DNA from: a virus | Virus record (IMG/VR): IMGVR_UViG_3300032562_000027 | Location: 1-58,239 of that record | Direction: 5' to 3' (one strand) | DNA: 58,239 bases | Part shown: piece after piece, positions 1-58,239 of the stretch | How positions within the stretch are numbered: the first letter of the stretch is position 1 | How the letters are laid out: each line of letters starts with the position of its first letter | The notes under the pieces: model-generated | Told to the model about the DNA's origin: nothing | Seen by the model: only the letters and a program-made list of their open reading frames with translations | Database searches by the model: none | Translations under genes and position numbers: made by a program

Positions 1-333
1 ACTTGTAGACTCAGTTGTGTTAGGTGTCTGACTGAAGTCTGACTCCACACGCTGAGGGTTCTGGGCTCTACCAGGTAACTCAATTATGTCTCTGATACCG
101 ATTTCTGTGGTGGTATACCCGTATTTAGGCGGAAATAACTCAACCTGAGGTAGTGGTGGACGTACAAATTGCTGCAACTCTGGCCCCAACATTGTCTGTG
201 AGGCTAGTGCTTGGCTTAGTAAGCGTTCTTGATTGCTAGGAAATGGCCCTAAATATTGTTGAGGTGGGTAGGCTGCCGTAGGAGGCGAAACCCAAGGTTT
301 ACGGCTGTATACGCCGTCTGCCATGTCTGGCAT
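1..333 (-). CDS. Hypothetical proline-rich protein, 3' end cut by window edge
   Basis: An open frame of 111 codons starts with ATG at 333 and runs off the left end without a stop. Its start shares one base with the stop of the upstream gene (TAATG), the overlap style seen throughout this genome. The product is rich in Pro, Gln and Tyr near the N-terminus (for example YPPQQYLGPF) and Ser/Thr-rich near the cut, with no domain I recognise. If the window is a circular genome, the frame continues in phase at 58239 and stays open to a stop at 58027. Function unknown. Confidence 0.7.
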   Translation of the reverse strand, partial: MPDMADGVYSRKPWVSPPTAAYPPQQYLGPFPSNQERLLSQALASQTMLGPELQQFVRPPLPQVELFPPKYGYTTTEIGIRDIIELPGRAQNPQRVESDFSQTPNTTESTS

Positions 334-524
334 TAGAAAAATACCCTGCTATTGAGTGACTCTAGACGTGGGTCTGGAGCAAACTTATCTGTCTTTGGTG
401 TTGCTTTTATGTCTGCAAGTGTTCCGTGGAACTCATCAAAACGGGTACGAATAGGCTCATCGTTCTGGTTACTACTGAACAGACTTTGACCCTGTGGTTT
501 GCTAGGTTTGCTAAAAAGGCCCAT
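333..524 (-). CDS. Hypothetical small protein
   Basis: This 63-residue protein begins MGLFSKPSKPQGQSLF and is mostly polar and charged, with no recognised motif. A GGAAG Shine-Dalgarno sits just before the ATG, and the stop shares a base with the start of the next gene. It lies in a run of unassigned genes downstream of the metallophosphoesterase. Function unknown; the overlap on one side and close spacing on the other support it being real. Confidence 0.65.
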   Translation of the reverse strand: MGLFSKPSKPQGQSLFSSNQNDEPIRTRFDEFHGTLADIKATPKTDKFAPDPRLESLNSRVFF

Positions 525-527
525 GTC

Positions 528-1061
528 TTACTTCCAACCTGGACGCATACGTGCGAACTGATCTACACGACGCTGATTGATTTCACCTGGAGATGTGCTG
601 CGCATATTTGCTTTACCATCATTAACTAGATGTGGCGCAGGTGTTAGACGCACATCCTGTGTGTTCTTCTTAGACATCATAACGTTGCCTTGACGAACGC
701 TCTTCATCTGACGCTTGATACCGCGGTCAGGTTCTAAACGAGATGGGTAGTAGTAATCGCCTGGATCTACTCGCTCACCTTTGTGAACGCCGCGTTGGTA
801 TGAACGCTGCCCAGTGCGTGTCTTAAGACTGTCAAGCATTTTGTCTGACGCGCTTGCTGGACGGCCACGATCATCACGACGTGAACGGATTGTGCCTAGG
901 TAGCCATCTGGATATTGAGCACTTGGTTCTTGACCAATGCCAATGCGTAAATAGTCAAGCTCGGAGCGAGCGACTGCTTGACCTCCACCACCATAAACGG
1001 TGTTGGTGCCATACATGCCGTTCGCGCCGAGCGACTGGATATTTTGGTGTGCACTGGCCAT
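528..1061 (-). CDS. Hypothetical basic protein
   Basis: A 177-residue protein with a Gly/Tyr-rich N-terminus and a strongly basic middle and C-terminus (many Arg and Lys, clusters such as KMLDSLKTRTGQRSYQRG). I see no membrane segment, cysteine motif or known domain. Its stop is 3 bases before the next start, so it belongs to the operon that starts at the promoter near 2400. The composition resembles nucleic-acid-associated or virion proteins, but that is only a guess. Confidence 0.7.
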   Translation of the reverse strand: MASAHQNIQSLGANGMYGTNTVYGGGGQAVARSELDYLRIGIGQEPSAQYPDGYLGTIRSRRDDRGRPASASDKMLDSLKTRTGQRSYQRGVHKGERVDPGDYYYPSRLEPDRGIKRQMKSVRQGNVMMSKKNTQDVRLTPAPHLVNDGKANMRSTSPGEINQRRVDQFARMRPGWK

Positions 1062-1085
1062 GTATCTATGATACGTGGCCTTTTG

Positions 1086-2093
1086 TTAGTTCGAGGCTCT
1101 AAACTCAATACCCTCGAAGAAGGCCCAGCCATCTAGGATGTGGATAGGCTTGATGTCAAAACGGCCGTCTTCTGTATAGAAACAGACGCCTAGACCCTGC
1201 TGCCAGTTCTCCCAGTATTGGACAGCCTTTTCATTAGGGGTTGTTCCGCCCTTTACTGATGGGACTGCGCCATCTACACGGCATAGGCAACCTGGGCTAA
1301 ACGCTACGCTGCGCTTGGCTCCATCTGGATGGTGGCTAGTGTGGTAGGCGATTTCCATACGATGCGTATGTCCGAAAACGGTAGAAATAGTATGGTTCTT
1401 ATTAAGGTGCTGGCTTGCGGTAGACCCGTTGCTCTTGGCAATATCACCGTGCTTTGCAATAAGATCTCCAACAATGCGGTATTCACCTGCTGGGTAGCCA
1501 CTTGCATAGATGACGTCAAGCTCATCCATGCGTAGTAGGTGAGGCAGGCTATTAACAGGCCAGCGATCAATACCACCAGCACGCTTCAGCATTGCTGCCT
1601 GTGGCGCATTGTTAAGTAAGTACTTATAAAGACGGCAGTCGTGGTTACCTTCTAGGAATACGATCTCAGCCTGAGGGGCTGCTGCACGCTGTTCTGCAAG
1701 AAATAAGTAGCCAGCCTGCAAGGATGCTTGGAACGCATTCTGAAACGCGGTTTCTTGTAGGTGCTTGCTTACTGACGGCATATCAATTGTGTCGCCGAGG
1801 TTTACAATCTTGTCAATGCCGTAGGTCTCTTGGACATAGGCCATGATCTGGCTGTATACGTCAAGGGCACGCTCGTCGTGGAATGGGTCAGCCACGCCGT
1901 TTTCGTCAATGCGAAAACCAAATTGGGTATCGGGGACTAGTAAAGCCACTTTCATGTCGGTGGTCTTTTTCTTATATGACACTGACTTAACAGTTAGGCT
2001 ACTTGGCACTACTTGTTGAAAGTCAATAGGTCGTTCTACATCCGAAGTTAGGAGCTTAAGAAACTCCATACGGACGTCAGAGGTTATTGGCAT
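1086..2093 (-). CDS. Calcineurin-like metallophosphoesterase
   Basis: This is a metal-dependent phosphoesterase of the calcineurin-like superfamily. The motifs appear in order: a PDTQ segment at residues 54-57 (a DxQ form of the usual DxH), GDTID at 100-104, GNHD at 149-152, KHGD with His 215, and GHTHR at 241-245. These supply the residues for a two-metal centre. The substrate cannot be told; phage members act on nucleic-acid ends, cyclic nucleotides or other phosphodiesters. The first 46 residues precede the domain, but the ATG at 2093 is favoured because it overlaps the upstream stop by one base (TAATG). The DTQ variant recurs in phage members as I recall the family. Confidence 0.9.
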   Translation of the reverse strand: MPITSDVRMEFLKLLTSDVERPIDFQQVVPSSLTVKSVSYKKKTTDMKVALLVPDTQFGFRIDENGVADPFHDERALDVYSQIMAYVQETYGIDKIVNLGDTIDMPSVSKHLQETAFQNAFQASLQAGYLFLAEQRAAAPQAEIVFLEGNHDCRLYKYLLNNAPQAAMLKRAGGIDRWPVNSLPHLLRMDELDVIYASGYPAGEYRIVGDLIAKHGDIAKSNGSTASQHLNKNHTISTVFGHTHRMEIAYHTSHHPDGAKRSVAFSPGCLCRVDGAVPSVKGGTTPNEKAVQYWENWQQGLGVCFYTEDGRFDIKPIHILDGWAFFEGIEFRASN

Positions 2094-2347
2094 TATTTTT
2101 TATCCTTAGTCTTATGGCAGGAACAGATCTTGAGGCCATGGCTGCGTAGTGCAGATACGCTGAAGTCAACTTTGTAGACTTCCTGTAACTTTTCCAGCAG
2201 TGCTTGGCGTCGTGTCTGAGTGGGCAGAATGTCTTTATCAAAGAACTCGCGCTCTTCCTTGTCTAGTGTGTCTAACCACTGACCTACAGGACAGCGCTTG
2301 GCCCCTGCTAGGATTGATGCGAATTCGGCTTTTAATGCTGTATCCAT
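2093..2347 (-). CDS. Probable helix-turn-helix DNA-binding protein
   Basis: An 84-residue protein with a CPVGQWLDTL segment near the start, acidic helices and a C-terminal ALRSHGLKICSCH segment. The arrangement, a conserved Cys near the N-terminus and a recognition-helix-like stretch ending in CSC, resembles small HTH proteins common in actinobacteriophages (family recollection, not searched). It is the first gene after the promoter at 2382-2411, with a GAGGG ribosome site before the ATG, and is coupled to the metallophosphoesterase by a one-base overlap. A role in regulating its operon is inference. Confidence 0.6.
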   Translation of the reverse strand: MDTALKAEFASILAGAKRCPVGQWLDTLDKEEREFFDKDILPTQTRRQALLEKLQEVYKVDFSVSALRSHGLKICSCHKTKDKK

Positions 2348-2381
2348 GTGTTTCCCTCATCTAGTGGACAGTTGCATGTTA

Positions 2382-2411
2382 ATCATAACACATATTGAAA
2401 CGTTTGGACAA
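2382..2411 (-). promoter_or_regulatory. Sigma70-like promoter for the 2347-1 operon
   Basis: On the minus strand, TTGTCC (2411-2406) is followed after 18 bases by TATGAT (2387-2382). Transcription would begin near 2375, leaving a leader of about 28 bases before the ATG at 2347. It lies just downstream of the terminator at 2450-2477. Confidence 0.6.
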
Positions 2412-2434
2412 CAACACGAAACTGTTTTTTAATC

Positions 2435-2449
2435 TTGCATGGCATGCAA
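2435..2449. repeat. 15-bp perfect palindrome, possible operator
   Basis: TTGCATG and CATGCAA flank a single central base, giving a perfect palindrome between the terminator at 2450-2477 and the promoter at 2382-2411. A dimeric regulator binding here could control the downstream operon. No protein assignment is possible. Confidence 0.4.
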
Positions 2450-2477
2450 AAGGCCCCCAGCGTTAGCTAGGGGCCTT
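2450..2477 (-). terminator. Rho-independent terminator
   Basis: The minus-strand transcript folds into an AAGGCCCC/GGGGCCTT stem extended, across one mismatch, by AGC/GCT around a 4-base loop. Four Ts follow. It ends the transcript of the gene at 2493-2819. Confidence 0.75.
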
Positions 2478-2492
2478 AGGTAAAACTAGATG

Positions 2493-2819
2493 TTAGTTGT
2501 GATCAGCCATTCCATCTGAGAAGTTAGGCTTTGTACGGTTGACTGCTGGAGGAATGATCCGTCCATTAGCCTGTGTCTGTCCTGCTTCTGGAGATGTGCC
2601 ACCAGGTAGCTTTACGCGAATTGCGTAACGTGCACCTTGCTTCTCACGAAGGCTTTCCTTACGTGCTGGCTTAGCTTCGCGGGATGGGTCTCCTGCTGCA
2701 GCGTTGCCCTTCTTAACTAGCTTGGTGTTCTTAGAGGTCTCAGCTGAGGCGTCCTTGAATCCTGATGAGGCGCTAGTTCCCATGGTTGAAAACGCGCTCT
2801 TTGGTTCTTTCTCTGACAT
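2493..2819 (-). CDS. Hypothetical basic, disordered protein
   Basis: A 108-residue protein rich in Lys, Ser, Ala and Pro with no cysteines, no membrane segment and low-complexity composition, predicted by eye to be largely disordered. It lies between the SpoVS-like gene and a terminator and starts with MSEKEPKSAF. I do not recognise it. The clean terminator directly after its stop supports it as a real gene. Confidence 0.65.
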   Translation of the reverse strand: MSEKEPKSAFSTMGTSASSGFKDASAETSKNTKLVKKGNAAAGDPSREAKPARKESLREKQGARYAIRVKLPGGTSPEAGQTQANGRIIPPAVNRTKPNFSDGMADHN

Positions 2820-2860
2820 ATGATTTCCTTTGCAAAGGGGGTTAAATAACTGTATCAGCC

Positions 2861-3148
2861 TTACAGGACAATAACGGTTAAAACTATCGCTGAAATCTCG
2901 CCGTCATGGCTTTGGATGGTTGTAAAGCCTGGAACATAGGCGATATCAATACCTCTAGGGGCCGTATATCCTCGGGCAATGGCAATAGCCTTAGTAGCCT
3001 GATTAACGGCACCAGCGCCAACCGCACGAATTTTACAGGTGCGAGTCTCATAGATTGAGTGGGCGATAGCCGATGCTACAGCCTGTGGATTAGAACCTGC
3101 TGAAACACGCAGGAATTGCTCCTCTGGAGCAGGGGTTACTTCAGACAT
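2861..3148 (-). CDS. SpoVS-like (Stage V sporulation protein S family) protein
   Basis: Residues about 12-95 match the SpoVS family almost end to end. The diagnostic core IRAVGAGAVNQATKAIAIAR at about 41-60 is followed by a GIDIAYVPGF segment and a final strand. SpoVS is a small Alba-like fold protein that affects sporulation and septation timing in Bacillus and is found in many other bacteria; its molecular action, possibly nucleic-acid binding, is unsettled. The 11-residue N-terminal extension is the main difference. It starts at an ATG with AAGAGG five bases upstream, and it has its own repeat-rich leader (3163-3232). A role in altering host nucleoid or development is inference. Confidence 0.9.
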   Translation of the reverse strand: MSEVTPAPEEQFLRVSAGSNPQAVASAIAHSIYETRTCKIRAVGAGAVNQATKAIAIARGYTAPRGIDIAYVPGFTTIQSHDGEISAIVLTVIVL

Positions 3149-3162
3149 TTAGACCTCTTATA

Positions 3163-3191
3163 TATTAGACGATTAGTACTACGGTCTAATA
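3163..3191. promoter_or_regulatory. Inverted repeat upstream of the SpoVS-like gene
   Basis: TATTAGAC (3163-3170) and GTCTAATA (3184-3191) are perfect 8-base inverted arms around 13 bases, 15-43 bases upstream of the SpoVS-like ATG. The left arm overlaps a TAATAT/TATATA stretch that could serve as a -10 element, so this is a plausible operator-promoter. No strong -35 is visible. Confidence 0.4.
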
Positions 3192-3194
3192 AGT

Positions 3195-3232
3195 GTGAGG
3201 TTTTATGTGAGGTTTTTCAGCCTAAACCTCAC
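3195..3232. repeat. Tandem GTGAGGTTTT repeats with alternative hairpin
   Basis: Two copies of GTGAGGTTTT occur 12 bases apart (3195 and 3207). The second pairs with AAACCTCAC at 3224-3232, giving a 9-bp stem with an 8-base loop that covers the stop codon of the upstream gene. Either copy could pair with the same arm, so two exclusive folds exist. There is no T-run, so it is not a normal terminator. Confidence 0.5.
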
Positions 3233-3447
3233 AGAGTGTTAGGTTTATCCACCAAGGTTGGAGCCGTGGCATACGATCCACAAATGGCACATTCCATCTC
3301 CAAAAGGTATGTGGCTATCTTGTAGTCCTCAAAGGATACCTTGAGGTTCCAGAGGTTAGACTCACACTTAGGGCACTCATGGCAGATGACCTCTGCGTAG
3401 TCCATGGTGCCCGTGTAGTCTGGCTTTAACTCTCTAATCGACCTCAT
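3229..3447 (-). CDS. Small zinc-ribbon protein
   Basis: A protein with a CHECPKC cluster and a second CAIC pair about 35 residues later, the spacing expected of a zinc ribbon binding one zinc with four cysteines. I chose the ATG at 3447 (72 residues), which overlaps the upstream acidic gene by 14 bases. An ATG at 3471 would add 8 residues but has its GAGG touching the start codon. Such ribbons in phage usually mediate nucleic-acid or protein contacts; no specific role can be given. Confidence 0.65.
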   Translation of the reverse strand: MRSIRELKPDYTGTMDYAEVICHECPKCESNLWNLKVSFEDYKIATYLLEMECAICGSYATAPTLVDKPNTL

Positions 3448-3583
3448 CGTCCTCTTCGTCCTCGAGCTCATCCTCGAATAAGCTCTCGTCTAGAGGCTCC
3501 ATATCTTCCCAGTCATCTTCCCAATCAATGCCCTCTTCAGAGAGGTCTTCATCGAATAGGTCCTCTTCAAACTCTTCTGGCAT
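3434..3583 (-). CDS. Very acidic 49-residue protein
   Basis: ATG at 3583 opens a 49-codon frame ending in TAG. The product is about half Asp and Glu (MPEEFEEDLF start, repeated DE and EDD clusters) with two Trp. It starts one base after the upstream stop (TGATATG) and is preceded by TAGGAG, so it is well placed in the operon although below usual length cut-offs. Such acidic proteins may mimic DNA or inhibit DNA-binding proteins, but nothing here proves it. Confidence 0.6.
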   Translation of the reverse strand: MPEEFEEDLFDEDLSEEGIDWEDDWEDMEPLDESLFEDELEDEEDDEVD

Positions 3584-3584
3584 A

Positions 3585-3776
3585 TCAGTCTCCTAGGTAG
3601 AAGGTGTAGTCATTAATTATTTCTAATGCGTGGCGAAATTTCTCGGGCAAATCATCTGACTCTAAAACCAGGCTTAGTAATTCTCTGACTCGCTCATGGT
3701 AGTAGGCTGTCTGCTCTTTGCGCCTCATGCCTCCGAAGTTAACGTCTTCGGGCCGTGGTAGGTCTAACTCATTCAA
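3585..3776 (-). CDS. Hypothetical small protein
   Basis: A 63-residue acidic, mostly helical-looking protein beginning MNELDLPRPEDV. The start overlaps the upstream stop by 4 bases and the stop is one base from the next start, so it is embedded in the operon. No motif recognised. Confidence 0.65.
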   Translation of the reverse strand: MNELDLPRPEDVNFGGMRRKEQTAYYHERVRELLSLVLESDDLPEKFRHALEIINDYTFYLGD

Positions 3777-4060
3777 CGGCTTTGACCTGTAGGAGGGTTG
3801 ATCTCTAGCGCCTCTACCATAGAACGTAGGCCAGTCATCATCTGCTGTTTAACGAACGCGCCTCCGCGCTTAAAGGCGGCTTCAGTATCTGCTTTAACTT
3901 CTGGGGTTAGCTGTGAGAGCTCGTACTTCTTACGCCACTCTTGCATCTCCTGTTTATTAAACTCTGCTGCTCTATGCCAAGAATCACGCATTTGTCTAGC
4001 CATATAAACTTCAGCTTCTAGCTCACTGATCTTCTTCTTTAAATTCTTCTTTGAGGCCAT
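3773..4060 (-). CDS. Hypothetical coiled-coil protein
   Basis: A 95-residue protein whose first half is rich in Lys, Glu, Met and Leu with heptad-like spacing (KKISELEAEVYMARQM), suggesting a coiled coil. It lies directly after the RuvC-like gene with no gap and shares four bases with the next gene. Function unknown; the position suggests association with recombination proteins. Confidence 0.65.
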   Translation of the reverse strand: MASKKNLKKKISELEAEVYMARQMRDSWHRAAEFNKQEMQEWRKKYELSQLTPEVKADTEAAFKRGGAFVKQQMMTGLRSMVEALEINPPTGQSR

Positions 4061-4597
4061 TTATCTCTCCCTAAACTTTGGATCCTGAAGCTTAGCATAC
4101 ACCTCTTTTTGATAGGCAAACTTAGCCTCACCCGACACTAACTTTGCTAAGGAATACGAATCAGCCGCGTTGTCATCTGTGAACTCTTGCCCCCAGACCT
4201 TGTAAACCTGTAATAGCATTTGGCTCTTAGGAACGCCTGTGCCCTTGCCTGTTACATACTTCTTAAGGCTAGTTGGTGGAACTATGAGTGGGTAATAAGG
4301 ACCTAGGTCTAACAAGGCCAGCTTTACCATTCCGCCTAGTTCACCAAGCATATTAGCCATCTGTGAGCCAAAGGCATAGCCTTCTATGGCTACGTCCAAT
4401 ATATCTTTATGCTCTAAAGTACTTACTAGATGATGGCGAAGGTCATACAGGCGGTTAATCCCACCTTTACCTGCCTTAAACACTGTTGTTCTGTGCCCAG
4501 TGCCATTTAGCATGGTTATTGCAAACCCGCTATACGACTGGTCTATACCAACATATAAAGGCTCAGACAGATCTATACCTCCGTCAAATACCTTCAT
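4061..4597 (-). CDS. RuvC-like Holliday junction resolvase
   Basis: The acidic residues of the RNase H-like RuvC fold appear in order: Asp 19 in YVGIDQSYSG, Glu 72 in VAIEGYAFG, and Asp 142/146 in DDNAADSYSLA. The length of 178 residues is normal for RuvC. It would cut four-way DNA junctions made during recombination and branched packaging substrates, binding two magnesium ions. It sits among RecA, Cas4-like and endonuclease genes, which fits a recombination module. The ATG shares one base with the upstream stop. This phage also has an endonuclease VII-like protein (46377-46940), so two junction-cutting activities may coexist. Confidence 0.9.
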   Translation of the reverse strand: MKVFDGGIDLSEPLYVGIDQSYSGFAITMLNGTGHRTTVFKAGKGGINRLYDLRHHLVSTLEHKDILDVAIEGYAFGSQMANMLGELGGMVKLALLDLGPYYPLIVPPTSLKKYVTGKGTGVPKSQMLLQVYKVWGQEFTDDNAADSYSLAKLVSGEAKFAYQKEVYAKLQDPKFRER

Positions 4598-5073
4598 TAG
4601 AATTTACGGCTCGTAAACCCAGGGTTCGCTGTACGGCGTGACAGTTCACGGCTGATTACCTTGGTGCTTTCATTTACGCCATCTTGGATGCTCTTAAGCA
4701 GGGTGTGGTAGTTACGGCGTACTGCTAGCTCATCATCAAGCTTTTGCCCTACAGGGTCAGAAGCTGTCTTAGCTTTAGTACGAGCAACGGTTTCACCCTT
4801 AACTGCATCAATCATTTTCGATGCTTCGAAGCGCTCTAATACTTTAGTTGCAGCCTCTTCATCAATGCGAGCACATGAGATCTGTAGCAGTAGAAAGTTG
4901 TTGTACTCAACAAAGTGCTGGAATAACTTCATTAGTTCTTGGTCGTCAATATCTGTAAGGTCATCAGGGATGCTAGGAATACTATCGTTGTAGGTAGTAG
5001 CCGCTCCGTATCCTTGAATAGTTAGCTTAGCAACTGCCTCTGCACTTGCTTCACCTGTGTTGAGGGTAATCAC
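4597..5073 (-). CDS. Hypothetical protein in recombination module
   Basis: A 158-residue protein with an N-terminal Asp/Pro-rich segment (IPSIPDDLTDIDDQEL) and long helices after it, some likely coiled coil; the C-terminus is basic. It lies between the Cas4-like exonuclease and the RuvC-like resolvase, overlapping both by 1-4 bases. That context suggests a partner of one of them, perhaps a recombination mediator, but I recognise no family. Confidence 0.75.
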   Translation of the reverse strand: MITLNTGEASAEAVAKLTIQGYGAATTYNDSIPSIPDDLTDIDDQELMKLFQHFVEYNNFLLLQISCARIDEEAATKVLERFEASKMIDAVKGETVARTKAKTASDPVGQKLDDELAVRRNYHTLLKSIQDGVNESTKVISRELSRRTANPGFTSRKF

Positions 5074-5927
5074 TTGTACTCCTTACAACTGCTGCATAGT
5101 TCTGGACCGCCTATATTACACATAGGTGGGGTACCTTTGCCAACTGCATCAACAATCATTTGCGCTGCGTCGAACTTCTCTGTTATGCCGAAGTCGCTCT
5201 TAGGAATAATGAACTCTTTGTACTCCTGTGTAGGCTTTGACTCGTAGATGAAACAAGCCTCCTGAGGTGCTGGTTGGTCGAAACCAATTAGCTCAATCAA
5301 CTTCATGTAGATCTGAGCTTGCATAATGTGGCTTTGGAATGGGGACTCTAAGTTAGCCCATACCTTCTTGAAATCGCCATCGTACTTGTAAAGCATGGAT
5401 GGATCTTCCCAGCGGATGGTTCCTTCTCCAACTGACTTAATCTCAAGTAGTAGTGGATCACCGAACTCTGTCAGCCAGCCATCAGCGTGGCCAGCAATAC
5501 GCATCTGTGGGTAATCTAGTGGGACCTCTTTATAGACAACGCCGTCAGGATTGCCGTTATGGTCTCCTGGCATGCCCCAGAAGGACTCATCACACTCTCG
5601 GCACTCCCAGAGACCATATATAGCGTTCATGTTCTTAAAGCGCTTCTGCCACTTATGGTGGATGGCATGGCCTTCTTCAAATACGCCATCAGTCTGCATA
5701 GATAGCTTGCGCTTAGCTGATGCTGGCTCAAAGCCCATAAGATGAAAATAGGAGGCTCGATAACACCAGCTGTCCTTAGCCATCTCAGATGGGTGCAAGA
5801 CGTCGGTGCGACGATCCTTGATGCGGGGTGTGGCTAGGAAGTGACGCTCTAGCTTCCCTAGTACTCTAGATTCCTTCTTAGTAGTATCTAAGAACTGCTT
5901 TAGTGCGCCCTTTGGCTTCTGTGCCAT
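5070..5927 (-). CDS. Cas4/RecB-like PD-(D/E)XK exonuclease with Fe-S cysteines
   Basis: The nuclease core shows GHADG (146-150, Asp 149), LEIKS (161-165, Glu 162 and Lys 164) and QAQIYM (203-208), the three motifs of RecB-family exonucleases. One cysteine at 55 and three at 270, 278 and 281 are placed like the four ligands of the iron-sulfur cluster in Cas4. A further CRECDE pair at 109-112 may bind a second metal. Phage Cas4-like enzymes resect DNA ends for recombination and are usually unlinked to CRISPR, as here: no CRISPR array or other cas gene is visible. It follows the WhiB gene and precedes the resolvase genes. Confidence 0.88.
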   Translation of the reverse strand: MAQKPKGALKQFLDTTKKESRVLGKLERHFLATPRIKDRRTDVLHPSEMAKDSWCYRASYFHLMGFEPASAKRKLSMQTDGVFEEGHAIHHKWQKRFKNMNAIYGLWECRECDESFWGMPGDHNGNPDGVVYKEVPLDYPQMRIAGHADGWLTEFGDPLLLEIKSVGEGTIRWEDPSMLYKYDGDFKKVWANLESPFQSHIMQAQIYMKLIELIGFDQPAPQEACFIYESKPTQEYKEFIIPKSDFGITEKFDAAQMIVDAVGKGTPPMCNIGGPELCSSCKEYK

Positions 5928-5937
5928 TTAGTCTCCC

Positions 5938-6246
5938 CTAGTTTTTATCTAACCACTCTTCAATGGTCATATTATTACGAGCCGCCTTACGTTGTAAAGC
6001 GTTTCTTTCTCTGTGGCTCATGCCGCCAAAGATTCCGTGTTGCTCATCTAACTTTATAGCAGACAGCAGACATTCTCTTCGTACTGAGCACTCTGGTCTT
6101 CCGTCCTTACCAAAGCAAATGGCCTTTGCCTTATCAGCAATAGGCTTATACAACGCTTTGTCTCTAGGAGGAAAGAATATCTCAGTGTCTTCATTGAAGC
6201 ACTTAGCGTGGTAGTACCAACGATCTAGGGGGTCTCCCTTGTACAC
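5938..6246 (-). CDS. whiB: WhiB-family iron-sulfur transcription regulator
   Basis: Phage-encoded WhiB protein. It has the W-x4-A-x-C start, an FFPP segment, four cysteines, and the GIFGGMSHRER loop with a basic tail for DNA contact. Counted from the GTG at 6246 the cysteines are at 16, 44, 53 and 59. In ordinary WhiB proteins the second and third are CxxC; here they are separated by eight residues (FGKDGRPE), an unusual insertion in the cluster loop. WhiB proteins carry a 4Fe-4S cluster and act with the primary sigma factor; phage copies can interfere with the host WhiB. I prefer the GTG at 6246, five bases after AGGAG, over the GTG at 6252, which touches it. The family places the host in Actinobacteria. 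Confidence 0.92.
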   Translation of the reverse strand: MYKGDPLDRWYYHAKCFNEDTEIFFPPRDKALYKPIADKAKAICFGKDGRPECSVRRECLLSAIKLDEQHGIFGGMSHRERNALQRKAARNNMTIEEWLDKN

Positions 6247-6578
6247 GTACACTCCTGGAGGTAATGGCGGAGCTCCATATAGTCATCTTCTGTCAGCATA
6301 ACGTAGTTATTGCCGTTCAGATGAAATCCAAGGACAGGCGTTCGACTATCAAGAATTGCTTCTGTGACAATCTTTTCCAGCTCCACCGCTTTGACGGTGA
6401 ACTGAGTTTTGCCAGTCCACTTGTGCTCGATTAAAAGCTCATCAGTTCTGACATCACCCTTACGACTCCAAAAAGCACCGCTCCCAGCGTTGCGCTTCCC
6501 GTCAAACTTTTTAGCGAGTCGGTCCTCGTGTTTCCTTGACTCTCGTTGTCCCTTACTCTTCATCGAGTGAGGCGACAA
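6225..6578 (-). CDS. PD-(D/E)XK endonuclease, Holliday-resolvase-like
   Basis: A 117-residue nuclease-like protein: a basic N-terminus (KSKGQRESRKHEDRL), NAGSGAFWSRKGD, then Asp and the ELLIEHKW strand carrying E-x-K. This is the layout of small archaeal Hjc-type and VRR-related nucleases. It follows recA with a 26-base overlap. The start is a TTG at 6578 with GGAGAG seven bases upstream; the in-frame ATG at 6563 has no ribosome site. It likely trims or resolves recombination intermediates. The exact activity is inferred. Confidence 0.75.
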   Translation of the reverse strand: MSPHSMKSKGQRESRKHEDRLAKKFDGKRNAGSGAFWSRKGDVRTDELLIEHKWTGKTQFTVKAVELEKIVTEAILDSRTPVLGFHLNGNNYVMLTEDDYMELRHYLQECTCTRETP

Positions 6579-7614
6579 ACTTTGAGCTCTCCAAGACGCT
6601 TCTTAGGACGTCCTTCTCAAGTGTTTCGCGTAGATCTATTTCTTCTCTCAGTGACTTAAGGATAGCATCTCCACCCATCCACTTTCTATCTCCATAGCTG
6701 TAGTACGCACCAGCACGGGTGATGATCTTGTTTAGGATACCCAAGGCTACAATCTCCTTGCCGATATCAAAATCACCTGGAAGTAGTTCTCCACCCTCAG
6801 CAAAATAGAAGTCTATAAATGCTGGTGGATTGATGGCTGAAGACTTGTTCTTAAGGGTACGGATCTTGATGGTCTGACCTACACGGCGCTTGCTATCGCC
6901 TGTGCCGACCTCGATCCAGTCATCGCGCTTTACCTCAATACGGGTAAAGAACGAGTAGTCCTTACCTAGTCCGCCTGGGGTAGTGCGAGGATCTCCATAC
7001 ATAACGCCGATCTTCTGGCGGTACTGGTTGATCATAATTCCGATAAATGGGCGGTCAGACTCGTCTATTAGGCTGCGCTTAGACGCCTTACCAACCTTGC
7101 GGAAGAACTTGTTAGAGGCGATAGCGCCACGACCAACAGTTGACTCTCCCATCTCACGATCATCCTCAGCACTAGGTACTAGGGCTGGAAGTGAGTCAAT
7201 AACGATGCAGTCTACGTTGCGGCTCTCAGCCAACTCGATGACGGCGTCCATGGCATCTTCCATGATGTTGGTAGAGATTACATACACACGTGAGGTATCT
7301 ACTCCGCACATCTCAGCGTACTGAGGAACCCACTGCTCTGCAGCAATCCATACAGTAGTGAATTCAGGGTCACGCTTTTGGTTAGCAGCGATGGTCTTTA
7401 GCGCAATAGCAGTCTTGCCATTGGAAGCTTCTCCAACGATTTCGTGCCATTGGTTAACAGTCCAACCGCCACCCAGCGCTACGTCTAGGGACAATGAACC
7501 GCTAGGGAATCGCTCTAGTAGGTTGTCACGAATCTCTGAGCCACGAACGATAGTTCCTGGGCCAAGCTTCTTATTGATCTTTAGTACAAACTTGTCTAGT
7601 TCTGCTGTAGCCAT
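6553..7614 (-). CDS. recA: RecA-like recombinase
   Basis: A 353-residue RecA/UvsX-type strand-exchange ATPase. Walker A is GEASNGKTA (61-69), a variant of the usual GPESSGKT; Glu 93 corresponds to the catalytic glutamate; Walker B is CIVID at 136-140; the GGLGKDYSFF region matches the L2-side core. It would form filaments on single-stranded DNA and drive pairing in phage recombination-dependent replication. Neighbours encode a nuclease, Cas4-like exonuclease, RuvC and polymerase, so it sits in a complete recombination set. It overlaps the upstream stop by one base. Confidence 0.95.
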   Translation of the reverse strand: MATAELDKFVLKINKKLGPGTIVRGSEIRDNLLERFPSGSLSLDVALGGGWTVNQWHEIVGEASNGKTAIALKTIAANQKRDPEFTTVWIAAEQWVPQYAEMCGVDTSRVYVISTNIMEDAMDAVIELAESRNVDCIVIDSLPALVPSAEDDREMGESTVGRGAIASNKFFRKVGKASKRSLIDESDRPFIGIMINQYRQKIGVMYGDPRTTPGGLGKDYSFFTRIEVKRDDWIEVGTGDSKRRVGQTIKIRTLKNKSSAINPPAFIDFYFAEGGELLPGDFDIGKEIVALGILNKIITRAGAYYSYGDRKWMGGDAILKSLREEIDLRETLEKDVLRSVLESSKFVASLDEE

Positions 7615-8021
7615 TAAATATGTCCAATGATAGTCGTAGGGTTAAATCCGCCTGTAGCAACTTGTTTTGCAGGTGTTGCTGGACCTCCTGAGGAACTACC
7701 GCCTACAGTACCAACGCCTGAGCCAGCTTGCACCTTTGGGTAACCGCAATCGTAGCAGCGGTGAACGTCAAAGCTACCATTCTGTGAGGTACCCATACCT
7801 ACCTTTGGATAGTTACCACCATTACATGCAGGACATCGCACAGGGTTAAGTGCGCTCTTAGGAAGAACCTGTGGAGTTATTTCAACAGTAGGGTTGACTA
7901 CTGCGTAACCAGGGTTAGTGGGCGCAGGTGCTTGATATTGCTGCGGGGGAAGTGCAGGAGGTAGAGGTTGACGTGGGGCAGCAGGTGCGCCCATCTTTTT
8001 TGACCACCAGTCAGTGCTCAT
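7614..8021 (-). CDS. Proline-rich zinc-ribbon protein
   Basis: A 135-residue protein with a Pro/Ala/Gln-rich, probably disordered N-terminal half and a CPAC...CYDC zinc ribbon at about residues 58-82. The C-terminus is Gly/Ser-rich. It sits between a hypothetical gene and recA, overlapping both by 1-11 bases. The ribbon could hold nucleic acid or a protein partner of the replication machinery. No specific family recognised. Confidence 0.75.
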   Translation of the reverse strand: MSTDWWSKKMGAPAAPRQPLPPALPPQQYQAPAPTNPGYAVVNPTVEITPQVLPKSALNPVRCPACNGGNYPKVGMGTSQNGSFDVHRCYDCGYPKVQAGSGVGTVGGSSSGGPATPAKQVATGGFNPTTIIGHI

Positions 8022-8502
8022 GTTTGTGCCCTTCAGTTGCCCATGCTGGTCCTAGTTGGAGCAGCCCTGTGTTAATTCCTATTGATAATGTAGCCATAAT
8101 AGCACTAAGCCCAATACTGTGTGAAAGGTCATCTGTCAGTTCCATTTGATCGTAGAGGAGCTCTAACTCTTCCTCATCTAGTTCTAATGTACCGTTGCTG
8201 ATGCACTCTTCCACAATGCGTGACTTAACTGCGCCGATTACTGAGGCGTTTATCTCCGCCATCATCTCTGCGAACTCCGAAACACCAGACAACATAGCAA
8301 TGCGGTCATCGCTATCTTGACGTTCCTTTTCTGAACCCTCTTCACTGATGTTAACAAGACCTAAGTCAGAAGCAATAACCTCTGGGTTTTCAATCTGCAT
8401 GTCATACAAGTACCAGCGTGCGAGTGTTGACATAGGGATCTCAATAGACTCAAGAGTTACCTCTTGGTCTCTATCGCGCTTAAACTTATCGAAGAAGCCC
8501 AT
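8011..8502 (-). CDS. Hypothetical acidic protein with hydrophobic C-terminus
   Basis: A 163-residue acidic protein beginning MGFFDKFKRDRDQE, with long Glu/Asp-rich helices and a hydrophobic stretch near residues 127-152 that could be a weak membrane helix. The end, EGHKHEH, is His-rich. It is coupled to the polymerase gene by a one-base overlap. Unknown function. Confidence 0.7.
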   Translation of the reverse strand: MGFFDKFKRDRDQEVTLESIEIPMSTLARWYLYDMQIENPEVIASDLGLVNISEEGSEKERQDSDDRIAMLSGVSEFAEMMAEINASVIGAVKSRIVEECISNGTLELDEEELELLYDQMELTDDLSHSIGLSAIMATLSIGINTGLLQLGPAWATEGHKHEH

Positions 8503-10478
8503 TACTTAGCCATACCCCACTTATCCACTATCTTCACATCCGCGATAAGCGGAATAGTCTTGAGCATCTTTACGCCTTCCATTGCTTCACGAATGGCCTC
8601 GGCAGTCTGTTCAGCTAAGTGCTCTGGGCAGGAAGTCACAAGTTCATCGTGCACTGTGAGGAGTATCTTAGCACCTTCTGGAATCATCTTATGAGCACGG
8701 ACCATGGCTATCTTCATGATGTCGGCAGCTGTGCCTTGGATCACAGTATTGAAGGCCTGGCGCTCAGCACCCGCCTTCTTCTCACGGTTACTGGATACGA
8801 TATCTGGAAGGTAGCGACGGCGCCCTGTGGCAGTGACTACATACTTACGCTTACGGGCTACCCCGATGACTCTTAACTTATACAGGCCAACGGCGGAGAA
8901 TTTTTCAGCGAAGTCGTTAAGAAGCTTTTTAGCCTCTGTGTTGGTACAGCCAATACTGCGGGCGATCTTGTCAGGACCTACGCCGTAGGCCATGGATAAG
9001 ACTAGGGTCTTACCAGCAGCACGGTTAACGCCCATGGTAGCCGCTACAGTCATGTAGATATCCTCTTTATCTAGGTATGACTTAACCATGATTGGGTCAT
9101 GAGAGAAGTCAGCAATGATACGAGGTTCAATCTGAGAGTAATCGGCGACTACTAGCTTTTGCCCCACTGGTGGGATAAAGAGATTACGAATCGCCTTACC
9201 GTGAGCAGTAGCAGGACTAGGGACGTTCTGTAGGTTTGGATTACGGCTGGAGAAACGACCAGTCTCCGCACCGTTCTGCACAAAGTCGCAATGAATACGG
9301 CCATTGATTAACAGGCTGTCACGGTACTCGGTCTTAGACTTACCGCCAGTGGTCTTGGTTACGTCCCCACCTAGGTATGGAATCACATAAGTAGTAAGCA
9401 ACTTGTTAAGATCTGCGTACTCTACGAGCAATTTACAAAGCTCGTCCTTCTCCTTGTTCTCAGCCAGTGCTTCTGAGGAGGTGGAGTAGTCTGTGTAAAG
9501 TAGTTCCTTACCCTCATCGCTCTTTTCTTGGCCCTTTGTAGTGAGTACCTTGGTCTTAAGACCACGACCGCCCTCAATCTTAGGCTTGTATAAAAGCTCT
9601 TGACGTTCTGGAATAGAGTTGATGTTGAACTGACGACCAGCTTGCTTGTAGATAGAAGCACGCTTGATCTCTAGTTCAGCTTCTAGTGTGATCTGAAGCT
9701 TTGTAAGGCTGTCCATATCAATCGGAGCACCAGTAAGCTTCATATCGCAAAGAACTGCCAGTACATCCATCTCTAGGTTCATTACCTTCTCGACGCCTGA
9801 CTCTTCTAGCTTAGGGATTAAAGCTTTCCATAGCAAGAAGGTGTACTTAGCATCCAAAGCAGCGTACTTATATGTCTCTAGGAATGAGTGGGCTTCAATC
9901 TCTTTACCGACGCCCTTGACCATCTCGTAGCCGATCTCACGCTTCAAGCAATCAGCAAGTCCGCACTTACCTTTATTCTGTGTGTTGTACAGGAACGAGG
10001 CAATCATAGTGTCAAAGTAAGGGCCTACAGGCACACGCTTACCTAGGTACTTAGCAACTGAAGTAAGGTCGAAGGCTAGGTTATGCCCGACCTTAAGAAT
10101 CTTATCGTTAAACATTAAAGGCTCTAGCGCCTTGAATACCTCTGCTGGGAACAGTTGTTCTGGAGCAGGTGAGAATAGTTTTGTTGCTCGCTTATCACTG
10201 CGAGAGTAATCGCTTTCACGAGGAGCATGTCCAGCGTCTACACGCTTTTGGCCCTGACCAGTTAACGGGCGGTCTAAGCCTATAAACTCTCCATTAGGAT
10301 GACCCATAGGAATAACATCTACACGGCCATATGTGGCAAAGCTAATCCACACTACATCGTTTACTGGAGTATCGCCTCGGCGATCTCCCATTGTTTCCAC
10401 ATCGTAAGCAAAAGCGTCTTGTGTTAGATAGTAAGCAACCATCTCATCTAGTTCTTCTTTAGTAAGAATTAACCCCAT
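8502..10478 (-). CDS. polA: DNA polymerase I (family A) with 3'-5' exonuclease domain
   Basis: A 658-residue replicative polymerase. The proofreading domain shows Asp 26/Glu 28, Asp 137 in GHNLAFD and Tyr 205/Asp 209. The polymerase domain shows motif A DYSQIEPR (446-453), motif B R486-K490-Y498, the TGRRRYLP segment, and motif C VHDE (609-612). There is no 5'-3' exonuclease domain. The residue equivalent to E. coli Phe 762 is Leu 494, and motif A has Pro where Leu is usual. Leu at 762 is reported for many environmental virus polymerases and is linked to slower, more accurate synthesis. An AAGGGG ribosome site precedes the ATG, directly after the terminator at 10498-10535. Confidence 0.96.
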   Translation of the reverse strand: MGLILTKEELDEMVAYYLTQDAFAYDVETMGDRRGDTPVNDVVWISFATYGRVDVIPMGHPNGEFIGLDRPLTGQGQKRVDAGHAPRESDYSRSDKRATKLFSPAPEQLFPAEVFKALEPLMFNDKILKVGHNLAFDLTSVAKYLGKRVPVGPYFDTMIASFLYNTQNKGKCGLADCLKREIGYEMVKGVGKEIEAHSFLETYKYAALDAKYTFLLWKALIPKLEESGVEKVMNLEMDVLAVLCDMKLTGAPIDMDSLTKLQITLEAELEIKRASIYKQAGRQFNINSIPERQELLYKPKIEGGRGLKTKVLTTKGQEKSDEGKELLYTDYSTSSEALAENKEKDELCKLLVEYADLNKLLTTYVIPYLGGDVTKTTGGKSKTEYRDSLLINGRIHCDFVQNGAETGRFSSRNPNLQNVPSPATAHGKAIRNLFIPPVGQKLVVADYSQIEPRIIADFSHDPIMVKSYLDKEDIYMTVAATMGVNRAAGKTLVLSMAYGVGPDKIARSIGCTNTEAKKLLNDFAEKFSAVGLYKLRVIGVARKRKYVVTATGRRRYLPDIVSSNREKKAGAERQAFNTVIQGTAADIMKIAMVRAHKMIPEGAKILLTVHDELVTSCPEHLAEQTAEAIREAMEGVKMLKTIPLIADVKIVDKWGMAK

Positions 10479-10497
10479 ATTTACCCCTTAAAAAGGC

Positions 10498-10535
10498 CCA
10501 GAGGCATAGAGAAAGGGGGAAACCTATGCCTCTGG
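10498..10535 (-). terminator. Strong Rho-independent terminator after the SSB-like gene
   Basis: A perfect 12-bp stem (CCAGAGGCATAG with CTATGCCTCTGG) around a 14-base loop is followed on the minus strand by GCCTTTTTAAG. It separates the SSB-like gene from polA and probably lowers read-through so that SSB is made in excess over the polymerase. Confidence 0.85.
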
Positions 10536-10549
10536 ACGTCTAGTGTGCG

Positions 10550-11206
10550 TTAGTCGTTAAGTAGATCCTGAGCGATCTCAAGAAGCTCTTGGTAAGAGTT
10601 CTCTTTGATTACAGAGCGATCGTATGGCTTGAACGTACCAACTGCGGCTTCAACCTCAGCTTCGTTTAGACCCCAATCTTCATTGAGATCACGAGCCTTG
10701 ACTGAATTCATGTGGTAAACAGTTGTTTGCATCTTACCTGTGCGGCTCATTGCCCAGTAGTTCTTGGTCAATGGTCCTTGAGGTGAGAAGTGAGCAGCGT
10801 GGATAGTCTTGTAAAGACGTGGAGTCGCTACAAGTTGCTGACGCTGTGCACCTTCAGGTGCGCTGAAGTTAATGATAGTGAATGCCTTCTTATCCTCTGG
10901 GCGGTGACGTAGCACTGTGCAGAGTGGGCATTTCTCTCCGATACAGATGTAAGACTTCTTACCAGCCTTGTTCTGTAGGAAGTGAAGCTTGTAGACAGCG
11001 AACGGGCCGTCTGGATCAATAAACTTAATGATCTGAGGATCCTCAGATTGCTTAAAGTCTACTGGGTAACCATCAGCTGGAGCGGCATTTGTTGTAGCTG
11101 CATCCCAGCCAGAAGCAACGCTACTAGCTGCTGATGTGATTTGCTCTGGACGAGCATCCAATGAATCGTCTAGATCCACTAGGTAGTTATCTGTATCTGT
11201 GGCCAT
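10550..11206 (-). CDS. Putative single-stranded DNA-binding protein with zinc motif
   Basis: A 218-residue protein resembling gp32-type phage SSBs. A central β-rich region contains C88-x4-C93-x2-C96-x4-H101, comparable to the zinc subdomain of T4 gp32, with aromatic and basic residues around it (FAVYKLHFL, RLYKTIHAAHF). The N-terminus is acidic and Ala-rich and the C-terminus ends in acidic residues (LEIAQDLLND), as expected of an SSB tail that recruits partners. It lies in the replication cluster just before polA and is followed by a strong terminator, in keeping with high expression. The assignment rests on architecture and context. Confidence 0.7.
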   Translation of the reverse strand: MATDTDNYLVDLDDSLDARPEQITSAASSVASGWDAATTNAAPADGYPVDFKQSEDPQIIKFIDPDGPFAVYKLHFLQNKAGKKSYICIGEKCPLCTVLRHRPEDKKAFTIINFSAPEGAQRQQLVATPRLYKTIHAAHFSPQGPLTKNYWAMSRTGKMQTTVYHMNSVKARDLNEDWGLNEAEVEAAVGTFKPYDRSVIKENSYQELLEIAQDLLND

Positions 11207-11228
11207 TTGGCAGTCCTTTTCTTATGGT

Positions 11229-11687
11229 TTAGTTTTCTAGAAGTTTGTCCCAAGCATCTGCGATCTCCTTAGCGATCGTAGGATGTTGCGACCAGTCTAT
11301 ACGAGGTTTGAACATAAGTCCATTCTTCGTAAAGATTTCAATTGCAGACTCTATCATAGGTCTTGTGTAAAGGCGTCTACCTTTACGCTCTACACCAGTC
11401 TTGTCTTTCTTGGTAGGAAGACGATAAGGCGACTCTGGTAAGTAACCCCACTTGAACCACGCACGTATGGTTATAAGCGGGCGCCCTAAGGCTGTTGCCA
11501 ATGATCCTACAGCAAACATCTCAATGTCTTTACCACTGGGAAGTGTTTTGATGTAGGGCTTCGAGTCCCACGCACCTTCACCTTTTGGTTCAGGCTTTAC
11601 GACCTCACGGCGTTTGCGCTTACTGCCTGGATAGTAAACATCCAAGTCAGCAAACGTAGCGTCAATTAGATCGTCGTCCATACTCAT
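11229..11687 (-). CDS. MerR/excisionase-like helix-turn-helix protein
   Basis: A 152-residue protein with a basic N-terminus (GSKRKRREVVKPEPKG) and a winged HTH segment at about residues 58-115. The segment FAVGSLATALGRPLITIRAW with a following GYLPESPYR turn and RRLYTRPMIE wing follows the MerR/AlpA pattern. The stop codon of the upstream gene overlaps its start by 4 bases (ATGA). It may bind phage origins or promoters. There is no integrase nearby, so a role as excisionase is unlikely. Confidence 0.75.
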   Translation of the reverse strand: MSMDDDLIDATFADLDVYYPGSKRKRREVVKPEPKGEGAWDSKPYIKTLPSGKDIEMFAVGSLATALGRPLITIRAWFKWGYLPESPYRLPTKKDKTGVERKGRRLYTRPMIESAIEIFTKNGLMFKPRIDWSQHPTIAKEIADAWDKLLEN

Positions 11688-12091
11688 CCCTTATTCATAA
11701 TAAATGCGTAGGAAATCTTCTTTGGGAACATCTTGTCAATATCTTCTTCTGACAACTTGTTCTGGTAGTAAGCAGACATAATCGCATCTTCATCTAGAAC
11801 AGGGACTTGCTTAACGCAATCTTCTGTTAGGCCTTTAGCAGCAAGAAGCGCTTCGGCAACTTCGATGTCGATTGATTGGCTTACGCGGCGTTGCTTAGAA
11901 ATAGATTTGATGCCACTAACAGTGTCATCGACTTCTAGTGTTATGTGGCCACGGCCATCTGTCTCACCTAGCTCATCAATAGCTTCTGTAAGACGGCCTT
12001 TGATTTCAGAGTGGCGCTTATTAAGAAGATCTGATTGATCTTTAAGAGATGCAGCTTGACGAACTAAGTCTTTGATCTGAGTTAGATCCAT
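11684..12091 (-). CDS. Hypothetical coiled-coil protein
   Basis: A 135-residue protein with an N-terminal coiled coil (LVRQAASLKDQSDLLNKRHS), a middle β region and an acidic C-terminal helix. It is the first gene after a good promoter at 12105-12133 and has an AGGGGG ribosome site. Phage proteins of this layout often accompany replication genes, but I cannot assign a family. Confidence 0.7.
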   Translation of the reverse strand: MDLTQIKDLVRQAASLKDQSDLLNKRHSEIKGRLTEAIDELGETDGRGHITLEVDDTVSGIKSISKQRRVSQSIDIEVAEALLAAKGLTEDCVKQVPVLDEDAIMSAYYQNKLSEEDIDKMFPKKISYAFIMNKG

Positions 12092-12104
12092 AGTAACCCC
12101 CTCG

Positions 12105-12133
12105 GTTATATGGATTACATTACCACTTGACTA
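12105..12133 (-). promoter_or_regulatory. Sigma70-like promoter
   Basis: TAGTCA (12133-12128), a 17-base spacer and TATAAC (12110-12105) on the minus strand lie about 14 bases before the ATG at 12091. The -35 element overlaps the stop codon of the RHH gene. It should drive the 12091-10550 unit, which ends at the terminator before polA. Confidence 0.6.
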
Positions 12134-12286
12134 GGCATTGTCAACTTCCGCTAAGTAAGCCTCAAGAGCCTTGATAATGACGCTCGTAACAGTGACCCCC
12201 TCTTTTAGGGCCTTAGCCTGTACAGGCTTCCAGATCTCGTCAGAGACGCGGATGGTACGTGTTGGGGTCTTAGGTGCATTAGGCAT
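12131..12286 (-). CDS. Ribbon-helix-helix (CopG/Arc-like) regulator
   Basis: A 51-residue protein below common length cut-offs. RTIRVSDEIW forms the DNA-contacting strand, and KPVQAKALKEGVTVTSVI and KALEAYLAEV form the two helices, the standard RHH pattern. It would bind DNA as a dimer, probably at a short operator near its own promoter. The -10 element TATAAT lies exactly 6 bases before the ATG, so the mRNA is probably leaderless, a common actinobacterial arrangement. The GAAAGGG further upstream is too far away to be its ribosome site. Confidence 0.85.
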   Translation of the reverse strand: MPNAPKTPTRTIRVSDEIWKPVQAKALKEGVTVTSVIIKALEAYLAEVDNA

Positions 12287-12292
12287 TTTATA

Positions 12293-12298
12293 ATTATA
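12293..12298 (-). promoter_or_regulatory. Consensus -10 element for leaderless RHH gene
   Basis: A perfect TATAAT on the minus strand ends 6 bases before the ATG at 12286, placing the transcription start on or next to the start codon. No -35 match is seen at the usual distance. Confidence 0.65.
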
Positions 12299-12304
12299 CC
12301 CTTT

Positions 12305-13894
12305 CTATACGCTGGCTGATTGCAGAAACTGGCGCAAACTGGTCAAAGTGATAGGTACGCCGCCTTCATCATCGATTCCTATGCCGTCAACTACTGCATT
12401 AGCAATAGAGGTCTTCTGCATTAGGGCCTGATGTTGACGCTCTTCTATTGAGTTCTTCATAATCATATCTTGAATGACGATAGTAGGCCAAGTCGATGAG
12501 GCCCGCTTTATTCGTCCATTACGTTGAATTGCTCCTCCTGATGACCAGGGTAGATCATAATTGACCAGTAGATTAGCAGCAGGCAGATCAACACCATACC
12601 CACCAGCATCAGAAGAAATGAGAACGCGAACTTCCGCTTGCGTGTTGAACGAGATCTTGTTGTCTTCCTTAGTCTTAGCATCTAGTTTCCCTGAGTATAG
12701 TCGGCATTGGTCTGGCCCTAAGGCCTCAGCAATAATATCAAGCATACCTACGTATGAGGCAAAGATCACAACCTTGTTAGCTGGATTAAGGTCTAGGTGA
12801 GCGTTTACATACTCCTTCAAGGTCTCAAGCTTTGGGGAGTGCGTAATGCCTTCTAAGTGCCCCTCATCTAGTAGTTCAGCAGCGTAGGCTGACCCATCGC
12901 CCTCCATCTTATGAAACTTAAGACCGCTGTCCTTAACTAGGTCAGGATGGGAGCAAAGCATCTTTAGCGCCCCGATCTTAGACATCAAACGACCGCGTAA
13001 TTCGTCTGCAGGACCGCCGTACTGGCTTTCATGTCCGTAGTGGGCCAAGACATTGAAGGAGCTACCAAAGAGCGTCTGAGCCTCTTCTAGGTCTGCTAAC
13101 AGGTCATCTGTAATACGTCCGTAAAGTTTAGAGGCCTTGCGATCAAAGAAGACCTCTAGAGGTTCCTTATGGATTGACTCTGGAAGGAATGGGGCGACAT
13201 CTGCGTCGCTCTGTGATTTTCTAACAGCCGCTGTCTTTAGCTTCTCATGGAGTACTGGAAGGTTGCGGTATCGGTCAACCCCGCCCCAGTTATTGCGGAC
13301 GATGAAAGCTTGATCAAAGATATCGAAGCGGCCTAAGACGTTGTTGTCTACAAACTGCATGATGCTGTAAAGCTCTTCTGGCTTACCGTTCTCAATAGGA
13401 GTTCCAGTAAGCGCAAACTTGTACTCAGCGTTACCTAGACGCTTTACTGTTTTAGATCGCTTTGACTTAAAGGACTTGATTGCTGTGGCTTCATCGAGGA
13501 CGACGAATCCTCGTGGGAGCTTGGCAACGTAGTCCCAGTCGTTAACAACTTGCTCATAGTTAAGAATGACGTAATCAACGAGGGTGTGGCCCCAGTCGTA
13601 AGCTTCTTCGTACTGTGCCCTTCTCTTCGTTGGTGTGCCGTCAATGACCAAAGCGCGTGAAGTCCCACTGGTAAATTTCTCAATCTGATTAGCCCACTGG
13701 TATTTAAGTGAGGATAAACAAATGATAATGCCTGGCTCGGTAATTTTTCCTTCATCCATCAAACGTTCTAAAGCAGCAATAGTTAGAACGGTTTTGCCCA
13801 AACCAAGGTCGTACGCCACGAGCATCTTCTTACGCTCGCACATACGATCCACAGCCTCTGGCTGATAAGGAAGTAAAGTACCTGTAAAGGTCAA
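12305..13894 (-). CDS. Snf2-family (SF2) DNA helicase/translocase
   Basis: A 529-residue SF2 helicase. Motif I is DLGLGKT (29-35), motif II is DEAT (134-137), motif III is TGTPIEN (163-169), and the second RecA lobe has a GGYGVDL segment and the motif VI segment QRNGRIKR near the C-terminus. This is the Snf2/UvsW-like type that translocates on double-stranded DNA and remodels replication forks or R-loops. It overlaps the dNMP kinase gene by 4 bases. The N-terminal Q-motif (LLPYQPEAVDRM) supports the start at 13894. Confidence 0.92.
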   Translation of the reverse strand: MTFTGTLLPYQPEAVDRMCERKKMLVAYDLGLGKTVLTIAALERLMDEGKITEPGIIICLSSLKYQWANQIEKFTSGTSRALVIDGTPTKRRAQYEEAYDWGHTLVDYVILNYEQVVNDWDYVAKLPRGFVVLDEATAIKSFKSKRSKTVKRLGNAEYKFALTGTPIENGKPEELYSIMQFVDNNVLGRFDIFDQAFIVRNNWGGVDRYRNLPVLHEKLKTAAVRKSQSDADVAPFLPESIHKEPLEVFFDRKASKLYGRITDDLLADLEEAQTLFGSSFNVLAHYGHESQYGGPADELRGRLMSKIGALKMLCSHPDLVKDSGLKFHKMEGDGSAYAAELLDEGHLEGITHSPKLETLKEYVNAHLDLNPANKVVIFASYVGMLDIIAEALGPDQCRLYSGKLDAKTKEDNKISFNTQAEVRVLISSDAGGYGVDLPAANLLVNYDLPWSSGGAIQRNGRIKRASSTWPTIVIQDMIMKNSIEERQHQALMQKTSIANAVVDGIGIDDEGGVPITLTSLRQFLQSASV

Positions 13895-14430
13895 ACCAGT
13901 AAGCCCTTCATACGCGTAGTTACCTGTGCCTCTAGGTCCTCTAAGGTACCAGAGTTCAGGAAGGTCTGTGAAACCTCAAACTCCTGGATTGTGGTCTCAG
14001 AGACGTGATCGTTTACTGGGCCAACCCCTGGGCGCTCTACACGCCATAGTTGACCATTTAGGTTCTTGATCATTCTCGCCTCGTTGTCAAAGCGGACGTC
14101 TGTAATAACGTAAGACTGGTTATTGTCAGAGATAGCACGAAGAGCGCATAGTACCCAGATATCCTGACCAAGCGCTGTGCGAGCTGCCATACCTGTAGCT
14201 TGAAGTAGACGGCGAACCTCTGTCTTTGCCTTGGCTAGCTCCCAGCCATAATCACTAACAGTTTCACGAAGACGATAGCCTGTCTCTAGTACTGGGTTAA
14301 GCTCCATTAGAAATGATTTAATCGGGTCAGCAAAAGCCACCCGCTCAAAGCCGTATTTCTCTATTAACACTGAAGCAACTGAGTCCTTGCCAGATTGGGC
14401 GTACCCTGTTAGTCCGATGATCATTGCCAT
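13891..14430 (-). CDS. Deoxynucleoside monophosphate kinase
   Basis: A P-loop kinase of 179 residues: Walker A GYAQSGKDS (8-16), the FADPIKSFL segment near residue 34, an LLQATGM lid-side region, and YVITDVRFDNEA near the middle. These match phage dNMP kinases of the T4 gp1 type, which phosphorylate dNMPs to dNDPs for phage DNA synthesis. A very strong GAGGAGG site seven bases before the ATG suggests high translation. It sits between primase and helicase genes. Confidence 0.85.
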   Translation of the reverse strand: MAMIIGLTGYAQSGKDSVASVLIEKYGFERVAFADPIKSFLMELNPVLETGYRLRETVSDYGWELAKAKTEVRRLLQATGMAARTALGQDIWVLCALRAISDNNQSYVITDVRFDNEARMIKNLNGQLWRVERPGVGPVNDHVSETTIQEFEVSQTFLNSGTLEDLEAQVTTRMKGLLV

Positions 14431-14525
14431 GTTTCTACCTCCTCTAATATTTCCTCAGCCATACAAGTTATGCAATCGGCTCTTAATCTGAAGTTACTTG
14501 TGTGGGCACATTGACCGCTCATCAT
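14421..14525 (-). CDS. Possible tiny Cys-containing ORF
   Basis: A 34-codon frame from ATG at 14525 to TGA inside the start of the kinase gene. The peptide has a CAH...CITC arrangement that could bind zinc and an acidic helical end (MAEEILEEVETWQ). The same frame is open further upstream to about 14566, overlapping the primase end, and could start at GTG 14534. No ribosome site is evident, so coupling to the primase stop would be needed. It fills an otherwise odd 123-base gap. Low confidence. Confidence 0.35.
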   Translation of the reverse strand: MMSGQCAHTSNFRLRADCITCMAEEILEEVETWQ

Positions 14526-14553
14526 ACGAAGCACTATTGAAAGGCGTCGTATC

Positions 14554-15486
14554 TTATCTTCTGTAGACAGCGGAGCGTCCTCTCAAACTATGTCTAGCAC
14601 TAGCTAGGCCTGATTCGATCTCAGCTTTGCTCATACCGCCGACGTCCTTAACGTCGATGCCGCTGTAGTTGAAGAACCAGATGCCTAGACTAATAGACTT
14701 TGCCCAATCAAACAACTGTTCGGCTGACTTTCTACCTGCGTCGTCGTTGTCTAAAGCTATGACTAAGCGTTCAGCGCTTTTAAGTAGCTCTAGTTGATCC
14801 TTAGACACTAGGGCTCCATACGCAGCAACGCCCCCAAGTATTCCTACAGAGGCAAGGCGTACTACGTCTAATGGCGACTCTACAAGGATCATGTCTCCGC
14901 TTGAGTACTCGTTGTACCCATAAAGTGCTCGGCTCTTCTTAATACCAGCAGGTTGGTTCTTAAAGTAACGGCTTGTATGCCCCTTCTCCTGCCAACCTAG
15001 GAGCTTATTGTTCTTAGGGTCGCGTATAGGAATAATCCAGCACTCTGTACGAGGATCCCACAGCAAGTTGTAGAGGTGAGCAGCCATAGGGCTTAGGCCT
15101 CGAGACTTCAGTGCGTCAGCTGGAGGCTCTGTGTAGATAGCAAGCATCGACTCATCTAGATACTCGATCTTTTCTTTTTCTGGGTTAAGCGAGCGCTTCA
15201 TCGCGTCAAACGCCATGCTCAGATGCTTGGTGTTTTCTTCTAGCCACTTCTCTGTGTCTTCTGAGCCACCCATAAAGCTAACTAGGTAGTTAACACCGCC
15301 CTTAAACCCACAGGAGAAGCAGATATGCGCACCTGTCTCAGCATTTATTGACCAAGAAGGGTTGCGGTCTTCTTTACCCGTGTTGAAGAGGTGCCCAGGG
15401 CATTTAGCCTGAACCTCATCGCCACGTACGCCAGTTACCTCAATGCCCAGACGAGCAAGAAAGTCTTCCATCTCCCCCGTAGTCAT
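14554..15486 (-). CDS. DnaG-type DNA primase with zinc finger and Toprim
   Basis: A 310-residue primase. The CHC2 zinc finger uses Cys 29, His 32, Cys 56 and Cys 59; the Toprim fold shows Glu 203 in LVESPLD and Asp 246/248 in ALDNDDAGR. It lacks the C-terminal helicase-binding domain of bacterial DnaG, and the helicase is encoded separately just upstream with a one-base overlap. It would make RNA primers for lagging-strand synthesis. Confidence 0.92.
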   Translation of the reverse strand: MTTGEMEDFLARLGIEVTGVRGDEVQAKCPGHLFNTGKEDRNPSWSINAETGAHICFSCGFKGGVNYLVSFMGGSEDTEKWLEENTKHLSMAFDAMKRSLNPEKEKIEYLDESMLAIYTEPPADALKSRGLSPMAAHLYNLLWDPRTECWIIPIRDPKNNKLLGWQEKGHTSRYFKNQPAGIKKSRALYGYNEYSSGDMILVESPLDVVRLASVGILGGVAAYGALVSKDQLELLKSAERLVIALDNDDAGRKSAEQLFDWAKSISLGIWFFNYSGIDVKDVGGMSKAEIESGLASARHSLRGRSAVYRR

Positions 15487-16745
15487 CAGTCAATATTCAA
15501 ATCTGATTCGTCGACTTCTCGGAACGTACTACCATCCCAGTCCCATGTAAGTTCGATCTCAGCAGGACCAGAGTTACGGCTGGCCATAATCTTAAGAGTG
15601 CGCATCTCGTCAACGTTCTCATCTTGCTTCTCAAGGCCAAAAACTACGTCGGCGTCTTGACCAAAAGAAGATGAGTAACCGATTGAGTACATGTCAGCCT
15701 TACCACCACGAGTCTTGCTCTCAAGGAACTGAGTAGACATAATTACAGGTAGGTTTGCTCGCATAGCTAGCTTCTTTGTACCACGTGTGATGTTGGTGAT
15801 TGCTTGTGATGAACCAACCTTTTCGCCGTTCTCATCGATCATAAGGTAAGTACCATCAATGATTACTACGTCTGGCTGTAGCGTTTGAATCTTGTTAGCA
15901 ATACCTGTAACAGTTAGAGAAGGCCCTGTGTCGTAACCTACAAGGTGGAACCCAGCATCGTAACTCTTTAGGTTTTTGAGGTTGGTGCTATATCGCGCCT
16001 CTTCATCAGGTGTCATAGTACCTGTAGACAAGCGCTGGTATGAAAGCTTAGAGCGCATAGCATCATAACGAAGCGCTTGCTCAAAAGCAGTCATCTCAAA
16101 GGTAACGAACATAATTGACTTGCCGTCGTTGTGCATATTCAGAGCCATTTGCATTAGTAGCGTTGACTTACCTGTCTTAGGCAAAGCAGCGATAACAATG
16201 AGCTGGCCGCGTTGGATACCGCTTAGTGTTGAGTCAATGGTTGGAAAGCCTGTGGCATAACCAAGCAAAGAGTCGGGACGATCTTTACGAGACAAGTACT
16301 CTTGAAAACGAGCCTCTGGATCTTCTGTAAGGTCGTAGTCTGACTTGAAGCTAAATCCCTCTTGGTCAAGAGCGGCGATACCGCCCTGCATCTCAATAAG
16401 AGCAGCCTCATGGTCTTTATCCTTCTCAATAGTGCGGATAGCACGATCAATGATCTTCTCAGTCGCCTCTTTGCGACGAGAGGTAATGACGTTATCAACT
16501 AGGTACTCAATACTGTCAGAGACCTCAGTATCTAGCTCAAAGTTAGGAAAGTTATCTTTGATAGCGTTGAGCGAAGGCACCTCGCTGTAGTTAGCATAGT
16601 GCTTACGCATAAACAAGAAAAGTCGTCGATCACCCTCATCTCGGAACCAGTCGTCAGTTACTCCACGAGAGAATACTGGCGTGAGGTTGCGGTCAATGAT
16701 TGCCTTATGCAGCATACGAGTTTCATTAGTCACGCTTTCCTCCAA
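15486..16745 (-). CDS. dnaB: DnaB-like replicative helicase
   Basis: A 419-residue hexameric helicase with an N-terminal helical domain (about 1-130) and a RecA-like motor domain. Walker A is ALPKTGKST (187-195), preceded by the typical GFPTIDSTLSGIQRGQL. FVTFEMTA is the H1a-like segment, VVIIDGTYLM the Walker B, and SRNSGPAEIEL the C-terminal arm. It unwinds the phage fork with the adjacent primase, and the AAA+ protein at 17448-18155 probably loads it. Confidence 0.94.
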   Translation of the reverse strand: MEESVTNETRMLHKAIIDRNLTPVFSRGVTDDWFRDEGDRRLFLFMRKHYANYSEVPSLNAIKDNFPNFELDTEVSDSIEYLVDNVITSRRKEATEKIIDRAIRTIEKDKDHEAALIEMQGGIAALDQEGFSFKSDYDLTEDPEARFQEYLSRKDRPDSLLGYATGFPTIDSTLSGIQRGQLIVIAALPKTGKSTLLMQMALNMHNDGKSIMFVTFEMTAFEQALRYDAMRSKLSYQRLSTGTMTPDEEARYSTNLKNLKSYDAGFHLVGYDTGPSLTVTGIANKIQTLQPDVVIIDGTYLMIDENGEKVGSSQAITNITRGTKKLAMRANLPVIMSTQFLESKTRGGKADMYSIGYSSSFGQDADVVFGLEKQDENVDEMRTLKIMASRNSGPAEIELTWDWDGSTFREVDESDLNID

Positions 16746-17151
16746 AAAATTCTTCTGGGGTTATGCCCCAATGACCGTAACGTAGCAAACGTTCTGAGGT
16801 ATCTACAACTCCGACAAGCTCTGGTCGGTAAGGAAGCTCTGCGACTACGTGAGCCAGCGATGAGTAAGAAGTGAAGTAGCGAAATGGATTAGTCCCAATA
16901 CGATCTAGGTACTCCATCATTTCGTCAAGCTCTTCTTGAGAGTTCTCTACAGAGAAGAGCTCTAGCGTTTCGCCTACCTTAACCGTATGGATGTAGAAAC
17001 GGCTAAGCATCTGCATGTTGTATTCATGCGTGTATTGAACAGTTGGAATGATACCCAGACGCTTTTTAATCTGCGGCTTGGAAGAACGTACCACATCAAT
17101 GTTAACCAAGAAGCGTCTTGGTAAAGCGTTACTGATGTCCCCTTTTAGCAT
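16726..17151 (-). CDS. Hypothetical protein in replication cluster
   Basis: A 141-residue α/β protein with no motif I can name. It has β-rich N-terminal half (RRFLVNIDVVRS) and a conserved-looking C-terminal VGVVDTSERLLRYGHWG segment. A VDTS strand followed by a glycine-rich loop hints at a HAD- or nucleotide-like fold, but the key residues for either are incomplete. It lies between the SWIM zinc protein and dnaB and overlaps dnaB by 20 bases. Confidence 0.75.
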   Translation of the reverse strand: MLKGDISNALPRRFLVNIDVVRSSKPQIKKRLGIIPTVQYTHEYNMQMLSRFYIHTVKVGETLELFSVENSQEELDEMMEYLDRIGTNPFRYFTSYSSLAHVVAELPYRPELVGVVDTSERLLRYGHWGITPEEFFGGKRD

Positions 17152-17154
17152 TTG

Positions 17155-17451
17155 TTAGTAAACCTCTATTTTCCCGAATCTGATAATAAAACTTCTAAAA
17201 GCTTCGTCTGATCGTTGAGCCAGATCAGCATCTTCAGTGCTGGCTCTATCAGAGATCTCTAGCGGGTAAGTACCACCGTTACTCTCGATGCGTGCGTTAA
17301 CAAAACGAGTGTGCTTACAGGTTGCCTTAGCAGTCCATCCAGAGCATGTACAGGACAGATTGTCGTAGTCATCTATAGATACTTCGTAGACGCCAGGTCC
17401 TGGAGTCTGCGTCTTGCTGAGAAATACCTGTAACAACTTCTTTTGCGTCAT
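17155..17451 (-). CDS. SWIM-type zinc finger protein
   Basis: A 98-residue protein whose central CTCSGWTAKATCKH fits the SWIM zinc motif C-x-C-x8-C-x-H, flanked by strands as in MuDR/SWI2-type fingers. SWIM domains bind DNA or proteins and occur in recombination regulators. It overlaps the helicase-loader gene by 4 bases and precedes dnaB by one gene, so it may help assemble the replisome. The role is inferred from context. Confidence 0.8.
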   Translation of the reverse strand: MTQKKLLQVFLSKTQTPGPGVYEVSIDDYDNLSCTCSGWTAKATCKHTRFVNARIESNGGTYPLEISDRASTEDADLAQRSDEAFRSFIIRFGKIEVY

Positions 17452-18155
17452 GCCTTTAATCTTAAATCACCTGCCTTACTTTTAACGGCGATAATGCCAA
17501 AAGCTTCGTTGATAAAGCTACCTGTAGCCTCTCCGTAAACTTGTGCCCAATCATCTACCTCTAAGTTAGTTGTAACGATAGTAGGTAAACCTTTTGAGTA
17601 ACGAGTACGAAGAATGTCATGTAGTAGGTTACGTTGCCAACCGCTTTGGCTCATATGCTCTTTACCAATGTCGTCAATGACAAGAACACGTACGTTGTAA
17701 GCATCGTCCTTACACTCGCCCATAATTCCTGACATCAGCTTAAGGTCAGCATCTGAAACCTCATCGTTCATCGTGCTGCCCTTCAGCGCAACAATAGCGT
17801 TGTAGCTAGAGAAGTAGCAAGGGCGAACGACCACTTGAGCTTCTGCGTCAAATGACACGAGCATGAACTTCGTGATCATCTCCTGCAGGATCGCTGAAGC
17901 AACTGTTGACTTACCGAACCCTGGGTCGCCATGTAGCAGTAGACCTCTGCCACAACCTTTCTGACCTAATGCTCGGATGATGCGACCGTTCTTAGCATGT
18001 GCCACCCATGCAGCGATCTTCTTTGCATCATCGGCATCAAGGTCTGTGCAATCCTCTAAGCGCCAACCTGTAGAAGATGCAGGAACGCCTGAAAGCTTTA
18101 GCCAAGCTTTGCGTTTTACCTTTAGTGCCTCTGGCTTATACATCTGAATCCTCAT
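17448..18155 (-). CDS. DnaC/IstB-like AAA+ helicase loader
   Basis: A 235-residue AAA+ ATPase. Walker A is GDPGFGKST (76-84), Walker B VLVIDD (157-162), sensor 1 is TTNLE near residue 195, with arginine-bearing C-terminal segments. The pattern matches DnaC and phage loaders. It would load DnaB on single-stranded DNA; the winged-helix gene before it and dnaB three genes after it support this. Confidence 0.9.
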   Translation of the reverse strand: MRIQMYKPEALKVKRKAWLKLSGVPASSTGWRLEDCTDLDADDAKKIAAWVAHAKNGRIIRALGQKGCGRGLLLHGDPGFGKSTVASAILQEMITKFMLVSFDAEAQVVVRPCYFSSYNAIVALKGSTMNDEVSDADLKLMSGIMGECKDDAYNVRVLVIDDIGKEHMSQSGWQRNLLHDILRTRYSKGLPTIVTTNLEVDDWAQVYGEATGSFINEAFGIIAVKSKAGDLRLKA

Positions 18156-19029
18156 CTAACTCGAATAGGAAGGCGTTAACCTTAGCAGCTCGCTCTTCTG
18201 ATCTTGCTCTCTTCTCAGGGTCTGGCATCTCCAGCTTAGCACGATCTGACAAGGAGCCAAATGAAGAGATGAAGTGACGCCACATGATGTTCGGATCCTT
18301 CATAGCCTTGACGTTATCCTGAGCAAAGAACATCTTAAGCATAACCAGCTCTATAGCGCCATTGGTGTCGTGCTTCTGGCGTGCCTGATAGATAGCGGCC
18401 GATAGCGGCGTGTCGGAAACCTTCCAAGGCGGAATATCCCAGCGGTCGTGGATCATGGATGAGAACTGGCGGGCCGTATCTGATGAGGTCCAGAGTTCTG
18501 GAGCCACATCCTTACGAGCACGGAACGTCTCCTCATGCTTCTTTAGCTTGGCCTCTTGGTACTCGGCCTTCTTCTGGTCTTCGAACTTCTTACGCTCTAC
18601 GGCCACTTCATCATCTCCAGAGGAGGTCTTGCCGAAGAACTCGTAGCCCATCTCTTCTCCTATCTCAAACTTCTCTTCCTCGTAAAACTCCGTTTTACTA
18701 TTAGCAAAGCTTATATCTCTATTAGAAGAACTAGCTATTTGGGTTAATAGGCTGTTCTGGCTATAGAGCTCATTCAGCTGTATGTATCCGCCGGTTTCCG
18801 CCGCTCGGTTTTGGGAGTCCGCTACTAGCTCGGTCACCTTGATTAGCTGGCCTTTGGATGTCCGTATTGTCCTGGTTATGATCAAACCAGCCTCACGGAG
18901 TTCGTTAAGGGCAGCGCGAACAGCCTTCTCGCCCTCTTGAAACTTCTTGGCGATTGAGATCGCCGAAAGAGACTCGTCAGGGTTCTGGCAAATATAGGCA
19001 TATAGCCCAGTGGCGCGAAGGCTAAGCAT
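18136..19029 (-). CDS. Winged-helix replication protein
   Basis: A protein with an N-terminal winged helix (residues about 1-75: LSAISIAKKFQEGEKAVRAA then a wing with KGQLIKVTEL) and a long charged helical C-terminal half with coiled-coil character. The layout and its place before the AAA+ loader and dnaB suggest a DnaD/DnaT-like initiation or loading protein. I chose the ATG at 19029, overlapping the upstream stop by 8 bases; a TTG at 19056 would add 9 residues. It overlaps the loader gene by 20 bases. Confidence 0.75.
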   Translation of the reverse strand: MLSLRATGLYAYICQNPDESLSAISIAKKFQEGEKAVRAALNELREAGLIITRTIRTSKGQLIKVTELVADSQNRAAETGGYIQLNELYSQNSLLTQIASSSNRDISFANSKTEFYEEEKFEIGEEMGYEFFGKTSSGDDEVAVERKKFEDQKKAEYQEAKLKKHEETFRARKDVAPELWTSSDTARQFSSMIHDRWDIPPWKVSDTPLSAAIYQARQKHDTNGAIELVMLKMFFAQDNVKAMKDPNIMWRHFISSFGSLSDRAKLEMPDPEKRARSEERAAKVNAFLFELDEDSDV

Positions 19030-19624
19030 TGATCGCTTTGATAATCGCTTCAGCAAAATCTAGGGCTGCCTGACGGATTGCCTGTGCCTTGTCAGAGGGC
19101 TCTGTAGTTACGCTAGGGGCCTCGACAGGCAAGACGACAGGCTTGAGTACCATTTCGGCCTCTAAGGGCTTCATAGGCGATTCTGGGGCCGATTTAGGGC
19201 CTACTGGTTCGATAGGTAGGAGCCCATTTGTCAGGTCGTAGCAAACTACGCCTGCTGAGGCGAACTCAGAGGCGATCTCTACGGTTTCAGGGTCATCGGC
19301 ATCCCAAAGCAAGAAGACATTAGTCTCCTCTGTTCCAAAGACGTCAATAGCTAACTTGGCGGGGTTGTCGGACTGGTTAAATGAGATGTGGCTTAGTTTG
19401 CCAGCGGCCGATTCCTTGACAGCAAAGAGTGTGCACTCAATTCCCTTGTCCTTGGCATACTGCCAAGCCCAAGTCTGGGCCAGTGAAGGCTTGTCGTTAG
19501 CTAAGAAGGCCAGCATTGGCGTCTTCTTCTTTTGCTTTAGCATGATTACATAATCAGAAACCAAAGCTTCTAGATTGTTACGGCTTGTCTCGCCGTTTCC
19601 AGCAATTACGATATATGAGTTCAT
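19022..19624 (-). CDS. Hypothetical Rossmann-like protein
   Basis: A 200-residue protein with an N-terminal α/β domain (MNSYIVIAGNGETSRNNL start, FLLWDADDPETVE and a CYDLTNG strand near residue 135) and a Pro-rich linker followed by a helical C-terminus. The glycine-bearing first strand hints at a nucleotide- or ligand-binding Rossmann-like fold. The ATG at 19624 is chosen because AAAGGGAGA lies just before it; the frame extends to a GTG 33 bases upstream. It is the first gene of the replication operon. Function unknown. Confidence 0.7.
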   Translation of the reverse strand: MNSYIVIAGNGETSRNNLEALVSDYVIMLKQKKKTPMLAFLANDKPSLAQTWAWQYAKDKGIECTLFAVKESAAGKLSHISFNQSDNPAKLAIDVFGTEETNVFLLWDADDPETVEIASEFASAGVVCYDLTNGLLPIEPVGPKSAPESPMKPLEAEMVLKPVVLPVEAPSVTTEPSDKAQAIRQAALDFAEAIIKAINA

Positions 19625-19657
19625 GGTTCTCCCTTTCAGAGGTTGACCATGATACAC

Positions 19658-19912
19658 CTACTCGCGAGTTCGCACTACCGCCTGGGTAAATGTCGACATC
19701 TTGTCAGTGGCTAAAGCAAGCATGGGACCAAAGAAGGCACCGCCAACTGTGTAAAGGATTTCTTGGCGCGTAGTAAGCCCGCCTACGATTGCCACAGCCC
19801 CCGCAGATAGAATTAGGCAGAGAAGCGCCTTGAAGGCTCGTAGATCAACAAGCTGTTCGACGACAGCTATGAAGAAGGCTACAAAGCCTGAAACTAAAAA
19901 TAAGGTGGTCAT
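19658..19912 (-). CDS. Small membrane protein, holin-like
   Basis: An 84-residue protein with about three hydrophobic segments (near residues 3-20, 28-45 and 52-68) and a polar C-terminus. It lies at the end of the tail operon before the replication genes, away from the lysis cluster at 55-58 kb. Size and topology fit a holin, but other small phage membrane proteins look the same. Confidence 0.65.
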   Translation of the reverse strand: MTTLFLVSGFVAFFIAVVEQLVDLRAFKALLCLILSAGAVAIVGGLTTRQEILYTVGGAFFGPMLALATDKMSTFTQAVVRTRE

Positions 19913-19921
19913 AGCTCCATA

Positions 19922-22216
19922 CTACGCTTGCGCGTAATAAGTTGCAAAGTTAGTTCCTATCATCAGGTAGTTAGGCAGTGTCTCGTTGACGCGGTTCTGC
20001 GTAGCAAAGCGGTTACGGTAGTAGTAACTAGGGCTCTGATTAGGTGTGCCCTTCCAAGTTACATCGCCTAGATCAGCGTAACCAAAGCTTCCGTCAAAGA
20101 AGCTGTCCACATAAGCAGAGGCCTCAAATAGGAAGGCATCCATCAATATCGCAATGCCTGTGGTAGTAGGTGCTGGCCATACGACCTGAAACTTACAGCT
20201 AGCAGCATTATTAGGAGAAGCCGTTGTAAACGAGAATCTGTTCCACTCAGTAGTACTTACTGTAAACGTCTGGCTAAAGCTAGACGAGATGAGTGTGTTA
20301 CTTGAGTCATACCAGATTGTCTTGAAGTAAATTCCTTGCGGAGCAGGTGCTCCATCATCTGGTGACATAAAGAAGTAACCGCTAAAGGTGTAGGTCTCAT
20401 TGCTAAGCACTGGCATGTAGTCAGCTGAAGTAGCTGCTGAGCTTAAGGTAACTGCTGAGGTGCTTGAGTTATGAAGCTCTAAAGCGCTTGAGCTGATAGC
20501 AATGTTAGGTGATGAGTTAGGTACTACAGTGTCCGACTGCGTAATCAGTGTTCCGTTAGTAGCAGTCCAAGGAGCATTCGTGCTGTACTCAAAGTTAGGA
20601 TTAACAAAGAGGTTGACTCGGTTTGCGGCGACTGCTATCTGCACTAAGCGAGACTCTTGGAAGTAGGTAACTGATCCACCTGCCTCAAACTGAAACGCAT
20701 CTAGGAAGTGGACTTCGTTGGCAGTCGGGCTAGCGATAGTAAATACTGGAATAGCAAATACAGCATTGCTTGGAGAGGTAGCTGTTACGCTGATAGTCGT
20801 CCAAGAAGTTGTAGTTGATGTTGTTGCTGAACCGAGTGCGGTGCTGCCGATGATTGTTCCTGTGCGGTCGTACCAGTTAATTCCAGCCTTAAAGCTACGT
20901 GCTGTTGCGTATGACCAAGCTCTATAGCTGAGGGTGTACTCGGTAGAAGCGGATACACCAATGCTGTGAGAGGTAGGGCTCTGGTAGTAGGTTGTTGTAG
21001 TGTCGTTTCCTACTGCAATAGCTACTGATGTGTTTAAGCATGTGCCAGTAATGGCTGAGGTACCTGTAGCAGTAATCTTAAATTCACCGTTACGGCCATT
21101 TTGGACACCGTAAGGATTAGCCGTCTCGTTGTACGGAGCATGCTTAGAAATCTGGCCACCAGTGCCGCTTTGAGCAGTAGGAAACGGAGTCGCGGTCACC
21201 ATTGAAACTGTAGACGTGGTTGTTCCTGTAAGCGTATAGGTGCCGTTAATAAGCGTAGTTCCGTAGATCTCAATGGTATTGCCCGTAGAAAACTCTGCTG
21301 TACTTGGCACTGTGACCGTGAGAGTGCTAGATGAGGTGCTAGCGCTTACCGACCACGAGGTAATAAATTGAGGAACATGCTGAGTGATCGTGGCATTAGT
21401 GACTGTCCAACTACCAATACTCTGCTCCGCAGAAGAGTCATTGATGTCAAGCATCAAGTTCTTACCCAATGTCACAATTCCAGCGTTACCTGTAAAGGAT
21501 TTAACGTAATCTTGAACTCCCGCAAGGCTTCCCTTGGTTTTGTTAATATGTACTACGTTAGAGAGGAACGATCGTCCACGAGCAAGACCTAGCTCAGGTT
21601 CGTACTGGATGCCGAACTGCTGCATCAAGCCAGGAATTAGATTTCCAGAAAGGTTAGCTACGTCATAGCGTGATGTGATGTTGTCGATCTCTGTGCGCAT
21701 CATGTCGTAGTAAAAGCCAAAGATCTTTAAAAACCCAGAGAGAATTGGGTTATCAGAGGTGTCTACTGGAGCTGTAATGTCTGTTGTCTTATAGATACCA
21801 GGAAGGTAATCGTACATAGCGTCTGGCGTACCGTAATTTTTGACAGATAGGCCAGCAGCATTTGCAGCACGCACCCATTGGCCTGTATCAGTGTCTGAAA
21901 CAAAGATTGAGTAGTAGAAGAACTTGCCCATAGGCAAGGTTCCGTCGTAGCCGTAAGGTGATGGGTCGTAAAAGTCGTTTGCTACTGTTCCATAGCTGCC
22001 GTCTACTAGAACGTCTCCATCATCGGCAGTTTGAGGAAAACCGCTACCGTTACGAACAAGGCGGATGCCTGAATAGTTACCTGTAGGCGTGTTCCATTGA
22101 AGATAGATCTTGCCATAGTCAAGAGGCGCGGCTGTAAAAGGGTTTGCGTCAAAGTTAGCTAGGCTTACGTTTCCGTAGTAGCCGCGGCCGTAGTAATCAA
22201 TTCCGTATGTTGCCAC
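19922..22216 (-). CDS. Baseplate I-like tail protein with C-terminal β-sandwich domains
   Basis: A 764-residue protein. Residues about 150-260 carry the P2 gpI/tail-protein pattern: YDYLPGIYK, a long helix, LSGNLIPGLMQQFG and a GRSFLSNVVHINKTKGS segment. Ahead of it is a fibronectin-like region (WNTPTGNYSGIRLVRNG). After it are Thr/Ser-rich β-sandwich repeats like carbohydrate-binding modules (TYTFSGYFFMSPDDGAP; YTLSYRAW). The protein probably joins the baseplate to fibres and contacts host glycans. It follows gpJ-like and gp25-like genes in standard myovirus order. Confidence 0.82.
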   Translation of the reverse strand: MATYGIDYYGRGYYGNVSLANFDANPFTAAPLDYGKIYLQWNTPTGNYSGIRLVRNGSGFPQTADDGDVLVDGSYGTVANDFYDPSPYGYDGTLPMGKFFYYSIFVSDTDTGQWVRAANAAGLSVKNYGTPDAMYDYLPGIYKTTDITAPVDTSDNPILSGFLKIFGFYYDMMRTEIDNITSRYDVANLSGNLIPGLMQQFGIQYEPELGLARGRSFLSNVVHINKTKGSLAGVQDYVKSFTGNAGIVTLGKNLMLDINDSSAEQSIGSWTVTNATITQHVPQFITSWSVSASTSSSTLTVTVPSTAEFSTGNTIEIYGTTLINGTYTLTGTTTSTVSMVTATPFPTAQSGTGGQISKHAPYNETANPYGVQNGRNGEFKITATGTSAITGTCLNTSVAIAVGNDTTTTYYQSPTSHSIGVSASTEYTLSYRAWSYATARSFKAGINWYDRTGTIIGSTALGSATTSTTTSWTTISVTATSPSNAVFAIPVFTIASPTANEVHFLDAFQFEAGGSVTYFQESRLVQIAVAANRVNLFVNPNFEYSTNAPWTATNGTLITQSDTVVPNSSPNIAISSSALELHNSSTSAVTLSSAATSADYMPVLSNETYTFSGYFFMSPDDGAPAPQGIYFKTIWYDSSNTLISSSFSQTFTVSTTEWNRFSFTTASPNNAASCKFQVVWPAPTTTGIAILMDAFLFEASAYVDSFFDGSFGYADLGDVTWKGTPNQSPSYYYRNRFATQNRVNETLPNYLMIGTNFATYYAQA

Positions 22217-22230
22217 GTGTAGTCCTTAAG

Positions 22231-22590
22231 TTAGAATCCGCCGAGTACTTCTACCGCTAGTACATTTCCTACCTGTGCTGCAGCTGCTCCTGAGGTGTAA
22301 GCCGTGATAGCAATGTTTTCAACGTTTGTAATACGATCAGAGATGCTGTTAAATTGAGTCCCAGCCGTCAAGTACAAATTTGACGTAGGCGTTGGATTGC
22401 TCGTGCTGGAAGCTGCCGTAAGGTCGGTAGCAAAGCCGCCTGTAGGTACAGTAGATGGGGTAACACCTACGATTGTTTCGATAGAGGTTACTTCAGTCTG
22501 AAGCTTGTTGACATGAGACGCATCAATGATCTCAGTGATGTCTACGTGAGTAGTAAAAGGGGTTATCCCATTTGGATAGTAAGTAGTCAT
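22231..22590 (-). CDS. Hypothetical tail-associated protein
   Basis: A 119-residue Thr/Ser/Ala-rich protein beginning MTTYYPNGITPF with a helical VNKLQTEVTSIETIVG segment, which appears in trimeric fibre-attachment proteins of phages. It lies between the J-like and I-like baseplate genes. Probably a baseplate or fibre accessory; no firm family. Confidence 0.7.
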   Translation of the reverse strand: MTTYYPNGITPFTTHVDITEIIDASHVNKLQTEVTSIETIVGVTPSTVPTGGFATDLTAASSTSNPTPTSNLYLTAGTQFNSISDRITNVENIAITAYTSGAAAAQVGNVLAVEVLGGF

Positions 22591-22599
22591 TCTCTGTCC

Positions 22600-24276
22600 T
22601 TAGCTCGAGATTCCGCCAGTTACGGTTACAGTTATTGTTCCAGCTTCGGGTATCTCATTCGGGGCGCAAACAACGTCCGCGTAACCTGAACCGTTTGAAC
22701 GGGCCACGGTCGTGAACGTAATGCTTGACACCTGAGTGTTTTGACTATTTAGTGCGTACAGGGCGTTCCTTATATCATCAACTTTAACAGTTTCACCGAA
22801 AGATGTGGCGTCAAAGGTAAGTAGGCCAGCGATAGCTGCTGTTGCAGCGGTCTGAACGGTGCTGTTTCGCACGTTCTTAGGGGCAACGATTGCCAATGTA
22901 ACGTTGATAGGTACATAAGTCGGAGGAAGCACGCTGACCGTTACGTTAGGGGCTGTCTTACCTGTCAAGAAGCTTTGAACTGAAGAAGACAAGGTAACGA
23001 ACGCAGTGGTGTAATCACTTGTTAGTGGATCGATTCCTGGGTCACCTTTTTGAGCTACATAAAGAGTAACTGCCGTGTAGACACTAGAGATCGCGTTAGC
23101 TTTACTAGCATTTTGTACTCCGCCTGTAACTGCGGTTTGATAGTCCTGTAAAGATACAACGCGACCACTGTTTGACACAGGGGCCTGCGCATTTACACGG
23201 ATAGAGTCAGTGGATTCGATGTCTGCGCCACCGATAGCTGGGTTAGCTTGGGTTACGGAAAGTCCAGCAGCGTTAAGGTTCAAGATCTTGGTTAATGAGC
23301 CAGCAGAAACGTTTCCTGCCGCGCCTACGCCAATACGATAGGTGAAGCTAATAAGAGAGTTGATTGGCGGGATACGGCCACTGATGTTGTCGCCAAACTG
23401 AACGTAACTGTTGTTGTTTGCGTCTATTGTTACTGCAAAGACGGCATCATTTGGACCTGAGTCAAGAAGATTGCTTACCTGGGTGTAGATGTTGTTGTCT
23501 ACAGTTACAGCCACGCTGTTTTGGATTACTGGACTTTGTACAAGCTGGTAAATCTGAGAGGCCAGTCCATCAGATACCTGAATAGGATCAGAGGTGATTG
23601 TCTGACCTTCTTGAGCCTGAACTGAAGCTGTTGGGCTTGGAGAAGTAAAGGTAAGAGTGACTGCTGACAAAGTAACAGATTCGCTTAGGGTAATAGAGAC
23701 GTCACTGTTTACTGCCGTTACTATGGTGCCAGAGTCGACGCCTGTTCCAGCTACTGTCATTCCTACAGAGATGTTGGTGTTAGCCGCAGACAAAGTTACC
23801 ACTGATGTAGAAGACGCTGTTCCAACAGCAGTTGTGCTGGTTGCTGGTACTACGACATCGAGCTGGGTTTCAAAGATAACCTGTGGGTTAGTGCCGTTTA
23901 CTACGGCAGTTGTAGCTACCTGAGTACCCGCTGGTACTGTGATAGCTGAGGTTGTAGAGTTTGTAAACTCTAAGGTGGTTGTCGCGTCAATCAAGCCACT
24001 AGGGGTGTAATTGAGCAAATTGGCGATCTGAAGAACGCTTTGACGCTGGCTGGCTGTGGTTAAGAATGCCTCGTTAGCAGAGCGGTCAATGTAGTAGGAC
24101 ATGAGGTCACCCATATAAGCGAATAGCTCAATCAGGGTAATACCAAAGTCAGCTGGGTCACGGTTGGTCCAGTCGGGCAGGAAGTTAGGAATCAGGTTCT
24201 GAAGATCAGCGCTGATAGCCGCATAGTCACGGGAGGTGTAATCCACCTGTGGGACATAGTTACTGCTGGTTGCCAT
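22600..24276 (-). CDS. Baseplate J-like protein
   Basis: A 558-residue wedge protein of the P2 gpJ/Mu gp47 family. The N-terminal block (DYTSRDYAAISADLQNLIPN, then ADFGITLIELFAYMGDLMSYYIDR) and the middle repeat AVTGGVQNASKANAISSVYTAVTLYV followed by the DIRNALYAL region are characteristic. It forms the baseplate wedge with gp25-like and I-like neighbours, which flank it in the order seen in other contractile phages. Confidence 0.92.
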   Translation of the reverse strand: MATSSNYVPQVDYTSRDYAAISADLQNLIPNFLPDWTNRDPADFGITLIELFAYMGDLMSYYIDRSANEAFLTTASQRQSVLQIANLLNYTPSGLIDATTTLEFTNSTTSAITVPAGTQVATTAVVNGTNPQVIFETQLDVVVPATSTTAVGTASSTSVVTLSAANTNISVGMTVAGTGVDSGTIVTAVNSDVSITLSESVTLSAVTLTFTSPSPTASVQAQEGQTITSDPIQVSDGLASQIYQLVQSPVIQNSVAVTVDNNIYTQVSNLLDSGPNDAVFAVTIDANNNSYVQFGDNISGRIPPINSLISFTYRIGVGAAGNVSAGSLTKILNLNAAGLSVTQANPAIGGADIESTDSIRVNAQAPVSNSGRVVSLQDYQTAVTGGVQNASKANAISSVYTAVTLYVAQKGDPGIDPLTSDYTTAFVTLSSSVQSFLTGKTAPNVTVSVLPPTYVPINVTLAIVAPKNVRNSTVQTAATAAIAGLLTFDATSFGETVKVDDIRNALYALNSQNTQVSSITFTTVARSNGSGYADVVCAPNEIPEAGTITVTVTGGISS

Positions 24277-24288
24277 TTGGTCTCCTAC

Positions 24289-24690
24289 TTAGTTCGTTAC
24301 GATATCGCCGTAGCGGTTAATGTTTGCTGTGTTGGTATAGGTGGTGACCGTACCTGGCTGGCCGCTAGGTAAAGTATAAGTAATTTGGACTACCAATCCT
24401 CCGCTAACTGTGTCTGGAAGAGCGACTACGTTGTTCAGTTTTAGCGTGGGTAGCCAGCGTGAGAACGCACCAGCCACCACACGTTCGGCGGCAGTAGTGC
24501 TAGAGAAGTTGTTCTCAAAGATAAGGGCGTTTATCTGGGAGCCAAATGTAGGGCGCATAACTCTTTCGCCTTCATTGGTAAGCAGGACAAAGGCAACTCT
24601 GTCTTGCCAGATCTTCTCCTCATTTGTGGTTGTCAAGATCGACCCAGTTGAGTCAATTGAAAACGGGAAAGCTATAGCTCTCTCGGTCAT
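24289..24690 (-). CDS. gp25/GpW-like baseplate wedge protein
   Basis: A 133-residue protein of the gp25-like family: early strand IAFPFSIDSTGSI, a DRVAFVLLTNEGERVMRPTFG core, then a conserved central helix and C-terminal strands. These proteins nucleate sheath contraction from the baseplate wedge. The ATG at 24690 overlaps the upstream stop as ATGA and is preceded by GGGAG; an ATG at 24708 would add six residues without a ribosome site. Confidence 0.92.
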   Translation of the reverse strand: MTERAIAFPFSIDSTGSILTTTNEEKIWQDRVAFVLLTNEGERVMRPTFGSQINALIFENNFSSTTAAERVVAGAFSRWLPTLKLNNVVALPDTVSGGLVVQITYTLPSGQPGTVTTYTNTANINRYGDIVTN

Positions 24691-25055
24691 AGGTATACTC
24701 CCATCCATACTGGAAAGTTAACGTCGCCTTGCTCAAACATGATCCACACAGGCTGCCCTACGTTAGGTACCGTTAAATGCGAAGAGTGCTCTGCGTTCAG
24801 GGTTACGTTGTGAGTGTGTGAACCGTAAGGCCCAATCGAAGTCGATGTAGTTGTATACTCATCTGTGTGGTTAAGATGCGTTCCGTTATCAACAGCAGGT
24901 AAACATCCAGGTATCCACCCAGTCTGAAACAAGTCACCACTGTCATCGGTTGTGCCTACTATTGAAGGTATTTGGACGCGGATTTTGTTCGTTCCTGCGG
25001 GATCGTTGTTATCGGTACAGATAGCTCTGTACAAACCATAATATTTATCGGACAC
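24687..25055 (-). CDS. gp5/GpV-like spike OB-fold protein
   Basis: A 122-residue protein with the OB-fold layout of the baseplate spike: GLYRAICTDNNDPAGTNKIR (first strands), VQIPSIVG, and the closing VPNVGQPVWIMFEQGD and FPVWMGVY. It lacks the long β-helix of T4 gp5, so the spike tip may be short or provided by another protein. It overlaps the hub gene by 11 bases and the gp25-like gene by 4. Confidence 0.8.
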   Translation of the reverse strand: MSDKYYGLYRAICTDNNDPAGTNKIRVQIPSIVGTTDDSGDLFQTGWIPGCLPAVDNGTHLNHTDEYTTTSTSIGPYGSHTHNVTLNAEHSSHLTVPNVGQPVWIMFEQGDVNFPVWMGVYL

Positions 25056-26379
25056 CTGTACTCCTTAACTTAGCTACAGCTGCTGATGATAAGTTAGTTT
25101 TCTTAGGCGCACTTAGTAAATTAGTTACTGGCCCAGACCACTTAGCGGAGCTAGAAGAATCGGTTCTTCCTACCTTAGGCTGCTTTCTGTTGTTAGTGGC
25201 AACAAGGCTAGTCGATTTGGTTGCCCCGTTAACAGCACGAGAGTTTTGAGATAAGCTTGAAGTTACCTTCTTATTTGTCTGAGCAACATTTGGCGTAATC
25301 TGCCTTTTTGGTACCGTTGAAGGTATTAGGTCTGGGCTACCTGTAAATCCAGGAGAAGCTTTGCCTAAAGAATCAGAACCCACATGCAGTTCAGTTGTAT
25401 ACATGTGTTCTTCAAATATGTGGTCAGCGCTTAGAATTGTCCAGTACCCAGAGTACTCAGTGCCTAGGCCGTCTAAGTAAATTGGAAGATCTGGCTTTAG
25501 TGTGGCATCGCCCAGCAGTTGAACGCTTCCACGATATGGGTATCTAGCTCGCTCATCTGCGGCTTTAGCCTCAGAAGAAGCTACGTTTCCATTAGATATC
25601 ACAACAGTAGGAGAGAATCTGTCGAACATTTCAGACTTAGAGACGGTCTTTGTGGTCGTAGGTCTGCTTTGATTAGTGGTGACTATTGCAGTAGCTGTAT
25701 CTAGGTTGACTCCGCCTACAGCTGTAGCAGCCTTCATGACTCCAGCATCAATGTCATTTGCTTCAGATACCTCTGGAGTAAACTTAAACATGCTGCTACC
25801 AAGAGAGCTGTTAGCTTCACGCATAATGGCATATTTAGCGCTTTGAAAGTTCTGCTTGTAGTCATTTGTAATTTCGTTAAAGTAAAGTGCTGTGTTCTCA
25901 GCTCTTAGAGAGTAACCGCATTGTTTTGCTAGCTTTACTAGAAAAGCCCAATCAGACTCTCCCGCTTGAATTAAGTGGTCGTAGACACGTGGGTGCGGCA
26001 TAGCGTTATAAGAAAAACCATACTTCTTAGCAATTTCAGCCACCACGGTATCCGCAGTTACGTTAGTCCAGATCTTTTGAGAGGCTTGCTTCATAACGTA
26101 CGACGCGCCGTAAGCGACTACCTGAGCGAAGTTTTTTCCTGGAGATAGGTCTGGAGTTACGCTGTGGACGTACCCTTGAAAGGTCCTAGACCCAGTAGGG
26201 GACTTAAAGGTAGCTTGAATAGGGGTTCCGTTTTGAATTCGGGCATACTGAACGCCCCAGTTCTTTATGTACATGGTTACTTCTTCATGCTCATATCTAG
26301 CTTGATGGAAGGTAGTTCTGTAGGAAAGAACTAAAGGCAGCCCTGAATTAGGAAACTCAATGTCTATGAAATTAAACAT
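25045..26379 (-). CDS. Baseplate hub protein (GpD/gp27-like)
   Basis: A 444-residue protein with hub architecture: an N-terminal β-barrel region (about 1-90), a TADTVVAEIAKKYGFSY LysM-like segment near residue 105, then AGESDWAFLVKLAKQCGYSL and a second barrel. This is the layout of phage D-type/VgrG-like hub proteins. The C-terminal 100 residues are Ser/Thr-rich and low in structure. It is followed by the spike gene, as expected. Confidence 0.85.
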   Translation of the reverse strand: MFNFIDIEFPNSGLPLVLSYRTTFHQARYEHEEVTMYIKNWGVQYARIQNGTPIQATFKSPTGSRTFQGYVHSVTPDLSPGKNFAQVVAYGASYVMKQASQKIWTNVTADTVVAEIAKKYGFSYNAMPHPRVYDHLIQAGESDWAFLVKLAKQCGYSLRAENTALYFNEITNDYKQNFQSAKYAIMREANSSLGSSMFKFTPEVSEANDIDAGVMKAATAVGGVNLDTATAIVTTNQSRPTTTKTVSKSEMFDRFSPTVVISNGNVASSEAKAADERARYPYRGSVQLLGDATLKPDLPIYLDGLGTEYSGYWTILSADHIFEEHMYTTELHVGSDSLGKASPGFTGSPDLIPSTVPKRQITPNVAQTNKKVTSSLSQNSRAVNGATKSTSLVATNNRKQPKVGRTDSSSSAKWSGPVTNLLSAPKKTNLSSAAVAKLRSTGVR

Positions 26380-26656
26380 TTGTAGGGATGATCAATTCTG
26401 TTCCAGGTGCGATATTAGTAAAGTCGGTTATAGATGGGTTGTACTCAGGGATTACCCACCAGAGGTTTGATCGTCCCCAGTACTTGTAGGCGATTGAGTC
26501 TAAGCGTTCGCCTTCTACGTATATATGCTTTGTATAGGTGATCGTTCCGATGGTGTCGAACTCATAAAAGACAATAGCTTTGTTATCGCTGTCCTCCACA
26601 AGTTGGATGTAATCAATAGTTGAGTAGTAGTAACGAGAGTTAATATCAATACTCAT
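26372..26656 (-). CDS. LysM-like baseplate protein (gp53/GpX-like)
   Basis: A 94-residue protein with YVEGERLDSIAYKYWGRSN and LWWVIPEYNPS, the signature of the T4 gp53/P2 gpX LysM-like family that links hub and wedge. It overlaps the flanking genes by 4-8 bases in a baseplate operon. Confidence 0.85.
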   Translation of the reverse strand: MSIDINSRYYYSTIDYIQLVEDSDNKAIVFYEFDTIGTITYTKHIYVEGERLDSIAYKYWGRSNLWWVIPEYNPSITDFTNIAPGTELIIPTNV

Positions 26657-28305
26657 GATGTAGCCACCGCCGCTCCTGTTCCAGTTCTAGAAAGTGAGGA
26701 AGACTGTGCAACAGAAGCAGATGCCATAAGTACAAACTGCAGGTCTACCTGGCTTGTAAGCGGAATCATCTCTTCCGTAAACTTTTGATGACTAATATTT
26801 AGGTTATTTAGATACCCAAGGTAGCGCATAGGCCCCAGCTCGATCTCTACTAGTGTCATAGCCAAGAATCCGATATCTGAGGTTGCCTGATCTAACCGCA
26901 CCCAGCCATCACCGTTAATGCACTTGTATAGGTACTCAAGGTCAGCCAGAGTTCCTCGGCGCATAAGATCAGCAATTTGAGTTTCTACGTTGGTTCCCGC
27001 GTTTGCGTAGTACGGAGTAAATTGTGCTGCAGTCACGTTGCTGGCGGTGTCTGTAAGAGCTTGCTCTAGATTTGTAAGGGCATTTAGTAGGTCCTGGTTT
27101 GCAGGGTTCGCGGCAGTAGCTTGTCCGACGATAGTTGCTGCTCCAATTGTGCTGGCGTATGGGCCAAAGCAAGCAAAGTCATTTGTACGGTCCAAGATGA
27201 TCGATACAGATAGATTTTCACCGCTTGGGAACACAGGAAGGGCTGTTCCCCAGTACATAGATGATGAAGGAGTGACGTCTGGGTTCAAAGCTACGCTTAC
27301 TGAGTAGTCTGTAGGGTTCCAAATGAATTGGAATCCGTAGTCTCTTGCGGCATTGGCTTTAGCCGTGTATTGAGTAGCGCTGTCTGCATAGAACCAAAAA
27401 CGACCTCTGCGGTTCACGTCACCAGACTGGGATGCTGCTGAAGATAAAGCAGGCTCCATGGTCTTAGCGCTTAGTGGAAGACTCCATTGATGTGGAGGAA
27501 GATTGAACTCAGCTGTAGGAGGATACTTAGATGGAGGCGTGTCAGTAGAGCTTGGATCAGACCCATTGAGGTTAGTCTTTGCTGGCTTACCTCCGCCGCC
27601 AGTACCGCCGTTAGCCCCACCTGAACCAACAACTGTAGGGCTTTGGGGCTTTCCTCCACCGATTAAGGCTTTAACTTGATTAACGTAGCTAGTAGTAATG
27701 CTACCTTTTTCAATATCTAGCGAGGCAGTAATCGTTTTAATGCTGGCAGTAACCTTGGCCATCTTGTCCACAACTGTTTTAGTTAGTTGGGGTAGATCGG
27801 CAATAAAGTTTAGCGCAGCTGTTTGATTGGCTCCAGTAAGTCTAGGAACATAACTGTTCATTTCGCTAAGCAAAGGCTCTTTAGTATAGAAGTCCACAGC
27901 ATCGTGTAGGTTGAGGACCCACTCGCCGTGGCTGTTAGCGTACGCCCCGATATCAGCTGAATACTTATAATTTAAGTAAGCTTGCAGGTTAGATTGGTCT
28001 CCGTATGCAAGGCTGTTAGAGAACTCAACGTTATTGATAACAACAGAGCTGTCCTCAATAGCTTTTTGAATAGCACTGAAGTTATAGTTTCTGCCACCAA
28101 TAACGTCCTCAGGAAGAGTTCCATTGAAAACGCCGTTTTGGTTGTCAAGAGAGGCTTGAGCATTAGCCATGTTGATTGTATAGGCGGTTTGCAAAGTTGA
28201 TAGCTTACTTCTGATAGATAGTGTGTTGGTGCTGTCGTTGATGTAGGACGACGCGTAGGCGACCCACTGAGCATTAGTTTTTACAGATGAGTTACGAGAT
28301 GCCAT
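26653..28305 (-). CDS. Tail/baseplate protein
   Basis: A 550-residue protein. It has a helical N-terminal half with many Asn/Ser, a Gly/Pro-rich hinge near 225-265, and a β-rich C-terminal domain (RGRFWFYADSATQYTAKANA, FIWNPTDYSVSVAL, a MRYLGYLNNLNISHQKFTE end). The C-terminal pattern resembles large tail proteins located between the tape measure and hub in actinophage myoviruses. The position directly after the tape measure gene suggests tail tip or hub assembly. No catalytic motif. Confidence 0.75.
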   Translation of the reverse strand: MASRNSSVKTNAQWVAYASSYINDSTNTLSIRSKLSTLQTAYTINMANAQASLDNQNGVFNGTLPEDVIGGRNYNFSAIQKAIEDSSVVINNVEFSNSLAYGDQSNLQAYLNYKYSADIGAYANSHGEWVLNLHDAVDFYTKEPLLSEMNSYVPRLTGANQTAALNFIADLPQLTKTVVDKMAKVTASIKTITASLDIEKGSITTSYVNQVKALIGGGKPQSPTVVGSGGANGGTGGGGKPAKTNLNGSDPSSTDTPPSKYPPTAEFNLPPHQWSLPLSAKTMEPALSSAASQSGDVNRRGRFWFYADSATQYTAKANAARDYGFQFIWNPTDYSVSVALNPDVTPSSSMYWGTALPVFPSGENLSVSIILDRTNDFACFGPYASTIGAATIVGQATAANPANQDLLNALTNLEQALTDTASNVTAAQFTPYYANAGTNVETQIADLMRRGTLADLEYLYKCINGDGWVRLDQATSDIGFLAMTLVEIELGPMRYLGYLNNLNISHQKFTEEMIPLTSQVDLQFVLMASASVAQSSSLSRTGTGAAVATS

Positions 28306-30572
28306 TAGTTGCTCCTTGCGTTAGCTCTTGCTATGCCCTGCTGTACAGCGGTTGCTACAGCCTTGGTAGTCTGCGCTATAGCATTAGGGCTTGTAGAGGC
28401 TGGTACTGTTACGTTAATAGTGATGCCGCTACCTGATGTTGTGGCAACTCCTGACCCAGAAGAAACTGCACTGCTATACCCAGCAACTGTTGAAGGTGCA
28501 GCTGTAGCAGTTCCTGAGAGAGCCGATAGAGCACCGCCCATTCCACCAGCAGCACTAAAGCCGCCAACAGTATTAGGCATAGGTGAGCTGCCCATGCCAA
28601 TAGACGACATAACTTGAGAGTTAAACAGGGTAGACATTTGAACACCGTTGCCTGAGCCGTTTAGAACTCGGCGACAAGCAGATACGGTACTTAGGTCTAC
28701 ACCAGCAATACTTACTACACCACCAGTATGAGGGGCTTGAATAATGCGGCCTCCACCTAGGTAGATAGCAACGTGGTCTGGTGCGGTTGCGCTACCAAAG
28801 AAAAGAAGGTCTCCTGGCTGAGCCTGCAACGGAGGAACTGCAGTTCCGCAGTTAACCTGAGCATAAGTTGTTCTAGGAAGTGAAACACCTTGCTTAGAAA
28901 ATACATACTGGACAAAGCTAGAGCAGTCAAAGCCTACGGTTCCAGCGCCTTGAGCAAAACCAGAACTTGGTCCGTTTACGCCACCGCCACCCCAAGAGTA
29001 TGGAACTCCAATTTGAGATGCGGCTGTAGTAAGAAGTGCAGATACAGGTGCAGTACTTCCTCCACCCATGGTATTAGAAGGAGATACTGTAGCTCCACGA
29101 CCACTTCCAGATCCAGCGCCTGTAGTAGTTGCTGGCTTAGAGTGAAGCCATCCGCTAATACCGCCAGCAATAGCTCCGATTACTTCGCTAATACCTGTCT
29201 CACCAAGAATTGGAATAGCGGCACCAGCTAAGGCTCCCGCTCCTGCAGCAGCAGCTGCTGAACCTGCTCTTGTAACTGTAGATGAAGTACCTAGTGCGTT
29301 ACCTAGTGCTTTACCGCCCTGTGCAACAACATCTCCAACGCCGTATCCAGCAAGTGCGCTAGCTGCTACACCTAGAAGGCCTTTTCCTGTAGAAAGAAGT
29401 CCACCAAGGCCGCCTTTGCCTCCGCTAAGGAGTGAAAGAAGAGGCCCAAGTAGATTTCCTGCAATAGAGGTAGCTAGTAACGTGACAGCTCCATTAAAGC
29501 CACCAAGCATTGTCTCGCCGTATCCGTATGCTTTTAGAAGACCATTAAGGTTCTTGGCTGCACCAGCAAAATCATTTGTAGCACTAGTTAATTGTGAGAG
29601 CGCCGCGTCAGATCCCTGAAGGATTCCGTTAGTAGTGGCTTGAGTAAGGTTAAGTTGAGCAGCGTTGTAGTTACTCATTAAGTTTGTGGTCTTAGTGGTA
29701 ATGCCAGCTGCTGTTAACTGAGACTTAGTTGCGTTGTCTGGAAGACCCTTAGCCTTAGCAAACAACTTAGTAATAACAAGGTTGATAAGATTAGGGTCTG
29801 TAAAGTACGTACTTAACATAATGTTAAGCTGATTGCCTGATTCCAAGGCGCCCATCAAGTATGAGTAGGCTGCGGCTGATCCCTGCTGTAGCTGAGGAGT
29901 CTTAGCGAAGATCATGTCTACGAACTCATTGATGATTGTGTTTGGGTCGAGAGCAAGTCCGTTAGAACCTCGCTCGCTAATACCAAGCATGTTAAGTTTG
30001 TTTACAGTCTGAGCTGAGTTCAAGGAAGCTGTAGCCATAGCTGTTCCAGCAAGGCCTAGTCCTGGAGCATAGTTTGAAAGGGAGGATACGCCTTTACCAA
30101 ACTGCTGAATATTAAAGATACCTGCTGATTGCAGGGCTGCCTGAGCTGCTAAGGCATCAGTAGAGCTATTAGCTGTTCCGCTAAGAGACATCTGCATCTG
30201 GCTGGCAGCGTTAGCTCCGTAAGATTGATTAGCAAAGAACGCTGAGCGAGATGTACCAAGCTGGTATGAGGCGATAGAAGCTGGACTTCCAAGCGCTGCA
30301 CCCATAACTGCTGGGATAGAAGCCAGGAAGTTAGTGATTCCGCTGCCGATACCAGAGGCAGAAGAAGGTGCAGAGAAGCGAGGAGTAGCTGCGCTGGAGC
30401 CTTGAGGTACAGCGCTGCTTCCACCGCTAGTAGATGAGACTCCGCCACGCATGGCGTCGGCAAAGGTAGTAATCTCCTGGACAATGCCAGAAATGGAGTT
30501 CTTAGTTCTCTCAAGGGTTGAATTAAACTGACCAATGCTTGAGTTAAGATTGTCCATACCTGAACCAGCCAT
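28305..30572 (-). CDS. Tape measure protein with NlpC/P60 peptidase domain
   Basis: A 755-residue protein rich in Ala, Gly and Ser with long helices and hydrophobic membrane-like segments (near 360-480), typical of a tape measure protein. An NlpC/P60 domain lies at about 510-625: DCSSFVQYVFS carries the catalytic Cys, DHVAIYLGGG the His and APHTG the third polar residue. This domain would cut peptide cross-links in host peptidoglycan during DNA entry. At about 0.15 nm per residue the predicted tail length is around 110 nm. It follows the tail assembly chaperones. Confidence 0.88.
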   Translation of the reverse strand: MAGSGMDNLNSSIGQFNSTLERTKNSISGIVQEITTFADAMRGGVSSTSGGSSAVPQGSSAATPRFSAPSSASGIGSGITNFLASIPAVMGAALGSPASIASYQLGTSRSAFFANQSYGANAASQMQMSLSGTANSSTDALAAQAALQSAGIFNIQQFGKGVSSLSNYAPGLGLAGTAMATASLNSAQTVNKLNMLGISERGSNGLALDPNTIINEFVDMIFAKTPQLQQGSAAAYSYLMGALESGNQLNIMLSTYFTDPNLINLVITKLFAKAKGLPDNATKSQLTAAGITTKTTNLMSNYNAAQLNLTQATTNGILQGSDAALSQLTSATNDFAGAAKNLNGLLKAYGYGETMLGGFNGAVTLLATSIAGNLLGPLLSLLSGGKGGLGGLLSTGKGLLGVAASALAGYGVGDVVAQGGKALGNALGTSSTVTRAGSAAAAAGAGALAGAAIPILGETGISEVIGAIAGGISGWLHSKPATTTGAGSGSGRGATVSPSNTMGGGSTAPVSALLTTAASQIGVPYSWGGGGVNGPSSGFAQGAGTVGFDCSSFVQYVFSKQGVSLPRTTYAQVNCGTAVPPLQAQPGDLLFFGSATAPDHVAIYLGGGRIIQAPHTGGVVSIAGVDLSTVSACRRVLNGSGNGVQMSTLFNSQVMSSIGMGSSPMPNTVGGFSAAGGMGGALSALSGTATAAPSTVAGYSSAVSSGSGVATTSGSGITINVTVPASTSPNAIAQTTKAVATAVQQGIARANARSN

Positions 30573-30586
30573 ACTAACCTCCTTAC

Positions 30587-30772
30587 TTATCTACGTGAAC
30601 GTTCAATCCAGTTTTTACGTTCTCTGAAGGACATGTTGCGAATATCGGCTAACGTCCATCCAGTAAACGCCCTTGTTAACCATTCGTACTGGTCAAGCAA
30701 GGCCTCATAATCTTTTTCCTTATAGGCGAAACAAAGCAGCCAGGCTGAGCGGTACAGCAACTTCTGTTCCAC
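30587..30772 (-). CDS. Tail assembly chaperone, downstream ORF
   Basis: A 61-residue protein starting at GTG 30772, with GAGG four bases upstream. It contains ALLDQYEWLTRAFTGW and SFRERKNWIE, typical of the second tail-assembly-chaperone ORF just before the tape measure. It overlaps the upstream 265-residue gene by 53 bases and lies in its +1 frame, so either internal initiation or a +1/-2 frameshift could express it. No -1 slippery heptamer is visible. Confidence 0.78.
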   Translation of the reverse strand: MEQKLLYRSAWLLCFAYKEKDYEALLDQYEWLTRAFTGWTLADIRNMSFRERKNWIERSRR

Positions 30773-31517
30773 ATGCCTCGCAGGCCTTTGTCACCCCCAT
30801 GAGGCGGGGACCAGGGTTGCGGTCCATAATCTCTAAGATGAGAGTTTCACGGTCTTGTATGCCAAGTTCTAGTACGGTGTTCGGACGTGCAGGTGAGCCA
30901 TTAACAGCTAGAACGCATCCAGACAGGATCATGGTGTTGATCTCGGCGGTAGTCTTATCTGATGCTTCCATGACCTTACGCTGGGTAATGCCGTTAGGAA
31001 GTACTAAAGTGACCTCGCCCTTCTTGATCTTTGCTGTCCAACTGCGGTCGTCGATCGGGTTATCTAGTTCAGTAACCTTGACGTCCTTGTCTAGGTCAAT
31101 GTCGAAGATATGAACCTTCTCGCATGTTGGGCAAAAAGACTCAAGCTTGGCTTCTTTGCCAAACGTAACCTTTCGGATACCCAGCATGATTGCGTCTCTG
31201 TCTCCTGAAAGAAGGGCATCCAAGACATCTTTGGATGGTCGATCTCCGTCGACGTCAACAAGCCCACGGGCAAGAATTGTCAGAAGCGCTTTGGCTGGTG
31301 TACCAGACTTAGCGATAGCTTCTTCATCGATTCCGTTAAGCTCTCGGACTTCTACATATTTGACTACAGTGCCATCAGGCTTAATATAACCTCCAGGTAG
31401 ATGGACTCTGCTATCAGCGGGAGCCTCAGTCGTAACTTCGACTTTTGGCTCTCCGCTGGATAGAGACATCTGTTCGGATAGTTTATTAATTGTGGCTGCA
31501 TCGGTAATTTGTGACAC
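30720..31517 (-). CDS. T4 gp26-like baseplate/tail assembly protein with zinc knuckle
   Basis: A 265-residue protein: LPGGYIKPDGTVVKYVEVRE and NGIDEEAIA near residues 39-68 match the T4_baseplate/tail assembly chaperone family, followed by helices and two CxxC pairs (FCPTCEK near 130, CEACGTE near 250) that could bind one zinc. It sits between tube and tape measure genes, as expected for the chaperone that coats the tape measure. Confidence 0.8.
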   Translation of the reverse strand: MSQITDAATINKLSEQMSLSSGEPKVEVTTEAPADSRVHLPGGYIKPDGTVVKYVEVRELNGIDEEAIAKSGTPAKALLTILARGLVDVDGDRPSKDVLDALLSGDRDAIMLGIRKVTFGKEAKLESFCPTCEKVHIFDIDLDKDVKVTELDNPIDDRSWTAKIKKGEVTLVLPNGITQRKVMEASDKTTAEINTMILSGCVLAVNGSPARPNTVLELGIQDRETLILEIMDRNPGPRLMGVTKACEACGTEVAVPLSLAALFRL

Positions 31518-31539
31518 GAATTGTTCTCCTTGTTAAGTA

Positions 31540-32184
31540 TTAGTAAGCGGCTGGAGCCACTCCACTCTTTCCTGTGTATGGTGCTCCTGTGCTATCAACG
31601 AACTCAACTGACAAGCCTTCGTGGACAAGGGTGATACCCTCAAACAAGATATTGTTGTCTGTACCGTTTAGATCGTTGTATGACAAGGTGCTGATCCAAG
31701 CGTTGTGGACGCGGAAGAGAACAAGAGGTGTGTTTGATCCTGCTGCGCCAGAAGCTGAGTTCGGTGCACTTGTTGTTGATGGGTGATCGTTTACATAGAT
31801 GTTAAGGTCTAAACGGAAGTCTGAAGAACCTAGTGCGATTCCATCGCCAGCTGCTGCTGCAAATAGGGCACGCATCCATGTGATAGCTTGATCTTGACCA
31901 TAGACCATACCGCGGCTGAGCACGATAGGGTTGAATGTTGTCATTCCAGGGATCTGGTGAACAGTAGTGTTGTATCCACCTTCACGGTAGGCAATAGCCT
32001 GTGTGTTGATGGTTAGGCCAGATACGCTGGTGAATCCACCAGAGAAGCCTGTTGTTGCTGCTGTTGACGCAGGGTTAAAGTAGGTACCACCGTTTGAAGG
32101 AGGCAAGAACTCAACCTGGAATCGGAAATTACGTAGCGGATCAGTCGCAACCGAACCCCAACGTGAAACGTCATTAGTTGGCAT
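31540..32184 (-). CDS. Tail tube protein (gp19-like)
   Basis: A 214-residue tube protein. It has the gp19-type start (RNFRFQVEFLPPSNGG), the GLTINTQAIAYREGGYN loop, the IPGMTTFNPIVLSRGM strands and the closing FEGITLVHEGLSVEF. It forms stacked hexamers inside the sheath. It follows the sheath gene by 14 bases with a ribosome site between. Confidence 0.93.
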   Translation of the reverse strand: MPTNDVSRWGSVATDPLRNFRFQVEFLPPSNGGTYFNPASTAATTGFSGGFTSVSGLTINTQAIAYREGGYNTTVHQIPGMTTFNPIVLSRGMVYGQDQAITWMRALFAAAAGDGIALGSSDFRLDLNIYVNDHPSTTSAPNSASGAAGSNTPLVLFRVHNAWISTLSYNDLNGTDNNILFEGITLVHEGLSVEFVDSTGAPYTGKSGVAPAAY

Positions 32185-32198
32185 GTTTATTTATCTCC

Positions 32199-33728
32199 TT
32201 ATGCTGTGGTTACTGTTGTGCCGCCGTCGTATTGTGAAATACGAATTACGACGAACTCTGCTGGACGTTCTAGGGCAACACCCACATCAATGTGAAGCTC
32301 ACCATTGTTGATGGTTACTGATGTGTTGTTTGTGCTATCGCAGACAGCGTAGAAAGCTTGAGCTGGTGTTGAACCGCTCAAACCACCTTGACGCCAGTAG
32401 TCTGTGAGGAAGTTACCTACAGTTGCTGATAGTTGACGCCATAGACGTTGATCGTTTGGCTCAAAGATTGCAAACTGTGTAAGGTTTGTAAGCGCCTTTT
32501 CAATGTATTGAAGAGAACGACGGACGGGCACGTACATTGTTGAGTACCCTGGTTGTAGGGTACGAGCGCCCATGATTACGATGCCTGAGCCTGGAACGAA
32601 ACGAATTGCGTTAACAGGGGCAGCAGCGCTGTTCATTGAAGCCAAGTTAGTGTTGGTCAAAGCTGCAACTGATACAGCTCCACCAATACGTGTCTTGATA
32701 CCAGCTGGAGCCTTGAATGGCCCAGTTACGTGGTCTGTTACAAGGTACTGAGCTACAACAGCTCCACCAGGGTTGATCGTGCGCACTACGCCTGGGGCAG
32801 AAGATGTTGGATCAGCAACTGTGATCTGTGGGTAGTACACAGCGCCGTAAGAGGTTGAGGTGTAAGAAGCAGCCAAGGTTAGTTGGTTAGCTACTGTGTC
32901 AGCGATAGGGTCGATGACTACGAACACGTCTCCACGTGTAGCTGCGTATGCCAAGATTGTATTTACGTTTGTAGCATCAGTAATTCCTGGGGCGTTAAGC
33001 ACCAAGGTCTGAGTGATGGTGTCAAAGCTGTTTACAGCTCCAGCAACAGAAGTAGCTGTTTGTCCACCTGTAGCGTCTACACCAGAAGCCAATGGCTGTG
33101 CGGTTTGTGACACAGGGACGTTAGCTGGTGAAGAAGCTGTTGTACCATTTGACAAAGGAAGAGAAACGACTACATACTTTGAGTTGCTGTTAACAAAGTT
33201 AACTACGTAGCGTGGGTCTGTTGATGACATAGATAGGTTAGGCCATGTCTCAACGATTGTTGAGGATGTGCCATCGCCTACGTGAACAACAAGAGTAAAG
33301 GTTGCAGCTGTAGCTGTTGTCTTTACGATGTCTACATAGATCTTGTTGCCCCATGCGCCTGGGTTGGCTGCAGAGATAACGATAGAGATTGCTGAACCAG
33401 CTGTTCCGCCAGTTCCTGAGCTGTCATAGAAAGACTGGGTAGATGTAGCTGTTCCAGTACCTAGTACACGCTGGACTGCACAAGCTCCACCATTGTTGTC
33501 TACTAGGAAAGACTTGACTGCAAGACGTAGGTTGTCTGTAGCATCGCCAACAAATCCTCCGTAGAGGTTAACGAAATCAGACCACTTGGTTACTACTGTA
33601 GGTGTTAGAGGACCCTGGTTGATAGCTCCTAGGAATGCTCCTATAGCGGCTGTCGAGGCTCCAACTGTAGGCGGTACTGCGCTCAAGACTTCTTGAACGT
33701 ATACGCCTGGCTGTTGATAAACTGCCAT
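32199..33728 (-). CDS. Contractile tail sheath protein
   Basis: A 509-residue sheath protein. The N-terminal QQPGVYVQEVLSAVPPTVG and GAFLGAINQGP match phage sheaths, as do the C-terminal ARTLQPGYSTMYVPVRRSLQYIE, then NDQRLWRQLSATVGNFL and a final strand EFVVIRISQ. Middle β-rich domains are Ser/Thr/Ala-rich. The sheath proves a contractile tail. Confidence 0.96.
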   Translation of the reverse strand: MAVYQQPGVYVQEVLSAVPPTVGASTAAIGAFLGAINQGPLTPTVVTKWSDFVNLYGGFVGDATDNLRLAVKSFLVDNNGGACAVQRVLGTGTATSTQSFYDSSGTGGTAGSAISIVISAANPGAWGNKIYVDIVKTTATAATFTLVVHVGDGTSSTIVETWPNLSMSSTDPRYVVNFVNSNSKYVVVSLPLSNGTTASSPANVPVSQTAQPLASGVDATGGQTATSVAGAVNSFDTITQTLVLNAPGITDATNVNTILAYAATRGDVFVVIDPIADTVANQLTLAASYTSTSYGAVYYPQITVADPTSSAPGVVRTINPGGAVVAQYLVTDHVTGPFKAPAGIKTRIGGAVSVAALTNTNLASMNSAAAPVNAIRFVPGSGIVIMGARTLQPGYSTMYVPVRRSLQYIEKALTNLTQFAIFEPNDQRLWRQLSATVGNFLTDYWRQGGLSGSTPAQAFYAVCDSTNNTSVTINNGELHIDVGVALERPAEFVVIRISQYDGGTTVTTA

Positions 33729-33746
33729 TTATATCTCCTTGATTGG

Positions 33747-34394
33747 TTAGTCGGAAGTGACCGTATCTTGGACCGGGGTGTATCCAGTTGGTATGCTCGA
33801 TATATTCGTCGTGATGTCTACGTTCTCTACTTCGTAGAGAGCGTTGCTTGCGGCTTCCTGAGTTAGCTCAGTAAGCACGCGAACAGTTATTGTGTTTCTA
33901 AATAGGCGACGGTTATCTTCGATAACGTCGCGTTTTACAAAGCCTTCCACAAACATGTGGCGCCACTCATAGGTAGTGTTGGTATCGTCAGTTCCATAGT
34001 CATTTGGAAGTGGAAGATGACCATACTTGCCTGGGGTTGCGTACTTCATAAAAACATTAAGCAGGGCTCGATCATGACGTGGGTTACGAGAGTATGTGGT
34101 GATCTGGTAGTAAAGGTCATATGTAACTGGGTACTCGTATGAGTAGACCACTCCATCTTCTGGGGCTACTGTTCCGCCAAAGTCTGCGTCATAGATTGTG
34201 CCAGACGCTTGGCGCTCATTTGACTGACGAATATCAATAAGGTCTATGGTGATGTAAGGGTAGGATTGAGAACGAACTTCAACTTCAGGCAGGGTAAACC
34301 AAACCTGAACAGGGCGCATAGAGCTAACGCCGTCAGATACTTTGATACCTGATAGCCAGTTCTTTAGGGCTAAGTCTTCTCGTAGGATAAACAT
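33747..34394 (-). CDS. Tail terminator/completion protein
   Basis: A 215-residue protein with strands IRPVQVWFTLPEVEVRSQSYPYITI and YPVTYDLYYQITTYSRNPRHD spaced as in neck and tail completion proteins. It lies just upstream of the sheath gene and downstream of the small connector gene, and it overlaps the latter by one base. The assignment is by position and β-rich pattern. Confidence 0.7.
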   Translation of the reverse strand: MFILREDLALKNWLSGIKVSDGVSSMRPVQVWFTLPEVEVRSQSYPYITIDLIDIRQSNERQASGTIYDADFGGTVAPEDGVVYSYEYPVTYDLYYQITTYSRNPRHDRALLNVFMKYATPGKYGHLPLPNDYGTDDTNTTYEWRHMFVEGFVKRDVIEDNRRLFRNTITVRVLTELTQEAASNALYEVENVDITTNISSIPTGYTPVQDTVTSD

Positions 34395-34717
34395 TAGGCG
34401 ATCTCCCCCTGCTGCTCACCAAAGATGTAATCCATAATTGCTTCGTCAGCTACATCAGCAATGATCTCGCTGGCTTCATGGGTAAAGGTAAACATGGCTC
34501 GCTTAGGGCCGCTTGATCCGTCGCCATACTCAGCATTATCAACCTTCTCCTTATAGGCAGGGTTGATCACATACTCAAAGTTATCGCCGTCAAAGCGTAC
34601 GGTTACCGCATCTGCTAGGTCTTTTGTCCACCCAGTCTTTACTGCGTGCGTGCGAAAGGCGCCTGTTAACAGGCTGTTTATCTTTCGGGTTACCTCGGGA
34701 TCGTCCTGGAGGTTCAC
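34394..34717 (-). CDS. Probable head-tail connector/neck protein
   Basis: A 107-residue acidic protein starting with GTG at 34717, overlapping the upstream stop as GTGA. It has a helical N-terminus (DDPEVTRKINSLLTG), a central strand region and a helical end (ADVADEAIMDYIFGE). It sits in the neck-to-tail transition. The family is not recognised; connector is inferred from the place. Confidence 0.65.
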   Translation of the reverse strand: MNLQDDPEVTRKINSLLTGAFRTHAVKTGWTKDLADAVTVRFDGDNFEYVINPAYKEKVDNAEYGDGSSGPKRAMFTFTHEASEIIADVADEAIMDYIFGEQQGEIA

Positions 34718-34848
34718 TTAATCTTCTTACCCAGCAACAACGCCGCTGTGACCATTAGTAGATTGTTACGGTTATCTCTTGCGCCTGGCAGGTTTTGAAA
34801 GATTGACTCTTCGAAGCCATCTTTATCGCCAAAGATGATATTAGCCAT
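34714..34848 (-). CDS. Small hydrophobic-tail protein
   Basis: A 44-residue protein below usual length cut-offs: MANIIFGDKDGFEESIFQNL, then a helix (LLMVTAALLLG) and KKIK. AGGAG lies five bases before the ATG and the stop overlaps the next GTG. It is the first gene after a terminator. A single short hydrophobic helix may cap a capsid or neck protein, but the role is unknown. Confidence 0.65.
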   Translation of the reverse strand: MANIIFGDKDGFEESIFQNLPGARDNRNNLLMVTAALLLGKKIK

Positions 34849-34929
34849 CGTAACTCCTAATGGAAGCAGGGTGTTCGCAAGGTATAGCCGCAGTCCCGCA
34901 CAGGACTACTATTTAAGGATAAATGACAA

Positions 34930-34947
34930 AGCCCCCTTTCGGGGGCT
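34930..34947 (-). terminator. Rho-independent terminator
   Basis: AGCCCCC and GGGGGCT form a 7-bp stem with a TTTC loop, followed on the minus strand by TTTGTCATTT. It lies just after the stop of the lysine-rich gene at 34953 and ends the neck unit before the tail unit. Confidence 0.7.
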
Positions 34948-34952
34948 AAGCA

Positions 34953-35108
34953 TTACTTAGACTTCTTGGTCTTCGTGGCCTTCTTTGGCTTGACGGACTT
35001 CTTGATCTCCTCGGCTAGCGCCTTGTCGTTCTTAGCGTCCTTCTTTTCAAACTTTTCCTTCTGGGCCGGGGTCATCCCCTTCTCCCATTTTGAATCTTTG
35101 TGGGCCAC
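34953..35108 (-). CDS. Lysine-rich small protein
   Basis: A 51-codon frame from GTG 35108, immediately after the upstream TAA, to TAA before the terminator. About a third of residues are Lys, with Ala, Asp and Glu; the end is KPKKATKTKKSK. It belongs to a series of tiny lysine-rich genes here. Likely a nucleic-acid- or capsid-binding protein, by composition only. Confidence 0.6.
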   Translation of the reverse strand: MAHKDSKWEKGMTPAQKEKFEKKDAKNDKALAEEIKKSVKPKKATKTKKSK

Positions 35109-35234
35109 TTACTTCTTCTTGCCCATCTTCTTCATAGAAGCCATTGGCTTAGCAGCGGCCTTCTTAGCAGCCATCTTGCCCTTGCCGTATCCAGCTTCGC
35201 CTTTCTTCTTACCGCATCCACATGACATGCACAT
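35109..35234 (-). CDS. Tiny Cys/Lys-rich protein
   Basis: A 41-residue protein starting MCMSCGCGKKKG and continuing with Lys/Ala/Met repeats. The CMSCGC cluster could bind a metal. Its ATG overlaps the upstream stop (TAATG) and its stop abuts the next GTG. Composition resembles small histone-like tails; no family recognised. Confidence 0.6.
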   Translation of the reverse strand: MCMSCGCGKKKGEAGYGKGKMAAKKAAAKPMASMKKMGKKK

Positions 35235-35425
35235 TATTTCTTACCTTTCTTAGCGTCTTTCTTGCCCTTTTGAGCAAGCTTCTCCATCTTAGCAATTCCG
35301 TACTTCTTGTCGCCTGCTGCAGCAGCAACAGCCGCTGGGTTCTTGGCGCCAGACTTAGCTGCCTTCTTTTCAATATCTTCAAAGCGAGAGCCCTCGCCTA
35401 GTGGCTTCTTTTTCTTCTTATCCAT
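35234..35425 (-). CDS. Lysine-rich small protein
   Basis: A 63-residue protein of about one-third Lys, with an Ala-rich middle (NPAAVAAAAGDKK). Both ends are poly-basic (MDKKKKK and KKDAKKGKK). It follows a 29-residue gene and precedes a Cys/Lys-rich one. Nucleic-acid binding is plausible but unproven. Confidence 0.65.
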   Translation of the reverse strand: MDKKKKKPLGEGSRFEDIEKKAAKSGAKNPAAVAAAAGDKKYGIAKMEKLAQKGKKDAKKGKK

Positions 35426-35435
35426 GTCCTACTCC

Positions 35436-35525
35436 TTAGGGTTTCTTGATCTTAATGGTGTTCTTGGACTGAGATGCGGTAGCTACGCTGATTCTCTCGC
35501 CCTTTTTAGTTATGCGGATGCTCAT
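35436..35525 (-). CDS. 29-residue basic peptide gene
   Basis: An ATGA overlap with the upstream stop opens a 29-codon frame: MSIRITKKGERISVATASQS then a short basic end. A two-strand basic hairpin is likely. It is too short for ordinary callers, but the 4-base coupling and lack of other use of this gap support it. Confidence 0.55.
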   Translation of the reverse strand: MSIRITKKGERISVATASQSKNTIKIKKP

Positions 35526-35830
35526 GCAGTGGTGACCATCAAGGTCGCAACTTTAGGAGTTCCTGAGGCTGCAATTGCGTAGATGACGTCTTCAGGTCCA
35601 AGGCTGTCTAGGGTTACTGAAGCTCCAGCAATAAGCTGAACGCCATAAGAAGAAGAGCTGACGGTAGACCCGCCTAGGTAGACTGTAATTGTTGCGTCAG
35701 TATTTTGGATAGAGATTGTGCCGTACTGCCACTTGTTACGAGCCTCAATAGAGGTAGTTACTGCAGGATCCGTATTAAGGGCTACAGCTGTTGAAGCGTT
35801 AAGGGTTACAACTGAGTGTGTTAGCGCCAT
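35522..35830 (-). CDS. β-rich structural protein, possible capsid decoration
   Basis: A 102-residue protein rich in Thr, Ser, Val and Ala with alternating hydrophobic residues (VTLNASTAVALN, TISIQNTDATITVYLGG, GVQLIAGASVTLD), a jelly-roll-like or Ig-like β pattern. Similar small proteins decorate phage capsids or neck. It shares one base with the upstream stop. The assignment is from fold pattern and context. Confidence 0.65.
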   Translation of the reverse strand: MALTHSVVTLNASTAVALNTDPAVTTSIEARNKWQYGTISIQNTDATITVYLGGSTVSSSSYGVQLIAGASVTLDSLGPEDVIYAIAASGTPKVATLMVTTA

Positions 35831-36057
35831 TATTTGCCGCCTTTCTTAGGGTGGGTACTGTGCCACTTCTTGACTGAAGCGGTTCCTTGTTTGATGGTCT
35901 TGGCTCCAGCCAGCTTAGAAAGGTTGTAGGTCTTTCCGCCATTTGGATGTGCAACATCAATCTCGCCGTTAGCCTTCTTCTCGACAACGTGCTTTTGGCC
36001 AGCTACCTTGACAGTCTTCTTAGCGACTATTTTCTTAGGGCTTTTACTTGTTGGCAT
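35830..36057 (-). CDS. Lysine-rich small protein
   Basis: A 75-residue basic protein: KKIVAKKTVKVAGQKHVVEK, a central DVAHPNGGKTYNLSKLAG, and a Lys/His-rich end. It overlaps the upstream 43-residue gene by 14 bases. Part of the basic small-gene cluster; unknown function. Confidence 0.65.
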   Translation of the reverse strand: MPTSKSPKKIVAKKTVKVAGQKHVVEKKANGEIDVAHPNGGKTYNLSKLAGAKTIKQGTASVKKWHSTHPKKGGK

Positions 36058-36175
36058 TCTTACTTACCTTCTCTGGTAGAGACTGAGGGTTAGGAGTGAT
36101 CTTGGCCCACTGCTTGGCCATCTGAGGGTGATGGATAAACATGTAAGCCTCTTGAGCTTTTGACTTAAATGGCAT
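36044..36175 (-). CDS. Small phage protein (MPFKSKAQ type)
   Basis: A 43-residue protein starting MPFKSKAQEAYMFIHHPQMA. Short proteins with this start (MPFKSKAQ plus an HHPxxA helix) recur in phages and prophages. The ATG overlaps the upstream stop codon (TGATG) and its stop lies inside the next gene by 14 bases. Function unknown. Confidence 0.7.
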   Translation of the reverse strand: MPFKSKAQEAYMFIHHPQMAKQWAKITPNPQSLPEKVSKNANK

Positions 36176-36732
36176 CAGCTAAGCTCCTCAAATGTATCTG
36201 GGACAGGGCTGGCATACTGGACAAACTGGGTGTCATTAACCATTTCTTCAGGCATGACCTGAAGGCATTCGACAAATAGAAGGGTATATTGGTTGGCAAT
36301 AATGGCACGAGGCTGGACATTATTAGGGCGGTAAACGCTACCGTTCCAGACAATACGGCTGCGGTCCTGCAGCTCTGGGTTCATAAAGACGTTAGGGTAG
36401 ATGGCCTCAGCGTCATTGGCGTCAATAAGCAGGTGGATAGATTCAGTGTTGTAGAAGCCTCGAACGTCTTCCTGCACGACACCCTGTTTAACAATTGCCT
36501 TGATAACAGGTAGGTCAAATGGGCCGTGCCATAGACGACCGCCGCCGATGGAGCCTACATCGTAGATTGGATCTACAGTAGTACCTGCCGCGTTATAAAC
36601 CCACCACTGAACAACAGTTCCTACCGTCTTGGTAACCTCGGAGTCGATGCCATCAAGCAGTGAACTAGTCTCGTAGGCGATGTCAAAACGACCGCCAGGC
36701 TGGATTCCACGCATCCTTATAGGGTACGGCAT
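36175..36732 (-). CDS. Head/neck protein
   Basis: A protein of 185 residues from ATG 36732 (a GTG at 36747 would add five). It is β-rich (FDIAYETSS, QWWVYNAAG, LLFVECLQVM) with a central EDVRGFYNTESIHLLIDAND. It is the first minus-strand gene after the plus-strand island and heads the unit of basic proteins. By place it may be a head completion or neck protein. The start is 22 bases from the divergent plus-strand start, so the two genes share a very short control region. Confidence 0.65.
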   Translation of the reverse strand: MPYPIRMRGIQPGGRFDIAYETSSLLDGIDSEVTKTVGTVVQWWVYNAAGTTVDPIYDVGSIGGGRLWHGPFDLPVIKAIVKQGVVQEDVRGFYNTESIHLLIDANDAEAIYPNVFMNPELQDRSRIVWNGSVYRPNNVQPRAIIANQYTLLFVECLQVMPEEMVNDTQFVQYASPVPDTFEELS

Positions 36733-36742
36733 TTGAACCTGA

Positions 36743-36748
36743 TACACT
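36743..36748 (+). promoter_or_regulatory. -10-like element for leaderless plus-strand operon
   Basis: TACACT ends 6 bases before the ATG at 36755, the same spacing as the TATAAT of the RHH gene at 12293-12298. There is no ribosome site before the ATG. The island therefore probably starts with a leaderless mRNA from this short divergent region. Confidence 0.45.
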
Positions 36749-36754
36749 GTGCAT

Positions 36755-37753
36755 ATGAATTTGGTGCAACGGGCCGTGGCTCAAGGTGGAAAACTAGCTC
36801 CTCTCTTAATAGAAAAGGGCCTGAAAGCAGGTACTGGACTAATGAACCCCTCGGTCTTTATAGACGACGACGGGGATATTCTGGTCAATCTGCGCCACGT
36901 CAACTACACGCTCTACCACTCTGAGAACGAGCAGCTCTTCCCTAGCCGCTGGGGCCCGCTCTCCTACCTTCATCCTGAAAAGGATCAGCACCTGCGCACC
37001 GAAAACTACGTATGCCGTCTCAACCCAAACTTAGAGATGACTGACTACGCCAAGGTAGAAATGCTTGAACTGCATACTCCAATCTGGGAGTTTGTAGGCT
37101 TAGAGGACGCTCGCATGTATCAGTGGGAGGGCGAGTACTACTTAGTAGGCGTTCGCCGCGACACTACCGCCCATGGCGAAGGCCGCATGGAATACAGCAA
37201 GATTGAGATTGATAAAGCTAACTGGACAGTTAAGGAAGTTCAGCGCACACGCATACCAGCTCCTGGTGAGGACAACTCATACTGTGAGAAGAACTGGTAT
37301 GGCATCTTAGACGCACCGTTCCACTTCATTAAGTGGACATCTCCTACTGAGCTAGTTTTGGCTGATCCTAATGAGCCTAAGGTCGAACAGGTATTTGTAA
37401 AGCAAGCCCCTACTCCACCATCCGACCAACGGGGTGGTTCACAGGTAGTCAAGTGGGGCAACATGTACATTGCGATTACCCATGAGGTCAACCTTTTCAA
37501 GAATTACCTTAACCAGAAGGACGGTATCTATCGCCACCGCCTAGTCCTTTGGGATAACGAGCTTAATCTAATCGGTTACTCCAACACCTTCTCGTTCCTA
37601 GATGCTCGAATTGAGTTTGCTGTAGGCGCCGCCATCCAGGGAGAAGATCTGCTTATCTCGTTTGGATTCCAAGATAACGCAGCATTCGTACTTCGTACCC
37701 CAAAGCTTGTGGTGGAAGACTTGATCATGGAGGCTCTTAACTATGCAAATTGA
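36755..37753 (+). CDS. GH130-like five-bladed propeller glycan protein
   Basis: A 332-residue protein matching the glycosidase-like five-bladed β-propeller seen in GH130/COG2152 and related phage carbohydrate proteins. Around residues 110-130 it has a FVGLEDARMYQWEGEYYLVGVR blade (GLEDAR is the classic stretch), then GGSQVVKWGNMYIAITHEV and YRHRLVLWD. GH130 members phosphorolyse mannosides; in phages homologues sit with TPR and methyltransferase genes and may bind or build glycans. The catalytic Asp is not certain here. It starts a three-gene plus-strand operon with 4-14 base overlaps, opposite to nearly all other genes. The track start GTG at 36749 is less likely. Confidence 0.78.
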   Translation: MNLVQRAVAQGGKLAPLLIEKGLKAGTGLMNPSVFIDDDGDILVNLRHVNYTLYHSENEQLFPSRWGPLSYLHPEKDQHLRTENYVCRLNPNLEMTDYAKVEMLELHTPIWEFVGLEDARMYQWEGEYYLVGVRRDTTAHGEGRMEYSKIEIDKANWTVKEVQRTRIPAPGEDNSYCEKNWYGILDAPFHFIKWTSPTELVLADPNEPKVEQVFVKQAPTPPSDQRGGSQVVKWGNMYIAITHEVNLFKNYLNQKDGIYRHRLVLWDNELNLIGYSNTFSFLDARIEFAVGAAIQGEDLLISFGFQDNAAFVLRTPKLVVEDLIMEALNYAN

Positions 37754-38321
37754 AGAACTAGTAGTTGAACTTTCTAAGGATCCGTTTAATCCTGAGCTTA
37801 ACTTTGCCTGCGCACAAGAGTACGACCGCCTAGGGCAGACCGCCTCGGCTGTTTCTTTCTATCTTCGCACGGCAGAGTATGGATATGAGACGCACCGTAA
37901 GCTGGCGTACCAATCTTTATTGCGTACATCTATTTGCTTTGAAAACCAAAACGATCGTAAATATACAGTTAGTAACTGTATCTTGCAGGCAGTTGAGCTT
38001 TGCCCAAATGAGGTAGAGGGTTATTTCTTGATGTCTAGGTTCCATGAGCGCAACGGCGAATGGCAAGAGGCGTATACTTGGTCTGGTATCGGGCTTGACC
38101 TTGTTGACGGTATGGAAGACAGAAGCTACTCAAATCCTTTTTTAGACTATGAGGGCGATTACTCACTAATGTTTGAGCGTGCTGTATGTGGTTGGTGGGT
38201 AGGTCGCGTAGAAGAGGCTAAAGACCTCTTTCACACCATGCTACTTATGAACATTAAAGATAACTACCGTTCAGCAATTGTCGACAATTTGAAAAGGATA
38301 GATCCTAATGCTGGTCTTTGA
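37743..38321 (+). CDS. TPR-containing glycosylation-associated protein
   Basis: A 192-residue helical protein with TPR-like repeats (ELNFACAQEYDRLGQTASAV, VEGYFLMSRFHERNGEWQEA, AWWVGRVEEAKDLF-like helix). The same repeat type forms the C-terminal part of phage glycosyltransferases that carry TPRs. It overlaps both partners in the operon by 11-14 bases, so it probably works with the propeller and the methyltransferase as a complex. Confidence 0.75.
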   Translation: MQIEELVVELSKDPFNPELNFACAQEYDRLGQTASAVSFYLRTAEYGYETHRKLAYQSLLRTSICFENQNDRKYTVSNCILQAVELCPNEVEGYFLMSRFHERNGEWQEAYTWSGIGLDLVDGMEDRSYSNPFLDYEGDYSLMFERAVCGWWVGRVEEAKDLFHTMLLMNIKDNYRSAIVDNLKRIDPNAGL

Positions 38322-38979
38322 TATTGGAGCTAACCGCGGAGATGCCACCCTAGTGGCCCTAAGTATGGGAGCTAGAGTTATAGCTGTAGAAGCCGCCCCT
38401 CGCGTTTATAAGCAGTTGGTCAGTAACTTTATCTACAACTCTAATGTTGTGCCTCTTAAATATGCAGTTTCTAATGTGGATAACGAGACTGTTACCTTCT
38501 ATGAAGCTGATGAGGATGGCCTGTCTACACTTAATAAGGACTGGCTTACTGATGAGACTATGCCGTATGCAGGTAAGCCTTATAGAGAGGTAGTTGTTAA
38601 TACCACTACCATAGATTCTTTAGTAAGAGCTTACGGTACACCTGAGCTCATTAAGGTTGACGTAGAAGGTGCTGAGTGGCTGGTTTTTAAGGGCATGGCT
38701 CAGAAGTATGGGATGCTTACCTTTGAGTGGACTGACGCTACCCTTACAGAGCATGAGCTACAACTGGACTACCTTTACAACCTTGGATACCGAGAGTACG
38801 CACCTCAATTCATTGTTAACCATTTAGATCAACCTGAAGAGTGGTTCCCACTACAAGAAGACAACACGTTTGCCCTAGTAGAGTGGGTATCCAAGCATGA
38901 AGAAGCCTGGACCTCAGGCGGCTGGAAAGAAGCTAATCTAAGACCGACAGCTGATGTCGGAATGATTTGGCTACGTTAG
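38308..38979 (+). CDS. FkbM-family SAM-dependent methyltransferase
   Basis: A 223-residue methyltransferase: motif I VFDIGANRGDAT (3-14), VIAVEAAP (24-31), a middle NTTTIDSLV segment and IKVDVEGAEWLVFKGM (115-130), the FkbM signature. FkbM enzymes O-methylate sugars. It is the last gene of the plus-strand island and its TAG overlaps the minus-strand TAA of the long fibre by two bases (TTAG), so the two operons converge with no terminator between. Methylation of a phage or host glycan is inferred. Confidence 0.9.
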   Translation: MLVFDIGANRGDATLVALSMGARVIAVEAAPRVYKQLVSNFIYNSNVVPLKYAVSNVDNETVTFYEADEDGLSTLNKDWLTDETMPYAGKPYREVVVNTTTIDSLVRAYGTPELIKVDVEGAEWLVFKGMAQKYGMLTFEWTDATLTEHELQLDYLYNLGYREYAPQFIVNHLDQPEEWFPLQEDNTFALVEWVSKHEEAWTSGGWKEANLRPTADVGMIWLR

Positions 38980-41900
38980 AGCCCACCAAAGCACAGGGTT
39001 AGAGCTGTAAAGTCCTGAGATAGCGAACCGTCACCCTTAACAATCTGATTAGCTGTTCCACCAGATGTCTTAAATGCTGTAGAGGTGATGGTGCTGGATG
39101 CTGTGATAGCTCCAGAGGTTGCAATCGTAAGCGCATCAGCTGTGTTGGTCTGGCCGTTTACAACGAAGTGTATAGCGTTGTTTGTCCAGGTACCAATGGT
39201 GAAATCACCATTGTTAGCCTCAAGGAAGTTAACCCCCTGTAAGGTAAACGAGTTAGCTGGATATCCAAGACCGTTAGAGGATGCGTAGGTACTGCTGTTA
39301 GTACCCATCTCCATATAAGAGCCGCTAGAAGCATATTGATCGTTAGCTGTAACAAACGCTGCATATGCAGTATTGGCACTGTTTGAGTTCTGAAGAATTA
39401 CGTTTGCGTACTGGGTATCAGCGCCTACGAAGGTAGCTAGCTGTCCAGTAGACGTCGTTGTATTGCCACCAACAGCAAGAGCTCCTGCGTTAGTAGTTGT
39501 ATTAGCTGTGTACTGAAGCGCTAGGGATGTACCTGTTGCAGCACCAATAACTGGAGTAGTAAGAGTTGGACTTGTAGATAGTACAGTTGTATATCCAGTA
39601 CCTGTAACAGCCTGTAGCGATAAAGTTCCAGAGGTGTACTGAAGGCCATTGCCAACAGTAACAATTCCTGAACCGCCCTGAGTACCTTGTAGACCCTGGG
39701 TACCTGTTGCTCCTTGTGAACCTGTTAGGCCTTGAGTTCCTGTGGCACCTTGAGCACCCACGGTTCCCTGAGCACCAGTTGTACCTTGAGAACCATTTGA
39801 GCCAACAAATCCAGCAGTTCCCTGAGAACCAGTAGTTCCCTGTGAACCGATAAGTCCTTGTAGACCAGTTAAGCCTTGAATACCTGTGAAGCCTTGGACA
39901 CCAATTGTTCCTTGAACTCCTTGAGTTCCCTGAAAACCTGTTGCACCCTGGGTTCCAATAGTTCCTTGAGATCCTGTAAGTCCTTGAGCTCCAGTAGTTC
40001 CTTGGATGCCATTAGTACCTTGGTTGCCCTGGATACCTTGGGTTCCTTGGACACCCTGAACTCCTTGAGTTCCTTGGTTTCCTTGAATACCAGTAGCTCC
40101 CTGGTTTCCTTGAACGCCTTGCGTTCCTTGAGCCCCAGTAGCGCCTTGAGAACCAGTGATTCCCTGAGCCCCAGTAAGTCCCTGAGAACCAGTTATTCCT
40201 TGGATACCTTGTGTGCCTTGGTTTCCTTGGATTCCTTGGATTCCTTGAGTACCTTGTGCACCTGTGACCCCAGTGGTGCCCTGTGTTCCCGTTGTTCCTT
40301 GAGAACCAACTGCTCCCTGAGAACCCGTGATGCCTTGTGTACCAGTAATGCCTTGAGCACCAGTGGCTCCTGTCGGTCCAGCCTGTGTATATGTAACCTG
40401 CATCGCATTGACTACAAGGCTAGGTGCAGATGGTCGGGTTGGTGATGTTCCAGCCGAAGTCGGTACCAACTGCATGTACTGATTGTTTGAGTACCAGTAG
40501 AACTGGATGTAATCTCCAGCAGCCAAAGTCAAAGTGTTTTCTACGTTTGCAGATACTTGCTCGTTGACTCCAGCAGTGGTGAATGTGTATGCAGCACCTG
40601 TTACTGGTGAGCCATTCTTGGTGTACCAAACTGTTACTTGGTAATTGCTTCCACCGCCGCTAGTAATGAACTGGCCAATAAAGTTAATAAGGTAAGTGCC
40701 AGCGTAAGTAAAGGTAAGTTGATTGCCAGACACAACAGATACGCCATTGCTTACGCCAGTGCTGTTGATAGCAACAACGTTAGCCGCTGAAGGGTAGCCT
40801 GCATTAGACTGAGTTGTGGTGTCAAAGAATGAACCATAGTAAGCAATTGTTCCACCAGCGCCAGTAGGGCCTGTAGGGCCTTGTAAACCTACACCAGAGG
40901 TCTTAGTCCAGTTGATTGCGTCTGTGCCAAGTTTAATAGATTCATCAGAATTTGAACCCACGTCGTACTGAATCCACGTAGTAATCGCGTTTACGGTTCC
41001 AGCAAGAACGGTAACGTAGTCACCAGGCTCAACATCTTCTGCTGACACTGAGTTGCTGTAATCTGATGAACGGGTAAGAACCCAGTACGCAGAACCAGAT
41101 CCAACAGTGGTAACTGTGTAGATACCATTTTGAATTGCGTTTGCTTGATCCTTAACGAGGATTCTTTGTCCTGAGGTAACAGTTACGCTGTCAACTACTA
41201 AAGCGCCAAATGTAGTGGCAGTAAGGTTAGCACCAATACCTGTTCCGCCGTTAAGGTCGGCAGTTCCGTTTGTATACGTTGGAGAGTTAGGAAGCACTGC
41301 GGAGGCAGTTGCTAGGTTTACAGATTGGTGAGCGTTAGCGGTACTTGTAGCACCCATAAGGCCTTGAATACCTTGAGTGCCCTGAACACCTTGCAGTCCT
41401 TGTAGGCCTTGTGTACCCTGTACACCTTGGATACCAGTAGTACCTGTAATTCCCTGTGCGCCTGTTGTGCCAGTAGTTCCTTGAGAACCTGTAATTCCCT
41501 GTGTGCCCTGTGTTCCTTGAGTGCCCTGAATTCCCTGGGTTCCTTGAACACCTTGAGTGCCCTGAACACCTTGAATACCTTGCGTTCCTTGAGTACCAGT
41601 TGCTCCTTGAATACCAACGGTTCCTTGGTTTCCCTGTAAGCCTTGAATACCTAGAAGACCTTGAACACCTTGAATTCCCTGGGTTCCCTGAGCTCCTGTT
41701 TGACCAGTAGTTCCCTGCGAACCTGTGATGCCTTGAATTCCTTGTAGACCTTGGTTTCCTTGGATACCTTGAGTACCTTGAGTACCTTGAGTACCTTGAG
41801 TACCTTGAGGCCCCTGAACTCCCTGGAGTCCTTGAATACCCTGAGTGCCTTGGGTGCCTTGGGTGCCTTGGGTGCCTTGGGTGCCTTGATCTCCTGTAGT

Positions 41901-42854
41901 GCCTTGAGCACCTGTTACTCCTTGGATACCCTGGATGCCTTGAGTACCCTGGGCCCCCTGAACTCCTTGAGTTCCTTGGGTTCCAGTTTGTCCTGTTGCA
42001 CCTTGTGTACCAGTTGCTCCTTGAGCTCCAGTGATGCCTTGAGTACCCTGGGTACCCTGCACACCTTGGGTTCCCTGAACTCCTTGTGTACCTTGCGCCC
42101 CTTGTGTACCTAGAACACCCTGGGTTCCTTGGGCACCAGTTAATCCTTGAAGGCCAACAAATCCTTGAATACCTAAAAGACCTTGAACTCCCTGAACACC
42201 CTGGGTTCCTTGAATGCCTTGGGTGCCTTGTAGACCCTGAGGTCCTTGAACACCTTGAACTCCTTGAGTTCCTTGCGTACCATTTGTTCCTTGTGGTCCT
42301 TGGATAATTCCAACGTTAACCCACTGTGTACCTTCCCATACCCAAAGGTTAGGGTCAATGATATAGCCGTCTCCGTTATTACCTGTTGGATGTGCGGCTA
42401 CTAAAGCTGCGTAAGTATTATATGAACCAAGAATTGTTACAGAGGTACCTGCAGTACCTTGAACCGAAATTCCTTGGATGCCCTGAGTACCTTGGACCCC
42501 TTGAAGTCCCTGCAAGCCTTGAGTACCTTGAACGCCTTGTGTTCCCTGAGCACCCTGAATACCAGTAGTTCCCTGGTTTCCTTGAATACCCTGAGTGCCT
42601 TGCACGCCCTGTGTGCCTTGAGCACCTTCTGGACCAATATCGCCTTGAGAACCTGTGTAACCCATGGTTCCTTGAACGCCTTGAACGCCTTGAATACCTG
42701 AAGAGTAAGAAAGAGATGTCCAAGAAGTAGAGCCGTTACCGACTTTAAACTTGCCTGTGTCTGTCTCTAAGCCAAGTTCACCGCTAGCTAGAGTTGGGTT
42801 TGCAGACGTCCAGTTGGCAGCTGTGTCGCGGCGAAGTTGAATTTGAATAGCCAT
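38976..42854 (-). CDS. Long collagen-like tail fibre protein
   Basis: A 1292-residue fibre. Residues 1-50 form the usual phage fibre N-terminus (IQLRRDTAANWTSANPTLAS). Collagen-like Gly-X-Y tracts lie at about 53-130, 184-501 and 825-1062, some 210 triplets in all. Most triplets are GTQ, GIQ, GVQ, GAQ or GLQ with little proline. Between them lie a domain with QRILVKDQANAIQNGIYTV (about 530-650) and a C1q/TNF-like β-sandwich (about 670-822). The C-terminal 230 residues are β-rich and end without a classic chaperone. It would trimerise as a receptor-binding fibre. Its last codon overlaps the FkbM stop. Confidence 0.9.
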   Translation of the reverse strand: MAIQIQLRRDTAANWTSANPTLASGELGLETDTGKFKVGNGSTSWTSLSYSSGIQGVQGVQGTMGYTGSQGDIGPEGAQGTQGVQGTQGIQGNQGTTGIQGAQGTQGVQGTQGLQGLQGVQGTQGIQGISVQGTAGTSVTILGSYNTYAALVAAHPTGNNGDGYIIDPNLWVWEGTQWVNVGIIQGPQGTNGTQGTQGVQGVQGPQGLQGTQGIQGTQGVQGVQGLLGIQGFVGLQGLTGAQGTQGVLGTQGAQGTQGVQGTQGVQGTQGTQGITGAQGATGTQGATGQTGTQGTQGVQGAQGTQGIQGIQGVTGAQGTTGDQGTQGTQGTQGTQGTQGIQGLQGVQGPQGTQGTQGTQGTQGIQGNQGLQGIQGITGSQGTTGQTGAQGTQGIQGVQGLLGIQGLQGNQGTVGIQGATGTQGTQGIQGVQGTQGVQGTQGIQGTQGTQGTQGITGSQGTTGTTGAQGITGTTGIQGVQGTQGLQGLQGVQGTQGIQGLMGATSTANAHQSVNLATASAVLPNSPTYTNGTADLNGGTGIGANLTATTFGALVVDSVTVTSGQRILVKDQANAIQNGIYTVTTVGSGSAYWVLTRSSDYSNSVSAEDVEPGDYVTVLAGTVNAITTWIQYDVGSNSDESIKLGTDAINWTKTSGVGLQGPTGPTGAGGTIAYYGSFFDTTTQSNAGYPSAANVVAINSTGVSNGVSVVSGNQLTFTYAGTYLINFIGQFITSGGGSNYQVTVWYTKNGSPVTGAAYTFTTAGVNEQVSANVENTLTLAAGDYIQFYWYSNNQYMQLVPTSAGTSPTRPSAPSLVVNAMQVTYTQAGPTGATGAQGITGTQGITGSQGAVGSQGTTGTQGTTGVTGAQGTQGIQGIQGNQGTQGIQGITGSQGLTGAQGITGSQGATGAQGTQGVQGNQGATGIQGNQGTQGVQGVQGTQGIQGNQGTNGIQGTTGAQGLTGSQGTIGTQGATGFQGTQGVQGTIGVQGFTGIQGLTGLQGLIGSQGTTGSQGTAGFVGSNGSQGTTGAQGTVGAQGATGTQGLTGSQGATGTQGLQGTQGGSGIVTVGNGLQYTSGTLSLQAVTGTGYTTVLSTSPTLTTPVIGAATGTSLALQYTANTTTNAGALAVGGNTTTSTGQLATFVGADTQYANVILQNSNSANTAYAAFVTANDQYASSGSYMEMGTNSSTYASSNGLGYPANSFTLQGVNFLEANNGDFTIGTWTNNAIHFVVNGQTNTADALTIATSGAITASSTITSTAFKTSGGTANQIVKGDGSLSQDFTALTLCFGGL
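41771..41809 (-). repeat. Identical 9-bp tandem repeats in fibre gene
   Basis: GAGTACCTT repeats four times with a partial fifth, encoding repeated Gly-Thr-Gln. Slippage would change the fibre in whole triplets without a frameshift. Confidence 0.85.
41845..41889 (-). repeat. Identical 9-bp tandem repeats in fibre gene
   Basis: GTGCCTTGG repeats four times followed by a one-mismatch fifth copy, again encoding Gly-Thr-Gln. Third positions are the same in every copy, so the array has recently expanded or been homogenised. Confidence 0.85.
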
Positions 42855-42869
42855 TAGGTTATTTTATCC

Positions 42870-43100
42870 TCATCCTGTCGCTGTGCCAGCATTAATGGAA
42901 GTAATGCCGCCGTAGTTAGAAGTAGCACTTCCCCCATCAAGATCAGCCAAAGTAGTGCTTGATTGTGCAGTCCAGTTAGTTCCATCAAATGTCTTAATAG
43001 CATTTAATGTCGTGCTGTAGTAAGCGTCCCCAGCTTCATGACCAACAGGGTCACTAGCTAACGCTAGCAACCCTATAGGTACAACAAACTTACGGGACAT
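42870..43100 (-). CDS. Short fibre-associated protein
   Basis: A 76-residue protein starting MSRKFVVPIGLLALASDP with a GDAYYSTTLNAIKTFDGTNW segment, the same fold as the fibre-attachment N-terminus of the 420-residue protein upstream (MARKFLTPINLSQL ... IYFDTTLGYLRTWNGTAW). It looks like a truncated copy of that attachment domain with a short Gly/Ser-rich end. It may cap or spread fibres. Confidence 0.75.
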   Translation of the reverse strand: MSRKFVVPIGLLALASDPVGHEAGDAYYSTTLNAIKTFDGTNWTAQSSTTLADLDGGSATSNYGGITSINAGTATG

Positions 43101-43114
43101 TAAGCGCTCCTAGA

Positions 43115-44377
43115 TTAAGCGTGTACTACTACGCGATAAGCGTTTGAAGATGGTGCAACAGCAAACCCAATTGTTACGGTGTTAGATGTTGAGTAAGCCA
43201 CATCAGTAACAACTTCGGCATTTGTTGATGCGTCGTAAACGATTGCAATCGCGCTCTGTGTGCCTAGGTTGTGGGTAACTGTGTAGCTAGTGCTTGAACC
43301 ATCACCGATAAGAGTTGTGTATTTTTCAACAACCTTGCTGGTGTCTACTACAAGTTGTGAGCCAGAAACTGTAAGGCCAGAACCGTAGTTAGCTGAGATT
43401 GCGCCACCAGAGATGGTGATTCCGTTACCAGCTGTGTACTCTCCAGCAGCAGAGAACTGTGTCCAGGTAGAAGCTCCACCTGAGTAAGCGGTGATAACCC
43501 AACCTTGTGCGGCGTTGGTACCTTCTTCTACGAATACGAACGAGCCTTCTTTAAGGTTCGTGTCTTCTGCGTTAGTAGACGCAACAAGTAAGCTAGATGT
43601 AGAGTTATAGATATAGATACCGTTTTGAGTAGCGGTAGTCTGGTTCTTAACCAACACGCGGTCGTTGTTAGCAAGGGTTACGCCGTTAAGAGTTGTAAGA
43701 GTAGAGGCTAAGTTAAGGTTAGTGTTGGTATCTGTGCGAACAGACTCAAGTACTGAAAGTCCCTCTGCTGTTGCATCAACATACGCCTTAGTAGCTATAA
43801 CGGAGGTGTTGACAGAAAGAACACCAGAGCCGTTAATATTAAGGCTGCTATCAGTTGAAAGGATTCCAGCGTTAGTTCCCTGGATACCTTGTAGGCCTTG
43901 AACACCCTGTGTACCTTGAGTACCCTGGGTTCCTTGTACGCCTTGAATACCTTGAGTACCTTGCGCTCCAGTAATTCCCTGGATGCCTTGAGTTCCTTGT
44001 GAACCTGTGATTCCTTGGATGCCCTGGGTACCTTGTGTACCTTGAGAACCAGTTAGGCCTTGGATGCCTTGCGTGCCTTGGGTACCTTGTGTTCCCTGAG
44101 TGCCTTGGGTACCTTGAACTCCTTGGATACCTTGCGTACCCTGAATACCTTGTGTGCCCTGCACACCTTGGATGCCCTGTGTTCCTTGAGCACCGTTAGC
44201 ACCAATGCTGGCGTTAAGCCATGCTGTGCCATTCCATGTTCTGAGGTAACCAAGTGTTGTATCAAAATAGATTTGACCTGTTACTGGGCTTGATGGAGCA
44301 GTTGCCAGGTTTTGAATAGCGGCATTCTGCAGCTCTAGTTGAGAGAGGTTGATAGGTGTTAAAAACTTACGTGCCAT
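43115..44377 (-). CDS. Second collagen-like fibre protein
   Basis: A 420-residue protein. Residues 1-58 form an attachment domain with YFDTTLGYLRTWNGTAW; residues 59-168 form about 36 Gly-X-Y triplets; the rest contains the same GVTLANNDRVLVKNQTTATQ domain as the long fibre (where it reads SGQRILVKDQANAIQ). A C-terminal β-rich domain has TVTHNLGTQSAIAIVYDA. The shared domains suggest the two fibres arose by duplication and form one fibre complex. Confidence 0.88.
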   Translation of the reverse strand: MARKFLTPINLSQLELQNAAIQNLATAPSSPVTGQIYFDTTLGYLRTWNGTAWLNASIGANGAQGTQGIQGVQGTQGIQGTQGIQGVQGTQGTQGTQGTQGTQGIQGLTGSQGTQGTQGIQGITGSQGTQGIQGITGAQGTQGIQGVQGTQGTQGTQGVQGLQGIQGTNAGILSTDSSLNINGSGVLSVNTSVIATKAYVDATAEGLSVLESVRTDTNTNLNLASTLTTLNGVTLANNDRVLVKNQTTATQNGIYIYNSTSSLLVASTNAEDTNLKEGSFVFVEEGTNAAQGWVITAYSGGASTWTQFSAAGEYTAGNGITISGGAISANYGSGLTVSGSQLVVDTSKVVEKYTTLIGDGSSTSYTVTHNLGTQSAIAIVYDASTNAEVVTDVAYSTSNTVTIGFAVAPSSNAYRVVVHA

Positions 44378-44389
44378 GGAACTATCTCC

Positions 44390-44812
44390 TTAAGATAGGT
44401 ACGCGTATCCGCTAAAAGCTGCTGAGAATGTGACCGTAAGTGAGTTCGAATTGGTGTACGATATTTCGCCTTCAACAATGGTACCAGCGGAATCTTGAAC
44501 TGTAAGGTTAGGGTTATAGCCCAAATTATGATTAATAGTCCAAGTAGCCGAAGGGGTAGCCTGGGTATAGGTATAAGAGATGTTATGAAGACTGGTTCCA
44601 GTAGCTCCCTGTACACCAGAAGAGCCCTGAAGGCCCTGCGTACCTTGTATACCTCTAGCCCCACCTTGCCCAGGCAGGACCTGAAGGGTGGTTTGAGACT
44701 GGGTGTACTGGGTAGGTGTTGAGACCTGGATAACGATAGGCGCAGAAGGGGTTACAGTAATGGCTCCACAGTTACACGGCCAACTACCACATCTATTACA
44801 ACTAGTAGTCAA
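44390..44812 (-). CDS. Small fibre protein with Cys-rich start and collagen-like stretch
   Basis: A 140-residue protein: an unusual Cys-rich start (CNRCGSWPCNC), a short Gly-X-Y run (about residues 50-72) and a C-terminal β domain (TWTINHNLGYNPNLTVQDSA) similar to the end of the 420-residue fibre. It overlaps the upstream gene by 11 bases. It may anchor fibres through disulfide or metal-bound cysteines, which is a guess. Confidence 0.78.
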   Translation of the reverse strand: MTTSCNRCGSWPCNCGAITVTPSAPIVIQVSTPTQYTQSQTTLQVLPGQGGARGIQGTQGLQGSSGVQGATGTSLHNISYTYTQATPSATWTINHNLGYNPNLTVQDSAGTIVEGEISYTNSNSLTVTFSAAFSGYAYLS

Positions 44813-45869
44813 GGGTTACCGCCTCAGTGGTAAACACCTGCCCCTTAATGTAAGTCTGAGCCCAGTTAGAGTCTGATGATGAGGTAGCTCTTAGATCCCA
44901 AAAAGCACGTGGAGGAAGGTACTCAGTATCGCTAACCTCAAGGTTAAGCTGTAGTGTGCTTAAGCTTGTAGAGGTTGATACGACTGTAACTTCAAACGTT
45001 GCATAGAGTGATGGAGAGTTTGGGTAGGTGCGAATCTGCGCCTCAAAGTCCATGCCCGTAATATCAAATGGAAAATCAAATGTAGATTGGTAGCTGTTTC
45101 CTTGGTAAAGGACAATATCGTAAGTCTGAGCATATGAAGGGAATGGGTTGCGGCCAGTAAGGTTGTTCTGGATCCAGACGCGCTCTGGCATACGAGAGTC
45201 GTCGATCTCTTGACCAACATAGATAGGAACATATTTGTTGGTAGTGCGGGAAGTACGGATGAGGGTACCCATCTCGATCTTCCAGAGACCAATGTTGAGC
45301 TGTGAGCAGAGGAGTCGGTACTGGTTCCAACGCTCAGAGATAATCTCTGTAAGCTGACGGTAACGCTCAGAACGTGGAATCATTACGCCGTCTGGGGCCG
45401 TGATGTTGATATCAAAAGCTGCGTCTGTAGCGAGAGCCCATAGCCCTTCGATAGAGGCGAGGATAGCTACTGGGTATTCCTCAACTGCAGAGATAGTAGC
45501 AAGAGTAACTTGGCTGCCGTAGGAATCTACGCGGTTATATGTGTGCTGGTTCACAGCATCGTTGATGAACTCCGTGAGCTCTGAATCTAGGAAGTAGCGA
45601 TCTACATTGCCTTGAATGACAATAGCCGCGTTATTAGCTGGAGCTGTAGCAAAGGTGACAATACCTGTGCTCTGCTCAACAGTGTAGCCAGTAGGGTACG
45701 CAATGCTGCTTCCAGCTACCTTGACCGATAAGTTTTCAACTTCCATTGGCTTAATGCCAGTTGCAAAGACTTTAGTGGAGCCGTCGCCTGTTGCGTTAAA
45801 GGTAAACGCCTTTTGCTGATCGCCAAGCTCTAGACGGACTCGAGAGAGTAGATCAGAGATCGTAGCCAC
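44802..45869 (-). CDS. Head-tail connector or fibre-adaptor protein
   Basis: A 355-residue protein starting at GTG 45869 with GGGAG five bases upstream. The first ~180 residues are helical with LDSELTEFINDAVNQHTYN, as in phage head-tail adaptors; a C-terminal β-sandwich follows (about 240-355: YQSTFDFPFDITGMDFEA) resembling a baseplate or fibre domain. It may join the neck to whiskers or fibres. No specific family is recognised. Confidence 0.7.
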   Translation of the reverse strand: MATISDLLSRVRLELGDQQKAFTFNATGDGSTKVFATGIKPMEVENLSVKVAGSSIAYPTGYTVEQSTGIVTFATAPANNAAIVIQGNVDRYFLDSELTEFINDAVNQHTYNRVDSYGSQVTLATISAVEEYPVAILASIEGLWALATDAAFDINITAPDGVMIPRSERYRQLTEIISERWNQYRLLCSQLNIGLWKIEMGTLIRTSRTTNKYVPIYVGQEIDDSRMPERVWIQNNLTGRNPFPSYAQTYDIVLYQGNSYQSTFDFPFDITGMDFEAQIRTYPNSPSLYATFEVTVVSTSTSLSTLQLNLEVSDTEYLPPRAFWDLRATSSSDSNWAQTYIKGQVFTTEAVTLDY

Positions 45870-45937
45870 ATAAACTCCCTACATAAAGACGCCTGTACTA
45901 TGATGGCGTGTATTAGCCTAAAAATCTGCACAAACGA

Positions 45938-45964
45938 AAAAGCGGACCCGACGAGAGTCCGCTC
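45938..45964 (-). terminator. Rho-independent terminator
   Basis: AGCGGAC and GTCCGCT form a 7-bp stem with a 9-base loop, followed on the minus strand by five Ts. It lies after the 45982-46350 gene and ends the capsid-side unit before the fibre unit. Confidence 0.85.
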
Positions 45965-45981
45965 AGTCGTAAAGTTACGCC

Positions 45982-46350
45982 TTAGATGACGCCAGCCAGG
46001 TAGCCTTTTTCCTTAAGGTGAGTAGCAACGTGACGAGTAACCTTGTACTTCTGTCCTGCCTTGAAGTTATAGGTGTTGCCCTTACCAAGGGTCATATTCT
46101 CAATGTTGTCAGTTGTGCGGATCTCAACCATGTCGCCTTCATCGTTTCCTACTGTGGTTACAGCATCAACAATGACTGTCTGACGGTTAGGGGTTGTTGC
46201 ATCAATTACTTCATCAAGCTGTGCACTTGCCTTAGCTGTAGCTAGGGACATCTCACCAGCGCGTTGCGCTTGGTCTTCGGCGAACTGTTCAGCGAGAGCT
46301 TCTCGCGCACGACCAGTAACGTCGGTTGGTTTTGCTTTCTGTGTTGCCAT
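45982..46350 (-). CDS. Hypothetical structural protein
   Basis: A 122-residue protein with an N-terminal Ala/Gln-rich helix (AREALAEQFAEDQAQRAG) and a C-terminal β domain (MVEIRTTDNIENMTLGKGNT then GQKYKVTRHVATHLKEK). The C-terminal pattern recurs in small head-associated phage proteins. It lies one gene past the major capsid protein. Possibly a capsid stabiliser; not certain. Confidence 0.7.
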   Translation of the reverse strand: MATQKAKPTDVTGRAREALAEQFAEDQAQRAGEMSLATAKASAQLDEVIDATTPNRQTVIVDAVTTVGNDEGDMVEIRTTDNIENMTLGKGNTYNFKAGQKYKVTRHVATHLKEKGYLAGVI

Positions 46351-46376
46351 GATAATTCTCCAATGTATTGTCTCGG

Positions 46377-46940
46377 TTAAAAAGTCAGAGTTCCTGACCG
46401 TAAGTACTTTATCGCGGCCTTTAAGGTCTCGATGTCGTCCTTGGCACAGCCAAGAACTTGGTTACAGCCTCTGCATAGGAGTCCTCTTATACATTTGCCA
46501 CATGACCTCATTTGCTCATTACAGCAGGTGTGGTCGTGGTCTATATGGGGAGAGGAGACCTCATCCCAGAACTTTCCTTTGCATATGGCACATCTAGAAT
46601 CTTGTGATGCTACTAGTGCTTCGAAGTCTGGTTTGGTTATTCCATAACGTTTAACGTTCTGGGTAATCATGTTTACTCTGGCACACTCACGGCAACATCT
46701 TCTAGTTCTACCGTTAGGCTTTACATATGTAATTGTGTTCTCTTCATCATAGGGGTGACCTTTAGGGCACTCAGTCTTAGAGGCGTTATTAACGCCACGT
46801 CCAACCCTTAAGTTATCCTTTCTGCGCTCTCTCATTCGCTCTAAGCGACAAGTTCTGCAGTGGGTATAACCGTTCTTATCTATGTAAGAGTTTTCTTCTG
46901 TATATTTATGTCCTTGCGGACATCCTTCTTTTACTGCCAT
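46377..46940 (-). CDS. Endonuclease VII-like HNH protein with duplicated zinc module
   Basis: A 187-residue protein. The C-terminal half carries an HNH/endonuclease VII core: CAIC (117-120), HIDHDH (132-137) and IRGLLCRGCNQVLG with Cys 156 and 159. The N-terminal half has two copies of a zinc-like module: CPQGHKYTEENSY (7-19) and CPKGHPYDEENTI (58-70), each ending in CxxC. Endonuclease VII cleaves branched DNA; free-standing HNH genes of this type are often mobile. It lies between capsid and 122-residue genes, where insertions are common. Its AGGAGG ribosome site is in the arm of a hairpin (46952-46980). Confidence 0.85.
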   Translation of the reverse strand: MAVKEGCPQGHKYTEENSYIDKNGYTHCRTCRLERMRERRKDNLRVGRGVNNASKTECPKGHPYDEENTITYVKPNGRTRRCCRECARVNMITQNVKRYGITKPDFEALVASQDSRCAICKGKFWDEVSSPHIDHDHTCCNEQMRSCGKCIRGLLCRGCNQVLGCAKDDIETLKAAIKYLRSGTLTF

Positions 46941-46950
46941 GTGTAAAAGA

Positions 46951-46980
46951 CCTCCTAGCAGGCTAGTTGCCTACTAGGAG
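46951..46980 (-). promoter_or_regulatory. Hairpin that terminates capsid transcript and hides endonuclease SD
   Basis: On the minus strand CTCCTAG-T-AGGC pairs with GCCT-G-CTAGGAG (12 bp counting one G-U) around a 5-base loop. The 3' arm contains AGGAGG, the ribosome site for the endonuclease ATG at 46940, and four Ts follow. It can therefore act both as the terminator of the capsid gene and as an SD-sequestering switch. Confidence 0.75.
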
Positions 46981-46999
46981 AATCTTATCACTGTTTAGG

Positions 47000-48073
47000 C
47001 TAATTGGTCTCCGCAATTACTACGCTTTGGTCTGTGATTAGGCCAAGTCCGAAGATTGAGTACCAAGCAAGCGCATGCTCACGACCAAAGTCCAAGATAC
47101 CGCCATCGCGGAGCTCGACTGGAAGAGAGATAGCGTGACCGAAAGCGTTGTCTCCGATGAAGATAGCGCTGTAGCGGTCAGATGAACCGTTACCTGTGAG
47201 GGTGTTAGGAGTTGTGTATCCTCCGCCAGGTACAACTACTGGGTTAGCGACTGTTGAGTCAGCTGTGTAGTTAGCACCAGCACCACCAGGAACGTGGAGA
47301 ACCTGTGTTGTTTCGATGAAGACTACATCGTACAAACGTCCGATTTCACCGAGCATGAAGTTGCCTGGAGCAGCGTACTTTGTTACTTCGATGAACTCTG
47401 GGTTGTCGCGAAGTGTACGTGATTGGTGAGGGTGAACGAAGCAGACGTAGGTCTCGCCCAAACGAGGGATGTTCTTTGTAGCCAAGGTCTCTACTGTGTC
47501 CTTGACAACGTGTGGTGTCAAGTATGAAGAACCTGTCATTGAAGCACGAGATGTAGCGAATGTGCCGTATCCGTACCAGTTGTTGACAGCAGATGAGACT
47601 GATGAGCGATCTTCACCGTAAAGTGTTGAAGAAGCTGCATAGAGAGTATCGCGTGAAAGGCCATCAAGGTAGAGAGCCATGTTGCGACCGAGAAGACGTG
47701 AAGCAGAAGCCATTACGTCATCGAATGAAGCGTTAAGAAGAAGTTCTGAAACAGCAAGAGCATAACCATGCTCTGTTACTGTGATTGAGAACTGTTGAGC
47801 TGTAAGAGCGTTTGTCTGCATACGTACACCTTCGACCAATGGTGAAGCAAAGCCGAGGTTGTTGTAACGCATGAAGTTGATCTGGAGACCAGGTGCAACA
47901 CCTAGTTCAGTCTTCTTAACAGCGAATTGTTCAAAACGAAGGATTGGCATAGCCTGGAATAGGATTTCCTTAGACCAGATCTGTTGGATTGCCTGTGTGA
48001 GCTGGGTGTTTGTGCCTGAGTAGGCTGTTGGTGACGCGGCTAGATTGCCGGTACCTGTGATACCTGAAGCCAT
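47000..48073 (-). CDS. Major capsid protein, N4-gp56 family
   Basis: A 357-residue HK97-fold capsid protein of the N4-gp56 type: IQQIWSKEILFQAMPILRFE near residue 28, then LGVAPGLQINFMRYNNLG, the middle SELLLNASFDDVMASASRLL helix and the ETYVCFVHPHQSRTLRDNPE segment. It follows the scaffold gene. A terminator-like hairpin ends it, in keeping with a separate high-level transcript. Confidence 0.92.
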   Translation of the reverse strand: MASGITGTGNLAASPTAYSGTNTQLTQAIQQIWSKEILFQAMPILRFEQFAVKKTELGVAPGLQINFMRYNNLGFASPLVEGVRMQTNALTAQQFSITVTEHGYALAVSELLLNASFDDVMASASRLLGRNMALYLDGLSRDTLYAASSTLYGEDRSSVSSAVNNWYGYGTFATSRASMTGSSYLTPHVVKDTVETLATKNIPRLGETYVCFVHPHQSRTLRDNPEFIEVTKYAAPGNFMLGEIGRLYDVVFIETTQVLHVPGGAGANYTADSTVANPVVVPGGGYTTPNTLTGNGSSDRYSAIFIGDNAFGHAISLPVELRDGGILDFGREHALAWYSIFGLGLITDQSVVIAETN

Positions 48074-48109
48074 TTAGATGGTTCCTTTTCTATAGAGTTG
48101 AGGTTAGGG

Positions 48110-48907
48110 TTACTTTGAGCCGAACATTCCCGATGTCTTACCCTGAGCTCTATCACTCAATAGGCGACTTCTGTATTTAGCGTATTCGTTCATTGGCATA
48201 GAAGCGATCTCATCTGCCGTAAACTGACGTTGTTCCGAATTAGTTTCCAGTGGTCCAGCAGGAGGCAAGGTTGCCCTTGTTCCTGGCATTTCTTTACGAG
48301 CGTTAACTAGTGCCTGCTGAGCAGACTCTAGGATCTTCGCAGAGCGTTGTTGCAAATCATTAAGACTTGCATCCAACTCTTCACGAGAGTTGCCGTGTAC
48401 CAGGTCGAGCAGTTCAGGGACGATGTTGTCTCGTTCTTGCTCTAAACGCTGTTGGCGGTATTGCTGTAGATCGGCAAAAGCCTTTTCTTGTTCCAGAAGA
48501 GCGATAGCGCGTTCGCGTTCTTGACGCTCATGCTCAAGCTGCTCTTTCCATTCTTGCTCTTTAAGCTTAAGAAGATCTTTAGCTGATAGCTCGTCTTCTT
48601 GCTTAGCTCGTAGAGCTGCTTCCTCTTCAGCGCGTTGCTGAGCTTTAGCAGCATCCTTAGCTTCCTTCTCTTTTTTGAGCTCAAGGACTTCTCCTCGTAG
48701 GCTCTCAAGTTCAGGATAGAGCTTGTTCTTTTCCTGGGCTCGAACCTTGGCTAGATCATCTTCAGTATAAAACTTCTGAGTCTTACCAGGACGTGCTTCA
48801 GGAGATTCCGTAGCAGTCTGCGCATCAACGCCAGACACATTTACTACTGGAACTGTGTTAGCTTCAGCCGCGAAGGCATCCGCCATAACTTCTGCTGTTT
48901 CTGACAT
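48110..48907 (-). CDS. Scaffolding protein
   Basis: A 265-residue protein that is mostly coiled coil: long Glu/Lys/Gln/Arg-rich helices from about 50 to 205 (QEKNKLYPELESLRGEVLEL), with a disordered acidic N-terminus and a basic C-terminal end (YRSRLLSDRAQG) as in scaffold proteins that bind the capsid shell through the C-terminus. It lies between portal and major capsid genes, the usual place. Confidence 0.88.
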   Translation of the reverse strand: MSETAEVMADAFAAEANTVPVVNVSGVDAQTATESPEARPGKTQKFYTEDDLAKVRAQEKNKLYPELESLRGEVLELKKEKEAKDAAKAQQRAEEEAALRAKQEDELSAKDLLKLKEQEWKEQLEHERQERERAIALLEQEKAFADLQQYRQQRLEQERDNIVPELLDLVHGNSREELDASLNDLQQRSAKILESAQQALVNARKEMPGTRATLPPAGPLETNSEQRQFTADEIASMPMNEYAKYRSRLLSDRAQGKTSGMFGSK

Positions 48908-49027
48908 AATATGTCCTTATCCTCTGGGTCGTTTTCCAAATGAGCCGAAGCCCGTATCACGTATGACCTACCGTTAGTTGTATATTTAATTTTGCCCTAC
49001 ATAGAAAGAAATACAGGCTAAACTGCA

Positions 49028-50539
49028 TTACTTCTCGTAGTCTTGCGGCGTCCTTCTCTGTGGGATCTGGGTGCCGTAAGCTTCTGTAACTAGGCGGTTA
49101 CGTAGAGCCGCCTCACCTGCTGTGTTCAGCATGGTTGCCTCATCAAGGATCGGAGTTGGTCCGCCTTGAGGGACTGCAGGTTCTCCTTCTGGACCAGTAG
49201 GTAGAGGCTCAGCCATACCACCTTCTGCAGGGAGCATTCCTGTAAGGGAAGCAATTTCATTGTTGATTTCGGTCTGTAGGAGCTTAAGAGCACCATCAGC
49301 CTTAGCGTCATCCATGAGTTCTTGACGGATCTCGGTGAGCTTCTCAGCAGGGAACTCTTCGCCCAATAGGCGCAAAGCGCCTTCCTTTGACTCCAAGCCA
49401 AGGGACATCTTGGTCTGAATCTCGTTCAGAACGATGAGCTTGTCTAGTGGTAGCGGAGGTGGGAAGTGAACATAAGAGCGGAAAGTAATAGGGTCATTAG
49501 GATCTAGCTGTGAAAGCTGACCAGGCTTTAGAGGCGTTGTGCTTGAGTTAGGATCCCAGGTAAATACCTCAGGCTCCTTAACAGCAAGGTTAAGAAGGAT
49601 AAGCTCATTGACGCGCTCTAGGCCGTGAGCGTATTGAATAATCTTTTGGTGGTAACGAGCCATAAGAGGCTGGAACATAATGCTAAGAGCAACACCTGAT
49701 GTGTTAGATACTGGCATAGCCTGACCAAGAGCAGTCTCAGGTACGCCGACCATTTCGTGCATGGCCTTCTTCATTAGCTCAAGGAACTCAAGACCAAGCT
49801 TTAGGCCAGAGCCGCCGCCTTCAAGGTTTTCTACACGAGCATCCTTAGGCAAGCCACCCCATACCTTGTTGGCGCCTTTTTCTAGCTGCGCCGCCTTAGC
49901 GCCGATAATAACTGTAACTGGCGCTGCGTGGTAGTTAACGATGTCCGCAATGTCTGTCGCCGTTTCGTTATACGTACGGTTAATGCTGATAATCTGATCA
50001 CAGTCTGAGAGACCCCAAGGAGAACCAGAAATACGAATGTTAGGAATATGTATAACGGGTATAGTGCCCAGTGGGTTTGGGCGCGAGTCAATGAGCTCGT
50101 CATTGATGTATTCCTCAATCGTGTCGTCTGTCAAGATTTCAGTGTAAGTGAATACTTGACGTGTGCCTTCAAGTGATGTGCCCCAGAAGCGGTACTTCAA
50201 CTTGAAACGGATGAGGCGCTCGCGATCATGTGGGTGGAACTCTGGGAAAGAGAATGATGCGTTAAGTGGCAGGATACGTACACGGCCTGGGTGAGCGCGG
50301 CCTGCGGTATCCACGAATGCTTCTTCGTAAGCTACCTTGATAAAGCAGTCTCCAGATACTCCGCCTTGTTGGCCGATTTCCCAAAGAACTGTAGCTTTGT
50401 TGTTATCTACTTCCCATACACGCTCTAGAAGGTCTGGGACAATAGCTTCTGTTTCCTTAGGTGAGCGGAAGTTAACGCCCTTGCCAAAGGTGAAGTTAAT
50501 GATGAAATCTGAGAAGGCACGAAAATAGTTGAGTGCCAT
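49028..50539 (-). CDS. Portal protein (main part)
   Basis: A 503-residue portal protein. The core shows VKEAYEEAFVDT-type wing strands, PGRVRILPLNASFSFPEFHP, YKFWGTSLEGTRQVFTY-like clip region, the SNTSGVALSIMFQPLMARYH stem helix and a Pro-rich, disordered C-terminus. The ATG at 50539 is very likely not the true N-terminus: the same frame is open upstream as LGHHWSYRRQTGEAQ, and the matching N-terminal part is encoded by 50589-50744 in another frame. If internal initiation is used, the only ribosome-like site is a weak AGGCG nine bases upstream. Confidence 0.92.
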   Translation of the reverse strand: MALNYFRAFSDFIINFTFGKGVNFRSPKETEAIVPDLLERVWEVDNNKATVLWEIGQQGGVSGDCFIKVAYEEAFVDTAGRAHPGRVRILPLNASFSFPEFHPHDRERLIRFKLKYRFWGTSLEGTRQVFTYTEILTDDTIEEYINDELIDSRPNPLGTIPVIHIPNIRISGSPWGLSDCDQIISINRTYNETATDIADIVNYHAAPVTVIIGAKAAQLEKGANKVWGGLPKDARVENLEGGGSGLKLGLEFLELMKKAMHEMVGVPETALGQAMPVSNTSGVALSIMFQPLMARYHQKIIQYAHGLERVNELILLNLAVKEPEVFTWDPNSSTTPLKPGQLSQLDPNDPITFRSYVHFPPPLPLDKLIVLNEIQTKMSLGLESKEGALRLLGEEFPAEKLTEIRQELMDDAKADGALKLLQTEINNEIASLTGMLPAEGGMAEPLPTGPEGEPAVPQGGPTPILDEATMLNTAGEAALRNRLVTEAYGTQIPQRRTPQDYEK

Positions 50540-50588
50540 TTGGGCTTCGCCTGTTTGACGGCGGTACGACCAGTGATGACCTAGGTAA

Positions 50589-50744
50589 CTAATACATCGC
50601 CCAATTTAACGAGTATCTATTCAAGCGTGGCCCGTGCACCTCGAACTCTTCGTCTGCGAGTTCTACTAGGCCTAGGGGGCTGATTGATATTGTTAAATCC
50701 GACGATGCTGCGCGGTAGGATGGTGGTGAAAAATCAATTGACAT
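50589..50744 (-). CDS. Portal protein N-terminal part, frameshifted
   Basis: A 51-codon frame from ATG 50744 (AGGAGG nine bases upstream, TAATG overlap with the previous gene) to TAG. It ends with FEVHGPRLNRYSLNWAMY. The portal frame resumes 7 bases later with LGHHWSYRRQTGEAQ. Together they form a plausible portal N-terminus; the two frames differ by +1. It is either a real frameshift mutation, a programmed frameshift or a sequencing error. Confidence 0.8.
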   Translation of the reverse strand: MSIDFSPPSYRAASSDLTISISPLGLVELADEEFEVHGPRLNRYSLNWAMY

Positions 50745-50935
50745 TATGCGCTCACCTCCTTTCCGTCCGTAACAGGCAGAGCCTGGGCTGTACGTGGTGC
50801 TCGTACGGCGGTAGCAACCATGCTTTTCATGTCTTCAGTAAATGGGTAAAGAGCTGCGGTGGCTGTGAGTCGGCCAAACACAAGGCCAGCGTCCACTAGG
50901 AGAGGAGCTGTGCGCTTGCTACTTAGTGCTGGCAC
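50744..50935 (-). CDS. Hypothetical small protein
   Basis: A 63-residue protein starting with GTG 50935, with AGAGGA seven bases upstream. It is Ala/Thr/Val-rich with weak hydrophobic runs and no motif. Its TAA overlaps the portal ATG. Unknown function. Confidence 0.6.
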   Translation of the reverse strand: MPALSSKRTAPLLVDAGLVFGRLTATAALYPFTEDMKSMVATAVRAPRTAQALPVTDGKEVSA

Positions 50936-50993
50936 TTACACTTCCTCTCAATAAATCTATTTGTCGACATATGGTAACACACTAAGCTAGTTA

Positions 50994-51302
50994 TTATCTA
51001 TATCGCTCGCCATAGATAAGGTTCTTACCCACAGGCTTAGTTACTTTCTTCTTTTGCTTCTCTTCGATCTTATCTTTACGCTCTTGAGCGTAGTCGCGCA
51101 TCTTTGGATCGACCTGCTTCTTGGAATCGACGAACTTGCCGCCAAGTTGCTGATAACGACTGTGAACCCAGTGCGCTGCAGCTGGAGATGGGTAGGCGCG
51201 GAACTTGGAGCGTGCTTGAGTTGTAAGCATGTTCCAGAGCTTAGGATTAGCAGGGTATTGCTTAGGTGCTTCCTTAGCTTCTTGTCCTTGAATCAGAGCC
51301 AT
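50994..51302 (-). CDS. Hypothetical basic virion-region protein
   Basis: A 102-residue protein: a conserved-looking segment (PKLWNMLTTQARSKFRAYPS then AAHWVHSRYQQLGGKFV) and a strongly basic end (RKDKIEEKQKKKVTKP). Proteins with this middle segment occur near portal genes in environmental phages, as I recall; the role may be DNA- or virion-associated. Not firmly identified. Confidence 0.7.
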   Translation of the reverse strand: MALIQGQEAKEAPKQYPANPKLWNMLTTQARSKFRAYPSPAAAHWVHSRYQQLGGKFVDSKKQVDPKMRDYAQERKDKIEEKQKKKVTKPVGKNLIYGERYR

Positions 51303-51319
51303 GTTTGTCCTTTAATAGG

Positions 51320-51364
51320 TTCTTGCCCCCGCCAGCCATGTCACCTGAATACGGAGGGCAAGAA
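51320..51364 (-). other. Long-looped 9-bp hairpin between two genes
   Basis: TTCTTGCCC (51320-51328) and GGGCAAGAA (51356-51364) are perfect arms around a 27-base loop. No T-run follows in either direction, so it may be an RNA-processing or stability element rather than a terminator. Confidence 0.5.
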
Positions 51365-51374
51365 ACTTATTTGA

Positions 51375-51773
51375 TTAGTCGTTAACTACAGCAGGGTTAA
51401 GGCGTTGCTGATGTGAACCGTTACGCATAACCTCTTCGATGCGGTTATCGCCATGATCAGCGAAAGCACCGTTTGAGAACTCCTGAAGTGTGTTAGGAGC
51501 TTCAACCCATGCAGCTGAGCCAACGTGAGCACGCTCACGCATTGTCTCTTCTGGGAACTTCTCAAATACGTTGACGTTGCGGTTTGGGCGACCTGGAGCA
51601 GCTGTGTAACCCTGGGCAGCACCCTTTGAGAATTCGTTAGGGATATCGGTGTCTGTAGCTAGGCCTTCTTCGAAGCGAAGTGGGCCGCGTTGACCTGGAA
51701 GAGCTGGAGAAACTTTACGATCGTAAACGATTGGAGAGTTCTCTGGGAACTTTGGATCTGGTGCGATTGTCAT
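51375..51773 (-). CDS. Hypothetical virion-region protein
   Basis: A 132-residue Pro/Asn/Gly-rich protein (PDPKFPENSPIVYDRKVSPA start, AAPGRPNRNVNVFEKFP middle) that looks largely extended or disordered. It lies between terminase and portal. Such proteins are often capsid accessory proteins; I cannot name it. Confidence 0.65.
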   Translation of the reverse strand: MTIAPDPKFPENSPIVYDRKVSPALPGQRGPLRFEEGLATDTDIPNEFSKGAAQGYTAAPGRPNRNVNVFEKFPEETMRERAHVGSAAWVEAPNTLQEFSNGAFADHGDNRIEEVMRNGSHQQRLNPAVVND

Positions 51774-51852
51774 ATATGACTCCTTGAAATATGGGTTTGA
51801 GGACCTCAGTTAAAGTGTGCTACAGAAAGAGGTGTAAGTAAGGCTAAACGGC

Positions 51853-53424
51853 TTATCTACTAAAAAATAGATTCGAGCTTACCTCTACTGAAGGCATAGC
51901 TAATTCCATAGTTAGAGAGCAGGCAATAGCCAAAGAGTCAGCAAAGTCGTCATGGGCGTGAGCCTCATCTGGGGCAGCGGCAGAGAAGTTAGGGCCATTG
52001 AACTTAACCTCTAGGTCTGTCATCTGCTGGTAAAAGCGCTTCCAGGTACGTAGACGACGAGTCTTTGCGTGAGAAGGCCAACCTACTAAGCGTCTATCTA
52101 TAAGCTGCTTTAGGTGCTTCCAACGCTTGGATTGCTCCTGCTGGGAGCTGCCTACTGGATGTACCTCAGCTCTAGGAAGTAGGATCTTTAGACGCTGGGC
52201 TACGGCATCGCCTACACCGTTCGCATCTACACCTACTGCTAGGACGTCGTAGTTAGAAAGGAAGTTAACGATCTGGAAGTACTGGTCTTCCCAGTCATCG
52301 CCTTGGATCTCAAGCCAGTTAAGAATACGGTGGTCGTAGAGGCCGAACTCATCAGGGCGATCCCAGTCAACCCAAACAACTGTGACTACTGTGGAGTCCA
52401 TCTTACGGGCTGGGTCAATGCCCACTACAACAGGAGAACGGTGCCAGGCTTTAACTACCTCTTGAGAGGTGTCGCCAAGCTCGTCCATAACTGTAGAGGT
52501 AACGAACATGCCTCGTTCTAGGAGCCACTTGCCGCAGTACGACATCTGGAACTCGTCAGAGTCTTCGCCGATACGAAGCATCTCACGCTTAATGAACTTA
52601 GCGTAGTTAGGGTTGCACTTAGCAACATCTCGCCAGTCCCACTCGAAGTGATTCTGTCTAGCGCGTGAGCCTGTCTGGCGTCTCTTATTAAGCTGGATAG
52701 AACGGTAGAAGTTATTCTTAGACGTGGTAGGCGTACCAGTCTTAACCATGGTTCCTGAGTAGTAAGCCAACATAGGAGAGATAGATTTAGATACCACGAA
52801 ATCATCGGCTTCTTGGCACTCGTCAATAACAATGAGATGGAACGACTTAGATTCAATCTTGGCTCGTGGGTTAGCGGTCATCATTGTGAGAGTAGAGCCA
52901 GAGTTCTTAAGCTTGATCTGACGTGTGACACCTGCCACTTTACTGATGCTGTCGTCAATCTCTGTGTCAGCAAGGATCTCATTAGCATGCTCAGATGTTA
53001 GGCGGTTTACGGCACGGCCGAATAGGGTTTCAACCTGACCCTCAACGGGGGCAAACATACCGATCCAGATACCATCTTTATACTTGCCGAGAAGGTCTGG
53101 ATACATCTTGCCTAGGCGAGGCATAAGAACCATAAGGGTAACAACGGTATTAGCGATGGTCTCTGACTTACCAGACTGACGGGCCGCTAGGGCTGTTATC
53201 TCTTCGCCGTCGTTAATAATAACTGACTCAATAATACGTCTAGCCAGAGGGACTTGGTAAGGGTGAAGGTCATGGCCTACGAATGCCGCCATGAATTGCA
53301 TAACTCGATCAATTAGCTTATTGACAAACTCCTTAGAGAGTTCGTCTAGCTCTTCCTCGAGCTCTTCCTCAACGGGAATCTCATCGTCCTCGAGAAACTC
53401 TTCTTCATCTATAAATTCGCTCAT
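51853..53424 (-). CDS. terL: Terminase large subunit
   Basis: A 523-residue packaging motor. Walker A is ARQSGKS (81-87), Walker B is LIVIDECQEA near 200, and the coupling motif is TGTPTT near 230. The C-terminal nuclease shows VVGIDPARKMD, VGVDANGVGD and AHDDFADSLAIA with the expected acidic residues. The N-terminus is extremely acidic (residues 2-30). No separate small terminase subunit was recognised; one of the small zinc or helical genes just upstream could serve. Confidence 0.94.
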   Translation of the reverse strand: MSEFIDEEEFLEDDEIPVEEELEEELDELSKEFVNKLIDRVMQFMAAFVGHDLHPYQVPLARRIIESVIINDGEEITALAARQSGKSETIANTVVTLMVLMPRLGKMYPDLLGKYKDGIWIGMFAPVEGQVETLFGRAVNRLTSEHANEILADTEIDDSISKVAGVTRQIKLKNSGSTLTMMTANPRAKIESKSFHLIVIDECQEADDFVVSKSISPMLAYYSGTMVKTGTPTTSKNNFYRSIQLNKRRQTGSRARQNHFEWDWRDVAKCNPNYAKFIKREMLRIGEDSDEFQMSYCGKWLLERGMFVTSTVMDELGDTSQEVVKAWHRSPVVVGIDPARKMDSTVVTVVWVDWDRPDEFGLYDHRILNWLEIQGDDWEDQYFQIVNFLSNYDVLAVGVDANGVGDAVAQRLKILLPRAEVHPVGSSQQEQSKRWKHLKQLIDRRLVGWPSHAKTRRLRTWKRFYQQMTDLEVKFNGPNFSAAAPDEAHAHDDFADSLAIACSLTMELAMPSVEVSSNLFFSR

Positions 53425-53472
53425 GTTGTCCGATTCAGTGTCAGTTACTTAAAGTCTAAAGTAAAGTAAGAA

Positions 53473-53494
53473 GCCTGGGCGGTTAAACCCAGGC
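53473..53494 (-). terminator. Terminator-like hairpin
   Basis: GCCTGGG and CCCAGGC form a 7-bp stem with an 8-base loop after the stop of the gene at 53568, followed on the minus strand by the T-rich TTCTTACTTTACTTT. The T-run is interrupted, so termination may be partial. Confidence 0.55.
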
Positions 53495-53567
53495 CCTCAT
53501 GCCACTTGGGAGAGAAGGAAACGAGGCGGTATTAGTTTACATCAATTGTCGACAAATTGCTAATCGG

Positions 53568-53834
53568 CTACATAGTAGTGCGTTGATGAATTGCTTCTAT
53601 AACTGCGTGGACTGCTTCAGCTCCACGACGAGCTTCTTCTAAGAGATGAGGGTCGCTAGATCTTTCATACGCAGACATAGTTCTACCAAGCTCATAGATT
53701 GCTTGATCAGCCCATTGAGGCAGAGCAGCTGTAGGGATCTGGCGAACGCGCTTAGCGATCTTAGGGCTAAACGGCTTATCCCAGCGCTTCTTTGCCTCAC
53801 GCTTAGCTTGCCACTTAAATAGAAGGTTTAGCAT
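53568..53834 (-). CDS. Hypothetical basic small protein
   Basis: An 88-residue protein with a very basic N-terminus (LLFKWQAKREAKKRWDKPFS) and a C-terminal helical part. The gene overlaps the upstream one by 20 bases. Size, basic N-terminus and position right before terL make it a candidate small terminase subunit, but it has no clear HTH. Confidence 0.6.
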   Translation of the reverse strand: MLNLLFKWQAKREAKKRWDKPFSPKIAKRVRQIPTAALPQWADQAIYELGRTMSAYERSSDPHLLEEARRGAEAVHAVIEAIHQRTTM

Positions 53835-54132
53835 TGATTACCCATTCTCCCTCATAGCCGCTATTAGGGCTACCCCAGTCTTCAAGGTCCTCTAAAGGCA
53901 CATCGTGAACGTGGGATTTGATGGCTCTGGTTAGGGCTTCCTCTTCTGGAAGTTCCTCAGTAAAGATACCAATAGCAAACCCTGGACGAGTAAATGGTAC
54001 ACGAAATACTAGACATGAGCCTTTGCGATAAGGCTCTTCAATCTCTTGGCTCCAGCCAGTTTCAATGAAAGGCCAGAAGCGACGATGCCCGTACTTAACT
54101 AGGTCTACGTATAGTGGTCCGATTGATTCCAT
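53815..54132 (-). CDS. Hypothetical protein
   Basis: A 105-residue acidic protein from ATG 54132, with GGAAG just upstream and one base from the upstream stop; a longer frame from 54219 has no such support. It is rich in aromatic residues (GHRRFWPFIETGW, FAIGIFTEELPEEE). No family recognised; it is encoded in the accessory stretch before terminase. Confidence 0.65.
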   Translation of the reverse strand: MESIGPLYVDLVKYGHRRFWPFIETGWSQEIEEPYRKGSCLVFRVPFTRPGFAIGIFTEELPEEEALTRAIKSHVHDVPLEDLEDWGSPNSGYEGEWVINAKPSI

Positions 54133-54133
54133 G

Positions 54134-54676
54134 TTACTTCCTTCTAAATCCTCCACTGCCACGTAGGCGGTAGTCATGGCCTTTACCATAAAGGCGCTTA
54201 TATGTTCCCTTGCCGCCATAGCGCTGCTGCAACATACGAGCTTGTTCTAGGTTAGCTGTAAGTGCTGCACGGCGTGAGATCGACATCTTGGACAAGTCTA
54301 CAGGTCCCATGTCATAAACTCCAGCGTCGAAGCCGTTCTCGTTTAAGAACTGGCCCTTAGACTCAGCCTGCTTAAAAGCATCCCAGGTTTGAGGATCAAC
54401 ACCTGAGTAGTACCAGTATGTGCCGTCATTAAAGATAACGTACATAGTTTCATCTGTAGTGTCGTAACCAGCACGAAGTGTACGAGGGCGAGCTGGGTTT
54501 GTAGTTGAGGTCTGGAAGAAGTGAATACCCTGAGGTAGTTCATGTCCGCCTTGCAGGTCTGCTTGCTCATCAATAGGCTGAGTGTTGATTACCTCAAAGT
54601 TAGGGTCGTACGCACTGGTTGGTTGCATACCGTTTCTAAATGCTTGAGCATCATCATTGCTTATAAAGTCAGCCAT
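54134..54676 (-). CDS. KTSC-like domain protein
   Basis: A 180-residue protein. Residues about 66-118 show the KTSC pattern: TLRAGYDTTDETMYVIFNDG, then YWYYSGVDPQTWDAF and ESKGQFLN. The domain is thought to bind nucleic acid or proteins and is common beside phage and mobile genes. The C-terminal 40 residues are Arg/Tyr/Gly-rich (YKRLYGKGHDYRLRGSGGFR), so RNA or DNA binding is possible. The adjacent genes are unassigned. Confidence 0.75.
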   Translation of the reverse strand: MADFISNDDAQAFRNGMQPTSAYDPNFEVINTQPIDEQADLQGGHELPQGIHFFQTSTTNPARPRTLRAGYDTTDETMYVIFNDGTYWYYSGVDPQTWDAFKQAESKGQFLNENGFDAGVYDMGPVDLSKMSISRRAALTANLEQARMLQQRYGGKGTYKRLYGKGHDYRLRGSGGFRRK

Positions 54677-54939
54677 TATTCCTCGCAGATGTGTTCTTCT
54701 GTTTCAGTCTCTAGGACTCGCTCATAGCAATCGCCGCAGCGAAGCCATCGTGGTGGTTGAAAGTTATTTTGAGCGGTAGATCCAGGTTCGAAACCCTGAC
54801 CATCCTCATTAAAGGCTGGAAGGTAATTGTCGACAATTTCAGGCTCTACAAATAGCTCTGGAGGAAACGGACCTCTTGGAGAGACAATGCGGTTAGGGAC
54901 ATAGTGAGCTTGAACGGCATTGATCCGCTCGACTCTCAT
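54676..54939 (-). CDS. Small zinc-binding protein
   Basis: An 87-residue protein with a Pro-rich N-terminal part and a C-terminal LRCGDCYERVLETETEEHIC segment, whose C-x2-C and H-x-C could bind zinc. It overlaps both neighbours by one base. Unknown function. Confidence 0.65.
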   Translation of the reverse strand: MRVERINAVQAHYVPNRIVSPRGPFPPELFVEPEIVDNYLPAFNEDGQGFEPGSTAQNNFQPPRWLRCGDCYERVLETETEEHICEE

Positions 54940-55124
54940 TAGTCTTCCTTAGGTTCTGGGGCCTTAGGCTTTGCAGGCTGAGCAATCTTGCGGAGAGGCA
55001 TACGGCCCTCATTTGCACGCACAGATAGGTGTGGAGGTAGGCAACGGCCACAGTAGTCCAGAGGGTTAACTCCTGGGTCAGTCAGCGAGTAGATCGCCTC
55101 ATTAGAACAGTTAACACATTTCAT
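54939..55124 (-). CDS. Small zinc-ribbon protein
   Basis: A 61-residue protein with two CxxC pairs (MKCVNCSNEAIYS and DYCGRC) forming a zinc ribbon, then a basic, Pro-rich tail. It is the first gene after the promoter at 55149-55177. It may act as a regulator or DNA-binding protein of the packaging operon, by analogy only. Confidence 0.7.
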   Translation of the reverse strand: MKCVNCSNEAIYSLTDPGVNPLDYCGRCLPPHLSVRANEGRMPLRKIAQPAKPKAPEPKED

Positions 55125-55148
55125 TTATTACTCCTTGGTTAAGTCACT

Positions 55149-55177
55149 AGTATAAACGAAAGGAGGCCAGGTGTGAC
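55149..55177 (-). promoter_or_regulatory. Promoter with -35 inside terminator loop
   Basis: GTCACA (55177-55172), 17 bases, then TATACT (55154-55149) on the minus strand. The -35 hexamer forms exactly the 6-base loop of the preceding terminator, so the end of one unit and the start of the next share DNA. AGGAG precedes the ATG at 55124. Confidence 0.5.
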
Positions 55178-55187
55178 CCTGACCTCC
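55162..55187 (-). terminator. Strong terminator ending the lysis unit
   Basis: GGAGGTCAGG pairs with CCTGGCCTCC (10 bp with one G-U) around GTCACA, followed by TTTCGTTTA. It ends the lysis gene group at 55200. Confidence 0.8.
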
Positions 55188-55199
55188 CAGCGTAATTAC

Positions 55200-55514
55200 T
55201 TACTTAGCGACGTCTGCAGCAGCGTCGATAGCAGCCTTAGCGACTACTTTTTGAGCATCTGCGACTGCAGAAGCAGCCACAGTCTGAATCGCTGCTGTGG
55301 TTGAGGCACTGAGGTGTTCTTCCTTAGCAAGCTTGGCTACAGAGCCACGTGGGTTCAGCTTTGCGACGACTGGAGCAATTACTCCGAGTAGTGCTGCCCA
55401 TAGGACTGTGTGGATGTTGTGGTGGCCTTCATGCCACAAAACAACTGCAGCTGTTGCGGTTGTGTAAACATAATGCTCAATGAGCACTTCTTCTGAACGT
55501 GTGAACTTTGCCAT
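55200..55514 (-). CDS. Membrane protein, holin-like
   Basis: A 104-residue protein with one hydrophobic helix (about 35-58, including VLWAALLGVIAPVVA) and an Ala-rich helical C-terminus that could form a second, shorter one. Its place at the end of the lysis cluster, after the endolysin, supports a holin-like or lysis-accessory role. Confidence 0.65.
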   Translation of the reverse strand: MAKFTRSEEVLIEHYVYTTATAAVVLWHEGHHNIHTVLWAALLGVIAPVVAKLNPRGSVAKLAKEEHLSASTTAAIQTVAASAVADAQKVVAKAAIDAAADVAK

Positions 55515-55516
55515 TT

Positions 55517-55744
55517 CTACTCCTCTATGTTGTTTGCATACGGCGTTATGATGTGAGAGTCCGCCTGAACGTTAGGCTTAGACGGATCCTTACTCTCAGA
55601 TGCTACACCAGCAAGGCCTGCGGCCACAACTGCACCGAGATGTGTTGGCTGAGTAGAAAAGCCAGTAGCTGCCCAAGTAGTCAGGGCGGCCGTACCGCCA
55701 AATGCTACGTGGGCAGGGCTTGAAAAGTTAAGCTTGATCCCCAT
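55517..55744 (-). CDS. Small membrane protein, possible second holin
   Basis: A 75-residue protein with one or two hydrophobic segments (about residues 12-26 and 34-48, including GAVVAAGLAGVA) and a polar C-terminus. It lies next to another holin-like gene, as in two-component phage holin systems. Function inferred from position. Confidence 0.6.
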   Translation of the reverse strand: MGIKLNFSSPAHVAFGGTAALTTWAATGFSTQPTHLGAVVAAGLAGVASESKDPSKPNVQADSHIITPYANNIEE

Positions 55745-56036
55745 GGTGTAGTTTCTCCCAGATCTCTGTCAATAGCTTGTGCGAGTGGTGGTCCAGCTTT
55801 AGGTCCTTCTCAATTATCTTACGGTCTTCTTCGCCTGAACGGTTAGTGGCGTTTAGTAACAATCCCGATAGGAGAATGGACTCAAGCGAGACGGTTAAGG
55901 TGAGTAGGTTGAATGGGTACGGGTCAAATGCCGCAAAGGTCATCCAAAAGGCCCAGAAGATAATGTGGACTATCAAGAACCAAGGGGACCCGAAGGCTGT
56001 TGCCGCCCAGTCAGACATACGTTGGAAATACTTCAT
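55728..56036 (-). CDS. DUF1003-family membrane protein
   Basis: A 102-residue protein with two hydrophobic helices (about 20-38 and 45-62) and the DUF1003 stretch FAAFDPYPFNLLTLTVSLES followed by LLNATNRSGEEDR. DUF1003 is a bacterial membrane family of unknown function with a conserved cytoplasmic end. Its presence in a lysis operon suggests holin-like or envelope-modifying use by the phage. Confidence 0.85.
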   Translation of the reverse strand: MKYFQRMSDWAATAFGSPWFLIVHIIFWAFWMTFAAFDPYPFNLLTLTVSLESILLSGLLLNATNRSGEEDRKIIEKDLKLDHHSHKLLTEIWEKLHHGDQA

Positions 56037-56896
56037 TACGCACCAGCTTCCTTAATCATTGAGGCGTAGGTTGCCGCATCCAAGACCTTAGCCTTTTTAA
56101 GGGCCGAGAACTTGCTCTGGTAAACGGGTACCAGCGCCAGATCTTCTGCGGTTAGTGTGCCTGTGACAAGGTTGCTAGGTAGCAATCCCGCCTTTTCTAA
56201 AGCCTTCTCTACGATCATAGCGGCCTGGTTTTTATATCCAGACTTAAAGGCAGAGGTTCCTGGGAATGGAGGTGCTACTAGGACAGTTGTTGTTGGCTTA
56301 GGTGTATCTGTGGTTGAGCTGTGGATAGCTGCTGCGCCGCCTCCTGTTAGGGCTGTAGCGGCTGCTACACCCCCAGCTACAGTCTTCTTCTGGGTTGTGG
56401 CTGTTGCAGGCTTAGAGCTTCCCTCGTAGTTAGGGCGCACTACAGCTAGTACGTATAGGTATGCACGGTGGCGTTGGTAGACACCATGGCCGTCATACTG
56501 AGAGGCAGTTGTCATGTGCTCAGGGCCAGTGTTTCCACCGATGGTTGTGATCCCATCCTTAGAGGCAGCCTGAATGATTTCTACGTGGTCGGCAACACCG
56601 TTACCAGCCCATGAGAAGAACACTAGGTCTCCTGGAAGACCAGAGTACTTATCTACTACTTGTCCATTCTTTTGGAACCAAGTAAGTCCTGCAGGGCAGT
56701 AGGAAAATCCTTTAGGAGTCTGAGCAGCTACTAGGTGAGAAGCATTAGCTTGAGCAAAGCACCAGCTAACGAACATCGCACACCATGGCTCATTAGGAAT
56801 TCCGTACCAGTCGCCGTATGGGTTAGCGTCAGTTGTTCCGCCGTAGAAGTTAACCTGCTTCATGGCGACATTTACAATATCTACTCCAGCTGTCAT
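56036..56896 (-). CDS. CHAP-domain endolysin
   Basis: A 286-residue lysin. The N-terminal CHAP domain has the catalytic Cys 39 in PWCAMFVSW, GDLVFF (89-94) and His 104 in ADHVEI. It would cut peptide bonds in peptidoglycan. A Thr/Pro/Ala-rich linker with a hydrophobic stretch (about 170-190) leads to a C-terminal repeat-like region (KNQAAMIVEKALEKAGLLPS) that may bind the wall. It overlaps the DUF1003 gene by one base and follows an HNH gene. Confidence 0.9.
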   Translation of the reverse strand: MTAGVDIVNVAMKQVNFYGGTTDANPYGDWYGIPNEPWCAMFVSWCFAQANASHLVAAQTPKGFSYCPAGLTWFQKNGQVVDKYSGLPGDLVFFSWAGNGVADHVEIIQAASKDGITTIGGNTGPEHMTTASQYDGHGVYQRHRAYLYVLAVVRPNYEGSSKPATATTQKKTVAGGVAAATALTGGGAAAIHSSTTDTPKPTTTVLVAPPFPGTSAFKSGYKNQAAMIVEKALEKAGLLPSNLVTGTLTAEDLALVPVYQSKFSALKKAKVLDAATYASMIKEAGA

Positions 56897-57333
56897 TTGT
56901 CAGCCTCCGTTACTACTTGTGCAGCAGCCTCTGTTCCTTCCTTCCTGTAGCGAAAGGTTTCCCATAGAGGTGCTGGAATTTCATGTATGCCAAAACGTGT
57001 TCTGTGGTGAGCTTCACAGAGGACCTCTAGATTTCCAGGGCTCTCGATCCACTCTTGGAAGTCCTCATCGTTGGTGAAGTGAAGACCAAATGCCTGCTCA
57101 ACCTTCTTAGGGTCCATGTTGTTAACCTGCGAGAACTCAATATGGCTGTGATGGAGTTCCGGTCCTCCAGAGCACAGATCGTCATTGATTACGCACTTCC
57201 ACAGACCCTGCTTCTTGATACGAGCTTTAGCTTGATTGAATAGGTGATAATGAGGATCGCTCTCACGAGGCTCATGCTCAGGTACTGAAACGGCAAGATG
57301 AAGGTTCATTGCTTGCTTATGTGCATCTGTCAC
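56893..57333 (-). CDS. HNH endonuclease-like protein
   Basis: A 146-residue protein with an HNH-like core: CVINDDLCSGGPELHHSHIE and GNLEVLCEAHHR. The second half of the motif (His-His with C...C) resembles the zinc-supported HNH of phage packaging and homing nucleases. It is placed inside the lysis operon with overlaps on both sides, so it is probably a resident gene or a domesticated homing gene. Target unknown. Confidence 0.78.
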   Translation of the reverse strand: MTDAHKQAMNLHLAVSVPEHEPRESDPHYHLFNQAKARIKKQGLWKCVINDDLCSGGPELHHSHIEFSQVNNMDPKKVEQAFGLHFTNDEDFQEWIESPGNLEVLCEAHHRTRFGIHEIPAPLWETFRYRKEGTEAAAQVVTEADK

Positions 57334-57812
57334 TGGTACACCAACCTTTCTGATAGATCTCCTGGGACGACTAGATAGTCAAACTTATTTAATAGAACGT
57401 AATTAGCTTTGTCGTAGCACTCTTCTACAAGCTCAGAGCAGATGTAGCCTTCCTTCTGCGCCATGTACCCCATAACCTTGCTGTTAGACAAAGCTTTGAC
57501 GCCTAAGATACGAAAAGCTAGTAGTGCGATAGTTAAGAAGCTGTAGGCTTTACCTACTAGAGCTATGGCGTTAGCTTTGATTACTTCTCTGGTTCCATCA
57601 CTTAGGGGCTCGTGCTGGTTCCATGCGATGAGCGGATACTTAGAGACAGGGCTGATAATTACTCCTCCAGGAGTAGCCTCAACAATCTGACCGTCACCGA
57701 TGTAGATAAATGCGTGGTTCCAACGGCTCATAGTGCCTAGTCGGATAAGCTTGCCAAAGAACCCGTTAGTCTTTACTACGCCGTAATCGCCTACTCTAGG
57801 TTCATATGCCAT
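57330..57812 (-). CDS. Permuted papain-like (YiiX/NlpC-type) hydrolase
   Basis: A 160-residue protein with the permuted NlpC/P60 order: His 33 in WNHAFIYIG comes before Cys 125 in YICSELVEE. VGDYGVVKTNG at the start and a GQIVEATPGGV strand are usual for the family. Such enzymes cut or exchange acyl groups on peptidoglycan or lipids. With the CHAP lysin it gives this phage two papain-fold enzymes in one lysis operon. The protein lacks a signal peptide. Confidence 0.8.
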   Translation of the reverse strand: MAYEPRVGDYGVVKTNGFFGKLIRLGTMSRWNHAFIYIGDGQIVEATPGGVIISPVSKYPLIAWNQHEPLSDGTREVIKANAIALVGKAYSFLTIALLAFRILGVKALSNSKVMGYMAQKEGYICSELVEECYDKANYVLLNKFDYLVVPGDLSERLVYQ

Positions 57813-58090
57813 TACTCTTTGTTCTCCTCCACGTATTGGTCGAAGCGACCTTCAAGACGTGCGATGTCTACCTTCATCTCTGTCTGTTCGTGCTTGATCT
57901 CATCTTGAGAGGCGTCAAGCTTTTTTAGAATGGGAAGCACCTGGAGCTTTACAATGTCGTTAAGTGAGCTGCCGTGGTTAGGGCGCAGCTCTGAAAGGTA
58001 ATGACGGATAACCCAACCGCCTCCTGCTACCAAAGCGGCGAGGATTGCGGTTCCAGCGGCAATAGCCTGTAAGGTATTTGTTGTAGACAT
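57812..58090 (-). CDS. DUF2746-like membrane/coiled-coil protein
   Basis: A 92-residue protein: an N-terminal hydrophobic helix (about 8-28), then PNHGSSLNDIVKLQ and a coiled coil (DASQDEIKHEQTEMKVDIAR). This layout matches DUF2746-type actinophage proteins found beside lysins and thought to be holin or spanin-like. AGGTGA lies just before the ATG. It is the first gene after the promoter at 58173-58202. Confidence 0.75.
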   Translation of the reverse strand: MSTTNTLQAIAAGTAILAALVAGGGWVIRHYLSELRPNHGSSLNDIVKLQVLPILKKLDASQDEIKHEQTEMKVDIARLEGRFDQYVEENKE

Positions 58091-58172
58091 TGGTCACCTA
58101 TCTGAGTATGGGCTACGTATCTATAACTAATATTTGTCCAAATACAAGAGCCCAGAAGGTGCAATAGCATCA

Positions 58173-58202
58173 ATTTTACACGGTTACGCATAGTTTTCTC
58201 AA
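58173..58202 (-). promoter_or_regulatory. Strong sigma70-like promoter for the lysis unit
   Basis: TTGAGA (58202-58197), an 18-base spacer and TAAAAT (58178-58173) on the minus strand, each 5 of 6 to consensus. It gives a leader of roughly 75 bases before the ATG at 58090, in which TGGGCT and AGCCCA could pair. It is the best promoter seen in the window. Confidence 0.7.
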
Positions 58203-58239
58203 TAAAAGTGTCGCTTGAAGTTGACACCGAGTGTAACTC

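Follow-up and report, generated by a model that had tools for sequence, protein, structure and literature searches.

A putative tail-fiber modification cassette beside a collagen-like fiber gene in a freshwater phage

Collagen is hydroxylated and glycosylated by virus-encoded modification in Mimivirus, and glycosylation of the BclA-type collagen of the Bacillus exosporium has been proposed to aid hydration (PMC8968730). In mycobacteriophages, the capsid and tail tube carry glycans, according to Freeman 2023 as related in PMC12619734. The GH130 and GT108 families have a common β-propeller fold (PMC8950772), and among FkbM-like methyltransferases PoyE and AerE N-methylate Asn side chains, stabilizing the polytheonamide helix, while EreM N-methylates the backbone, at most sites only together with an oxygenase (PMC11285071). 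Our literature searches found no paper joining FkbM with collagen-like phage fibers, nor GH130 with phages.

The locus described here lies in a window of 58,239 nt (the whole stretch of viral DNA that was analyzed). Like BclA-type collagen, its fiber carries a collagen-like repeat rich in Thr, but the Thr sits mainly at X with Gln at Y, the enzymes are different ones and glycosylation is putative. Its lead protein resembles GH130 and GT108 enzymes (Leishmania MTPs) in the modeled propeller fold, an invariant GxEDxR motif and conserved Arg, Lys and His residues; it differs in having about 10–15% identity to them, a Pfam score below cutoff and almost always a TPR partner. The FkbM-like enzyme, with oxygenase-like and radical SAM neighbors in some relatives, recalls PoyE, AerE and EreM, which act on RiPP precursors, whereas the phage protein is coupled to a sugar-enzyme fold. 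As in the mycobacteriophages, so far as the cited account describes them, the glycan carrier would be a virion protein; there it is the capsid and tail tube, whereas here a GH130/GT108-fold pair, whose glycan product is putative, adjoins tail-fiber genes. Glycosylation of Mimivirus collagen is Lys-based, in contrast to cassette-associated collagens, which have no or almost no Lys. A Mimivirus-type chemistry was rejected, as Lys is absent from the fiber repeats and occurs in at most 2% of triplets in collagens within 1.8 kb of a propeller gene.

Layout of the locus

Three plus-strand genes make up the island: a propeller ORF (36755..37753), a TPR protein (37743..38321) and an FkbM-family SAM methyltransferase (38308..38979). 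The frame of the first is also open from a GTG at 36749 (36749-37753), but the in-frame ATG at 36755 is the likelier start because relatives begin MNLVQ there. The claim of an earlier note that these are the only plus-strand genes agrees with the ORF list (rather than a gene caller), in which no further plus-strand ORF is clear of long minus-strand ORFs. Facing the island on the minus strand is a collagen-like tail fiber (38976..42854), whose length of 1,292 residues is as that note had it, followed by a small ORF with weak matches to unknown families (42870..43100, minus strand) and a second collagen-like virion protein (43115..44377, minus strand), which has a head-decoration-like C terminus and is a possible second substrate.

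The FkbM TAG (38977-38979) and the fiber TAA (38976-38978, TTA on the plus strand) have bases 38977-38978 in common, as previously observed, giving a 4-bp convergent overlap of the two ORFs (TTAG, 38976..38979). Antisense control between cassette and fiber had been proposed on these grounds, and the arrangement does recur: among the 62 related islands that could be evaluated, 18 show it. However, it often faces unrelated, non-collagen ORFs, and elsewhere the island and its neighbor are separated by a gap or run in the same direction. A weak minus-strand stem-loop lies just beyond the fiber stop (38919-38905), terminator-like matches are not above those in shuffled sequence (9 vs. 6.4 ± 2.6), and terminator and promoter scans gave matches at or below chance. 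Because the geometry is generic and the scans are at or below chance, we dropped antisense control as a specific feature and give it almost no credence; the overlap is ordinary gene packing. Taken as a whole, the earlier observation on the locus is confirmed in part.

Protein families and the propeller fold

Profile scores bear out the TPR and FkbM identities assigned earlier. The TPR protein scores 31.2 bits against TPR_17 (cutoff 24.4), and the FkbM protein 62.5 bits against PF05050 (cutoff 22.7) and 92 bits against TIGR01444 (cutoff 37.7). With both family cutoffs passed and an intact SAM motif, FDIGANRGDA, in which D5, G7, A8 and N9 are conserved, the latter is a member of the FkbM methyltransferases; its structure search returned generic matches that fit sugar and peptide substrates alike.

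The description of the lead protein as GH130-like fares unevenly by profile and by fold. Its PF04041 (GH130) score of 14.2 bits falls below the curated threshold of 26, and its best relative reaches 21.4 bits. A PDB sequence search with the propeller gave no significant GH130 enzyme, so that fold comparison was needed, and here the AlphaFold model (pLDDT 84.5) proved nearest to GH130/GT108. GH130 enzymes lead its PDB matches in Foldseek (TM about 0.5–0.56), headed by GH130 phosphorylases (5b0p, E = 8e-9), and the Leishmania GT108 enzymes 6q50 and 6q4z also match (E about 1e-6). The model has the fold of the GH130 five-bladed β-propeller, judged as a whole rather than by a separate count of blades, and among its top viral structure matches are giant-virus proteins annotated as a fucosyltransferase, a WcaK-like pyruvyl transferase and LicD. 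The GxEDxR motif does not vary across 22 diverse members and lines up with GLEDPR in the solved GH130 enzyme 9fj8 (E = 0.41). Conserved residues, numbered from the GTG at 36749, are E119, D120 and R122 of this motif, K181-N182-W183, R228-G229 and H245. The Asp of the ED(P)R motif corresponds to what we take to be the catalytic residue in GH130. The modeled structure and the motif support a lead protein that shares the fold and GxEDxR of mannoside phosphorylases and GT108 mannosyltransferases.

Such a protein could also be a glycan-degrading enzyme or a receptor-binding virion component acting on host mannosides, with its neighbors as unrelated cargo, given that GH130 spans phosphorylases and hydrolases (PMC8950772) and that 5a7v is among the structure matches. 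The constant TPR partner, the NDP-sugar context of relatives (see below), the lack of any match to a phage structural family in profile comparison, and a coding strand opposite to that of the virion genes in the freshwater phage all speak against this role, which we consider very improbable. On cellular origin, one genome scan by exact peptide, which distant relatives would escape, returned only five MAG contigs, three of them short.

The cassette and its collagen neighbors in other phages

By HMM, the TPR partner was found beside the propeller in 75/75, 75/78 and 72/73 evaluable viral loci, and FkbM in 19/71 cyanophage-like and 1/58 marine loci. The propeller-TPR pair is near-universal and FkbM is a variable extra; the island as a conserved unit is supported. 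Since the majority of cyanophage-like loci and almost every marine locus do without FkbM, it cannot define the system. This bears on a peptide-modifying alternative, in which FkbM methylates the polypeptide (Gln/Asn side chains or backbone) and the Gln of G-X-Q is the target. The FkbM-like PoyE/AerE and EreM do methylate peptides in RiPP pathways (PMC11285071), radical SAM/SPASM and DUF6445 genes occur in cyanophage relatives, and island collagens are Gln-rich. However, the core pair is propeller plus TPR, the nearest solved folds of the propeller are sugar enzymes, and a sequence search for a solved FkbM peptide methyltransferase found none, while the fold search was generic; we regard this alternative as quite doubtful.

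Cassette relatives adjoin collagen or other tail-fiber genes in two or more phage lineages that are unrelated to each other. A collagen gene is abutted convergently by 17 of 62 evaluable islands; in many cyanophage-like loci the propeller lies about 20–150 bp behind the collagen gene; in Synechococcus phage DSL-LC02 a collagen gene directly precedes the cassette and a tail fiber directly follows it; and in marine phages the cassette lies behind fibers of about 2,900–3,050 aa. Collagen cannot be the sole substrate, because it is missing from 36 of 38 marine T4-like cassette loci of at least 14 kb. In the Streptomyces phages, the closest cultured relatives (73% capsid-protein identity), the propeller is absent and no collagen was found in the 41 kb read. 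Neighbors in relatives include NDP-sugar genes (a cytidylyltransferase with a mannose-6-phosphate-isomerase-like cupin), as well as DegT aminotransferase, GFO/IDH oxidoreductase, hexapeptide transferase, GT2/GT7C, GT17 with FkbM, GT2 with DUF6445, and radical SAM/SPASM genes. Dioxygenase genes are also found among the neighbors of propeller relatives.

The NDP-sugar, GT2, GT17 and acetyl/aminotransferase neighbors resemble surface-polysaccharide loci, so the cassette might modify host surface glycans (for receptor masking or superinfection exclusion) and merely be located in the tail module. A variable third gene is expected for surface glycans, and many cassette relatives are not beside collagen. 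This explanation gives no reason, however, for the repeated direct tail-fiber adjacency in unrelated phages or for the association with Pro-poor collagen, and the island itself has no membrane anchor or flippase gene; we judge it unlikely.

The fiber repeat comprises 217 G-X-Y triplets, with Gln in 70%, Pro in 3% and Lys in none; Thr occurs in 47% (70 at X, 43 at Y) and not, as had been stated, in most triplets. Its long G-X-Y runs and family matches (PF01391, 1e-94; phrog_5073 tail fiber, 7e-144) make it a collagen-like phage tail fiber. The second collagen-like protein has 37 triplets, with Gln in 86% and no Pro. A tblastn search with the whole fiber matched only its N terminus and linker domain among the named phages listed, and repeat filtering probably explains why the repeats are missing.

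Collagens at island loci are Gln-rich and are Pro-poor in 76 of 79 cases, compared with 21 of 44 elsewhere, the latter mostly on truncated contigs (p = 5e-10). Among pattern-scanned records, the propeller is present in 8/32 with Gln-rich Pro-poor collagen, mostly far from the collagen, vs. 0/50 with Pro-rich collagen (p = 3e-4). Gln-rich Pro-poor collagen does not need the propeller, because 24 of those 32 records, some fragmentary, are without one. Evaluable records of the capsid-protein family comprise 8 with Pro-poor collagen and island, 16 with Pro-rich collagen and no island, and 3 with neither collagen nor island, a perfect match (8/8 vs. 0/19) that nevertheless reflects just three changes on the tree. 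Thr occurs in 19–73% of triplets in collagens within 1.8 kb of a propeller gene, and collagens with an island do not differ in Thr content from those without one (p = 0.49); Thr content was therefore dropped as a discriminating property. The proposed co-occurrence of island and fiber thus holds insofar as the island goes with Pro-poor collagen and is missing alongside Pro-rich collagen, but it fails where related phages have the lead pair without collagen or a Gln-rich Pro-poor collagen without the propeller.

Proposed function of the cassette

We propose, with a probability of about one half, that the three plus-strand genes form a cassette with which the phage modifies its own tail fibers, adding a sugar that FkbM methylates. 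The cassette lies beside the phage's own fiber, and related cassettes lie beside fibers in aquatic phages; the phage therefore probably glycosylates its own fibers. The earlier interpretation, glycosylation of fiber Thr by the island, is partly supported: the conserved unit, sugar-enzyme fold and tail-fiber adjacency sustain it, but Thr fails as the explanatory residue, being equally frequent with and without an island.

From gene content, conservation, fold, neighborhood and the Pro-poor association, we infer an activity, donor, acceptor residue, substrate and purpose for this fiber modification. The propeller would be a sugar-handling, inverting enzyme of GH130/GT108 fold that uses an NDP-sugar or sugar-1-phosphate and more likely builds a glycan than cleaves one. 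Its constant TPR partner probably docks the substrate chain, and FkbM would be an optional extra, methylating the sugar once it is attached. The most likely substrate in the freshwater phage is the adjoining Pro-poor G-X-Q collagen fibers, in which, with no Lys and hardly any Pro available, Thr hydroxyls would be the most plausible acceptors. Modification would stabilize and hydrate a collagen stalk nearly devoid of proline; this near absence suggests that it may take over the role that proline plays in ordinary collagen. More tentatively, the cassette might belong to a widespread, hitherto undescribed module. In it, a propeller of GH130/GT108 fold would work with a TPR adaptor to glycosylate tail fibers, so that phages could build Gln/Thr collagen stalks that have almost no proline and are stabilized by sugars in its place; the finishing enzymes, whether for FkbM methylation, radical SAM or dioxygenase chemistry or the supply of NDP-sugars, would be interchangeable.

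Collagen-like fibers are common in phages, and how they stay folded without animal-type prolyl hydroxylation is a question that a cassette tracking Pro-poor collagen would make testable. If the proposal is correct, it would define a virus-encoded family of protein-glycosylation enzymes of GH130/GT108 fold and would place tail fibers, with which phages recognize their hosts, among the glycosylated virion proteins; this would matter for understanding phage adsorption and for the design of recombinant collagens.

Gene layout and composition of the cassette

The window derives from a myovirus contig in IMG/VR (58,239 bases) that encodes, on the minus strand, terminase (51853-53424), portal (49028-50539), major capsid protein (47000-48073), tail sheath (32199-33728), tail tube (31540-32184) and baseplate genes; the capsid proteins of Streptomyces phages BRock and LuckySocke share 71-73% identity with the one encoded here. 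Between the fibre and sheath genes lies a plus-strand island comprising a GH130-like propeller (likely start ATG 36755, to 37753), a TPR protein (37743-38321) and an FkbM methyltransferase (38308-38979). A promoter scan found no sigma-70-like promoter on the plus strand ahead of the island at 36747-36755, where the island and a minus-strand ORF (36175-36747) start almost back to back.

The island is a real, recurrent unit. At least 593 propeller relatives were found in one viral scan, and two more scans, with a Synechococcus-phage protein and a marine protein as queries, yielded further groups; the best 80 loci per scan were retained, so group sizes are not frequencies. In profile searches of the evaluable loci, a TPR partner lay no more than 5 kb from the propeller, on its strand, in 75/75, 75/78 and 72/73 cases for the three groups, and an FkbM domain was present in 57/60, 19/71 and 1/58, absence being weak evidence in what are mostly metagenomic fragments. 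Because TPR is near-constant and FkbM variable, the core of the cassette is propeller plus TPR, with FkbM one among several finishing genes. The cassette of Synechococcus phage DSL-LC02 contains an FkbM and radical SAM/SPASM fusion and DUF6445, while marine phages carry a cytidylyltransferase fused to a mannose-6-phosphate-isomerase-like cupin. Other sets lying immediately behind the propeller, or in fused form, are DegT aminotransferase, GFO/IDH oxidoreductase, hexapeptide transferase and GT2, as in the NDP-sugar genes directly behind the propeller of one locus (L332, 8225-11433: hexapeptide transferase, oxidoreductase, DegT aminotransferase, GT2); GT17 with FkbM; GT2 with DUF6445; and radical SAM/SPASM. 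The cassette thus sits in a sugar-nucleotide and post-translational-modification context. Radical SAM genes also occur near the propeller/TPR operon in three marine T4-like loci (L344, L355 and L407, about 5000-9600), the last of which also has a confirmed 2OG-Fe(II) oxygenase.

Fold and family of the propeller

The propeller scores only 14.2 bits against GH130 in Pfam and fails membership by the Pfam cut-off. An AlphaFold model built with 26 related phage proteins (pLDDT 84.5) has as top matches GH130 phosphorylases (Listeria 5b0p, E 8e-9) and also matches the Leishmania GT108 enzymes 6q50 and 6q4z (E about 1e-6), with TM about 0.5; its best viral-model matches include giant-virus proteins named fucosyltransferase, WcaK-like pyruvyl transferase and LicD. 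Among 22 diverse members, a GxEDxR motif, matched in alignment by GLEDPR in a GH130 enzyme, is invariant, as are K181, N182, W183, R228, G229 and H245 (numbered from GTG 36749). By modelled fold and motif, the propeller is GH130/GT108-like. Since GH130 and GT108 share a fold and mechanism (PMC8950772), the fold does not distinguish a hydrolase, a phosphorylase and a transferase. In a 413 kb phage record, that of L523, a much diverged second copy of the propeller lies less than 1 kb from the first (G139:C1:204674-207183).

Neighbouring fibres and low-proline collagen

The FkbM TAG (38977-38979) indeed shares two bases with the TAA (38976-38978) of the minus-strand fibre gene (38976-42854), but the special meaning that the earlier note gave this overlap reduces to packing: of 62 evaluable islands, 40 are followed by a convergent gene, 32 by a gene that overlaps or lies within 10 bp, and 18 by one with an identical 4-bp overlap; 17 abut a collagen fibre gene. 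Among loci of at least 14 kb, a collagen gene is present in 23/25 of the window-like group; in the marine group 36/38 lack collagen, and several of the loci whose upstream gene was read encode there a fibre-like protein (about 2900-3050 aa). Collagen is present in 27/42 cyanophage-like loci, often on the propeller's strand and ending 20-150 bp ahead of it; the DSL-LC02 cassette lies between a collagen-like gene, directly adjoining it in front, and a tail fibre behind. The shared feature of these neighbourhoods is a tail fibre, not collagen.

The fibre (1292 residues) has 217 G-X-Y triplets, of which 70% contain Gln, mostly at Y (150), 47% Thr (X 70, Y 43), 3% Pro and none Lys. A second collagen-like virion protein upstream (43115-44377), with a G-X-Q repeat and a head-decoration-like C-terminus (phrog_2647), is similar (Gln 86%, no Pro). 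Thr, which the earlier note took as the telling property, does not differ between island and island-free collagens (p = 0.49); the informative property is low Pro, with high Gln. With Pro-poor set at Pro in <10% of triplets, the class thresholds for Pro and Gln having been chosen after the first data were seen, 76/79 deduplicated collagens at island loci are Pro-poor vs 21/44 at island-free loci picked by capsid protein or fibre N-terminus (p = 5e-10); for most of these 21, the contig ends in or near the collagen. In collagens within 1.8 kb of a propeller, Lys occurs in no more than 2% of triplets, Pro in no more than 8% (one exception at 20%) and Thr in 19-73%.

Among sufficiently long records of the capsid-protein family, Pro class and island match without exception (8 Pro-poor with island, 16 Pro-rich without, 3 with neither collagen nor island), and even relatives about 88-97% identical to the window's capsid protein (L085, L101, L104, L119-L124 and others) split this way; on the capsid tree just three changes suffice for each trait, so this association is phylogenetically thin. 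A later, fairer sample, picked by DNA pattern alone and blind to the island, with classes again hand-assigned from composition, gave a propeller in 8/32 Pro-poor, mostly Gln-rich records vs 0/50 Pro-richer ones (p = 3e-4), the latter search having no internal positive control, although the same propeller model matched in other searches. Most Pro-poor, mostly Gln-rich collagens in this sample lack a propeller, and where one is present it usually lies far from the collagen.

A proposed fibre modification

The functional class proposed earlier remains plausible, although the reasons given for it were partly wrong. Most likely, the propeller would transfer sugar to hydroxyl side chains of the fibre chain (Thr in this phage), the TPR protein would present that chain, and FkbM would methylate, and so cap, the attached sugar. 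Alternatively, FkbM may act on the peptide instead, for which RiPP enzymes offer a precedent in FkbM-like methyltransferases (PMC11285071). Glycosylation of the fibre, as we favour, would have a rationale, since glycosylation of the collagen-like BclA is thought to aid hydration (PMC8968730) and glycosylated Thr is named as a collagen stabiliser, after Bann 2000, in PMC3368898.
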